Of a stretch of DNA of 64,000 nt, positions 1 through 64,000 are shown piece after piece. Each line of letters opens with the position of its first letter. Position 1 is the stretch's first letter. The notes below the pieces were generated by a model. It did no database searches and was not told the DNA's origin. It was given only the letters and a program-made list of their open reading frames with translations. The stretch comes from Owenia fusiformis (taxonomy: Eukaryota; Annelida; Polychaeta; Sabellida; Oweniidae): the NCBI GenBank assembly GCA_903813345.2, contig CAIIXF020000009.1, positions 8,302,030-8,366,029 on the forward strand, given 5' to 3'. The position numbers and the translations under genes are program-made.

Positions 1-2484
1 ATCAATCCATCTATCCATATACATAGCACCTAATGAGGTCACGACTTCAAGTTAAGCTTTTTCCCTTGTCTATGGTAAAAAATAAGTTAAACAGAAAAGT
101 TAGTTTGACACCATTGGTGATGCCCACCTTGTATGGTATAGGGATAAAAGGAAAGTTCATGATAACACTTACATAAAATAATTTAAGTATCTAATAATGA
201 TAATGAACATATTACAATGTTACACAATGTTAGTAAATGATAATTAAATGTCAATTATTGTTAGTGTAATATGTATTTTTTGCTTAATGCTGCAACAATT
301 ACACAAGTTCCAAAAAGTGCCACGCCCACTTTTCCCTAAAAGTAGTTGTGTGTGACTATATTTGATAGATATTATTGATTTATTGGAGCATTATATCAAC
401 TTTTTAGTGCTTTAGTGTGAATATATACATATTTATACAACTTTTGACAATGTTGCAGCCACAAAATCCAAACAAATTTGCAAATATTTCACTTTGAGGG
501 CTAAGGGACATATTTTGGAGGAGGTCAAATTGAGAAGATTTTGAGATATAAATACTGTTTCCATGGTAACCATATAAGTTAGAGATTGGACATTTCTGGC
601 ACTGACTAACCATGGTATGCTCTGCCTACTATAAAACTATGAATATATGACATGCATTAGTATTCTTTTTATCAGGTGGTATTAAAGTACCCCCAAGGTT
701 TTCTTAGGGTGGGGGTATGAATTGGCCTGAGGGCCGTCTGCCACCCCTACATGAAGTCCAACTACCCAGAAAGTACCTAGCATAATCATACAGACTGTTT
801 GAAATATGTTGGAATGTGTGACCTTCCATGAAAAATGGAAGTTGCAATTATCAGAGTAGTCCACAGTCTAAGTGAAGCCTTTACAAAATAAGACGTTACG
901 CCGTTGGCGTATTATATGTTCTCCTTTATCATTCATTGCTTTAAATAAATAAAACTAAATATTCGAGTTAAAATAAATTACAAACAATACATTTAACAAT
1001 CCTTAATATCTTCCCGTCTGTGTATATCAGTTGAATATGACAAGGGGCTCTGTGAAAGAGTCTAGAAGGATGGTGCGACAACGAGAGCGCAGGGCCGAAA
1101 AGCGCGACAAAGAAGAAAACTGGTAGGGTTTGAAATGTCTACTTTCTGGTGATTCTAATTCTGTATATCGTGACACAACCTTTTTGAATATAGAATTGTA
1201 TTGAAGCGCACATTAATCTGAACAAAACTTGAAGTTTTTAAGAAGATTCCAACAATATTAAAACTTTTGCAATTACTTGGAGGAGCATTGCGCATATTTA
1301 TCGCGTAAATCTTTGCATTTTGTCGGTAAAATGAACAATTACAATGTTACGCCGTGATGTACAGTATCTGACGTCGTATCTAAGTGTTTGAATTTGGAGT
1401 TGAGTGGATATCCAGCAAGGTTTTGTTTTTATAGTTATGGATTTTTACTCATTGCCATCATAACTCAATCATACTGACATATATATTTTCCGAGTCGATT
1501 ATGCCGTTTCTGATTATTTGTACAAATGGAGCGTACATTGGAACGCATCTTAGAACTACAGTAAGATTTCATTCGATTTATTCACAAATTACACTAGTGG
1601 GTATTATCTATCGAAATTTAATTTGAATTCATGATGGAAACTTCTGGGTCAAAACATTGAAAGGAAGTATGAATATAAACTAAGCTATCAATATTCACAA
1701 AATAGTATATTAGATATAAGGGAATTTTAGAAGACTTGTTGTTGATTATGTAAGCGAGACTGGGGCAAAACGGGACTTATTTTTCAGTGTTTTGTAAAAC
1801 AGACTGTCCTACAAAAATGCATATATACTTTCGCCATTTAAACGTGTGTTAAAATATATTTAAAAAACTCCTGTGTGTTGAATTCTTTTAGGGAAATATA
1901 TGCACGAGATTATTAAAAAGACCGTTTCGGGTACGTTCTATAGTAACTTTTTGATTGACTTATTGAAATGTTAATCAAGGTAGATATAGTCTACTTTTTA
2001 TTATTTCTAAGTTGATTTAAGATGATAAGCGTTCATGGTGCAAATAAGCGTTCATGGTGCAATTTCACAAGATGGCGCCCGACATCACGACCAGCGATGA
2101 CGTCATTCCAAATATATATTTTCAACAAATTCTAGTTGTTGTGCACTCTAAGCTTGTATTCGCAAGTGTAACTTTCCGGATGTCGGCTACCGGATTAAAC
2201 TACTATTTTATGGGCAACACATTTAAATATAAATACTACCTGCCACTATTCAATTCATTTTTCCTTCATGCAAATTATTGAGGCGTAGATGTAAAGTCAG
2301 GGGCGTAGGCAAATAATGAAATAATCGAGGAATATGTGAGTTACAGACAATATATACCAATTTTTTATTCACCATTCTCAGTTTTAATCTGAAATCTGAA
2401 GTAATATTTCCAATAAAATTTTAGTAAGAAAGTTTCCTCGCCTTTCTACGCCTGTACGAAGGTAATCCTGCGTCCACCCATTTA

Positions 2485-3226
2485 AAGGCCTCCTTACATT
2501 ATGAACGAATCCACTAAACGAAGCCTTGCGTAAATAGGATAGTTTCTAAATAGCAGAAAATCAATGAAATCTAGTGCTGCCATCTTTTATTCAGCTTTTA
2601 ATTTGGGCTAGAGTTCCATGCTAAAATCTTGGAAAAGTGGCTTAATTTTATGATTTATCAATGTGTGTTAGTTGAATTTGTATAAAAGTTGAATGATATA
2701 CCACATGATTACCCTGTTTATGTACATGTTGTGATTAAACATGCAAATGTTGATTGACATACAAATAATCCAAGGTTTTAAAGAATTTTAGCATTGCATC
2801 TATGGATATTTGGCCCAAGTTTTTTTAAATTGTCATAGCAAATTATTCAAATTACATAACTGTGTAAATCAAAGCTATTATAGGAGAACACATTTCACTG
2901 AATTCAAATATGCCATTTAAAAGAAGGTAATGTAAGTCATTAGAGGTCTAATATCCAAGTCTCTTAAAATCTCACGAAAAACGAGATTTAGCGAGATTTC
3001 AAAAGCTATATGGAAACTATACTATTGATCAATTCTGGCGATTGGGAACGTAAGATGCGAACCAAAGCACAACTTTGCACATGCTTCCGAATCAGTCCGA
3101 AGTTTTCCGAATGGATTACTTTATACGAAAGCCCCAACGATATACAAGTTATACATTAATGGAACGAATTTTCCTCACGTTCTATACACGCAAGGTTGGC
3201 GTCGGGGGTTTTCGCTCATATGTGAG
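2485..3226. mobile_element. Old inverted-repeat element, family T1, with insert
   Basis: Left end reads GAACGAATCCACTAAACG then CCTTGCG; the right end carries CGCAAGG and TCGCTCATATGTGAGGGG, a diverged inverse. The same ends recur at 27143-27412, 28873-31290 and 32600-32840. The middle (2846-3020) is a separate interspersed repeat, family C, also seen at 13315-13465, 18317-18470 and 30246-30405. No coding capacity. Confidence 0.55.
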
Positions 3227-4129
3227 GGGATAAAGAACATCCTTAATTAGATAGTTAAGCTTGACGTAGATTTCATTTACGCCAGTCTAACTTAAATACC
3301 CTTTGGAATATTGGGAGCAAATTTATTCTCAATTCTTTCTCATAACGCAACATCTTGGGGAGCATTTTACTTCGAATTATCACTTGCGGGGAAAATGAAG
3401 CTGCTCGCTCGATCTTCAAAACGGATGAGGAAATGTGTTTGAATCAGCAAAACAAATAAGCAGACATAAAAACATTATCTCTAAATTATCTCAAAGTACA
3501 ATAATATATAGACACACATTAAAATCATAGAAATAATTCTTTAATTGCAGACGATATTTTAAGCACGGGGAGTTCATATTTGAATGAATCTTTTATGGAG
3601 TTAGCGAAGGAGTGATCCCTTATGAATAACAAAATTGATTAATACAATAACGCAAAAAGACAGACCTGTATGTGCAGCCTTAGATAAGATGATAGAATTC
3701 ATGCGATACCTTTAAAGATCCGTGTAAGGTTTCAACCACTTTAGCTTGAAATATAAGTATAGTCACATCTAATGTTAATTTCAAAAGGCAGCCTCTGAAA
3801 GATTTTTTTTCAAAAACCGTCCAAACAAATGTTTTAGCCAAATTAAGATATGTGCTAATAATTAAGAATAACTTTCACTTTTTAGTGTTAACTTTCACTG
3901 AAAACTTGAGTTATTTTACATATGTATAAGCTTCATTGTAAATAAAAAATGTCGTACTATTATCCCATCGAACGAGATTGGGGAGGTATAGAGAATGGCT
4001 CTGTTCGTACGTACGTCCGTCCGTCCGTCCGGGCAATAATTTTGTTCATATTTGATATGTGAATACTTATGGCACAATGTCAAATGCCACTTTTGAAAAA
4101 TGGACGCCGTTTTTATCAGTGTTATTTCA

Positions 4130-4326
4130 CGTGTTTTACTATTACTCGAAAAGTAGAACAGCGATTTTGTTAAAATTTTATACGTGACTGCTTAGAAGCA
4201 TATTAAACTTCCTTTAAGACACTTATTTTGAAAAATGTGCTATTTTACGTTTTTTACTTTATTCGAAAAATAGTGGAGCGATTTTGTTGGAAATTTTATA
4301 TGTGACTACTTAGATGCATATTACAC
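4130..4326. repeat. Imperfect direct repeat, two units of about 118 bp
   Basis: Units at about 4130-4207 and 4248-4326 share ACTTTATTCGAAAA-like and GCGATTTTGTT...TGTGACT...GCATATTA segments at roughly 80 percent identity by eye. No function apparent. Confidence 0.5.
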
Positions 4327-5021
4327 TATTTTTTGACAATTTGGCTAATTGACAGCCATTCCTTAAAAAGCCATGTCAGTCCGATGTGATATGCTACGCC
4401 TTGGCATTGCTTTTATCTAGTTACATTGAATTTACGCCTACATAAACAATCTCCTAGTTTTCCAAAACATGCAATACTAGTAACCAAATGTCCAATTATC
4501 AATGTTGAGCCAAATGTGAAGCGGGAAATAAGATTGCGAGTACCTTGGTGAACAATGGCCAAATATAGAGACTGTATATACATATTTGGTGCGATCTTGA
4601 TTAGATTACTACACTGGTAAGCATCAAATGCAATTACCGGATGGTTCTAATTTGACGTAATTTTACTAGATTAGTCTCAGAACACCAATGCATATGCCTG
4701 CCTGCTATCTTGACTATTTGCTTCAGTAACGACTGAAGCTCTATCAGTTACGGTGGACGACAGGCGTTTTGCGTCCATCTGATAAGTCATCATGAAACAT
4801 TTGGCAGAATCACAAAAATAAGAAATCAGTCAAGTGCATTTGCTTTAAGGTCGAGTTTTTTCTTTGCATGAAGTATACGAATGATCCTATCATCGTAGGT
4901 AAATGTAAATGAACTACATTTGCGCTGCATCCTCGCGTCACAAAACATCTGCATCATTTTTACCTACCTACTCATCGACTGACAAATTACAACACGCGAA
5001 AGATTAGTACTATCTGTGCAG

Positions 5022-5028
5022 TATAAAT
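5022..5028 (+). promoter_or_regulatory. TATA-like sequence about 400 bp upstream of ATG
   Basis: TATAAAT in GCAGTATAAATGAAGG. Its spacing would imply a 5' UTR near 370 bases if unspliced. AT-rich DNA gives such matches by chance, so this is only a candidate. Confidence 0.15.
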
Positions 5029-5426
5029 GAAGGTAAACCTATACGTACAGTATTATATACCCCTACATTCCTGGATTGGCTGTCTAATATCTTCGCTTGC
5101 CTGTTAACAAGCCAGTCCCTGAGAGGCTGCTATCGCGAGCTAATTGATAAATGATTACGTCGCAGTGAAGCAGTAATTTGGGAGACTGTCCTTTGTAATT
5201 GGCTTACGGTGATTGTTTAGCTTGTGGAGCAGCCTCATACAATTTCGGAAGATTCATCGGAACGAGTTAGAAAATTTATTTCAAAGTAAAGTAGGGGGAA
5301 AATTACTCGAAACAAATTGAGACACTTGGAGTGTGATCGCTTGGAATCATTGCGCTTCCAGCAAAATTGGATATATGAAAGTTCATTAATGTAAGGAAAT
5401 TATCCTGTTATATTGTGATAATAGAA

Positions 5427-5804
5427 ATGGAAATATTTAAGAGTTATTGGTTTTTACTTATTCTTCAATGGATGTCAAGTGTGACAATTGGAAAGGTGGC
5501 GCTGAAGGTTGGGTACCTAACCGCCGTCACAAACCAAACGCCAAAACACAGATCGGGTCGCCAAGGCAAAATAATATCTGGGGCAATGACGTATGCTGTG
5601 AACGAAATAAATGCTGATCCCTCTGTTTTACCTAACCATTCACTACACTTTATATGGAACGACACTGGGATTAGTACACTTGTTGGAACGAAGGCCCTTA
5701 CGCAACAATGGAGGGAGGGTGCGGTAGCCTTCTTTGGGCCAGAGGACTCATGTGCCGTGGAAGGACGCGTTGCCGCCTCTTGGAACTTACCCATGATCAG
5801 TTAC
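5427..5804 (+). CDS. Exon 1: signal peptide and start of ligand-binding domain
   Basis: Encodes residues 1-126, ending in phase 0 before donor GTAAGT at 5805. The ATG at 5427 sits in a good context (GAAATGG) and an in-frame TGA at 5376-5378 with no ATG between supports it as the first start; the GTG at 5415 is not needed. Residues 1-22 are a hydrophobic signal peptide (FLLILQW core), cleaved probably near Gly22. Three N-glycosylation sequons lie at N36, N70 and N78. [14 protein letters not shown] (Cys109) is the conserved segment of the receptor family that precedes WNLPMISY. Neighbour exon 2 lies 32 kb away but continues the family motif without a gap. Confidence 0.95.
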
Positions 5805-8800
5805 GTAAGTATCCAAAATGTTTAGTCATCCACGTGTACGTTTTAGATCATCACACCGTACTAATCCGTTCGTGGTATCATGGTTTAAAGAGTTTAAGCT
5901 ACACGTATTAGAGTATTTGTACATGGAAGTGTAATTTTACGACCGCCGGGGGTTACTCACTCTCCACTTCTCAGTTCATGGACCTTATTACAATTATATT
6001 TCCTTATTGCTTTGTACTCAATCAGATAAGTAAATACTATAGGAAAGAGAGTAATGATCATAACTCTACACATTCACGTACAAGTTCTCTTAAACGTGAA
6101 GCTTGGCCTTCCTTACACTCTTAAAGATTATTACTTGGATTTCCTTATATTGAGAAATTGTACTACTCATTTTAAGTCAAAAATTACTTAAATAATCTTG
6201 AACTACTGAATAATTTTTAAGTAATTTTGAAGTAATTCATTTATGGTGAATTTACTAATGCAAGGAGAGAAATTGAAATACTTACTGTAGTAATTGTAAT
6301 ACTCATTTACATAATTAAGCAATTAAAAAAATCAAAATGACAATATAAGTTAAACCTAAGTAAAATGAAGTAAAACTAAGTATTTAACTTTAAGTAATTT
6401 TTATACTTGGGAAATAATTCATTTTTAAGAGTGTATAGCCCATGTGAGGCCATAAATACAACATACAACGTTCAACTGTTTTGGGGTCAATGGGAAGGGG
6501 TAAAATTGCGTAGGCTGTAGTAATAATAGGAAGGTTAAGCTACACGTTTCTTAAGATCATATATTTGTATGTGAACGTGTACTCTTATGATGTTCGGGGA
6601 TTACTGCTCCCGTCGCAACCAATGACAACAAACTTCCTTATACCGAATACTCAATAGGACAAGTAAATATACTAAAAAGGAAGAACTCATCCCAAGAGTG
6701 CCATAATGCCACACGTTTACGGATTGCAAGTTCTCTTTAAAAACCCGTAACATAGTAATTGACCTCTCTAATGCCTTATTACACTTAACACAAATTAGAG
6801 TGCCATAATTGGGGAAACCTTATTTAACGTCAAATATTATTTTCATCAATATATTGTAATATTTACAATTATAATGCATTTAGTTTTCATCAAGCCAGTT
6901 CTTAGGAAGAAATATAAAACACAAAGGATATTAAATGTTTTGAACATACCAATAATAGATGGGCAAATTACATTAATCGCCAAATTTGCCCATGTACGTG
7001 CACCATATTTCATGAAACAGTTTTTCAAACAAATTGAAATTAAAAGACAAAAAGAGGGTTACATTATTGAGGGCGGCTCTATTATTATGGTTTTTATAAT
7101 CTTGTTATTAATCCGCGTCATACTGACGTATTGAGCATAAAAATATGGGTATAAGTCCTGCAATATAATCGTATTTCACTCATTTAACAAAGCAGCAGCA
7201 AACCGATGACGACAAAATTACCTTTTTTATATTTTGCGTGCAACCGTTTATCAAAAGTTCATAACAAGTTAATAGCATAACCATGTAAGCATATAATATA
7301 TCTGCGAAACAACGTAATGTTACAAATGGAAGAGATTTATGTACAGTATACTGTATACATGTATTATAGAGCTTTCGCTGGTGATCCACTCGATTACGCT
7401 GGTTACCGAAACGGTTTCAGCAGTATTCAGCAGTAATATTACATACATCTAATACAATACACTATTCAGCTTGATATCCTTCTGGATATATTGAAAATAT
7501 ATATAAAATATGAATATAAATAATATATATATACAGGGTGGGCCAAAAAACGCCACTTTTTTTCAAAATGCAAAATGCTATAACTTTTTCAATTTTTGAT
7601 ACAAAATCATAATTTGTATACCAAATGAAACTTGAGGTTGTTATCTAGCCATGGATCAAGAATTGAACACTTTTACTTGAATAAAATATGTCAGCAAGCG
7701 TCTCACTAAAACATGTGGTGTGCCATGAGAAATAAGCATAATTTGCAAAATGTTCCTGAACTGATATGGCCTGATGATCGCCAAGCTAATAGCCCTGATG
7801 CAAACCCCAGTGAGTATAGGATAAGGGAAGGTCTCCAGGAGATTGTATGAAGGCACCAAATCTAGAAAATTGCTCATTTAAAGCTGACAATTAAGACAGG
7901 TTGAAAAAAACTTAGCTTACATTTCATTGATACTGCTATATCAGCAAGGCGACTAAAACTAAAATATATCATCAAATATGGTGGCAGACCAATGGAACTC
8001 CTCTTTTAAATCAGATATAATCCAAGTTGAAGGACTTGTTACATTATTCTAAGAACCCCTGGCACTATTTAACTGCAAAATTTGGGGTATGTAGGTTGGA
8101 AAATAAAAAAGTTGTAGTGTCTTGAAAAAAAGTGGCGTTTTTTGGCCCACCCTGTATATACATGTATGTCCATCGTCCCAGTTTGTTACGATAATGAGGT
8201 TCATATGACGAAATTAATTAAATGACCATGTGGGGTGAAACTGTTAGCGAAATTACATGTTTTCTTTTGGCTGTTCAACCAAAACAGATATATATTTTTC
8301 AAACTCTGAATAATGTTGCGAGGTTCCAAAAGTGACATAGATATGAAACGTTCAACATCATATTTTCAAAAGCTATATGCATAGTACTGTATATGCTACA
8401 TTTCACTTGTTTTGGGAATTGTGAAATAGATTCTTGGGCACTTACTAATGTAATTTACTCGAATCATTGAATCATCATTGTAAAAAGCAGTTCACTTTTT
8501 TGGCACACTCAATATAGAATCGTACTTGATTTTGTGTACCACTTTCTCTGACATAAAATGTTGACGAAATAAAAACAAAAAGTATTTGGTAATAGTGTTA
8601 TCTCAAAGCCAATTAAATAGAAAGGGGGATAATTAACAAGCAGGAGTTCTTTTCATTCCTTGCACATTGGATCTTCTAGATTCTCTCATCCAGGTATTTT
8701 CAAACGTAATAGTTGCGCATGCGTAAGACGGGACAGTCCAATACCAGACTAATTTTGTTGCGTAGTAACCACGAGGTTGCGAGTTCGAGACGCAGTGTGC

Positions 8801-11800
8801 TCCGTGCGTTTATTCATTTAATTTTTAACTTTAAGGTTCCACGTGGGATATTTTATAAACATTGTTTATTCTTCCTATAATTCAAATATCTGTATTTTAT
8901 AATCGCAGTTGTTGCGGACGACATTAATATCGAAAGCCACTGGTTTTCAGGACTGGCTGTCCTGTAAATTAAAATTGTATGTGTCGACCCGACCCCAGCG
9001 ACAATTTCTCGAGAGCTCACTTCAACTGAAAATTAATGTTCTAAAGTTATTTTATTTCCTCTGAATAAATGCATGAACTGTACCAGGATTTATTCAAGAA
9101 ACGGGTTCCTGTCATATCATTTGCATTGGGCTATCGGGTGCAACGATCAGTGGTCCGACAGAACAGGCAATTGACGAAGAGATCGTTTTAACCTTTGTAA
9201 TATACAAAAACTCGATACTTGTGTTTTGCGTAGAGAATATTAAAAAGGTGTTGTCTCAGTCTGGATCATTTAATAGGCTGACCCATGAAGTTTAATTTTG
9301 TGAACGAATATTACACCTAGAATCTTAAACATTGTCTGGCCCACCACCTTAAGTTGTAGATCTTTGCTCGTACTTTAGCCACAGCTAAACACAGTCAATT
9401 TATCGATACATTGAACCTGCAAAAGCATCTGCTAGATGTTCAAATGATCAATAATTAAAAACCCATTAATTCAATCAGAACCACTTTATACATTTGTAAT
9501 AAAATCTGTGTTTAGCGCTCCTAATGTTAAAGGAAAGGAATGAAACAAATTGAGAGCAATTCACAATTTCACAACAATTTTTTGTTTTGCTTTTGGTATT
9601 TCTTCATTGTCACGCCTTTTTGATAAAAAGGCCAATAGTTCTGATTTTCTCTAGCATTAGTTTTCTAATTATTTTATAAATTTCTGTACCTTAAATTTAA
9701 GTTCTACATTTGCTCAGTTCTTTTCATCAGAAAATAAGATAAAATACACGAGAAAAACATTCATTGGCATGGTTTTGAAAATTATTGTTTTCAACATTTT
9801 ACACTCTATCCATTCTAATCCTCTTGAGGTAGACAACCTCAACTTGTCCACAATGTCGTGTATCTATCCCTAGGAGAATTCTCATTAATCAGCGATGCTT
9901 CTACCGATTATGTAACAACAGAATTCTTTAGTAGCTAACGGTAAGTTGATTAAACCCGTATGGAAATGTGCAGCTACTGATTGAGTTTGTTATATATCAT
10001 GTTTTATATATTTACATTGATCCACTCTTGAGTCGGGAATCAATAATCGAGTCTACTGAAATGTTCTCGTTTGTTTATAAACACAGCTCTGGTTTAAAAT
10101 TTCGTTTGATGATACACAGACTCTCTTTGTATCACGCACGTCAAACAACGACAGATTTTTTGAAAGAAATTAGAAATTATCGTATTTGTTTAGTTCCATA
10201 CTTGCATATTTAGTATTTACATTTATTCCATAATACTACTGTTTTCCCAGGGAAATATGAAGGAATAAAAATCGTTTTGAATCATATGACATGAAAAAAT
10301 CGTATTGTCCCCGGGAAAATCGTATTGGAGTGTATTGCATGAAAAAATCGTATTGTCCCCGGGAGAAAATCGTATTGTAGCGTATTAACCTATTTTGGGT
10401 TTCCGGTTATTTTTAACCTTAATATGGGTTTTATTCCTCGGAAAATATTATATTGACATTGGGCAATATGATATTGACCGAGTGAGCGCAACCAATGTGC
10501 ATTTATTAATATAATGTTTGCATTATTCAAATGTAACATTTTAGAGGGATGTATTATGGAATAAATAGGTTATTTCTGGTCGGGATTGAATATGGGTTTT
10601 ACTCCTCGGAAAATATGATATTGTCCCTCGGAATAAAACCCGTATTCAATCCCTCCCAGTAAATAACCTATATTTATTCCATAATGCTACTGTTTTCCCT
10701 GGGAAATAAAATCATATTGTCCCTCTCCTCAGGAAAAACGTATTGCCCCGGGAAATATCGTAAATGGGATCTTGATTCCTCTAAAATCGAGGGCAAGGTG
10801 ATGAAATTTATAATTGGACATGTCAATAGTGAAACATAACTATATTTTCTCTAGATCGTGGATATCTTTCATTTGTCCGTAGGACTAGTATAGACGTAGT
10901 ATTTATTTCGTCACAGTGCCATTTGAATGTGTGATTGGAATTCGATTCGGGTCAGTCAAAAATTCAAAATTGAAAAATTCAAACATCAACTCGTAAAAGC
11001 ATGGGGTTTGTTTTTATAGCATATTCACCCGTGACAAAGCCGTAGAAAAAAATCAAATTATGGGAATGTCATTTTATAGTTGATTCACAATATATGCATT
11101 TAATCGGTTGGTAAATATTGTAGTGAGACTCACTCGCTACGCCCATTGGTAAATATCATATTTCCCCCGGTCAATATCATATTACCATGGAATAAATTCA
11201 CATTGAAAATCAACCATGAAATAACCTATAGGCCTATGTATCAGGTAAAAATTATCGATAATATTTTATCGAGAATGAATTCCTAGCATTGATGATTTGT
11301 TAACAGTATAAAATTGACGGATAATGTACTGGCTTGTTATTTATTTACACTATGATAGTCTATCAAAGACTCCGCGAGGTTCGTAATTTATATTAAGGGA
11401 ACGGATGGCTAATTCTTATCTATTTATTTTGTGATACTCGGTTCTTTATCTGAAGTCAGATCCGATTGTTTATTTGATCAATGATCTACTTTAAAAGTAT
11501 GTATTACTAAAAACCTACTAAAATTTCCCGGGATTGGGTTGTGCACTGAACGAAATACGCAGTGCTTTTCCGTAAAGTGCGTTTCTAACTAAAGAGACTG
11601 AAATATAACATATCATTAATTGCAAAATGATAGAATTATTGTCCTAAAATGCATCTTATAAAAAGTTAAATTGAAAACTTCAGAGCGCGTTGGAATCTGT
11701 TACACTCCCCTCCATAAGTTTGGCAACCTTTTTTCCCCCATTGAACTACGTGTTAAAGCCTCTTTACCTTTGAATTTTTATTTATTTAACCTGCGATGAA

Positions 11801-14800
11801 AATACTTATACTATTGATGGAAACGTAATTTGACTTTAATTCCAATACCTCCAAATTTTCTCAATTTTTTTCCTCAATTACAGTAGGTCGAAAATTGATG
11901 ATGAATTTGATGAATTTTTGAAAATCGACATTCCCATGTTAACCAATGGGAAATGGTAGGTTTGCCGCAAGTCATATGACAGAATATCCATCCATCCGAG
12001 TCCTTGCAAAAAATACGAGTTAGGCAGATAATTGAATTTGCTATCTTTATTTAACAAAAAATTGATATGTTTCTTCAGGTTCAACAAAGTTAAAGGGCTT
12101 TAAAGTCAAAATTGTTTTTCAAAACACCTCTCCCATTGAAATAACACAGGAGGCGAAAAATTATTTTCAAAAGTGACTTTGAAGCGCTGTAACTTTAATA
12201 TTCATCAAATTAACTAAACACTTAGTGTTCAAAAAAGTAAGACAATTCAATTTTCTAAATGAAAATATTTTTTTGCTGAATCTTTTACTGAAAAGATATC
12301 CTGATTTCTGATTTGCCCCGAACCCTCCATTTCCCATTGGATTACATGGGAATGACGATTTTCAAAAATTCATCAAATTTATCATCAATTTTCGACCTAT
12401 TGTAATTGAGGAAAAAAATTGAGAAAAATTTGGAGGTATTGGAAATAAAGTCAAGTTACGTTACCATCAATATTATAAGTTATTTCATCGCCGGTTAAGT
12501 AAATAAAAATTCAAACGTAAAGAGGCTTTAACACGTAGTTCAATGGAGAAAAAAGGTTGCCAAACTTATGGAGGGGAGTGTATACCAAGTTTAATGGAAG
12601 ATTGGCCAATTGATATATTCAAGAAATTTTACCTTTGTTTTGTGCGTTTACATTCGTAAATAATGCAGCCGTTTCGAATGCAACACAGTTTCTAAGCAAC
12701 AACAGAGGTGTCATGGAGATGACCAGTATATTCCATCAAAACATAATTATTTATAACCGCATTTAGTGCCAGAATAACTGTAGAAATGTACCCTGCGCGC
12801 GGAGTCTAGTTATAAACTACGGAAGACGAAGCTCTCTTTTAAGAAGTGAAGTCGAACCAATGCAAAGGGTACGGGTGCACTACAAATCTTCATCCATTCT
12901 GATACACTGAAGAGAATCTATTTTCCGAATAGAAGGTAGTGAGGGTTCATATTAATAAATTGAAGGCTTGAAATTGCTAGAAAAATTCTGACCAATTGAC
13001 CCTTTTCTATATAAATAGCAATATAGATGGCAGTGTGGGTGTTTTAGGGCCAGAATACAAGTTTATGTATGACAAGAATCACTTACTTTTTGATTTAACA
13101 AGTAATTCCATTTGGATCAATTTTAGACACCATTTGAATCTAATTATATGAACCTATTGACATTTGGCTTGTGATTTAACATAGAAATTGTGATCTTTAT
13201 ATATTTAAGAGTAAATGAACTTTTACAGCTTTTCCAACATTGTGTCAAGGGAGATTAAGCCCAACATTTTTCAGAAGACTTGAACATCTTTAGAATCTGG
13301 ATAATGGTAAATAACTGTGCAAATCAAAGCTTTGATAGAAATCTACACATAGAATTCAAATATGCCATCAAATAGAAGAAACTGGTGGTCTTTGATGGTC
13401 AAAAATGCATATCTCCTAAAATCGCATTAAAACGAGACTTAAACGAGATTTCAAAGCTATATGAAAAAAGGACCATTGGAGGAGGTGAAATTAAGGTGTA
13501 TTGGGAAATGTCGAACAGGGGTTTAAAGGGGGTTCAAGGGGGTTTAAAAGGTAAAATGCATGTCCATTATAAACCAGTGGATTGCTTTAGACATGAAATA
13601 CCTTGATAAATCAAAATGTACAAAGTCACCCCACCCTGCGAAACTAAAGGATGAGCGATTCTGGTTAATATAAGTAGGGATGATCTAATTAAATCCCAAA
13701 TTACTTCCGCACACCTTACCATCTCATTTCGTACTTTGATTAATTTTATGATCTAGAATTTCTAACTCCTTGCTTCTGTAATAATACAGGGATCAGCAAT
13801 GCGATTAGCCTGTTACTTACCAAATGAAAAGCTACGATGATAAATGAGGTGAAATCTAAAGAAAGTCCTTAATTAGAGTCAATGTTATAGATCATATGAT
13901 TCCTTTAACCTATTGAATACGCAGGGTGACAAAAAATTCGACCAAAATGGCTTGAATTTTTTTATGATTTATTATTTCCAGCATACTAGAGAAGATATAA
14001 GTGATTATTGTTTATTGTTTATTGTATCTTCGTTTCCTGTATCACAGATACGGAGCAAAAACAAGTGCCACAAATATATATACTGTACCTGTTCGACGTT
14101 CATAACCAAACAATTCATTCATTCATAGCTCGAACTTTTGCAATATGACTTCCAACGGTTTAATCAAAGAGGGGCAGAGTGTATGTAACTATGGCAATAC
14201 CTTATTTGATGAAACTATCAAAAATTGAGCTCAAATTTCATTTTTTTTTTTTTATTGGATTTTTATTCCAGTTTAAGTTTAACTATGGCAACGTCTATCC
14301 ACAGCCTATTGCCAATAAATTATATCGGCTTTTATATCGATTCATCGGCCGGCGCCCGACCGATTGCAGTATTTTGTTCAAAACTGATTTCAACTTGCTT
14401 TAAATTGATCAAACCTTTTTTTTAAATCGTGTACAAGTTCTCAGGAGTTCACATCTGACTACTAATTCGAGATTTTACCTTCAATTTTGAACAAAATGAT
14501 GAATCGGAGCAAATGTAACCGAGGCATAAGGTTTAATTCACCTTATATTACTGTGTATATCGATGGAATAATCACTCATGAAGGGAAATACAAATGCTCT
14601 TGTAGGCCTAATATAAGACCAGTTAAGGGTAATAACATGCACCAAATCGAACGAGATTAGTACTGCCCACAAGTGTGATGTGTCATTATCCGCATAACCT
14701 ACAATAAAGGTAAAGAAAAACAGATTCCAAAGATCACGGAAAAACATTTAGCTATCAACGTTAATGGACTAATTTTTTAAATTAGAATGTATGACCATCG

Positions 14801-17800
14801 TGTGACAATTCATCAACTTGCTAAATTGAATTGTCCTTGGTGAGTTATAGATCAATTTGCGTGGGACTTGACAGGCCATATGGGACTACCTTGGCGTGAT
14901 GTTATAGGGTCGAAAACCGAGAAGTGGTGATCGATATATGGTTAGGGCAATTGTTTTTGTGACCGACTTTCGGAGATTGGTGCTCAACGTATGTAACGAA
15001 TTGTTACTAACCAGGTGGTATAAGGGAGGTAAAGTTTCACATTTTAAGAGACCCTAGGTCTGTACGTGAGCGCGTATATATATCGGATGTCCCAAAAAGT
15101 GTCAAAACAAACGGGTGTCAAAATATTACACGCTCACGTACATATGTTCTCTTTAAAACGTATAACTTAACCACCAACTTAATATCTTGTCGTATTCAAG
15201 CCTTGCTGCAAATGTAACACTCCTGGATGCAAATTCCAAGTAAGGCGCGCTTTTTCTTGATTTAAATAATAATATTAAGAACTAATTATTGTGAGTAACC
15301 CATGGCAATACAGATCTGGATGTCATCAAATATTTATGGCCGATTTCATAATGCAACTTCTAGGTGTCGTCGTGCCTATTGCATCGTGACATTAGGAAAA
15401 TGATCATCTAAAAGTTAATCTGTAAATCATTACATTTTAATTTAAACCCATCATCGCAATTGATCTATTCACTCTAACACTATCCTTGGTCCAAGAGTAG
15501 TTCAATAGCTGCTATAGCAGTAAAACCCGATATTGAAGGACGATCCTTAAACGTATCTGGTATGAATAGTTTTAAGTTCGGCCTTAAAAGTTAAACGCTC
15601 ACGCATGATGATAGTATGAGCTTCGTATTATTATACAATTGGGAGTTTAAGCTTGCATATAAAATCGACATGCCAACCTATACGCATGACCAATCCCCCA
15701 TCCGTTCACATTTTGGTTGTGAAAAGCAGTGTTGTCAAACTTATCAAAATGGTGAACCAAATGGTGTCTTAGGTATATGCATCCATCGCATTTGCAGCGG
15801 CAATATCAAAATTACATTTTCACTTACCGCATTGAAATTAATAAAATGAATTATGGTTCTAAAAAAACTGAATGAAACCACAAAGTTACTTTCACTGAAA
15901 CACGATATCACTCAAAATACATCTCTCGATGTTGTAAATTATTTCTGTCAGTGTAATGCAGTAATTACACTTATTTCAAGTAATTCCCCAAGCGTATGCT
16001 TCTGTAGACCAATTGCATGATACTACCTCGTTTCCCTAGTACCAGCAATTGATTAATAAGCTTCACGTTAAGAGAACGTCTACGTGGACGTGAAGATGGT
16101 CATCCAGGGGTTAGTTCTCCCAATCGTATTATTTACATGTACTTGCCCGATGGAATATAAAGTGAGAATGAAAATGGTTGAAATTGGTTCCCTGGTAAAA
16201 CGATCGAGAATGGAGAGTGATCCCTGGTGGTCATAAAACCACACGTCCATCTACACGTTCTCGTGAAAACGTAACTAATCTTTTATTATTATAGCCGCCA
16301 TTTTTCAGTGGCGAAGCAACACATAAAACGTTGTATTGATTTGAAACCGTTATCTAAGTGCCCTGAGCAATATTTATATTGTTCTTGGAAAAACCGACAC
16401 TTAAAACAATGGCACGATATATCGACGAATCAACAAAAAACCATCAAAAGCACTTGAGAAATTGGATATCCAATATAGACTTTAAGCGTTTTGGTTTTAA
16501 GTTTACACTCCCCGGATACAATATCGAATTTGTCTAAATTTTCAAGCGAGTTATGAAGGGAATCAAAAAATAACTTAAAGCTGTTAACGAACTACGACAT
16601 TCGAGTCAATTATTTTAGTTAAGTAGAGTTAAGTTATGATAGAATAATTCTCTAAAAGCCTACATGTATTTATTTCTCAAATATTTTAATTTTTCCGCCA
16701 TTTTTCAAATAAAAGTTGACATTTTTTTATCAACAAATATTCCACTATACAGTGCAAAATATTTTAATACCATGGCGAAGATTGAACTATAACATAATCA
16801 ATGGTGATCCGCTCGATTACGCTGGTTACCGAAACGGTTCGTTTTGGTAACAAAATGTCGGAACGTCGAAGGTACGATTTTTCTTTTTTCCTTATTTCAC
16901 GCGTTGTAGGCAGCATCCCCACGACATTTTTCCCACAAACGGGTATCATGATTTAGAAAATGCACATGTTTGCAAAAAATAGCTCAGAAGACAACAGAAT
17001 CTTCGATTTAATTCCTCACTTAAGTTACATAAACGGTTTGGGTTAAAAGTGCAGATCTGAACCGTTTTTCGAAACCACTTGGTATAATATTATTACCGCT
17101 TATTCACCCTGAGACTCAAATCAACAATTGTTTTGTGGACTCTTACCCTTTACAATAATTTGATTTCGTCGAAAGGTAACTTCATAAACTTTTTAAATTA
17201 GCCTCATTTGATCAGAATAGGTGGACCAAAATCCAGTTACCCAATCAGAATTTCACTCACAAAATTCTATGCCTTCTTTAAATAATTGGTAAACTTTGCA
17301 ATCGTTCGACTTCGCTTCTCAAAGGAAAGCTTCTTCTTCCTATAACCAGACTCTGCCATCGTGAGATATCACAGCCTTCTCTCAGTTTCCTTCTAGAACT
17401 CTTGTGCATTGCAGTCTGAGTATCAGAATGAGACTCTGCGCGCAGGGTAAATACATTTCACACTCGAACACCACTGAGAATTACATCGATGCCATTAAAA
17501 AGATTACTTTGGCATTAAACAATATACGTATTTGTCTTATTCAGAGGGGTTTGCATGCCTACTAGCTTTTCAAGATCTCAGATTCAAGGGTAGCAGACCG
17601 TCTCCATTGAGGCTTCACGTTCCATTAGGCGCGTAGTGAGTGTACTAAAGTGCTTCTAAATCACTGTCCCGAGTAACATTTATGACACCCGATAAAGTAT
17701 CGGGAATCATTGACTTGATATCAAAACTGACAGCAACCGTCTGTTTACACTGTTCAATCCCACAAGAGAAATATCTACCCTTTTGACTTAGTTTCTTTAA

Positions 17801-20800
17801 AATATAACTTCGCCGTTACTCTTAGAACTAACCGCTGGACACAGGGCAAGAAAATGAGTGCCAATGGTTTGAAATATAAAATTGAGTAGGAAAGAGTGGA
17901 ACTACTTTTTTTAAAGATAACTAAACTAGTTATATCGATAGCACTAAAAGATATAAAGAATTGCAAGGAGTCTAAAAAGAACGAATTTGCTAGAAGTAGA
18001 AATGTTACAAATCACTTTATAAAGGTACTCTTCTCTCCAAAAGTCTGGCAATGCTGACGTCATGTTGGACCAACTTAATTCCCAGAGGAAAAAATAAAAT
18101 TCAAGCATACGTCTAGTAATAGGTAGTCAGGGTTGAATCGGGGAAGTCTATATCAATGTAAAGTAGACATAAGTAGACCAAAGGGGATACATGAACATCT
18201 CCCCCAACTCGTGAAAACAGTTAAAAAGCTCATCATCAACATTGTGTCAATGGAGATTTAGCCCAACATTTTTCAGAAAGACTTGAACATCTTTAGAATC
18301 TGGATAAAGGTAAATAACTGCGCAAATCAAAGCTTTGATAGAAATCTACACCTAGAATTCAAATATGCCATCAAATAGAAGAAACTGGTGGTCTTTGATG
18401 GTCGAAAATGCAGATCTCCTAAAATCGCATTAAAACGAGACTTTAACGAGATTTCAAAGCTATATGAAAAAAGGACCATTGGAGGAGGTGAAATGAAGGT
18501 GTATTGGGAAATGTCGAACAAAAAGTGATTAATTAAAAGTGCATTTCTATCTTTATCGATACATCTAATTCTCAAGGGGGTTTAAAAGGTAAAATGCATG
18601 TCCATTATAAACCAGTGGATTGCTTTAGACATATGAAAAACCTTGATAAATCAAAATGTACAAAGTCATCCCACCCTGCGAAACTAAAGGATGAGCGATT
18701 CTGGTTAATATAAGTAGAGATGATCTAATTAAATCCCAAATTACTTCCGCACACCTTACCGTCTCATTTCGTACTTTGATTAATTTTATGATCTAGAATT
18801 TCTAACTCCTTGCTTCTGTAATAATACAGGGATCAGCAATGCGATTAGCCTGTTACTTACCAAATGAAAAGCTACGATGATAAATGAGGTGAAATCTAAA
18901 GAAAGTCCTTAATTAGAGTCAATGTTATAAAGATCATATGATTCCTTTAACCTATTGAATACGCAGGGTGACAAAAAATTCGACCAAAATGGCTTGAATT
19001 TTTTTTATGATTTATTATTTCCAGCATACTAGAGAAGATATAAGTGATTATTGTTTATTGTTTATTGTATCTTCGTTTCCTGTATCACAGATACGGAGCA
19101 AAAACAAGTGCCACAAATATATATACTGTACCTGTTCGACGTTCATAACCAAACAATTCCTTCATTCATAGCTCGAACTTTTGCAATATGACTTCCAACG
19201 GTTTAATCAAAGAGGGGCAAAGTGTATGTAACTATGGCAATACCTTATTTGATGAAATTATCATTGTGTTAAAAATTGAGCTTAAATTTCATTTTTATTT
19301 TTATTGGATTTTTATTCCAGTTTAAGTTTAACTATGGCAATGTCTATCCACAGCCTATTGCCAATAAATTATATCGACTTTTATACCGATTCATTGGCCG
19401 GCGCCCGACCGATTGCAATATTTTGTTCAAAACTGATTTCAACTTGCTTTAAATTGATCAAACCTTTTTTAAAAATCATGTACAAGTTCTCGGGAGTTCA
19501 CATCTGACTTCTAATTCGAGATTTTACCTTCAATTTTGAACAAAATGATGAATCGGAGCAAATGTAACCGAGGCATAAGGTTTAATTCACCTTATATTAC
19601 TGTGTATATCGATGGAATAATCACTCATGAAGGGAAATACAAATGCTCTTGTAGGCCTGATATAAGACCAGTTAAAGGGAATTACATGCACCAAATCGCC
19701 CGAGATTAGTACACAAGTGTGATGTGTCATTATCCGCCAAACCTACAATAAAGGTAAAGAAAAACAGATTCCAAAGATCACGGAAAAACATTTAGCTATC
19801 AACGTTAATGGACTAATTTTTTAAATTAGAATGTATGACCATCGTGTGACAATTCATCAACTTGCTAAATTGAATTGTCCTTGGTGAGTTATAGATCAAT
19901 TTGCGTGGGACTTGACAGGCCATATGGGACTACCTTGGCGTGATGTTATAGGGTCGAAAACCGAGAAGTGGTGATCGATATATGGTTAGGGCAATTGTTT
20001 TTGTGACCGACTTTCGGAGATTGGTGCTCAACGTATGTAACGAATTGTTACTAACCAGGTGGTATAAGGGAGGTAAAGTTTCACATTTTAAGAGACCCTA
20101 GGTCTGTACGTGAGCGCGTATATATATCGGATGTCCCAAAAAGTGTCAAAACAAACGGGTGTCAAAATATTACACGCTCACGTACATATGTTCTCTTTAA
20201 AACGTATAACTTAACCACCAACTTAATATCTTGTCGTATTCAAGCCTTGCTGCAAATGTAACACTCCTGGATGCAAATTCCAAGTAAGGCGCGCTTTTTC
20301 TTGATTTAAATAATAATATTAAGAACTAATTATTGTGAGTAACCCATGGCAATACAGATCTGGATGTCATCAAATATTTATGGCCGATTTCATAATGCAA
20401 CTTCTAGGTGTCGTCGTGCCTATTGCATCGTGACATTAGGAAAATGATCATCTAAAAGTTAATCTGTAAATCATTACATTTTAATTTAAACCCATCATCG
20501 CAATTGATCTATTCACTCTAACACTATCCTTGGTCCAAGAGTAGTTCAATAGCTGCTATAGCAGTAAAACCCGATATTGAAGGACGATCCTTAAACGTAT
20601 CTGGTATGAATAGTTTTAAGTTCGGCCTTAAAAGTTAAACGCTCACGCATGATGATAGTATGAGCTTCGTATTATTATACAATTGGGAGTTTAAGCTTGC
20701 ATATAAAATCGACATGCCAACCTATACGCATGACCAATCCCCCATCCGTTCACATTTTGGTTGTGAAAAGCAGTGTTGTCAAACTTATCAAAATGGTGAA

Positions 20801-23800
20801 CCAAATGGTGTCTTAGGTATATGCATCCATCGCATTTGCAGCGGCAATATCAAAATTACATTTTCACTTACCGCATTGAAATTAATAAAATGAATTATGG
20901 TTCTAAAAAAACTGAATGAAACCACAAAGTTACTTTCACTGAAACACGATATCACTCAAAATACATCTCTCGATGTTGTAAATTATTTCTGTCAGTGTAA
21001 TGCAGTAATTACACTTATTTCAAGTAATTCCCCAAGCGTATGCTTCTGTAGACCAATTGCATGATACTACCTCGTTTCCCTAGTACCAGCAATTGATTAA
21101 TAAGCTTCACGTTAAGAGAACGTCTACGTGGACGTGAAGATGGTCATCCAGGGGTTAGTTCTCCCAATCGTATTATTTACATGTACTTGCCCGATGGAAT
21201 ATAAAGTGAGAATGAAAATGGTTGAAATTGGTTCCCTGGTAAAACGATCGAGAATGGAGAGTGATCCCTGGTGGTCATAAAACCACACGTCCATCTACAC
21301 GTTCTCGTGAAAACGTAACTAATCTTTCTATTATTATAGCCGCCATTCTTCAGTGGCGAAGCAACACATAAAACGTTGTATTGATTTGAAACCGTTATCT
21401 AAGTGCCCTGAGCAATATTTATATTGTTCTTGGAAAAACCGACACTTAAAACAATGGCACGATATATCGACGAATCAACAAAAAACCATCAAAAGCACTT
21501 GAGAAATTGGATATCCAATATAGACTTTAAGCGTTTTGGTTTTAAGTTTACACTCCCCGGATACAATATCGAATTTGTCTAAATTTTCAAGCGAGTTATG
21601 AAGGGAATCAAAAAATAACTTAAAGCTGTTAACGAACTACGACATTCGAGTCAATTATTTTAGTTAAGGATGTTCCCTGGACGAAGTTGAAAACGATGAA
21701 CACCAACCCCTAATTTTTCTTTTAAAAATGTGAAGTACATAGCATAACTAAGTGTTTCTGTGAGTTTAAGAAAAAGTTAAATATTCAAAAGTGTGTTTTG
21801 GGGTGAAAACCTGATTTTTAACATGGGTTTCAATGAGAAAGTGCCACGCCCACTTTTGTCAAATATTGACACTTTAGAGGCCTCTTGCTCAGAAAAAAGC
21901 ACACTAACATATGGTTTTTAAAGTTTTAAAAGAGAATCCCAGAAAACCATTTTTGAGAAAAAGTTAAATACTATTGAATATTTTCCTATCTGACCAGGGA
22001 ACATCCTTAAGTAGAGTTAAGTTATGATAGAATAATTCTCTAAAAGCCTACATGTATTTATTTCTCAAATATTTTAATTTTTCCGCCATTTTTCAAATAA
22101 AAGTTGACATTTTTTTATCAACAAATATTCCACTATACAGTGCAAAATATTTTAATACCATGGCGAAGATTGAACTATAACATAATCAATGGTGATCCGC
22201 TCGATTACGCTGGTTACCGAAACGGTTCGTTTTGGTAACAAAATGTCGGAACGTCGAAGGTACGATTTTTCTTTTTTCCTTATTTCACGCGTTGTAGGCA
22301 GCATCCCCACGACATTTTTCCCACAAACGGGTATCATGATTTAGAAAATGCACATGTTTGCAAAAAATAGCTCAGAAGACAACAGAATCTTCGATTTAAT
22401 TCCTCACTTAAGTTACATAAACGGTTTGGGTTAAAAGTGCAGATCTGAACCGTTTTTCGAAACCACTTGGTATAATATTATTACCGCTTATTCACCCTGA
22501 GACTCAAATCAACAATTGTTTTGTGGACTCTTACCCTTTACAATAATTTGATTTCGTCGAAAGGTAACTTCATAAACTTTTTAAATTAGCCTCATTTGAT
22601 CAGAATAGGAGGACCAAAATCCAGTTACCCAATCAGAATTTCACTCACAAAATTCTATGCCTTCTTTAAATAATTGGTAAACTTTGCAATCGTTCGACTT
22701 CGCTTCTCAAAGGAAAGCTTCTTCTTCCTATAACCAGACTCTGCCATCGTGAGATATCACAGCCTTCTCTCAGTTTCCTTCTAGAACTCTTGTGCATTGC
22801 AGTCTGAGTATCAGAATGAGACTCTGCGCGCAGGGTAAATACATTTCACACTCGAACACCACTGAGAATTACATCGATGCCATTAAAAAGATTACTTTGG
22901 CATTAAACAATATACGTATTTGTCTTATTCAGAGGGGTTTGCATGCCTACTAGCTTTTCAAGATCTCAGATTCAAGGGTAGCAGACCGTCTCCATTGAGG
23001 CTTCACGTTCCATTAGGCGCGTAGTGAGTGTACTAAAGTGCTTCTAAATCACTGTCCCGAGTAACATTTATGACACCCGATAAAGTATCGGGAATCATTG
23101 ACTTGATATCAAAACTGACAGCAACCGTCTGTTTACACTGTTCAATCCCACAAGAGAAATAACTACCCCTTTTGACTTAGCTTCTTTAAAATATAACTTC
23201 GCCGTTACTTTTAGAACTAACCGCTGGGCTCAGGGTAAGAAAATGAGTCCCGATGGTTTGAAATATAAAATTGAGTAGAAAAGAGTGGAACTACTTTTTT
23301 TAAAGAATAACTAAACTAGTTATATCGATAGCACTAAAAGATATAAAGAATTGCAAGGAGTCTAAAAAGAACGAATTTGCTAGAAGTAGAAATGGTACAA
23401 ATCAATTTATAAATGTACTCTTCTCTCCAAAAGTCTGGCAATGCTGACGTCATGTTGGACCAACTTAATTCCCAGAGGAAAAAATAAAATTCAAGCATAC
23501 GTCTAATAGGTAGTCAGGGTTGAATCGGGGAAGTCTATATCAATGTAAAGTAGACATAAGTAGACCAAAGGGGATACATGAACATCTCCCCCAACTCGTG
23601 AAAGCAGTTAAAAAGCTCATCATAAAGGCACCTGATGTTATCGATGAATGCCAAAATATAACATAAATGGATCATATACTACTCTAGTAAAATAGCTACA
23701 AGTTGAGGGAATGTTATATGGACATATAATGTGCAAACGTAATTTGCTCATCAGAGCCATTTTGTGAATTTGTTCGAGGATATCATGCATCACCACTGCT

Positions 23801-26800
23801 TCATTCGTCCCAAGAGCATTCACCATCAGAGAGAGGGCTCCCCAAGAGGGGGCAGTGAGGTCCCATTTAGTCACATTTTTAGAGGCCAGGTCGCCTTATC
23901 ACATACCCCCTGGGGAGCCCCAGAGAGGTGTTTTATGTCGATTATCATTACAAGATAGAATTCCCCCATTGTATTAAGTTCTGTATATAACTAGAGACTG
24001 AGAGGCATAAAGAGACGAGCCTTTGCTGACATATACGTATACATGTAACAAGGGCGTTACCGTATAGATGTAAGGCCCGGACCATTAGTTAATGAAAACA
24101 CAGAATGAAATCCGTGTTTATCTCACTATTGACACTGGCCAACAAAGGGCGCTTTATCTCGGAGTATGCTTATAGAGTCAAGTTTGGAGTAAAGAATTCT
24201 TGAGAGGACCAATGTAACATTCCATCTCATAACTTGTTAACGGATATATCTCTTGCCCAATGAAACCATTCCCAGCAGATCAGTAGAGTCTTATTTAGCT
24301 TTCCATTACAAGATATTATACCGTGACCACATGAATGTTGGAAGTAAATAATCCCGAGAGAGCTACCACAAAAAACTACCCGTTCCAGAAAATTATTCTG
24401 CTCTAAATAGTCTCAAAAATCACTCCGCCATCTTTAGAAATACGCCAAACTTTGAAATGTTTCCTGATATATTAGTATTTCCATATTGAGAATAAACCTC
24501 GATTTATTTATCAAACACGATAGATGGCGCTGCGCTGGGCCAAAAAAGGAAGGGAGAACAGGCGTTTTTATACAGGAAACCAAAATACCAAGTAGTATTT
24601 TTTCTACCCCGGACTATATTCACAGTTGAGAAGAGATGGAATGAGAATCGGAATACTGATGAAATATTGGAGTTTAGTGCTTCTTAATTTTGATTAAGTT
24701 CCCACGTAAAAAATTGAGTACAAATTATCCCAAACATTTTATGGCATATATTCACATGGGCATAATTTTACAATTTAATTAATTCGATTTCCCATTATAA
24801 ACTAATCCAGGTTGAAAGGAAAATTGCAAAATCGCATTAGAATAAAGAACTTAGATTAGCCCAATTGACCCAGATGTTCCTTCCCATCCGGGAATAACCT
24901 TATTTGATGGAGGCTTCCAATTTGGTATTATACTCTTGATGAGAGTGGTGCTTATGCTGAAAATAATAGGAGTCATCGTCATTAAACTTCATCTTCTCTT
25001 GAAGTATAGTATTAATATGAGAAGTATCCAGTTACACTAGTTTTCCATATTGCATTCCTACAACATTTAAAATATTAATTATACTTACAGGGCCGTCAGA
25101 TGGGGGGGGGGGTGCGATGGGTGCGACCGCACCCCCCTTTGTCACCCCCCAAAATAAATTTGAAAAATATTTTTTTTGTATTTTTTTTCCATTGACTCAT
25201 ACACTTTGAAAGTACCCAGAAAGCACCAAATAGCATCTTAAAATTGTAAAATTTTCTAGGGGTATTGGCCACCCCTCACACCCCCACAAAACAATGGAAA
25301 AGTTCTAAATTTATTTTAGAGTTTTGTCTCAGACACTTTTAAAGTGCCCAGATATCATCAAATAGCTCCTTGATATAGTGTTTCTGGGGGACTTACTCCC
25401 CCTCTTGCATCTTGCACTTGCATAACCCCCCCCCCCCCCCTCCTCTGGCGCCGCCCCCCCCCCCTTGACCCCCCCAAAAAAAAATTGTGATTTTCTCAAA
25501 TTCTTTAATTGACTCATACACTGAAAGTGCCCAGAAAGCACCAAATAGCGTTGTAAAATTGTAAAATTTTCTAGGGGGAGTGGGCCACTCCTCACACCCC
25601 AAACAAAACAATGGAAAAGTTCTGAATTTGTTTTATGTATTGTCTCAGACACTTTTAAATTGCCCAGACATCATCAAATAGCTCCTTGATAAAGTTAATG
25701 ATTCCGGCTGGAAGACTAACACTTACTTGACCACTGGCATCCCCACTCCACCTCCCCCTCTGGCAGCCCCCCCCCTCCCTTAACACCCCCCCCCCAGATT
25801 TTTCAAATTTTTTATTGACTCATACCCTTTGAAAGTGCCCAGAAAGCACCAAATAGCATCTTAAAATTGTAAAATTTTCTTGGGAAATAGGCACTTTTAG
25901 GCACAGATACTTTTAAAGTGCCCAAACTTCATCGAATAGCACCTTGATATTGTAAATTTTGATATGGGGACAAACACTTGCTCCCCCTCTGGCACCCCAG
26001 CCCCACCTCCCCCTCTGGCAAAAAATTGCGATTGTTTTTCAATGTTTTTATTGACTAATACACTTTAAAAGTGCCCAGAAGCACCAAATATCATCTTTGA
26101 ATTGTAAAATTTTCTAGGAGAGTTAGCCACCCCTCACATCCCCCACAAAACAAAAGAAAATATTCTGAATTTCATGTATTGTCTCAGACATTTTTAAGTG
26201 CCCAGACATCATCAAATAGCACCTGGTCAATGTTTCTGGGGGACAACCCCTTGCTCCCCTACTGGCACCCCAACCCACTTCACCCTCTCATCCTCTTTGA
26301 CACCCCCAAAAGAATTTGAAAAAAATTCACATTTTTCTTATTGACTCATAACGCACAGGCGTACCAGATGGTTGCAAATTCGCTCCAAATACAGCCAAAT
26401 TTCAAAATTTTCCCGGGGGAGAACCCCCAGACCCCCATGAATTATCGTTTTTTTTATTCACTCAACTCTTATTCCCGTGGTGGTGGCGTACTACTTAGAA
26501 ACTTACACTTTGAAAGTGCCCAGAAAACACCAAATAGCATCTCAAAACTGTAACATTTTCTAGGGGGAGTGGACCACTCCTCACACCCCCCACAAAACAA
26601 TTGGAACGTTTGGAAGTTGCATGCATTTGTTAATTCCAAACCAATATAGGGAGTAACTGCCCCCCCCCCCCATCCCTCTGTCTTACGCGATTTGATTTAC
26701 GCGGCAAAAAATGACAATTTTATATTCTCTTTAGTAAGCTAAAAACCGCACCCCCCTTGGAGAAAAGTGTCTTACGGGCCTGACTTACAGTACGTCCTGT

Positions 26801-29800
26801 GTGCTTTATTACTTGCTGATTCAACTATTTTACTCTTTTATTTCAATGTTTAATTTGCGGGAAACCGGGTACTGATAATTTTTCGCTCCAGGCAGCCACT
26901 TACATTTTATTTACAGGTTATATAAAGCTCAATGAATTAATCAATTTCCATGATTGCAATATAAATGGCTATTGTGACAGTTAGCTGTTACGTAATTATC
27001 GTAATGATTTTGTAATTCAATAACTCTTTATTTATGGTGTTTATAGGATTGATCGTGTCAAGATCACATTGATGGTTGATGGTATTAAAATGTGTTTGTA
27101 ACCGTTGTCACACCTATGGAGACATACCAGTTGGATTTAAAGCCCCCCCCCCTCATATGGACGAAAACCTGACCGACGTCAACTTTTTGTACAATGACGA
27201 ATGGGACTTGAGTAAAATTCGTTCCCAAATTAGTATATGTACGTTGTCACATTTGGGTGTTCGTATGCGGAAGTATCTTTTCGGAAAAAGCTTTGGTCGG
27301 TTTCGGAAGCATGCGTAAAGTTGCACTTAGGTTTGTAGTGCCGTTTACGTTCCCACATAGCTTGAATTGACAATTAACCCAGCAAGGCTGCGCTTAGTGG
27401 ATTCGTTAAGGCCTAGTTTAATATGAGAGCATCTACATCTATGCATAGCATTGAAATGGAGTAAGATCAGGATTTTCACACGTGAGAATTCATCAAGGCC
27501 ACTAGTGAAGGCCTTACATTTAAATATCACTGTGAGAAGGGCATGTGTGTGATACGGATAATGCACTCGTATTTACATTTCAAATTTCCCGTGTGGGTGA
27601 TACTAATGATACACTTGTATTTGCATTTTTAAAATTCCCGTGTAGGTAAGCATGGCACAAGAACCGAGAGGAGGCCTTACTGGCGAAACCACATCAAGCT
27701 GCATTTCTGCAAGCGACCTTAACAAAACAGTTTTAATTAAATTAAATTGAAGAATATTTTGAACTCAAACTATTTGTTGTCATAAGAGTATCAATATCAA
27801 TAAAGTTCATACTTTATTACAGGGAAATCCAATATGGACCATACCCTACCATCCAGATTATGCTGAGAAAAGTTCACTTTATGCAATGAAGAATCAGGAA
27901 CAGCGATTCATGTATATCACTTTCCAGCATCATTTTATCAATATGAACGACCATTATCATGTTCTGTCTAAATATTTGGAACTATATTCATACGCGTAGG
28001 AACATCCGTAATTAAATAAGTTCCGGTTCCTATTATTCGATTACTCCAAATTAAATTTCTGGAAGCTAAATTCTACGTAAGTGACATACGTGTAGTACTA
28101 GCAACGTCTCATGGGGTTTGGGAGGAAACAGCTGTTTCATCGACTGTAAATGGTAGATGTCGTCATTCTATCCATATTCAAAACTATATACCGATAATAA
28201 ACTCTGGAGCAATGATGATTAAATACAACGTGAATTTCAAGCTATCACGATTCAAACAGTATCATAACGTTTCATTTAGGATAATTGCCATTTCGTGAGT
28301 TCTCAATAGTATTATCACGGTTGTTAAACAGAACCATATGAGCCTAGCCATAGGAAAACCGGTCTTATCACAAAAAAATAGAATTGTGCTACAGAGCCAC
28401 AAATGTGCCCAAGATTAAGAGGAAAATGTACTAAATTCAAATTTGTCTTTTTGGTCTATATCTGCAAAGAAAAAATTGTTAAGACATAAGCCATGGCTCA
28501 TTTGAAAGGTCTCTTTGTGCTTTCTAAGATAAACAAAAAATCAGAATATTGAAAATATCTGTGATAAGACCCCTTTCCTTGTGGCCTGGCTCATATACCG
28601 AATTTTTTCGCAAATGCGGTATATTAAAAAGATAGTGTCCAAGTTTACATAGTAGTATAGGTATTACCATGCGTTATACCCAAGAACCCATATATACATG
28701 AAGTTATACCAATATAGAATAATAAGGGGATGGGAGGATAAATCAAAAGCAAAAATGACTATAATATTTTTCCATTTAACAAATTGATGTTGACGTTTCA
28801 TTGTGTACGCCAAAAACAGTGTCACACGATCGCCATTTACAAATCGCTCGTGCAACATTAATATTAGAACATACTGAAGGCTCCCTCATAACGGATGAAT
28901 CCACTAAACGCAGACTAAAATCCCCCTCACATATTAGCGAATCCACCGAACGCAGCCTTGCGCATGAGGTAAATTTGTCAATATTCTGGCGAATCTTTAG
29001 CGAAACTGCGAAACTGTTGCACAATTTCAAAACATAACGAATGGTAATGTTAGATAACTATTTTTTGCAAATGTTTTACGAAGTGTGACGAATGGCTATT
29101 TCTATTCGCTAAAATGCGTTGGGTCTCGCACAAAAACGTTGATCTCCCCGTCAGCGATTAACAACGCAAACATGCGAACTTAAGCGCAATTGTGCGTATG
29201 TTTCCGAATCTGAACGAAGCTTTGCAAAAAGCTTATAATCAACATATAGAAAAAACTTAAAACCCAAATCGGCCTCTGATGAACTGGTGGACGTTCAGTT
29301 ATTGCTGGAAACCTTCTTGGTGAGCTATAACAGCCACATACTGCAGCATCGGGCGCTTTATATCTTCCATTTTTTTTTTATAATAAATACTCTTTATTTC
29401 TTAAAATCATAGATACATTTTCATTGTTATTCACGGCGTAATCGCCCTGAAAGGGCATTTCTACTGCCGCTTTAAGTGAATTTTAAATACAATATAATAT
29501 AACATTTAGTCAAAGTCAGTATTAGAGTAAGAAAAATATATAATTTAGATACTATCTGTTTTTCTACCTGTCTGTACCCCCGTTGGTGCCCTGAATTTGA
29601 ATTGCTGTTATCAATTATTTAATGAAGTTCAAAACTGCCTTAAAGATTTTGGAATTGTTTTCATTTGTCAGATCTTTGTCGCCAAAAAGTAGGAAATTTG
29701 TCTTATTTTTTAATGTTTTGTATTTAGTAACATCTAAGTTTAGTTCATGTTTAACCACCGCTAGCGCATTTGTTTCTCTCAGAGGGCAGGACAAGAGTTT

Positions 29801-32800
29801 ATGCTGTGCTGTCTCTCGAGCTCCACAGTCACAATATGGATCGTTAATGAAAGAGAAATTATGGTCAAAAAGATCGGATTTGAAATATCGATTTACTCTT
29901 ATCTTATTTAGTACAATTTCTTCTTTTCTATCAAGATTCTGTATGTAGGAGGTTGAAATTGTAGGTTCGGTGTTTTTGGTGAGGTGATCGTTTAGTTGTT
30001 TTTTAAAAAGTGAGAAGCTGTTCGTTTCCTTGTGGTCTCTAGGAAGACGGTTCCACAAGGTTATCATTGAGCAAACTGTTCCCGTTTCCATTTTTTTACT
30101 AATTGAGGCTGGTAATTTGTAGTCGTTGGTTGTTCTAAGAACTCGCGTCTGAGGTGATTTATATCGTTCGAAAATACTTCCATGTTGACAAAGGTATATA
30201 TTTTATTTGATTTGGTCTCCTCCTCTCCTGAATAAAATTTCTAATATGCAAATCAAAGTTGTTTTGATAGAAAATTACCCCATAAATTCCAATATGCCAT
30301 AAAATAGAAGAAATGTTGGCATTTAATGGTTAAAAACGCAAATCTCATACAATCTCATAAAAACGAGACTTCGACGAGCTCGAGATTTGAAAGCTGTTTA
30401 GCAATTCCACCATTAGTTTCAATACGTGAGCATTCGTTACTGTTCGCACATTTTCGCAAACTGTCGCAAAGATTCGTAATGGGATCGTTCTCATTCGCTT
30501 GATATGCAAATTAGGTAACCGCATGATCTGATAACTGTCGACAGGAAAAGTTTAGATATGAACCCCTGTAACGCCACTTGGCGTACGTTGACGAGACCTA
30601 AGCGAAGACTTACCGACCGTTAAAGCATTGGAACGAATTACAACTCTAGACACACGAAACTTTTATTCGTCGCAAATTTTTAAACATGTTCAAAATTTTC
30701 CGACGAATAAAACTAATTCCAACGGATGTAAAGTGTAAACGCTCCCAAACGAAAAATACCAACGATGTTCGACGTGCTGCCAGGTACATATTATATTAAT
30801 GGGAGCGAATTTGACTCATGTCCTATTCGCCATTGAACGAAATTAAGTTGACGTTTAGGGGGTTTCGCTCATATGTGAGGGGGCCTTCACTTGTCAATTC
30901 TGGCGATTGGGCACGTAAACGGGACAGCATTTTTTCCATTCAATCGAGGTTGGGCCATGCAGCCGAAGGTAAGCCATACAACCGAAATTTGCCGATTCAA
31001 TCTGACGGAGAATGCCGAGCCTCTCTATTTGACCAATTACAGACGTCCTCTTCACATTCGTGGTACCCTCGGTCAACATCGTTTGCACGTAAACATGCGA
31101 ACCAAAGCGCATCTTTGCACATCTTTCCGAAGCCGTCTGAAGTTTTACGAAGGGATACTAATACAACCCAATGATCATGATGTAGTTTATTGTATACGGG
31201 TACAAATGTTATTTACATAAGTACTATTCGCCAGTACACGCAAGTTGACGTGTGGGGGGCTTTCGCTTCGTTTTTATGTGAGGAGGCCTTAAGACATTTT
31301 ACAATAACACATTTAATTTATCACCTACACGTATTTCATTTTACGTCTAAAATTGCAAATATCTTTTCAAAGAGAACCTTAAGTGGTGATACCTGATACA
31401 TTTTCTTGAAAATAGTAAACAAATTCTAAGTAGATATACGTTTAACTTAATACTTCACTTCTGGGAGTCTAAAATGGAAGATTCATATGTAATTACATGG
31501 AAAAACATCCATTAATTGATCTAGAGATATAAATGGACATGTTAATGATGTTTGTCACTTTAATGCGATATAGTTTATTGGTTTTTGCATACTGTCTCAG
31601 AGGTCTCAATTTAAGTCAGTATTTACTACAGTGATGTGAAATAAATTGATTATTTCAGAGACATTCTTGAGACAAAGATAGTTCATTTACATTTAGTCCT
31701 TAGTGAGACATTTAGCCCTTTTGAGAGCGAATCAGAAGTGTTTCTGTTGAGTTTAAATTGGCGCTCTTGGTCAATAAGACTTATATATTAAATTACCAAC
31801 ACCATATGGATCCGATCTTTCACCCAACGACCATTGTGTTATCTATTATGATATCCGGTCCTTATTTTTCCAAATCCTTAATCCGAAGCATGCGCATCCT
31901 TCATGATCGGTCCTTCACTCCTTTCATCACTGGTGATCCGCTCGATTACGCTGGTTACCGAAACGGATCGTTTCGGTAACAAAATGTCGGAACGTCGAGG
32001 GTATGATTTTTTTCATTTTCCTCATTTCACGCATTGTAGGCAGAATATCCAAGACATTTTTCTCACAAACGTATCAGCATCATGTGTTTTAGAAAAAGTA
32101 CTTGTTTGCGAAAAAATAGCTCAGAAGACAACAGAATCGTCGATTTAATTCCTCACTTAAGTTACATAAACGGTATGGGTTAAAAGTGCAGATTTTAACG
32201 GTTTTTTGAAATACCGTTTATGTAACTTAAGTGAGGGATTAAATCGACGATTCTGTTGTCTTCTGAACTATTTGTTCGCAAATATGTATATTTTCTTAAA
32301 CATGTGACACGAATACACGTTTGTGATAAAAATGTCGTGGAAATTCTGCCTACAACGTGTGGAATAAGGAAAAAAGAAAAATCGTACCTTCGATGTTCCG
32401 ACGTCACATTTTGTTACCGAAACGAACCGTTTCGGTAACCAGCGTAATCGAGTGGATCACCAGTGTTTCATGGCAGATCTGAGATGAATTACTCTTGGGC
32501 CAAGGATGCATACACATGTGTACAGATATCAACAAAGCATTGTGTATGAGTCTACCATTTGCATTCGTTTGACTTCGTTTGTTGAGGAGAGCTTCACAGC
32601 CCCCCTCACATATGAACGAATCCACTAAACGCAGTCTTGCGAATAGAGATAGAGTAAAATTCGTCCCCATTAGTTTGTGTACGTTATACATCGCTGGGGC
32701 GTTCGTATGTGTAAGTATCCATTCGGAAAGCTCCGGAAACACGCGCAAAGATGTACTTCGTTTCGCAAGTTTACGTTTCCAATCAACAGAATTGACATCG

Positions 32801-35800
32801 CAAGACTGCGTTCGGTGGATTCGTTCATATGTGAGGGGGCCTTTCGTCTTAGTTTATAACTAGACTCTGCACGCACCTTAATGATAAACCATGACATCTC
32901 AAATCTTCTCAGTCCTGAGATGTTTCAGGTGAAACAGAAAGATGCTATGAGTATCAGAATGCTGCACGCAGGGTAGTATGAGTTACATGCATACATACAG
33001 GGTGTACGGAAAGTATAGGTACAAATGCTAGATAATTTCAATAAAAGTTTAAAATGAATAATAACGATTTCAATTACCACCGAAACATTTTTGGAAAATG
33101 ACACAGATGATTCATTCTGATGTATATTATTATCATTAGAACTCAGGCCAAATTAAATTTACTCTCGATTTTCCTGACGTTGCGTTTACATTTACTCCAC
33201 CCAAGGAATCCTCCTTGTACTCGACCAGTATTCTTTAAAATTGCATGTGTGGATTCCTTATTTTATTATCGAACCATTTAATTTATTGTTGTGATGGCCT
33301 ATATTTACATTGACAGATCACCTTCGAGTAACGTTACTGTCTAGTAATTTATAAAATCTTTGCAGTCTGTATGTCTCTGGTTCATTATATAGTGCACCTT
33401 AAGGATTTAAGGATGATATTAGTTCATGGTTAGTATACCTTAAATGACGGTGATTTTAGTTACTAGAAAAATATAACATTCAATTTACAATATTCACAAT
33501 TTGCAGTAAGAAAGTACACGTAAACAAGAAAGCGCTCAATGCTCAATGTTTTCAGCAACATTCAAAAACCAAACGCTTCATCTACATGTAAGTTGTAGGA
33601 TAAATTGATTCAAGGTTTGAGAAAGTGGCTGACATTTTTTGGATGGCACGACGTTCAGAGGTGACAGATTACTGCCGTCTTGGAATACTTATTTAATCGG
33701 TCTTATGGGAAGTTCATTAATCTCTCCCATCCGCATCTGTCTTCACTCTGGAACGTCACGTGGATGTTGATGATGAATAGGTGAATATCAGCCGGGGTGT
33801 GCAATTGCATCCATTCTGATACTCAAAGCATCTTTCTGTTTCACCTGAAACATATCAGGGCTGAGAAAAAATGAGATGTCATGGTTTAACTTATTGATCA
33901 CATCACCGACTGATGACATGACATCACCTCCTGTTCGATCCCTGTGTTTACCAGGGACACATCGGCTTTGGGGAAGACTGATAAATACGTTTGACTGTTT
34001 ACTCTTATATTTTCTCATAACAGCTTATCAAATGGGAACTTCAAAGTCTGTTCCATAATGAAAAATAAATGACGCAATTTGTCCTTAGGTTCCAATATAT
34101 CATTTAAAGGATAAGAGTGTCAGCTTTGAGGTTTTAGTCCGCATACAAATCACAAGTTTCAAAATGAGGACGGAAAGTAGCGCAACAGATTTAGGACAGT
34201 CATATGTTGGATATTGGATATTTTCTGAGGATATAAACAGGTGCATATGTTAGGTCAATGCATTATCTCCAGGACAAGCACTCATAGAGATGATAAAAAT
34301 AATTTCGACTTTGAGACAGGGAAGATGAAAACAACCCACTCACATGTTTTTTCTGAAATGTTGTCCTGATTTTCGACCCCTTCCAACCCTGCTTTTTATA
34401 TTTCTTTTGCATAAATATGTTACGTTTTGACACGCAATTAAACCATTCAAAGGAATCATCCTTTCTAATTCATTATTTCCCCAACAGGTGGTTTATTCAG
34501 TGAATTGCATTCGTAATTTTTGAAGAATAACAAAAACATCCATTGAAAGTACTGCACAAGGAAGGAGGCTATAAGAATAAAAAGTATGCGTCAAACAAAA
34601 TATGTAATGTAAAAATCATACGTTTGCGATTGTTACCGATGCAAATATGTCAAGTTTTTAAATCTAAACTCAATTCTATGAAGGAAACATCCATTGAAAT
34701 TACCGCACAAGAAATATAATATATAAGCTAGCAACGCAAGTGCCTCATTAATTTTAATTTTTTTTATGGGGGGGGGGCGGGCAGGGGGTGGGGGATCGCA
34801 CCCTTCGCACGCCCTACTCCCTGGCTACGCCCACAGATATGCCTCACCTACTTAAAATGTATCTCGTCTATTTTAGGATCCTGGGTACGGCCCACGATAA
34901 AGTAAACGATGTATTTTCAGTCGTGCTATGCAGCATTATTAACCTTGGAAACACCAAACATGGAAAATGTGGTTTTCTAAATTTCGAAATGCTGTTACGA
35001 CAATAGCTGAAAATTAATTTTATCTGTTTCAATTGATTGTATTCTGGGGATGGTTATGATATAAGCATACAATATTACAAATGATATGCGTGTCGTTTCA
35101 TCATGATCGTTGCCGTAGTCTTTGATCAAATTCGCATCAGGTGTGGATTTTACAAGAGAATCATATTTATGGCTGATTGAAAGTCACGTTTCGTTTCATC
35201 ACTTTGCTAGTCATTTATTTAAGATTACTAATGACAAATAAAACAAGACAAGCCTCTGTTAGGGACGAACCCAGGGTCTAGAATTAATTTAAAAAGACGT
35301 ACATGTACTTGCTTCGCCCGCCTCATACAAGTAGCTTGCTACACCCACGCCACTGGCGGATTCAGGGGGTCCTTCCCCTTGGTCGGGTTCAGAAAAATAT
35401 TTTTGGGCCTAAAAAGTTTGCAGGGCCTCAATTACTGGTTCTTTTGGGCATTATTTTGCGTTTTGGCCCTTGTTAGGCCAAATTATCAAAAAATGGATTG
35501 GGTTTCTAGGGCCCAAAATTGTTTTTACTTTGAAATGTGAGCCCCTTCCCCTTATTAGCTTCTGGATACACTCACGATGCCCAGTAAAATATTCCTCCTA
35601 GACTTTGTCTTGCAATTGATAATAGATTGTGGCTTATTTAGATGATAAATCAGGCAAAGATGCTATACTAATAGACACTCAAGACAGCTTTAATTAAAGG
35701 GTCGGGGTTAATCAATGTCGTTCTTCTTACAATTATTTCATTTAGATTAAGTCGTTTCAACACGACTGTGAGTTAATACTTGATTTCAATGCATGTCTTC

Positions 35801-38800
35801 GTTCATGAAGTTAATGAAAACACAGAATGAAATCATGCGCTAGGGGCTGATGTGAAAAAGGCAGTCCTCCCCAATGGGGATCGAACCCACGACCCCTCGG
35901 TTTCCGGGCGATTGTTCTACCACTGATCTATAGGACTGATTGGTTTTTCCACATTAACATTGGCACGGTGCCCATGTCAAGCTGCGCGCCTACTTAGGCG
36001 CGCAGTTTGTTTCGATCACAAACTGCGTGCCTAAGAACATTGGATCATTTAAGTTGGAGTCTGTATTTTGAAACGTTATTTAAAGACATTTATCCTGCAT
36101 TGTTTTCTTGTTCAATGCGTTCATTCTGTGGCGAATATACGAATCTTGCAAATACTAGCAAAAACTGTGTGCAAATGAATCTTAGTTTTAAAACATAAGC
36201 AGATTAATGGCATTTTCGTCACTGATTTAATGGGAATTTATACGTAAATCGATCTAGCACTTTAAACATAAATGACAAATACTTTAGACTCGTTTTATAT
36301 ATTAATTCCTTACACATTTATCATATTTAATTCAAAATATTTCGAAATAAAACAGATAATCAGGAGATTAAAAAGAAATAAACCACAAACTGCGCGCCTA
36401 TTTTAGCCAGAAATTACAATCTGTGCGCATACACTATTAAAACTGCATATTATCATTGGAATTTCTACAGAGGTACGTGTAGGTGTTTTCGATGTAGCTT
36501 TGGAAATTTTGCTTTATCGTCAGATTTTATGAGATTTTCATATTTAAAGTCAAAATGTATAATAGAAGTGACAATTAAGTTGGGAACGAAAAAAACATTT
36601 ATTTTCAGATCACCATCTTGGTGGATGGACTCTCATAGTGTTTCAATTATGGGGTTCTACTATTAGACACATATGTGCCTTGTATGGCGCTTATGTTTTC
36701 TAATAATACAAAACAAGCTTGGATAGGCAAGCAGTTTTGAAATATTAGGCACGCAGTTTGGGAAATACATGTGAATATAGGCGCGCAGTTTGACAAGAAA
36801 AATGTTTAAATCACGTTTATGGCGTATTATCGTTTTGAACACAAACTTTGCTGTTTTAATCAGATGGAGTGATCCTATATATTCTAGCATACACAGACAC
36901 AATGGCTGAATAAACGGCAAATGACGATAAAAAGTGATAGATATAACTTTACACTGTAAATTTTGAACACAGAAGTTACTTAAGACCCTTATATTGAGAT
37001 AACTAGGTTTACATCGGGAAAAACATTGAGTACTATGAGTAAATTAAGTTCATCTTCACAGAATGGTACTATCTTTAGAACGAGACTAACCTTGTATTTT
37101 TCGTATTTTGGCTCTTTTTGGGAGTCGTGTCCTCCCCGTCTCACATTTTGAAATATGCGCGCAGTTTGTCAGAGTTTCAAACTGCGTGCCTAGTACGCAC
37201 GCTGCTTGACATGGGCATCGTGATTGGATTCAAAGCATTGCAGCCATGTCTTACATGCCCTATTCCCTGGACCCTATATAAAAGTTACTTGTCTTTCCAG
37301 GTTGCCAATCGTTCTATTTATGATGTCACGTGGTCTTTCCAAAGGGCCATTCTCTCTTAGGAGAAAATAGTATTAGTTAATTCGTTTCATGTTAATTCGT
37401 TTCAAAGTATGTCTTAATTTATTTTATATTTGTTAGATATATCGTTAATTGATATTGGTATACAGGTCGGCCAACTATATATATAATGTGATTTTATTAG
37501 TACTGATGCCCTTTTAGGGCCAAACGTACATCCAATATACAATTTTCAATAACAGTAAATATAGCAATAAAGTAAAGAAAATAGGATTACATTCTTCAAA
37601 TGACATATAAAATGTTACTTTGATATCAGAATCCTGTCTCTACCAATCATTAGATAATTCATCATGTTAGCAGATTCTTTTAATATCATCCCCTTCACTC
37701 GTCAAAAGTCTTTTGGTGGCCATTCATGTTTTTAAATTGAAATTACTACACAGGTTTTCAAGTTTTGGTTTTAAAGTGCCAAAAACTTATTTATCAATTA
37801 GTAAAATCAATTTCGCTTTGTTTTGCGAAATCGTTATTGGTACACTGAAAGTCCAAAATACATGCATTTACATAATCTGAAACTGTATCGTGTCTTTGTC
37901 AACGAAAATGTTATTTTTTCAGAAATGTGCAGACCAGAGTGTTTCAGACAAAGAACTTTATCCCACATTTGCACGAACATTTCCCCCTGCAACACAAGTC
38001 ACGAAATCGATCATAGCGCTGTTGTTAAAATTTAACTGGATGCGCTTCACAATTGTGGCCGGCTCATACCCAAAATGGCAAGATATAGCGAAAAACCTAG
38101 AATATATAGCAACTCGGCATAATTTTACAATTAATGGGAGATTTGACTTCGAACAGCCATACTATCCTGACTATAAGTCAAAAAGTCCGAGGGGTGACCC
38201 GCTTCCAAGGATTGTTCAAGAAAGCTACGTGGATACTCGAGGTGGGTTTCTATACGTTAATTGCGACACTGGAATATGTATTTGAAAATTAAAGTAGTTA
38301 TCATCTCGAGGGAAGGCTAGTTATAATGCCTAAATGTGCAGCATACTGAGATTGTCCTGGAAAAAAGGTGTGGAAATTCTGGGTCCAAAAAGGGGAGAAT
38401 AAAAGAAATCCTGAAAACTCACATACCATATTAAAACCAAACTATTTCATCTATATTATGTTTGAATTTTATCAAGTTTAGTTTAGTCAATAACGATAGT
38501 TTTCCATGTTTTTGCACCACAACAGAAAGAGCAGATTTTAAAAATCTGCTACTGTTACCGAACTATAACGCATATTTTCTTTATTATGAGTTCTTCACGA
38601 AAACCTCAAAATATCTGCGGTAAAAAGCAAAATTTTGATTTTTGGCGTAAATCACTAGCATGCATCGGCAAACAGAATGGAAAAAGTATTTGTTAACCTC
38701 TTGAATCCCAGGCTCTAAAATTGGTTGAAACCAGAGAATTTTTCATTTTTGCCACCTTTTCACATTTCACTACAAACCTTAATACAACTTTAGATGCTCA

Positions 38801-41800
38801 ATTTATTAGAATTAGATGACAGAGATCATTTCTACACGTTTTAAAACAATTTTTTGTGTAAATTGGATGAAAATTGTTCAAATAAGATCAATTTTTGTGA
38901 ACAATTTTGTGACGGATTTTCTCGTTCCTCTGGGTTTCGAGGTCTTTTCTGAGGTGAAGAGAAATCTCGTCATTCTGGGTAATCTTTAATTTCTGTTTTA
39001 GTGTATGTGTTTCTTGGCGAGCACAACGGTATGGTTGGCTTACTCACAAACCTGGAGTCCAGAGGCATCCTAGACACTGGCGAATATATCGTCATACACA
39101 TTGACCATAAGGAGTACGACAAAGAAAACCCCATCAAATATTTTCAAAGTAAGTAAAGCTAGCCCATCCTTTAACTTTCGTATTTATTCTTGCGTGAACT
39201 CCCTCAAGGAGCAAGACTTTGTTAGCTCTGCAATTGTTTGCCATCTATTGTCAAGAATTACATTCTTTGACTTTTATTGGAATTAAATGTAAAATATATT
39301 GGTAATTCATATTACAACGGGGCTCTTAAGTAGAGTTTCCAAATCCCTTCAGATTTGTAAGGACTTTTAAAGTGGCAGCTGAGGATGCTTCAACTGGAAA
39401 ATGCCTGAAGCAATTTTCAATAAACGTGACCACACGACCCTTGCAATACCATATTTGATATCTGAAAATAAAGTTGAGATATCTCACATATATATGAGCC
39501 TGGCCATAGGAAAACTGATCTTATCACAAAAATTAAAATTGTGCTACAGAGCCAAAAATGCGCCCAAGATTAAGAGGAAAGACTTTTTGGTCTATATATG
39601 CAAGGAAATATTGTTAAGACATAAGCCATGGCTCATTTAAAAGGTCTTTTTGTGCTTTTTAAGATAAACAAAAAATCAAATTATTGAAAAAATCTGTGAT
39701 AAGACCCCTTTTCCTGTGTCCTGGCTCATATATATTGCAACCATATCATCAACAGCATTTGAATGAAAAAATTAATAGACATAAAAGGCGTGATTGCAAA
39801 TTCGAGGTTATAGTTGACGTTACAATTTTATTATATAGTAATGCTAGATACATAATCACATGGATGTCTTAATCATTCGATCGGAGACAAACAGTTTATG
39901 GTGCCTTAGGCACGCACTATTGAAAAATATTTCTGTTAAAATTGGACCATTGGGAATGTATCTAGACTAATAAGACGATTAAACGGTATGGTTCAAGAAA
40001 AAACGAAACTGGCAAATTCTGGTTAGAGAACAAATGGATAAGATATTACATTTTTTTGTCAATAAGATTAGCTAGTTCTGTTCTCATCAGTACTAAAGAA
40101 TGTTGAAAATAATTTTGATGAGCTATCGGCTCAGTTGATCTTTCCACAGATAAAAGATATATGCACTTTTGCCTCCGCAGGTACATGTAGATTCTCCCGA
40201 CCACATTTTTTGATGATTATCCGATTTACTTCGGCTCTTTTCACCAGCTCCTTCTCGTTACAATTCAAAATGATCTATATTTGTGCGGAAATAATTTCAG
40301 AATATACACTGATCAGTCTGTTATATGTGCTTTGCCTCTCTAACAGACTGTGACAGCCGATAGTCTGGTAATGTTATTTAAGCTTTGGTAGATATATCAG
40401 TGTAAAATCGTTGCTTCTACAATTACATGATTACTGTATAATTTACATTGAGACACCTCGTGTCTTTTAACCTTTGTAATCTAGAAACTCCCGACGAAAC
40501 AATTGCAGACATGCAAAATTGATTTCTGCATCTCCATCATTTTTTATAAAATCTATGGATTTGCAAAGTTCTTTCAAATGTACTGTAATCTTTTGGTTTT
40601 CAATCAAGCTGGCTGAAATTCTTACTCTATATACCTACACTATTCCTACATTTGAATCTCGAATTATAATGAATAGGTCCTTAAAAAATTATGATTGCTA
40701 TAGTAACACGAGTCGGGGGTAGGCGGAGCAGCATTTAAAACAAGAAAATGTTAGATAAAATATATGGGTTAGAGGTAACTTTAACATACTTTAAAGCATC
40801 CTTGATTCATGACATCACTGATGATATCATAGTGGCATATATTGGTTGATGGCATCGGACTTTGTGAAAGGCATAGCGTCAATTTTACTTTTGTGAAAAT
40901 GGCTGCAAAATCAGCAAAATATGATGATTTGCAATTACAAATATTCAGTAGCATCGGGATGTATGTTTTACTGGGAAATTCAAGAAAACGAACACTTGGA
41001 GATATTCATAAGGTGTATGGGAAGAAGGCTATGGCCAAAAAAAACATTTACAAAACGGACTAAGACATTTACTGATGGTAGAACAAATGGTAAGGACAAT
41101 GCTAGATTAGGCCGTCCAATAAATGAATACCAGTGAGGATCGGATGACGTTGATGAAACCCACCAATACGAAGATCAATTGCAAGAAATTTTTCAAATGG
41201 GTTCCGCCATCTGTTAATGGAATGGTAAGTAAGCCAGCAGAGGTGTATGGACCATGATGGACACTATTTTGATCACCTATAGATACTATTGTTAAATAAG
41301 ATAGGACAAGTTAAAAACAATTTGAACATTCAAACAAAAAACGTTTTTGCCTGCTCCACCTACCCCCGACTCATGTGACTATATAGCAACCATCAACTTT
41401 TTTTCAATTTTTACCAGGGACAAATTGATTATACCTTAGGATATCAATGTATAAATAGCGTAGGTATAGTGAGTGAAAATTTCAGCCAGATTGACTGAGC
41501 TACAAAAAGTTTAGAGCACCTTTACAAGAACTTTATGAACGCCCTGTATAATAAAAAGTAAAAATATGGACGTTTTAATTTTTGGCCAACATTGGGAATG
41601 AGGTCTCTAAAAATCGCATTTGGGTAAATAACCTTACAGATTTAGACAACGTTGTGAAGGACTCACAGTTTGCAATTTTATAAGCTAAACTATCCCTGAT
41701 CGTCACATTTGAGTGACATATTAACTATGTTAACTGAAATTCGATTGTTAGGCACATTCGACCACCCAAAGTCAACTGGTAATCTACGAGCAGCCAGGTC

Positions 41801-44800
41801 GTTACTAACGATAGTAAGCAGTCCACCCACGAACCCATTGTATTCAAAATTCCACGAGGAAGTTAATCGGTTCCTCCTGCGTCGACCTTTCAATTTCACG
41901 AACCCATTTGGCAAAGCAAAAGTTGTAAGTATTAACGTTAAAGAGGAGCAAAATCCGCATCAGAGGATTTGCATGTAACTATCATGGCTATGTTTACAAA
42001 TGATTCAAGCAATCTATTTTACAAAATGTTTATGTGATTATTTACTCGTTGTGATAAAAAAAAACATTTTACAAAAATCAGAATATCTAGATTGAATATC
42101 GAGTTGATATTCCCCCAATTTTCCATTTTTAACTTTTGTGAAACTACCGTATCTTACTATGTCTGACCCGTTTGACCGCCATTGTGGAGACACGACGACT
42201 CTGAAATAGGATTATATACAATTTAGAATAGAAGCCTAATTCACGTAGAAAATGTCGCTTATTATCTTCTTTATACGGCTTGTTTATGAATTATGGTGAT
42301 GGGTTTCCTGATAAATTAATCAAAATACAATCTCTGTGGAAACAGCGTTATGCTTCAAAACAGTAACTCTAATTGGCAAACTCTTATCGAAAACCACACA
42401 CATTATTTTTTAGATATTTATCTTAATCAGTACCTGCAAAAATTGAAAAAATGCAAGTTTGCTATATCAGTCGTACTTTTCTATTTTTGTCTTGATTCAC
42501 ACCTGTTTCTGGGTGATTTTTTCTGTTGGACAAGATTACCAATATGAAGAATTAAACATGTAGAAAACGATGCCCATGCCATGGAAGCAACTATGTGAAG
42601 CTTGTGTCCCCAAATTGGAATTTGTTTTTCTTTAAGATTCCACTAGATCTTTATAGTATATATTGGGAATATGCCAAGAGTTTCAGATAATTGAAAAAAT
42701 TATAACTGATAAAGGACAATGTAGCTTTTTTAATTTACAGAGGGTAAATGATTACACATGAACATACCTTTGAATTCCTTTTTACAGATTAGTGTCTACG
42801 CAGCATATCTCTACGATGCAGTCCATCTCTATGCAAGGGCCCTTCATGAAGTTCTTGTGGAGGGGGGAAGTGTCACCAATGGAAGTTACATCATTTCTAA
42901 AATGAAAGGAAAAACATACCGAAGTAAGACTTAAATGATTATACCATCTAACGGAAGCGTGGTGTATCACGATAAATTCGATCACATCATATCTAAATTA
43001 AGAGAGAAGATACACTGTACCGAAGTAAGACTTAAATGATTATACCATCTAACGGAAGCGTGGTGTATCACGATAAATTCGATCACATCATATCTAAATT
43101 AAGAGAGAAGATACACTGTACCGAAGTAAGACTTAAATGATTATACCATCTAACGGAAGCGTGGTGTATCACGATAAATTCGATCACATCATATCTAAAT
43201 TAAGAGAGAAGATACACTGTACCGAAGAAAGACTTAAATGATTATACCATCTAACGGAAGCGTGGTGTATCACGATAAATTCGATCACATCATATCTAAA
43301 TTAAGAGAGAAGATACACTGTACCGAAGTAAGACTTAAATGATTATACCATCTAACGGAAGCGTGGTGTATCACGATAAATTCGATCACATCATATCTAA
43401 ATTAAGAGAGAATATATACTGTACCGAAGTAAGAATCCAAATGATTATTACGTTCGATGGAAATGGGAAATAACCAAAGATAAAATAAAGCAGCACTTTT
43501 GCTTTATATTTAAATTATTAATTTTTTCATTACACGCCACATCTGTTTCTATTCGTAAAAGGATTTCGATTATTCCATCAATAGCAGGTTATCAAGGTGC
43601 ACGTTACATGTACGTCTTACCATTGATCATGCCTTCGCGCGAAATTATCTGAAAGCATAATTTCAAAAATATGTTTTTTCTGTCTTCGCCATTATTGAAA
43701 GCAATGTTTACGCAAAATTAGTTCTCAAACGTCCGTTTTCGAACAGGACAGGCGAGCTATAAGTCTGCCAAATAATCGAGCAGACTAGCACTTCCGAAGC
43801 AGCCTCTCGTTCTAGCACGTCCATCACGTTTAGCAAGAGATGGTTAAAGTTGTAACTACGTTCAATCCTTTTACATTCAATTCAAGTCTGTAAAGGTAAA
43901 ATTCTCAAGAGCTTTTGAGAATTAGTTTGATGTGACCGGAGCTTATTGTCTGCAGCTCATTTAGTGTGAACAAGATATTTGAAAAGCTGCTTCAAAACAT
44001 CTATGGAATACGTGAACTAGAACTGAAGCAGAACAGTAGCTAGGAACACTTTCTTGTGACCGACATTATATTGTCGTGACTTTACACCTGGATTTTATAA
44101 TTTGTCCAATGGCTCATATTTGTTTGATCCAACAGTAAAATATTAAGTTACATCAATATTTCAGTCAAAATTACTCTTAGTATCAAAACTAAGTATGTAT
44201 TAGTAATTTGAACCAGAGATCATGGATTCTACAATATAGTAAGGCAGAATCAGATCTAGTGAGAAGACTCTCCATCAATTGGTTCAATTTAGAACATTTT
44301 GGCCTCTAGCATTTCCTTCATTTACACTTACTACAATGTATGTTTACGCGGTATATGGCATACATTCATGGTTGCGCGGTATTTGTGATACGGGTGAATA
44401 TGCCATACTCACCTGCGGTATATGGCATATTCCGCAGGTGAGTATGCGATATTCCGCAGTGAATATGCGATACATTGATTTCAGTGAATACCCGATACTC
44501 ACCTGCAGAATATGTCATACTCACTTGCGGAACATGCCATATACCGCAGGTGAATATGACATATACCGCAGGTGAAAACGTGATACAGAAAGCCTTGATT
44601 TGATTGGTTGCGAGAATCGACTCTAAATGTAAAACTACGCTAGATTACCAATATAGTTAGTGCGTCGAGTACTAATATATGAATCCTGGATTGATTGAGT
44701 AAGTTGGTTGGCGAGATTGGTGACTGATACTTCTGATAAGTTGATATATTCGATACATAGTACTGTTGATTCAGTAGTCATTATAATAATTTATAACGTT

Positions 44801-47800
44801 TTACTTGTTCGTTCAATCGATGCAATTGACAATTGCGTACTTCCTTATCACGTTATCATTGGTTAGTGTGTATGCCATATACCGCAGGTGAATCTGTCAC
44901 ACACCGCAAGTTATTATGCCATATTCGTTGCGGAGTATGACATATTTTTGTATCGTGTTTATCGCGTAACAATGTATATTATCTAAAAATCTCACATATA
45001 ATACTTTTTTATGAAAACTAAAGAATACATTGAATTGTTCGATTATCAATGTTGATCTTTGGATACTATACTAATATTCATTTTTTTATTCAGTAGTAAT
45101 TTTACATATAATACAATCAAACTAATCCGCTGGATATATTCATTCCTCATTCCTCATATGTAAATTCCTCATTCTAGAGAATTTTTTAATAACTTCCCAA
45201 TTTGATACTTTATTACGTGAACATCTTGGGAGATACTATATTAGAGAAAAATAAAAAGTATAAGTAAATCAAGTAAACAGTAACATATTTAAAAATCCAC
45301 CACCCTCAAAATTCTGCCTCGAAGAAAAACATTTGATGAGTTTTATAAGAGTCACTTTACGAAAATTGTGTTATTATTAAATCCAAGGAACTAGGATATC
45401 GCTAGTTTTGCTTAATTAAGCAGGCTTGGTTAGAATAGATCACTTTCTGATATCAAAACCTAATTGATATACATCTTCCTACGTTCACTTTTAGTTTTGT
45501 CGACATTTAGATCGATCATGTCGTATTTATACATTGCATCTAGACATTATAAGACTGCCACACACCCATTAAAACTCTTGTAATGTTAAGATTTAGGAGA
45601 CAATCTTATGGCTTGGAGTAAATCATGTACAATACGACATGGCACCGAGTTGTATTTTGTTCTGTTCTGGACAGTCACAATGCATTTTTGAGATTTATAG
45701 CTGCATCCAAAAAGACACGTACGTAATATAACTTCTGATCAAACACATTAACCAGAGTCTAATTGTCGAGGTGTGCCCCATTCAATATGTCTCGACTAAT
45801 ATTTGTAAAAACATAAACCATGGGAATTGCTTGTCGTTTCACAAATACACGACACTGTTGTCATGTATCAAAGGCGGTGCTATGTTGCGACGAAACAAAT
45901 ATATGTTCTTCAACTCTTTTTGAATGTAACACGATCATTTTGACAAAAAAAATGTGTTTAATTTAACCAATCGAGAGATCGCGTATTTTAAATAATGTTT
46001 CGATGAATAACTAATTTTAAGGGAAAGGAAACAATCCTTCATGTATGTATAATCATTATTCCCCCCCCCCCCTTACCCCTAAGGTGAGCCGAGAAAACAT
46101 TTGGGATCAGAAACGATTTTAGGGCCAAACATTTTTATGACCCCAATTCCAATTAGTCCAGGCATTTTTAGCATAAGTGGGCCTTTTGAACATTTTCGAG
46201 GGCCTAATTTTTGGAGGTTTTAGGGGGCCTAAACATTGTAGGAGCTTAAACATTTTTTTGAAATTTGGGCCCCTCCACCTTGTTAGTTTTCGGATCCGCA
46301 CTTGCATTTTTTTCAATAAGCTAGACAACGATTGAAAGATAAAACCTGATAACTAATTATGTGATTAATCAAAAGCATCTTGATGTAAAACTAATAGATG
46401 CTCTTTTCATTAACTCTAATGTCCTCGATATAAACTATTTCATTCCATCTAATTGTATTTCTGCAGTAAAGTTCTTGATTTAACGTTGGTATTGATCAAA
46501 GCAAAGCAAACGATTAGATGAATTTACCTGTGTAATAAGCATCATTTTCTCTGGATATTAAAATCAAATGTTGTGATCTATGTTCAATTACAGGCCGTTC
46601 TGACTAGATATATCATGGATAAAATATGTGCATAAACGCGATGCGAGCAGTGATATGGAATTTATTACACGCCATTATTCTCGGATATGACTTAACAAGA
46701 AGACGAATGAACCATTTAATTCAGAGCCACATTTTTCTATTACACAATAGTTCATTTAACTGCATCTGTATCAAAGACTTGGTATATTACATAGATTCCA
46801 CAGGAAACTAATGTTATACAATCGACATACAATTTCCGACATGTTTACAAGTTTTCAATAATTGAATTATGGGCCAGATCCCAGTCCAATATTATCTTAT
46901 TACTTCACCATGATCTTTAGTTTTAAATTTTCCATCTGCATTTCCTTAATGAATTTTTATGTCGTTTTCTTTTGGCTATCGTGGAAATATAGCAAATCAA
47001 TGCTTTTTATATGAAACACTATATCATTGAATCTAGTATAGGGAATGGAGATCGTCTTACGATGGGCAATCAAAGCACCCTTTTTGATCACTTAAGATCA
47101 AACTCACAAAATCGTTATATAGTTGTTTTCCGAACTATTGTCATTAAGGAACAAAATAGCGATTCAAACATTAACATGTTTCGATATGTTATCTGATGAA
47201 CATTTCAGATAGCCATACTTAAAGTCCCCATGTTAAGTTTGAAAATATTTTTATCATTCATTTACTATTTGTCATGACTTTGACAAAATTTGAAAAAAAG
47301 TTGTGAGCATTTCATTTCTCAATATTCAATTATTCCCGCCATTTTTCAAAAAAATTGATATTTTTTAATCATCAAATATTTCTTCATACATTTCAGAAAA
47401 GATTATCTTCTATTTCAATATTAAAATGCCATATTTAATGGGTAACTTCAATGTTTTAGCATATCAAAAATATTATTGATGTCATTATGACTCATGTAGG
47501 TGACAAAAACGTTTTGAAATTTTTTTTCGATGTCAATCGTTTCTAAATATGCTAAATTTCAATAATAAACCAATGTTGATTGTCTAACCAGGTTAAAAGG
47601 AATATCAAAAATATTTTGCAACATTAGTGATGTCATTATGACTTACTCAGGTGACAAAAACTTTTTGTCTAACCAGGTTAAAAGGAATATATTATGTTTT
47701 AGGTATTATTGTACCATTGGTTTCTATGAGAACTAACATTTTTTGTGAACCATTTTTATGCACTGATGAGTTCATTTCTTGCTTATTTACGAACAGATTT

Positions 47801-50800
47801 TCTTAATTTTTTCGGCAAAAACATGTGAGGATAAATGCTATATTATTGGTATGAATTGGTGTGACCTCTAAAAGTTAGTTTTGAATATATTCACGATTTT
47901 TTAACAAAAAGTCCTTCAAAAACCACCTTTTGAAATTAAAAAAAAAGTTTCACGTATCACACTTTGATAACATGGGATAAGACTACAATTTAAGTCAAAG
48001 TAGTTCAAAATTTATATGGGTACTTCAAGGACTGGAGCGTAAGGTTACGTAATGGAAATGAGTTTATAATGAAAATGATGGATATACTGTTTATTAACTA
48101 TTTGATAAATTTTATTACTTTTACTCTGTACAAATGTTATTTGATTTTTCAACAATTTTAACCAATGTTTAGAGAACTAATCTAAAAGAAATGTATGTGC
48201 TAATTGCTTACTCTAAAGATTTATGGAAAATATTACTTATAAGTTAAACTCTAAATACTCTCTCATATATCCATAATTTTTATTACTTGTTGTCTTTACC
48301 CTTGAGCTTAAATAATTCTTCTTTACAGGTATCCAAGGTTTTATGTCATACATAGACAACCAGGGCGACGCTGAGGGTAACTATACTGTGTTGTCAAGGC
48401 AACCATTTGTCTCCACACATGCAAACTACTCCATGATGCCAGTGGGGCACTTCCAAATAGAAAACAATGAATTACCGGTAAGTCATTGTTTCAAATAAGA
48501 TGAGACTGAAACTACATTATGCAATAATATTTTACCAATTCAACCAATTCATAAAACTAGTCACGGTGTTGAAATAACTTTGTTAAAGGTACAGGGGGTT
48601 TAATAAGGATTTCCTGTCACGTAGTATTTTGTTTTCTTTGCTCTGAGCAGGTCATATTCTACAGTAGAATGTGATATTAATTTGGTTAACCATTATGTCA
48701 CAAGGATTGGTTTTAATACATTCAATCACCAATTTTCAACTTGCTATTAAAGTAGAATAAATGGAAATGTTTCCTTCTTTTTTACCTTGCCAATAACCGC
48801 TTGTATGATCGATTACATATGTTCCTTTTGCCTAGCTCGGCTTGTTCAGTTGTTGGTCCTAGTAAAAACCTTTCATACAAAAACTCTAAACTCACCAACA
48901 TTCAATTGTGACATCGGCTTAAAAATTATTTTACTTTGTCACACTTCGTTTACTTTGTTGACAATATCCTTTCGACAGATATCTCCAAAATGAATTCCTT
49001 GTTTCCGTTACAGAGAGTCATTCTTTACAAAGGAATTAGTTTGGACTTTTTACCCTTCACACCTGGTCCAAATATATATAACTCGGCCAGTAAGTTATAC
49101 ATGATACATCAAGTGGCATGACCTGTTATTCTGTTAGAATGTGCTGCTCTCACATACTCAATGGATGCCGCACATGCTTCAATTCAATATTTCGACCACG
49201 TATCTTATGAGCTAGCATGCGCAAGCTGATCCAGTTGAGAAAATATAATTACGTATACACCATACACTTCTCTTGAGGAAATATAATTACGTATACACCA
49301 TACACTTCTCTCTGCACAATCCCGAACGGGCAAACTTGGTCGTTCAGAATTGACCACCTGTGTAAATGAATGACTTGATGAATGAATGGCTTTAAGAGAT
49401 TGTGCTTAAGATCGTAGTCTTAAAGAAAATGATAGGGATTTTCACTTTTTTTTATTTTTGGATCTCATTTTTGCCAACAGGACTGTATAAAATGTCCTAC
49501 CATTGATTGGACAAAGTCATATATCGTTACACAAAAAAATACTCCTTAATCCTTGTGGTAAAAATAAGAACTAAAAAGGTGAGGCACATTTTCACACCCC
49601 ACTTATTTCTTGAGTCTCTGGTTAGACTGTATTCTCTATTATCACCCACTCGTTGCATCCTCGTGTATATCCTCTTTATCTAGGATGTTATTCTTAGGTG
49701 TTCACATACCTGCCAGGTAGAGCTATTAACTGGCTCAAGGGGGAAGTACCTATCGATGAACCAGCCTGTGGATATCGCGGGGAACGATGTATACCAAAAC
49801 CAAGTAAGTCGCAATCTCTTGTAGGTTTATGTTATGGAGAAAGTATGAGTACTGTGTTTTATGAGAAGTAATAGCCGAGTGTCGTAAGATCCAGGGCTAT
49901 CATTTATCCTAAAATCCAGTACTAGCATTTTATTTTATTTAACTTAAACTCTCAGTGAGTTTTGATCTCAACTATTTCCTATTTTTTCCTATTTTTCAAT
50001 CTCAACTATTCTAGGCACATAATCCTAGTTAGTTTCAAACTCAATGACTCCAGGGCTTATCATTGAATAGCCATTTTGAATAAGCTACATGTATACTGAT
50101 TCCTTTGAAATAATTTCTCAAAGTACTTACACGAGGACGTGACAATAAGTTCTCGGTGTTATTCAGGGTGCTGTTGAATTTTATACTGACATTTATCTGG
50201 ATGTGCATGTATACCGTAGAAATATTTTACAGGGTGAGCCGTGAGAACTCAGTCAACCAGTATGGGTTTAAAGTCATATTTAGCACAGTCGAATCTAGGT
50301 CAACGTTCTTTAAATCAATGAAGTTTCATTGATCTATTTCAAATGCTCGCAATTTTATGGCCATTTAACAAAAATGCGACTATATGTGACAGAAATGTTT
50401 ATCTTTGAAGTTACATTTTGAATCAAGGCTGCACAAACAATGGGATTTATATTTTTCTCTATTCTTCTACACTTATCCTTCTCAAACTTTCTCAATGTAA
50501 AAACTTGCTGAATTAAGGAAAAAATTAATCAATTAATCAAATAGGATTCAAATAGGAAAGTTTACATTTACCATGATTATCTTTATTATCGATTTATTAT
50601 CAAAACTTAATGATACATTGTATGAATAATGTATTTTAGTCTACTAAAAACAAGTAAATTCATTGGGGTCGAGTTGACCAAGAGGTGAGATGACTTGGGG
50701 TCGAGTTGACCAAGGGTTGAGATGACTTGGGGATGAGTTGACTAAGGGTTGAGTTAACTTGGGGTCGAATTGACTAAGGGTTGAGTTGACTTGGGTTGAG

Positions 50801-53800
50801 TTGACCAGTTACCACTTAAAACCCATGTGCTGGATGACTGAGCTTTTTCGATTTGTTTCAGATACTTTTTTGGGCTCACACTGCACTATATATTTCAAGG
50901 ATATCACATGGATGTTTATGTCAATTTAGTGTTGTTCACACATTATAATGGTTATGTGTATATATAATGAGTCAAATCAATGCGCACTAATTAGCCGCAC
51001 TAATGCCGTGGTCACATGTTCACCGATCTTCACCACCGGTGCCCGGCCGATGAGTATGAGTATACAAGTTTGTACAAAATACAAACCAGGGCCGGGCGCT
51101 GGTACTGAACATTTGAGCAAGTGTGACCACGACATAATGCCCATTATATGTTTACTTTCTATGTGTACACTTATTGGAATCCTAAGATAATATTGTAGAA
51201 TATGCCATGTCTGGTGTGTAAACAGTGTCTATAAATACCATGTCAGATATCTCTTTGTTTTGACATAAAAAGTAATTTTTACATGTCGATTAAACTATTT
51301 GTTTTCGGAATTGATTAGTCACTGTGATAAAGTTCGTTCTGACATGAATAGCAAACGGATCTTACGGATAGTAGAAACGTTTTGAAGTTAACTTATACTT
51401 ATCAGTGTTACATAATGACAGCTATTTGTCAAAAATGTCTATAGACTGTAATATAAAGATCAATTCGCACATGTTGAGCTTTTCCAATAAGTAGTATGTT
51501 TAGCTTTGTCAAATATTTAAGTCTAAAGTAAAGGAGGTTTCCTTATGTTATAGATTACAGGGATATCGCATCTCAAATTGACTTGTCAAATCTGTCATGA
51601 TATCGTTCTTAGAATAGCTCAACCGACTGGCCATAGATTGATATGCATATCAAAATGGTAGCCATATTGTTGATACATCGATCACTCTCAAGTCTCATAA
51701 GTCGCATATTCAAATCCGAGTGCTACATACTATTTGTACGCACTGAACAGTAACTGTACGGTACAAGAAGAGGGTAAGGAAATTGCCCATGATTTGGTCA
51801 CGATGTCATACTAAGTCTATCAACTTAGATAATTCGATGACATTTCAACTAGTCAATCATAGATAAGCCTGTTTGCATATAAAATGGTCCTATGCACCAG
51901 CGGTGAATGGGGTTATGGTAAGGATGTACCGCGGCAGGGTGTTCACTCGTGTGCTTGTTGCCGTACCAATAAAAAAAATGATACATGTATTGAAAACAAG
52001 GTCCTTTAAGACACGTGTATTCACATTTTTGAAAAAATTGCAATACTTAATAGCAATAAGGTTTGCAAATATTGAATGCAATCTACAGTCAAATTTATTA
52101 TCTAATGTAAATTTGTTCTTGCTAAAATAAATAATCAATTGATCACAGTGTGATATTTTATGAAAAAAAACATTCCATTTTACAGTTGCTATATTGCATA
52201 GTATATAAGCTGTGATTTCTTGTTAATTTGAGAGCCTCAAGACCCAAGCTTATAAATTGTTTTGAGCCCATGCTTCATTATAACATGGCAGAAAAGAATC
52301 AACATACAAGGGGTCGCACATTTGATTGTCAAAAATATACCCAAATTTTGTTCCATAACATTAAATTATACCATATCCATATATCATTATAGTGTTATCA
52401 TTGCATTGCTTATTGTGGACTTAATTTAAAGAATCATTTGAATTCAATAAACAAAATGATTTGCAATAATAGCCATGTATCGTGTTTTTTATAATTTTAG
52501 ATAAAACGCTGGAAATTGTGTTAGGCGTCATTGGAGGGATTGTGCTAGTTATTCTAGTCGTTGTGTCCATTATATACAGGTGAGATTGAATTCACAAAAG
52601 TGCCATTATATGAGCCTGGCCATAGGAAAACCGGTCTTATCACAAAAATTAAAATTGCGCTACAGAGCCAAAAATGTGCCCAAGATTAAGAGCAAGATGT
52701 GCTAAATTTAAATCCGACTTTTTGGTGTATATCTGCAAGAAAAAAGTGTTAAGACATAAGCAATGGCTCATTTGAAAGGTCTCTTTGTGCTTTTCAAGAT
52801 AAACAAAAAATCAGAATATTGAAAAAATCTGTGATAAGACCCATTTTCCTGTGGCCTAGTTATTCTAGTCATTGTGTCCATTATATACAGGTGAGATTGA
52901 ATTCACAAAAGTGCCATTATGCTATCTATTCACGTCAATAGCCACAGTCCAATGATGTACAATACACATCGGTCATACGAAGCCTTTGTTTTGATCTATA
53001 AAGGCCTGGCATCAGAATACATAACTTTATTCAATTCTTTCAGGATGAAAAACGTGACGTTTAAATGCCTTGAATAATGTGTGTACTTTTGTGTTGCATC
53101 TAAAGCTGTTATTAATGCATTTTTTCTTAATCATCATCAAGTAAAAAGTATTTTTTTATTTATTAGAAATCGAAAAGACATTTAAAGCATAGTTTATGGG
53201 TCATGAGAATTTACTATAGAAAAAATGTGTTTTATAGCTTTTTATAAAAAATATTGAAATGAATGCGGTGTATCGTCTTATATTAGATTATTTTTGTAAA
53301 CAAGACTCGCTCTTTTGTAATCATCCCAGTTGGTAATGTAATATTCAATGTCTGAAATAAAAACTATTTAAAAAAAGAAACGACATTGATAATAATATCC
53401 ATTCTATAATTGAAAATATCTATATGTTTCAGTTTAGTTTTAATTTCAACCCACCCCTGAGTATAAATATGAACATGCAGTACAAAAGTGATTAATCATG
53501 AATTTCTAGTTTAGTTAAAAGTCTTTTAATAGAAGTTTGTAAAAATTTACTTTGATTGACATTGACATTGATTGACATTGACATTGATTGATATTTTACA
53601 GAAACTGGCGCTATGAGCTAGAGTTAGCTGGGTTACTTTGGAAAATAGATGCTGCTGACATTTTAGGGATTGGTGCGTTTGGCTCGAAGGTGAATTAAAC
53701 ATTAATTTAACTATTAATTAATTCAATATTAAAAAAAGTTTTAACTCAGGATTGCCAACATTTTAAACTTGAGCAGCTGTAACCGATCAATTTTTGCCAA

Positions 53801-56800
53801 TCAGATTTATATTACTATCATGTAGGCCTATATTCAAATGACAAATAGAAATAAAAGTAATCAATAATTTTACATTGTGACGTCACTATTTCAGGCAACG
53901 CTGATGAGCCAGGGAAGCATGGAATCTCGAATGTCAGCCAATCAAATGTTTGCTAAAACAGCAAAATACAAGGGCCAGGTTGTAGCACTCAGGAATATTC
54001 ATAAAATGGATTTCAACAGGGCACTGCAAAAAGAAATGAAAATGGTATTGAATTCGAAAGTCTTACCCCATGTTTAAATTTCTTATATTCCTTAAATTGA
54101 CTCACTTTAACATTGTCTCGACTTTCTGAGGCCATTGTGTCTGAGTTCTCCAGTGCAAAAGATCGGAAAATTAAAGTGATAGTCTATAAAATAGGATAAG
54201 ATTATCCGTAAAGCATAAACGTGACCGGTTTAATTAAAGGCCTTATAATGCCCTTAACATACTGGTAATATACTATCCTAATGATACTTTAGTCACGCTT
54301 AATACTTATTTATGATTTTGAAAATAGATTGATAATAATTTGACTTATACTGTATAAGTGGTAATTATTTCCTAATTTTTGCCAGGTTCGGAAAATTAAA
54401 TGTCAGAAATATTGTCTTTATAATGTTATCCAATGGTTTCTTGTCATTAGGAAAATTAAAATTAGGAAAATGATGAAATTTGACCATTCGGAATATTAAC
54501 CACTCGGATTAAATACCACTTATACAGTATATAGGAAAACATCTTATGCCCTAAATGTAATGAATCCAGTATCTAAATTAACCGACGTAGGCAGAGAAGA
54601 ACGAGTGCATACTAATTTTCCATATTCGTTCCACAGCCCGCCTTGATAGTGAGCTTCATTATTTTACCTGCACATATTAATTTAATTTCATGTTTTTATG
54701 ACTTAATTGCAGATGAAAGACCTGCTCCATGACAATATAAATGCTTTCATAGGAGCGTGTGTGGGACCGGACTTCTTGATAACAGTCACAGACTACTGCT
54801 CAAAAGGCAGTTTACAGGTAATGAGTTAAATAGCACTGTTAAATGCTGGTGAATCATTTTTTGTTATTTTGGATGTTACAATTGGGGCAATTTTTTCTTT
54901 TGACCCGTTGACCTCTGAAATGCTCCCTTTATTAATTGTTTGATACTTGTGTTGTCGTTTCCTTTTGTCAGTTGTGTCATACTTATTTTTTTTATAAAAA
55001 CCTCCCAATGTACTTTCAAAATATTAAAATACCTTGATTCTACAGGGTGACATAGAAATACAGCCCTATAATTTCGGAATAACGTTTTCAATTATCATCT
55101 TGTTTCATACGTTGTGCAATTGTGTACTTACATTACATATCATCATTCATCAACAACTTCTTGTCATATATCACGTTTTTCGTTCAGATATGCTTTCATG
55201 TGAAATCTCAATTGCAGGTTCATTGTCTCAAATAATCAACTCAATTCCTAGTAACTCACAGTTGACAAAGGTATTGACATACAGGGTGGGTGGTCAGAAG
55301 TAAGATTTACTATTTTGCCAATTATCTTGAAACTTGGTACAGGAGTTTACCAAACATTACTGAGTTGATATCTTAAAGATAAAGGCTCTACTGTTTGATT
55401 GGTGCATTTCATGGTTACTATGGTAACCCGATGTGACGTCACCCGGGGCAAATTCAATTTTGCGAAAGAAACTCTTCTCAGCTTGAAATCTTAAATAAAT
55501 ATAAATAATTGTTCAAAATATTGCCATTTCAAACTGGGTACTACCGGGGACTTTGATTTTTCAGGTCCATGGTACTACGATGAGAAATATATTGCTAATT
55601 GTGACAATTATGCAAAGTAGCATGGATAAAATGATTGAGCAATTAAATGTTCATGATTTTAATAAAATAAAGCTTTAAAAACTAACATTAATATTGTCAT
55701 TCTATTTTCTGCTAAAACAAATAATTTGCCCCGGGTGACGTCACATCGGGTTACCAGAGTTACCATAAAAATCATTCAATCAAACAGGAGAATCTTTATA
55801 TTTTTATTATACACTCAATAATGTTTGGGAAAGATCTGCACCAAGTGTCGTGAAGATTGGTCCAATAGTATTGAAATGGCAACATCTTAGACGTTACTAA
55901 AACAAATAATTTGCCCCGGGTGACGTCACATCGGGTTACCATAGTTACCATAAAATCATCCAATAAAACAGGAGAATCTTTATATTTTGAATATACACTC
56001 AATAATGTTTGGGAAAGATCTGCACCAAGTGTCATGAAGATTGGTCCAATAGTATTGAAATGGCAAAATCTTAGACGTTACTTCCGGATCACCCTGTATT
56101 ACTTGAAAAATCCGTGTATTATTCATGGCACTTAGGTATACAGCTTTTATCCAATAATGAGTTGAAAACATATTTCATTATTCATGTCTAAATAAACGTA
56201 CTTTAGATAGAAAATCAGTTGTTTGTTTCAGGTATTAATTATCTCGGGTTGAAACAGATCATTGATTAATTGTGAATAAGACTTACTCTCTTGTAATCAA
56301 TCCCTGTTTGGAGGTTTCAACCGTCATGCTTTGGGTTAAAAAACAGTTTGCAGCAGCAACCATAATATAGAATATATTACTAATAAATCTGTTGTTTATT
56401 AATATTGTGGTTATCTAATTGCAGACATTTTTGATATTTGTAGGACATATTAGAAAATGATGACTTGAAATTGGATGCTATGTTTATAGCTTCTCTTGTC
56501 ATGGACCTAATAAAGGTGGGTGATAACAATGGATTTACAAATTAATAAAGATGACAAAAGAGGAATGGGTTTACCAAATAACATAAGTATTCTAATAACT
56601 AATCAACATGAGATCGTAATATGATCTCCAACGATTGTACCCTGGACAACTGGGACATTTGAGATTTCCCATCAATTGTAAACGAGGACAAACAACGCAG
56701 GGGCGAGTAGGTAGTCACCAGTCCCACCACCAGGTGGCTCATTCGGGTCAGATATCATGGCGGGTAAAGTAGAAAGTTCCCTTTAACTTAAATTACATCT

Positions 56801-59800
56801 GTTTTAATGGTTCATTTCTCATATAACTCGTATTTATCTAATTTAGATATTTATATTCATGTAAATTAAAATATGTTCAATAAAGGAAATGTTATCTGTC
56901 CAATTCAAGAAAATATATTTCACTTTTTGTGATTTATAACATGGTGTCTATGGGTAATCAACCCGAACTAGAAGTCAAATTTTCAAAAAAAGATTAAATT
57001 TTCGAAGTTGATAAACAATTTTCGAAATCATATTTCTGTACATTCACATGTAGATTACAAATATGACTGAATGTCACTTGGAAAAAATGTTAGCTTGAAA
57101 TAAAGTAGTACAATATGCTAGTCAGGCACTTTAATGGGGACACCAAGGTGTCCCCCACCTAGGTGGTATTTAGTACAACCCAGTATTTCCACAAATAAAC
57201 TTTAATTCCATTTACAGGTTGTCCAAAAAGTATGGGACCCTCTAGACAGCCATATACCAATGTCTCCATTGTTCAACTCAAAAATGGGAAAAGTTACAGG
57301 CATTCCAAAATGTAGTGTTTAGCCAAAATTAAAGTCTAGTTTAAAAATTAATATAATGCTAAATTAATAGTAGGTGTGCCTTGATAGGCCATGTTAACAG
57401 CAGCAATGTTTTGTTTTTCAGATATGACTTGAAACGCGCTTGGAATAGGGGTGTAGCATTTTGTAATCCTCAAAAAACCTCTTAAGGCATTTTAGTCAGA
57501 AGAGTTTCCTTGGAGTATTTGTGCTCATCGTTCTCTTTTTCCAACGCACCATCCATCCTATCTTTGACGATTAACACCCATGTCTTCTACTTCCAGGATA
57601 TTGAATTGAACTTTAATTTGGCCAAACACTAAGTTTTGAAATGCCTGTAACCTTTTCCCAATTCTGAGTTGAAGCATGATACTTGGCAAAGCAATAAAAC
57701 CTTTGACAAGCTTTAAAATGATAAATAACACATACTATAGAGACATCTATATATGTCTGTCTAGGGGGTCCAATACGTTCTGGACACCCTGTAATTTGCC
57801 TGAAATCTTTTGTTATTGATACCTTTGTTTAGTTAATTTTATCGCCTAAAAATTATCAGATATTTTTTCACAATGTTGCATTTTCAGGGTATGATATTTA
57901 TCCATGACAGTGAAATGCACTCACATGGGAACCTAAAAAGTTCCAATTGTGTTGTAAACAGTCGATGGAGCCTACAGATTACGGACTATGGTTTGACTGA
58001 ATTTAGACAAACTTCCAGTCCCCAAGATAATGAGTATGGATTCTACCGGAGTAAGTAATCGTCTTTATTGCGAATACATATGGTTTATTTCAACTTCATT
58101 ACAGTTATGACCACGACAAAGTTGCATAATCTTTTTTCTTAGCAAGTTTTTATTCGCCATTTCTATATATTGAGGATGCGATCTGAAGGTCACCCTAGTA
58201 GGAATATGCATTTTCACGAAAGCATTATCTAAACATGGCAGGAAGAAGATGACTTATTTTATGATTTTATCCTTCTATAATTTAGATTTGCTTTGGCGGT
58301 CTCCTGAGTTGTTAAGGTGTGCGAACTATCCTAAACATGGGACCCAAAAAGGAGATGTTTATGCATTTGGCATCATCCTTTATGAAATAGTTTACCGTCT
58401 TGGACCATACGGGAATTGTGAGCTGTCTCCAAAAGGTAATACAATATATTTTGCGTGGGAATATTATGATATTTAATAAAGGAAAAAAATACAGTATTGA
58501 TCTTGTCATTGTGATATTAAAGCCATATAAAACATACGAAATAGTACTTACTAAGCCGAGATATAAACTCCCAGGCAAGCAATATGGTGTACAATTTCAA
58601 GGGTTCAATATCTTCATTGTGAAGGACCTTCACTCGACTGCAATTTTAAAAGAAGAAAAGTGTTCTAATTTCCTAAACTTAATTTTGATTCTCCATTTAT
58701 AAGTCACGTGATCAATATCCAGAATGAGGCTTTCACCTTTCAATGTAGAACGTTCTAAGATCTACACACTTTTTGATGATGTCATCCAGGTTAGTTCACA
58801 ATCCCAAAACTTAATTCTAAGTTATCATATTTGAGATATAGGCTTCAAAATGACAAATCTCCAATATTCTCCTATAATATGAGTTGACATTATCCTCGTA
58901 TCAAGGTAAGATAGTGATCTTGACAAAGATTGTTCTTATATTTGACAACGCTGCCTTATATTTGTTCTAAATGGCTTAAATCGATCAAGCTTCATCATTC
59001 GAGCATGGCTTTTGAACACTATTTTTAGAAAAATTGATGGGTTCGGGGAAAATGGCACACTTTTTTCTAAATATTATTTAAACATGTGGTAAAAAGTGAA
59101 CAATACTAGTGTGAACCACCTAAATGTGAACAAAATGAGAAATGAATTCTACTACCAATCTCACGAACCATACAAATTCCGTGAATTAAAGTGTTAGAGT
59201 CCAATCATCTAATTTTAGTCGATTAAGTAAGTTACTAAAGGTACATTCAAAGTAAGAATTGAAGGAGCAATTACAATCGATTATTTTAATCAGTATTAAT
59301 AAACAAAAAAAACACTGACAGAGTGACAGTATTGCATTGGTGCTGCTTCTTACCAAACCATTTTTCAAAGGTTTCGGGATGATATAAAGGTGGCAGCAGT
59401 GGTAGAATTCTATCAACCTTTCTCTAAAAGCAAGGAGGATTGGCTCCCAGAATGCAACACCGATATTCTGCAAAACAATCACCTAGCGATAGCTTTGTTG
59501 GAGAGTATCGGGTCATTCTCCATGCAGTCGTACAAATTATACAGACACGAATAGCAAATGACGCATGCGTGGAGATTAAAGAATATCGAGTTGGAACCCT
59601 GGCTTCCAATCCTCCTTGCTCTAAAAGAGAAGTATTAACAAACACAGATTGATCGACCTGCTATTTTTATCTAAACTTATTTCTATTGCCGTTTAGCCTA
59701 TGTATTCCCATGTTCCAGGTTTGTCTATTCCTTATTTAGTGTTAGCCTTGCCCAAGTCGGTCTCTTTTACTATCTTGATTTCTATTATGACCGCCTTGTA

Positions 59801-62800
59801 CCAAAGAGAAAGCCACGTGCTTTACCGACTCAATGTTTATGTCGGTAAAATTTGACCAATCAACGACGGCCCTGCAGCGTTAGCTCATTATTATGCACGG
59901 TCAAAAACAAGTACACTTTTTACTTTTCGCCGGGACTTTTCACGAACAAATCTTGCATGAATTCATCATGAAAATACAAATATTTTATCAAATAAATATC
60001 AATCAGAGTTTAGTGGATGCCAGAGCATCGATCGGTAACCGGAGGTGAGAAGATTTCAACAATAAACATTGGACTCGGTCTTGCATTTTCATCGCGAAAT
60101 CAGTTTTAAATCTATTGCATGATTTAATTTATACTAAAGACTCTTACATTCCCTATGTACATTTAATTACATAATATATTGTAAAGAAACGATCGATCAG
60201 ATCATTGAATTTCAAATCGGGGAGATTGCTTTGCTTATGCAGGTCAACCTGATAACGTTTTGATTGGTCAATCAGCCTGAAGTCACACGTCGTGTCCACG
60301 CGTATATCTGTTAATCAATAAGGTTTCGCGATACCCCTGATAGCGTAGGTATTATGGAAATCTCGAAACCGTTGAATAACTCTGCATAATATCAGCGCAG
60401 GTGTATTGGATTGTACAAGGCGGTAATAATTCAAGTTCAGATAAGTAAAAAATACCGACTTGGGCAAGGCTAATTTAGTGTAACTGCTCGGCAATCATTT
60501 TCATGTTTTAAGACCGGTATATTCAATGACATCAAAAACGTTGCAGTCGAAATGTTGAGACATGCGCAGACCTCTATTTAGTGATATTTTCATTTCAAAT
60601 ATGGCGGCCAATCCGATGTCTGACGACCCTTACAAAGAATCTAGGCAGTTTGCATTTTTACCTCCTGTGAAATAACAAGTGGAATTTAGTAGTTGTTTTG
60701 TGTTTTATTATCATTCTGCATCGTAATTCTATGTGATGTGGTGTTGAAATGTCAGCAGAAATACATATCCATACGATAATCGAGTGAATCAGATAACAGA
60801 TTTTTCCGAAAACCCGTCTCGTGCTAAGAGTGTAAAAACTTGTATTAACATGCTCAAAAGTGCCAATGTGCACATCAATGTCAAGCTAAATCAATATTGT
60901 GTCTAAAACAGGTACCTGATCTACTCAAAACAGCTTGTCATTCACGTATACACGCTTAGCAAACACGGCGAAATGACCTGAATCTTGGAATTTCGTTTGA
61001 GAGCTAGTAATGTTTGCTCCGGTCTTCGTCATAAGTGTTCATCAGACTTCACGCATGCGCAGGAGAAAAACCATCAACCAATAAGGTTTATAAATCAATT
61101 TTGCGCATGCGCCTTACAACGGTAAAGAAATTCGTATTTATAAACAAACCAGTTTGAGATAACCCGATATCAGTCGGAGAAATCTGACGATCTACGAAAC
61201 TCACTTCAAAAAATCAAATGCGGACTGACGGCGTATTCTACTATGTTTGGATCTAAGATTTTCAGTATAGATAAAGTCTTTTATGATCTTTCGAATGAGG
61301 TAAGTTTCTAGTTCGAAAGACAATCGTATCAACTTGAACAAAAGTTGAGTTTTGACGAAAAATTTTAACATGCGCAGAAGTCCCATTTTCGTTGTACCAT
61401 ATTGACTGGTTGGTGGTATGATCGGACCATTTTGTATCATACCCAGACCAAACATATCTCTTGTTTACACTTATGTGTCTATGTAAACTATAATTGCTAA
61501 GGTGAATCCTGTTTATTTTAATGAGTACTTGGATCCGCAGGATGACCTTTTTACTTGTTTACTCTCAATATTTACAGAAATCATTGCCAAGGTGATAGGG
61601 CCACTGTGTCCCGTCTTTAGACCAACCATTACACCTCATTCCTGCCAGGACTATGTGACGTCATGCATGACCGAATGCTGGGACGAGTATCCGGAAAATA
61701 GACCCGATTTCAGAGAAATACGATCCAAACTGAAACCCATGCGTCAGGGAATGTAAGACCATACACTATTATACAATTATGTGTTTTTGCATCTTACGTG
61801 TATTTTATGATTGTTCCAATTCCAACATGAAACATTATTCTAATAAGTGTCGGATGTTAAAACAATATATCTTAATAACAACAATAATAACCATTATATT
61901 TATTTGATTGCCGATGATCTCGAGGCTTGTTTGATAGCAGAAAAAACATGCAATTGTCTTTGTTAAATTAGTAATACGAGACATATCATGTATCAAGAAT
62001 AGACCATCGTCCATAATACAGAATGATTTTGTATATCATGGAACTCAAATGACATGAAGTATGAAGTGAATGTCAAGGAATAGGTGTATGCCTAATTAGC
62101 TACCAATGTGGGTTCACTTGTATGTGTCATTAGGTTTGTCATGGGCAGATAACGATTTCCTGATCAGGGGGTGGGAACAGGATCCCAAAATGCGAACAAA
62201 TCATCCGATCCAACCCCGTGTAAATATTCAATTTCAAGGTGGAAACCCCAAATTGCATTAGATGTTATAAAGATTAGCATTGAAAGGTGCAGATTGTTAT
62301 AAGTAAACAAAAAATATCAAAAATGATGTACAACAAACAGTGTCAAGCCCCATTGCTCACCATCAAAGAACCATCAAAATCCAATATCACAAGACCATGG
62401 GACAGACATTCAGTGCTGACTGTATTGTAGAGTAAATGATGTAACAAAAAAATTAGTGATATTAGACAAATTCTATTTAAACAGGAAGACAAATATATTT
62501 GACAACATGATGGCGATGATGGAGAAATACCAGGCGAATCTAGAGACGTTGGTGGAAGAAAGAACGGATCAGTTGATGGACGAGAAGAGAAAAACAGAGG
62601 CCCTGTTACTCAGAATGCTTCCAAAGTAGGTTCAAACATTTGGCCTCGATCCTTTGCGTTAGGCGATAGCTGGTTCTTGACTTTAGAAAATTCGATTCGC
62701 AATATTGACTCACTTGGAAATATATTAACAGTTGAAATACATGGTGAACCAATATTATATTTAAAGATAATATGACATTAGACTAGAGGCGGGACTATCC

Positions 62801-63652
62801 GAATTACTAGTATTTTTGAACTCAGGAAGTCCCAGTCAATCGTCTAGCAGTCATTGGGCATTGAACTCCTCAATCAATTGTAAAGAACCTGTTGCTATGT
62901 GAAATCTCTTTTATTTATTCATTCTTTTAGGTCTATAGCAGAGACTTTGAAAACGGGTGATAATGTTATACCAGAGAACTTTGAATCAGTGACTATCTAC
63001 TTTAGTGATATTTGTGGGTTCACGGCCATGTCTGCAGCCAGTACACCGTTCCAAGTTCGTAACTACAAATAAGTATATTTTTGAATGTGTTCCGTAAAAC
63101 GTGTTGGCAAAGAGTGTTTACCACGTCGTCTGTCCTATATTTACATACTATGCATGCGTTATCGCCATATCGAAACATGGTGGCAGAATTTTGATTTGTA
63201 AAGTGCAATATCTTAATATTCAATTCATTATCTAAAGTTTATTTTGTCACAAGTTGGGAGTCATAAGTTGGTATCTGAGATGGGATATATGAGATATGTT
63301 AAATATTGTGAGAGACTCACTATTCAAGTGGATAGAAGAGACTAGATAGAAACCCACAATGCCTTACTTAATCTTGTATTTTAGCTCAATGTTAAAGATT
63401 TGGTGAGATTAAAAATTAAAACAGACGCAATAGATGAGCTACTTTTGATGGCGAAGAACAATTTAAAATCCATAACAACCAGAATATGAATCAAATCGGT
63501 CTTTGTGAGACGGTTAAGTTCAAACAACCATCTGCTACAAATAGCATTCGTTTTTGTATCATATTTACAGGTGGTTGATTTATTGAATGATCTGTACACG
63601 ACATTCGACTCCATAATTCACCACTATGACGTCTACAAGGTTGAAACCATAG
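5427..63652 (+). CDS. Receptor-type guanylate cyclase, 18 exons, 3' end outside window
   Basis: Single-pass membrane receptor that makes cGMP from GTP when its extracellular domain binds a ligand, probably a peptide. Joined exons give about 912 residues in one frame with all junction phases consistent. Order: signal peptide 1-22; ligand-binding domain 23-470; membrane helix about 475-495; kinase-homology domain about 500-770; dimerisation helix about 800-844; class III cyclase domain from about 845, cut by the window edge after the KVETIG motif. Diagnostic motifs are HGNLKSSN (647-654), TDYG (666-669), [11 protein letters not shown] (707-717), LVEERT in the helix, YFSDICGFT and DVYKVETIG. Family proteins are about 1050-1200 residues, so roughly 130 or more residues of catalytic domain are missing to the right. 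The ligand cannot be read from sequence. Closest in style to invertebrate Gyc32E/Gyc76C/egg-peptide receptors and NPR-A/B; orthology is not resolved. Confidence 0.95.
6116..6433. mobile_element. Small TIR element (318 bp), TA target site
   Basis: Ends CACTCTTAAA and TTTAAGAGTG are inverse of each other and both are flanked by TA (6114-6115, 6434-6435). Interior is AT-rich with many AAGTAA/TTACTT strings and no open frame. Fits a Tc1/mariner-type MITE. Confidence 0.65.
7378..7417. mobile_element. Terminal fragment of the foldback family
   Basis: About 40 bases (CTGGTGATCC..CGATTACGCTGG..ACCGAAACGG) match the tip of the 538-bp foldback at 31928-32465. No matching second end nearby. Confidence 0.6.
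7534..8154. mobile_element. MITE with 33-bp perfect terminal inverted repeats
   Basis: Begins CAGGGTGGGCCAAAAAACGC and ends with its exact inverse; about 33 bases pair without mismatch, flanked by TA on both sides inside ATATAT runs. Length 621 bp, no transposase frame. Typical of non-autonomous Tc1/mariner elements with CAGGGTG ends. Perfect TIRs suggest a fairly recent insertion. Confidence 0.8.
10213..11260. repeat. Composite AT-rich repeat region with direct and inverted copies
   Basis: Two copies of GAAAAAATCGTATTGTCCCC lie 48 bp apart (10293, 10341). ATTTATTCCATAAT plus CTACTGTTTTCCC occurs at about 10220 and 10672. A hairpin spans 10553-10685, with arms of about 55 bases containing AATAGGTTATTT and its inverse. 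Similar GGTCAATATCATATT strings continue to 11200. No frame of interest. Confidence 0.6.
11703..12580. mobile_element. Long-TIR element (878 bp), TA target site
   Basis: Ends CACTCCCCTCCATAAGTTTG and its inverse are flanked by TA at 11701-11702 and 12581-12582. Inverse similarity extends about 250 bases inward (to about 11958 and from about 12330). The centre has no transposase. A foldback-like, non-autonomous Tc1/mariner-type element. Confidence 0.8.
13236..18237. repeat. 5-kb tandem duplication, unit 1
   Basis: Matches 18238-23623 with very high identity; many hundreds of bases (e.g. 14765-16290) show no difference by eye. It contains one family C repeat near its start and one solo foldback arm (16803-17075). 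The 77-codon frame at 15616-15849 is identical in both units and has no recognisable motif, so it is not called a gene. Site TTAA at 16619-16622 is the empty target of the element present in unit 2. Confidence 0.9.
16803..17075. mobile_element. Solo arm of foldback family (unit 1)
   Basis: Matches one arm of the palindrome at 31928-32465 from GGTGATCCGCTCGATTACGC through TTCGATTTAATTCCTCACTT to the hinge. The second arm is absent. Confidence 0.75.
21668..22006. mobile_element. TTAA-specific MITE (339 bp) in unit 2 only
   Basis: Ends GGATGTTCCCTGG and CCAGGGAACATCC are perfect 13-bp inverse repeats, flanked by TTAA at 21664-21667 and 22007-22010. Unit 1 shows the intact single TTAA at 16619-16622, so insertion, boundaries and target duplication are all directly visible. 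TTAA targets are used by piggyBac and Kolobok superfamilies; no transposase inside. Confidence 0.92.
22191..22463. mobile_element. Solo arm of foldback family (unit 2)
   Basis: Exact counterpart of 16803-17075 at offset 5388. Confidence 0.75.
23624..25089. other. Intronic, no definable element
   Basis: AT-rich. One string at about 24087-24109 (TTAATGAAAACACAGAATGA) is also found at 35812-35834 beside the tRNA-like sequence, so an old SINE remnant is possible here. Confidence 0.4.
25090..26605. repeat. Diverged tandem array with C-tracts, about five units
   Basis: The anchor TTGACTCATA occurs at 25192, 25509, 25815, 26051 (TTGACTAATA) and 26341, giving units of 236-317 bp. Each unit runs anchor, AAGTGCCCAGAAAGCACCAA, AAAATTGTAAAATTTTCTAG, a CCACCCCTCACACCCCC segment, GTCTCAGACACTTTTAAA, a second GCCCAGA-CATCATCAAATAG, then a poly-C tract. 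Frames read through it (Gly- or Pro-rich) are artefacts of the C-tracts. Confidence 0.8.
27143..27412. mobile_element. Degenerate T1-family inverted-repeat element
   Basis: Starts CCCCCCCTCATATGGACGAA and ends GCAAGGCTGCGCTTAGTGGA-TTCGTTAAGGCC. The inside shares GTTTCGGAAGCATGCGTAAA with other T1 copies in inverse sense. No coding capacity. Confidence 0.5.
28336..28596. mobile_element. ATATGAGCC MITE, copy 1
   Basis: 261 bp, from ATATGAGCCTAGCCATAGGA to CCTGGCTCATAT. The ends are about 35-base imperfect inverse repeats that include GGTCTTATCACA / TGTGATAAGACC. Copies also at 39492-39731 and 52608-52857. Confidence 0.8.
29371..30235 (-). mobile_element. LINE (non-LTR retrotransposon) 3' end, 5'-truncated
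   Basis: Read on the minus strand from about 30225, the frame gives [19 protein letters not shown], then [20 protein letters not shown] and FKKQLNDHL, then a knuckle [18 protein letters not shown] (ending at 29615). The 'WNxLPxxx..SxxxFKxxLxxxL' tail and the C-x-CG..H..C knuckle are typical of reverse-transcriptase C-termini in Jockey/CR1-like LINEs. An in-frame TAA stands just upstream and the usual catalytic core is absent, so this is a dead 5'-truncated copy. The T-run at 29371-29379 marks the A-rich tail at its 3' end. Confidence 0.75.
30246..30405. repeat. Interspersed repeat family C
   Basis: CAAATCAAAG.. AATATGCCAT..AATAGAAGAA .. AATCTCATAAAAACGAGACT .. GAGATTTGAAAGCT. The same block is at 2846-3020, 13315-13465 and 18317-18470. 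Unknown class, no coding capacity. Confidence 0.65.
31928..32465. mobile_element. 538-bp foldback palindrome with 6-bp target duplication
   Basis: Left arm 31928-about 32195 and right arm about 32209-32465 are near-exact inverses, starting CACTGGTGATCCGCTCGATT and ending in its inverse. TTTCAT flanks both sides (31922-31927, 32466-32471). The hinge is only about 35 bases. No transposase; ORFs inside are palindromic shadows. Solo arms occur at 16803 and 22191, and a tip at 7378. Confidence 0.88.
32600..32840. mobile_element. Best-preserved T1-family MITE (about 240 bp)
   Basis: CCCCCTCACATATGAACGAA at the left and TTCGTTCATATGTGAGGGGG at the right pair almost fully. The pairing continues through CTAAACGCAGTCTTGCG / CGCAAGACTGCGTTCGG, about 45 bases. 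Serves as the reference for the degenerate copies nearby. Confidence 0.8.
32885..33888. mobile_element. 1-kb inverted-repeat element
   Basis: TAAACCATGACATCTCA (32885) is the inverse of TGAGATGTCATGGTTTA (ending 33888). Similarity extends about 80 bases inward through CAGGTGAAACAGAAAGATGC and its inverse. The interior is AT-rich and holds a CAGGGTG end (about 33000) of another element. No transposase. Confidence 0.7.
35352..35572. repeat. Interspersed repeat family D, copy 1
   Basis: GGCGGATTCAGGGGGTCCTT to GCCCCTTCCCCTTATTAGCT, with TTTTGGGCCTAAAA-like strings inside. A second copy is at 46058-46304 (ends CCACCTTGTTAGTTTTCGGA). Ends are weak inverse repeats. Confidence 0.5.
35862..35938 (-). 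tRNA. tRNA-like sequence, probably a SINE head or tRNA pseudogene
   Basis: On the minus strand: 7-bp acceptor pairing CAGTCCT/AGGACTG, an A-box-like TAGATCAGTGGTAGAAC and a perfect B-box core GGGTTCGATCCCC in a T-arm GTGGG/CCCAT. The anticodon arm does not fold into a normal 5-bp stem with U33, and five extra bases separate T-arm from acceptor, so a working tRNA is unlikely. The right side of the shared SINE-like string (35812-35834, also at 24087) is adjacent. Confidence 0.45.
35964..37222. mobile_element. 1.26-kb DNA element with 5-bp target duplication and subterminal repeats
   Basis: Ends CACGGTGCCCATGTCAAG.. and ..CTTGACATGGGCATCGTG are inverse, continuing about 46 bases. ATTGG flanks both sides (35959-35963, 37223-37227). 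The motif GGCGCGCAGTTTG or close variants recurs at least seven times in both orientations (about 35995, 36020, 36386, 36749, 36779, 37158, 37175), as for transposase-binding subterminal sites. No transposase frame. Confidence 0.8.
37923..38241 (+). CDS. Exon 2: ligand-binding domain
   Basis: Residues 127-232 plus one base. Acceptor is TTATTTTTTCAG, donor GTGGGT (phase 1). It opens [19 protein letters not shown], which joins exon 1 to make the family motif NLPMISY-x-C-x(5)[12 protein letters not shown]. Cys128 is a likely disulfide partner of Cys109. The segment [12 protein letters not shown] is the usual second-lobe start of the periplasmic-binding-protein-like fold. One sequon (NFT). An open frame continues about 40 bases past the donor, but the phase match with exon 3 and the family alignment support the donor given. 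Confidence 0.93.
38242..39001 (+). other. Intron 2
   Basis: 760 bp, AT-rich, no repeat or motif recognised. Confidence 0.9.
39002..39148 (+). CDS. Exon 3: ligand-binding domain
   Basis: Encodes [15 protein letters not shown] and [14 protein letters not shown], core strands of the ANF-receptor-like domain (residues 233-281). Acceptor TTTCTGTTTTAG ends at 39001; donor GTAAGT at 39149. Both junctions are phase 1, and the joined codon with exon 2 is GTG (Val). Reading through the donor meets TAA at once, so the boundary is firm. Confidence 0.92.
39492..39731. mobile_element. ATATGAGCC MITE, copy 2 (intron 3)
   Basis: 240 bp, from ATATGAGCCTGGCCATAGGA to CCTGGCTCATAT, flanked by ATAT-type sequence. 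Same ends and interior (AGACATAAGCCATGGCTCAT) as copies 1 and 3. Confidence 0.8.
40550..41546. mobile_element. 1-kb long-TIR element in intron 3
   Basis: The right end reads GAACGCCCTG followed by TA. Its inverse aligns with the left side from about 40550 (GCAAAGTTCTTTCAAA, GGCTGAAATT, TATACCTACAC, TGATTGCTATAG). Pairing becomes strong at GAGTCGGGGGTAGGCGGAGC (40710) versus its inverse ending at 41372. The left tip is worn. No transposase. Confidence 0.65.
41752..41924 (+). CDS. Exon 4: ligand-binding domain
   Basis: Residues 282-339, including [20 protein letters not shown] and the sequon NFT. The acceptor CGATTGTTAG at 41742-41751 was chosen because it alone of the nearby AG sites gives phase 1 with exon 3 (codon A|GC, Ser). 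Its pyrimidine tract is poor, but TTAAC branch-point-like sequences lie just upstream. Donor GTAAGT at 41925, phase 0. The segment aligns with the family pattern of a helix then 'NP-x-Y-x-x-F' and 'FNFT'. Confidence 0.86.
41925..42787 (+). other. Intron 4
   Basis: 863 bp, AT-rich, no element recognised. Confidence 0.9.
42788..42923 (+). CDS. Exon 5: ligand-binding domain, donor lies in tandem repeat
   Basis: Residues 340-384 plus one base. Starts [19 protein letters not shown], the highly conserved helix of the family (YAxYLYDAVxLYAxAL), and ends at MKGKTYR. Acceptor TTTTTACAG ends at 42787; donor is A|GTAAGA at 42924, phase 1. The last seven bases of the exon and the donor are the first copy of a 101-bp tandem array that follows, so five further donor-like sites occur in the intron, four intact and one mutated. 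Each would add an immediate TAA if read from the exon. Confidence 0.93.
42917..43440. repeat. 101-bp tandem array starting inside exon 5
   Basis: Five full units begin at 42917, 43018, 43119, 43220 and 43321, and a partial sixth at 43422. Each starts TACCGAAGTAAGAC, i.e. the last seven bases of exon 5 plus the splice donor. Units are nearly identical; the fourth has GAAGAAAGAC, losing the GT. Unit spacing is exactly 101 bp throughout, implying recent amplification. Confidence 0.97.
43441..44338 (+). other. Intron 5, first unique stretch
   Basis: No repeat or gene feature recognised. Confidence 0.6.
44339..44945. repeat. Cluster of short alternating-orientation repeats (GCGGTATATGGCAT type)
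   Basis: A roughly 21-base motif, TATGCCATATACCGCAGGTG, occurs about ten times, in both orientations, between 44339 and 44582 and again at 44872-44945. CATACTCACCTGCGG / CCGCAGGTGAGTATG (about 44405-44446) forms a 15-bp perfect hairpin. Period is irregular. Confidence 0.8.
44946..48328 (+). other. Rest of intron 5
   Basis: Contains family D copy 2 (46058-46304) and a local direct repeat: GATGTCATTATGACT with AGGTGACAAAAAC at about 47479 and 47628, and GTCTAACCAGGTTAAAAGGA at about 47582 and 47668. Otherwise AT-rich with nothing recognised. Confidence 0.7.
46058..46304. repeat. Interspersed repeat family D, copy 2
   Basis: Opens with a C-tract, then AAGGTGAGCCGAGAAAACAT, several AGGGCC/GGGCCT strings, and ends TTAGTTTTCGGATCCGC. 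Related to 35352-35572. Confidence 0.45.
48329..48477 (+). CDS. Exon 6: membrane-proximal ligand-binding domain
   Basis: Residues 385-434: [20 protein letters not shown] and [12 protein letters not shown], corresponding to the family's 'V-x-ID-x-NGD' and 'VGHY' strands. Sequons NYT and NYS. Acceptor TTCTTCTTTACAG ends at 48328 and joins exon 5 in phase 1 (codon A|GT, Ser). Donor GTAAGT at 48478, phase 0. Confidence 0.93.
48478..49697 (+). other. Intron 6
   Basis: 1.2 kb. Has a 38-bp direct repeat (AAATATAATTACGTATACAC at 49241 and 49279). The frame at 48936-49121 has no family match. Confidence 0.8.
49698..49803 (+). CDS. Exon 7: juxtamembrane hinge
   Basis: Residues 435-469: [18 protein letters not shown] then [10 protein letters not shown]. 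The pair Cys458/Cys465 matches the juxtamembrane disulfide loop (CGF-x-G-x-x-C) of receptor cyclases, which couples ligand-induced rotation to the membrane helix. Acceptor TTATTCTTAG ends at 49697; donor GTAAGT at 49804, phase 1. Confidence 0.94.
50663..50808. repeat. 32-bp minisatellite in intron 7
   Basis: Units start at 50663, 50695, 50727 and 50759, with a partial unit at 50791. Unit core is TTGGGGTCGAGTTGACCAAG then GGTTGAGATGAC. Exact 32-bp period. Confidence 0.93.
51004..51138. mobile_element. Short hairpin element (about 135 bp) in intron 7
   Basis: TGCCGTGGTCACA at the left and TGTGACCACGACA at the right are near-exact inverse; ACCGGTGCCCGGCC and GGGCCGGGCGCTGGT pair further in. TAATGCC flanks both ends. 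A very small MITE or folded RNA gene remnant. Confidence 0.55.
52501..52579 (+). CDS. Exon 8: transmembrane helix
   Basis: Residues 470-496. A short NKTLE lead is followed by an uninterrupted hydrophobic helix of about 21 residues (475-495) and an Arg stop-transfer. Acceptor TATAATTTTAG ends at 52500; donor GTGAGA at 52580, phase 2 (codon AG|A, Arg). The last 35 bases and 30 bases of intron are repeated at 52856-52920 with one mismatch, see that entry. Confidence 0.93.
52545..52609 (+). repeat. Duplicated end of membrane-span exon, copy 1
   Basis: 65 bases: last 35 of exon 8 (starting CTAGTTATTC), the donor GTGAGA and 24 more intron bases. Identical but for one base to 52856-52920. Confidence 0.95.
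52608..52857. mobile_element. ATATGAGCC MITE, copy 3, lacking its last bases
   Basis: Matches copies at 28336 and 39492 from ATATGAGCCTGGCCATAGGA to TTCCTGTGGCCT, then breaks straight into the duplicated exon-8 sequence, missing GGCTCATAT. Sits between the two 65-base copies. Confidence 0.85.
52856..52920 (+). repeat. Duplicated end of membrane-span exon, copy 2 (pseudo-exon fragment)
   Basis: Repeats 52545-52609 at offset 311 with one change (GTCGTT to GTCATT, Val to Ile if translated). It still has a usable donor GTGAGA but no acceptor of its own, so it should not be spliced as an exon. Confidence 0.93.
53553..53592. repeat. TTGACA/TTGAT simple repeat before exon 9
   Basis: GATTGACATTGACATTGATT repeated about twice directly upstream of the exon 9 acceptor, in the branch-point region. 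Confidence 0.8.
53602..53689 (+). CDS. Exon 9: juxtamembrane segment and start of kinase-homology domain
   Basis: Residues 497-525: [20 protein letters not shown], the typical cytosolic start of receptor cyclases (ELAxxLWxIxxxDI), then GIGAFGSK, a residual glycine loop. Acceptor ATTTTACAG ends at 53601, preceded by a TTGACA/TTGAT simple repeat (53553-53592) instead of a strong pyrimidine tract. Donor GTGAAT at 53690, phase 0. Confidence 0.93.
53895..54044 (+). CDS. Exon 10: kinase-homology domain N-lobe
   Basis: Residues 526-575. [19 protein letters not shown] is the beta2-beta3 region; the place of the kinase Lys (VAIK) is taken by Arg558 in VALR, so ordinary phosphotransfer is not expected, although receptor cyclases keep this domain as an ATP-responsive regulator. 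ALQKEMKM is the alphaC helix with its Glu (572). Acceptor CACTATTTCAG ends at 53894; donor GTATTG at 54045 is weak but phase 0 is consistent with exon 11. Confidence 0.92.
54346..54531. mobile_element. Small MITE in intron 10 (about 186 bp)
   Basis: TATACTGTATAAGTGGTAAT at the left and TAAATACCACTTATACAGTA at the right are inverse over about 22 bases. The interior repeats GGAAAATTAAA strings. No coding capacity. Confidence 0.7.
54713..54817 (+). CDS. Exon 11: kinase-homology domain
   Basis: Residues 576-610: [19 protein letters not shown] and [10 protein letters not shown], matching the family's 'MRDLxHDNxNxFIGAC' and 'EYCxxGSLQ'. Acceptor TTAATTGCAG ends at 54712, donor GTAATG at 54818, both phase 0. 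Confidence 0.95.
55282..56096. mobile_element. Long-TIR element with duplicated right arm, TA target site (intron 11)
   Basis: Ends CAGGGTG.. (55282) and ..CACCCTG (56096) are flanked by TA. The left arm (55282-about 55470) is the inverse of the right arm. The right arm is present twice in tandem, offset 185 bp (from 55712 and 55897). Each arm contains the palindrome TGACGTCA (55434, 55736, 55921) within CCCGGGTGACGTCACATCGG. No transposase. Confidence 0.82.
56444..56515 (+). CDS. Exon 12: kinase-homology domain
   Basis: Residues 611-634, [20 protein letters not shown] onward, the conserved 'DILEN-x(5)-LDxMF' helix after GSLQ. Acceptor GATATTTGTAG ends at 56443; donor GTGGGT at 56516; 72 bases, phase 0 both sides. 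Too short to stand out as an open frame; found by motif and phase. Confidence 0.94.
56516..57214 (+). other. Intron 12, left part
   Basis: AT-rich, with a small CACCTAGGTGG-type hairpin near 57165; no element recognised. Confidence 0.6.
57215..57791. mobile_element. TIR element (577 bp), TA target site (intron 12)
   Basis: CAGGTTGTCCAAAAAGTATG and its inverse ..TACGTTCTGGACACCCTG are flanked by TA (57213-57214, 57792-57793). Inverse similarity reaches about 130-200 bases inward (GGCATTCCAAAA, TGGCCAAAC). Non-autonomous Tc1/mariner-like. Confidence 0.78.
57888..58050 (+). CDS. Exon 13: kinase-homology domain, pseudocatalytic loop
   Basis: Residues 635-688. [20 protein letters not shown] is the catalytic-loop region; HGNLKSSN replaces the kinase HRDxKxxN, so the catalytic Asp is Asn, the hallmark of receptor cyclases. 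TDYG stands for DFG with Asp667 retained. Acceptor GCATTTTCAG ends at 57887; donor GTAAGT at 58051, phase 1. Confidence 0.96.
58286..58435 (+). CDS. Exon 14: kinase-homology domain C-lobe
   Basis: Residues 689-738: [10 protein letters not shown] (APE motif as SPE) and [20 protein letters not shown], the strongly conserved subdomain VIII-IX of receptor cyclases. Acceptor TATAATTTAG ends at 58285, donor GTAATA at 58436; phase 1 both sides. Confidence 0.96.
58436..59430 (+). other. Intron 14, left part
   Basis: AT-rich, no element recognised. Confidence 0.6.
59431..59618. mobile_element. 188-bp MITE with 9-bp target duplication
   Basis: CAAGGAGGATTGG and CCAATCCTCCTTG are exact inverse ends. 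CTCTAAAAG flanks both sides (59422-59430, 59619-59627). A 9-bp target duplication points to the Mutator-like superfamily. Confidence 0.85.
59743..60472. mobile_element. 730-bp MITE with 9-bp target duplication
   Basis: TAGCCTTGCCCAAGTCGGT and its exact inverse at the right end, flanked by ATTTAGTGT on both sides (59734-59742, 60473-60481). No transposase. Mutator-like by target-duplication length, but its ends differ from the 188-bp neighbour. Confidence 0.87.
60482..61577 (+). other. Intron 14, right part
   Basis: Has several CGCATGCGC palindromes (about 60563, 61055, 61103) and ACATGCGCAG strings; otherwise nothing recognised. Confidence 0.5.
61578..61752 (+). CDS. Exon 15: end of kinase-homology domain
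   Basis: Residues 739-796: [20 protein letters not shown] and [19 protein letters not shown], the last helices (CWxExPxxRPxFxxI). Acceptor CAATATTTACAG ends at 61577; donor GTAAGA at 61753, phase 2. Joined codon with exon 14 is GAA (Glu), restoring the PKEI motif of the family. Confidence 0.96.
61753..62484 (+). other. Intron 15
   Basis: 732 bp, AT-rich, no element recognised. Confidence 0.85.
62485..62625 (+). CDS. Exon 16: dimerisation (signalling) helix
   Basis: Residues 797-844. The stretch [20 protein letters not shown] and its continuation to [10 protein letters not shown] is the conserved coiled-coil linker that dimerises receptor cyclases and passes the signal to the catalytic domain (family: NLExLVEERT-x(4)-EKxKxExLLxxxLP). 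Acceptor TTTAAACAG ends at 62484; donor GTAGGT at 62626, phase 2. Confidence 0.97.
62931..63054 (+). CDS. Exon 17: start of guanylate cyclase catalytic domain
   Basis: Residues 845-885: [20 protein letters not shown] then [15 protein letters not shown] and STPFQ. Asp870 of FSDI is the first metal-binding aspartate. Position 872, usually Val in FSDIVGFT, is Cys here. Acceptor TTCATTCTTTTAG ends at 62930. Donor GTTCGT at 63055 is unusually weak after the GT, but only this site keeps the family sequence STPxQ-VVxLLNDLY across to exon 18. Confidence 0.94.
63055..63570 (+). other. Intron 17
   Basis: 516 bp, begins with the weak donor GTTCGT, no element recognised. Confidence 0.85.
63571..63652 (+). 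CDS. Exon 18: cyclase catalytic domain, last exon in window
   Basis: Residues 886-912 plus one base: [20 protein letters not shown] then VYKVETIG. Glu910 in KVETIG is the position that recognises guanine in guanylate cyclases (Lys in adenylate cyclases), supporting GTP as substrate. Acceptor TATTTACAG ends at 63570; donor GTATGT at 63653, phase 1. The next exon should start with two bases completing Gly then Asp-Ala-Tyr (second metal Asp); it is not in the window. Confidence 0.96.
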
Positions 63653-63775
63653 GTATGTTGCTATTTAAATTCGGTAACTTTTTGTGGCTTTAGGAATTTG
63701 ATAGCTCCATTTTGTCTAGACAGATAATGGTCTCATCTCATTGTCTTCATAGCCCCTGCTGTACTTTACATCGTG

Positions 63776-63990
63776 ATACCCATACATTTAAAAACAAAAC
63801 AACAAGCATATGAATCAAAACGAAGCATTATGGTATAACGCAGATTTGAAGTCAATCTGTGTTACAGCCATTTAAATTCTTTCAGGATACGCATACATTT
63901 CAAAAACGAAATCAAAAGCGTGTGAATCAAAACGAAGCACTGCGGTGGTACGCAGATGTGAAGTCAATCCACGTTACAGTCACATCATTT
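63776..63990. repeat. 115-bp direct repeat in intron 18
   Basis: ATACCCATACATTT (63776) and ATACGCATACATTT (63891) begin two units sharing GAATCAAAACGAAGCA, ACGCAGAT and TGAAGTCAATC at about 80 percent identity. The second unit is preceded by TTCTTTCAG, which imitates an acceptor. Confidence 0.75.
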
Positions 63991-64000
63991 ATTTCAGCAT

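Follow-up and report, generated by a model that had tools for sequence, protein, structure and literature searches.

A 101-bp sequence that spans the end of a coding exon and the start of the following intron is repeated in tandem in the 64-kb stretch of DNA analyzed here (hereafter the window), and the splice donor of that exon is repeated with it. This array is probably a recent minisatellite expansion over an exon-intron junction, in which the first donor would be used and the others would be latent. In the process that we propose, a 101-bp segment over the junction of exon 5 and intron 5 would have been amplified in tandem in recent times, through unequal exchange or replication slippage, so that the productive donor now heads a row of donor copies. 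Production of the receptor encoded by the gene would require this first donor, and use of a later copy would add a stop codon to the transcript and probably lead to its decay. The array would most likely be a near-neutral minisatellite, lowering or varying the efficiency of splicing only modestly. If exchange goes on over the exon end, the exon end and the intron copies would evolve in concert, and a broken copy, such as that of unit 4, could be carried into the working donor.

The array was located at positions 42917-43448 on the + strand by Tandem Repeats Finder (period 101, 5.3 copies, 98% matches, 0% indels), and comparison of the units resolved it into five full units followed by a diverged partial copy of 27 bases. 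Units 1, 2 and 3 do not differ at any base, unit 4 carries a single change relative to them (GT to GA at the donor), and unit 5 carries two changes, close to the unit end. In pairwise comparison, the five full units differ from one another by 1.2% on average. The sequence-only reading had set the limits of the array at 42917 and 43440; its start stands, while its end is corrected to 43448 by Tandem Repeats Finder. The same reading had described an exact 101-bp spacing with nearly identical units, a repeat starting seven bases within the coding exon (42917, against an inferred exon end at 42923), and a set of donors comprising the exon's own, four further intact copies and one GA copy, all of which agree with the values above and with the donor positions in the sequence. 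The longest exact repeat between 42801 and 43560 is 210 bases long, whereas base-shuffled copies (n = 200) reach at most 13, so the array did not arise by chance. The likeness of the units and their exact spacing also support a recent expansion. Past 43448, no further in-register likeness to the unit was detected (1455 of 3000 shuffles were equally good). Kinship of the unit to other sequence in the 64-kb window was considered and rejected, since outside the array it shares only two common 12-base words, one per strand, and a few 11-base words. A dispersed satellite or a transposon-borne repeat would be expected to have further copies, and the window contains none beyond these short words. The identity of units 1-3 would also fit an assembly error, with one or two units in the actual genome. 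This explanation is very unlikely, as units 4 and 5 and the partial sixth copy each have differences of their own, which argues that part of the array at least is not the product of software copying.

The gene that hosts the array lies on the + strand and, judged by the layout of its domains, is a receptor guanylate cyclase. The earlier description of a receptor gene was borne out by Pfam, which identified ANF_receptor exons followed, in order, by kinase-like, HNOBA-like and Guanylate_cyc segments; both the ANF-receptor ectodomain and the kinase-like, coiled-coil and cyclase parts that characterize receptor guanylate cyclases were found. ANF_receptor exons are located at 5400-5825 (E 6.6e-11) and 37881-38285 (E 3.2e-09), both on the + strand, and the matches of exons 1 and 2 to this family are above the Pfam cut-off. 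Exons 3 and 4 were chosen by eye among open frames and neither has a Pfam match, so the number of exon 5, which counts them, is provisional. The kinase-like segments start at 54707, 57837, 58174 and 61487 (Pfam kinase-family matches), and only the last of the four (61487-61753) is above the cut-off. They are followed by the HNOBA-like segment (E 0.0031, below the cut-off) and by the start of the Guanylate_cyc domain (E 1.2e-05, above the cut-off). Another segment, at 53868-54074, has only a weak, unrelated Pfam match.

The coding exon that enters the array, inferred at 42788-42923 (+ strand), is preceded by the acceptor TTTTTACAG and ends with ...KMKGKTYR plus one base. On its own, it matches ANF_receptor at 42785-42922 with E 0.00018, below the curated cut-off. 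Exon 6, inferred at 48329-48477 (+ strand), is bounded by the acceptor TTCTTTACAG and the donor CCG/GTAAGT. When both exons are joined, the resulting 285 bases are in frame and free of stops, and the ANF_receptor match rises to E 3.8e-06, above the cut-off. The joined peptide also matches the natriuretic peptide receptor A (1dp4) with E 1.3e-06 over query residues 5-71, a region that spans the junction. Because of this in-frame join and of the homology and ANF_receptor gain across it, the donor of unit 1 (GAA/GTAAGA, 42924-42929, + strand) is very probably the working donor. The alignment with the natriuretic peptide receptor A also supports the reading in which the first donor of the row is the productive one. 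A gene broken by the array, with the first donor left unused in this allele or gene copy, is by contrast scarcely credible: the first donor is weak and is followed by equal competitors, but exons 5 and 6 are open, have correct sites and are conserved over their junction, and several other exons retain recognizable domains.

Beyond the first donor, intact copies are present on the + strand in unit 2 (43025-43030), unit 3 (43126-43131), unit 5 (43328-43333) and the diverged partial unit 6 (43429-43434), whereas the copy in unit 4 (43227-43232) reads GAAGAAAGA, with GT changed to GA. The array accounts for five (42921, 43022, 43123, 43325 and 43426) of the six occurrences of GAAGTAAGA on the + strand of the window. 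Competition among these donors for U1 and variation in the number of copies, which the sequence-only reading had proposed, are hypothetical. Choice of the donor at 43025, 43126, 43328 or 43429 would add 101, 202, 404 or 505 bases to the transcript, respectively. In the frame of exon 5, the added sequence reads CGA AGT AAG ACT TAA, as had been stated before, with the stop at 42932-42934 (+ strand) coming directly after YRSKT. The expectation that use of any downstream donor would include a stop at once was also confirmed by computing each case, and this single stop, common to all four intact downstream donors, supports the view that they are latent. The distance from the TAA to the junction is 90, 191, 393 or 494 nt for the four donors in the same order. 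According to the usual rule, nonsense-mediated decay requires a stop more than 50-55 nt before a junction, so transcripts from the downstream donors should be targets of decay; these transcripts are expected either to be degraded or to give a stub of the ectodomain.

The same stop could give the array a role. Some transcripts would use the downstream donors, gain the stop at 42932 and be destroyed, so that the number of copies would set the level of the receptor. All four intact downstream donors lead to this stop, which would precede the junction by 90 nt or more, and in human IFI6 two repeat units further downstream act as donors, as described in a passage of PMC4526556. In addition, a passage of PMC6002489 states that the intron-proximal donor is favored where two donors are comparable, for reasons described there as not known (with reference to Roca et al. 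2013). Such a preference, to the extent that this passage reflects it, would mean that the downstream copies carry a cost and are not neutral, which counts against the near-neutral reading and means that low use of these donors should not be taken for granted. The near identity of the units nevertheless fits a young array better than conserved regulation, and one donor copy (unit 4) is already broken; we therefore regard this "poison" array as unlikely. A more specific version, in which a donor array of variable length that co-evolves with the exon end acts as a length-tunable valve, with more copies giving more early-stop transcripts, appears quite unlikely. If true, it would provide a natural experiment on spliceosomal choice between identical 5' splice sites at a spacing of 101 nt. 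The array would be valuable mainly as a system in which to study donor choice, any function being putative: the row of identical donors occurs naturally, one broken copy could serve as an internal control, and every wrong choice would be marked by the stop, so that donor choice should be directly testable. The array also illustrates how a repeat can couple the end of a coding exon to intronic copies.

The strength of the donors was estimated from computed pairing with the 5' end of U1. The exon 5 donor scores -4.5 kcal/mol, which is weak. On the + strand of the window, 474 of 3423 GTs have a better score and 24 an equal one, counting the exon 5 donor itself; within intron 5, 29 of 271 GTs outscore it. 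The donor copies are thus not the only attractive sites. The nine donors inferred in the gene have values, in gene order, of -7.6, -10.0, -7.2, -7.3, -4.5, -9.3, -8.1, -8.0 and -6.6 kcal/mol, a set that leaves out four of 13 segments without a clear end and in which the values of the other exons are biased upward, the strongest candidate per segment having been taken. The exon 5 donor is the weakest of these nine (-4.5 versus -6.6 to -10.0 kcal/mol) and may therefore lose to its competitors, a second point against near-neutrality. The same weakness would be consistent with extra donors that are not spliced and instead recruit U1, either to aid the first donor or to guard the 5.4-kb intron from premature polyadenylation. 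Enhancement of a nearby authentic donor by extra donors is cited in a passage of PMC6002489, although for upstream ones, and silencing is cited there as well. We find recruitment of U1 highly doubtful, given the upward bias in the values of the other exons, a possible donor at 54045 in the omitted segment 53868-54074 that is weaker still (-4.2 kcal/mol), and the 29 better GTs that intron 5 holds in any case. Intron 5 also contains degenerate 22-bp repeats at 44394-44576. A CAG/GTGAGTAT site within them, at 44438, has the strongest computed U1 match of the intron (-14.1 kcal/mol) and on paper outranks the real exon 5 donor.

The place of the array is by itself unremarkable. When a 532-bp array was placed at random, 4633 of 63469 placements (7%) covered one of the nine inferred donors, and tandem repeats, mostly short, occur at 16 separate places in the window (our own count from 21 Tandem Repeats Finder rows). 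An overlap of the array with a donor thus needs no special cause. Repeats elsewhere in the window include a 315-bp repeat at 25191-25884 (2.2 copies, 80% matches by Tandem Repeats Finder), a 184-bp repeat at 55712-56082 (two copies, 95% matches) that sits between the kinase-like segments of the gene, and a 112-bp repeat at 63775-63997 (two copies, 79% matches), which stops 3 bases short of the window end and may continue beyond it. A 16/32-bp repeat, TTGGGGTCGAGTTGAC..., is located at 50663-50807, its 32-bp form being present in 4.6 copies. On the - strand, an open frame of 195 codons at 29615-30202 contains a Cys/His stretch that, judged by eye, resembles the tail of a polymerase from a non-LTR retrotransposon; its Pfam match is weak and of a different kind (E 0.054).

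Other properties of the unit were considered. RNA structure that would hide or expose donors was rejected: folding of a single unit is at the level of shuffled sequences (z 0.05, 108 of 200 shuffles fold equally well), and the region 42880-43460 folds worse than most shuffles (z 1.59, 97 of 100 fold equally well), neither showing any special structure. The unit was also rejected as a hidden coding exon, as its 34-aa open frame has no Pfam match even with the limit set at E 10, its length of 101 shifts the frame, and the exon 5 frame meets an immediate stop. Recursive splicing was set aside because the unit reads CGAAGTAAG with no pyrimidine tract ahead of it, as judged by eye.

An older edge of the repeat may tentatively be recognized deeper in exon 5. 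A stretch of 14 bases at 42888-42901 (+ strand) agrees with the unit at all but one position (13 of 14), with an offset of 5 bases from the 101 register. Without any constraint on register, its 23-point score was equaled in 12 of 2000 exon shuffles, 11 of 2000 unit shuffles and 7 of 1465 real windows that overlap one another; the highest score among these windows was 24. With the register constrained, 2 of 3000 shuffles equaled it, as did 1 of 2174 real windows. A second set of 1704 real windows, also constrained, contained 2 that reached the score under the same scoring, and 4 and 37 under two looser ones. The rarity of the match thus lies between 1 in 50 and 1 in 2000, according to the scoring, and the stretch is a weak lead. 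Upstream of this block, likeness to the unit was not above control (1093 and 945 of 1705 windows were as high). If the match is real, the original duplication would have included more of the exon, of which only the last seven coding bases would since have been homogenized with the intron.

The closest known case, and a clear precedent that the array appears to resemble, is the donor-bearing minisatellite of human IFI6 (6-16, G1P3), whose multiple splice donors were reportedly described by Turri, Cuin and Porter in 1995 (Nucleic Acids Res 23:1854). In both genes, a tandem repeat supplies several donor sites after one exon; here, the array starts at 42917, the exon ends at 42923, and five intact donors and a broken one are present. 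The repeat unit is about 12 bp long in human IFI6 and 101 bp long here. Downstream donors in IFI6 give reported protein isoforms, whereas their use here would lead to an immediate stop. According to a passage of PMC4526556, the two downstream units of IFI6 that act as donors give rise to three mRNA species, while the extra donors of the present array are known from the sequence alone. The IFI6 repeat is also cited, in a passage of PMC3618361, as a minisatellite that interferes with splicing. The literature titles searched, which covered few subscription journals, included no other donor-bearing minisatellite. A prawn lectin family combines variable tandem repeats with alternative splicing, and the passage concerned does not state whether donors lie inside the repeat (PMC7536079).

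Tandem duplication also multiplies splice-site sequence in a mode of intron gain outlined in a passage of PMC3443670, where an exonic segment with AGGT is duplicated and AGGT provides both the new donor and the new acceptor. In contrast to what that passage outlines, an existing donor is multiplied here within an intron that was already present, and the sequence at that place in the unit is AAGTAAG, not AGGT. Intron gain by this route was rejected for the present array, as the inferred acceptor (48327-48328) is 5.4 kb away, outside the repeat. Ordinary intronic minisatellites, or variable number tandem repeats, share with the array a similar unit length, a homogenized core and a diverged copy at the edge. 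Unlike them, the array crosses an exon boundary and includes what is very probably the working donor.
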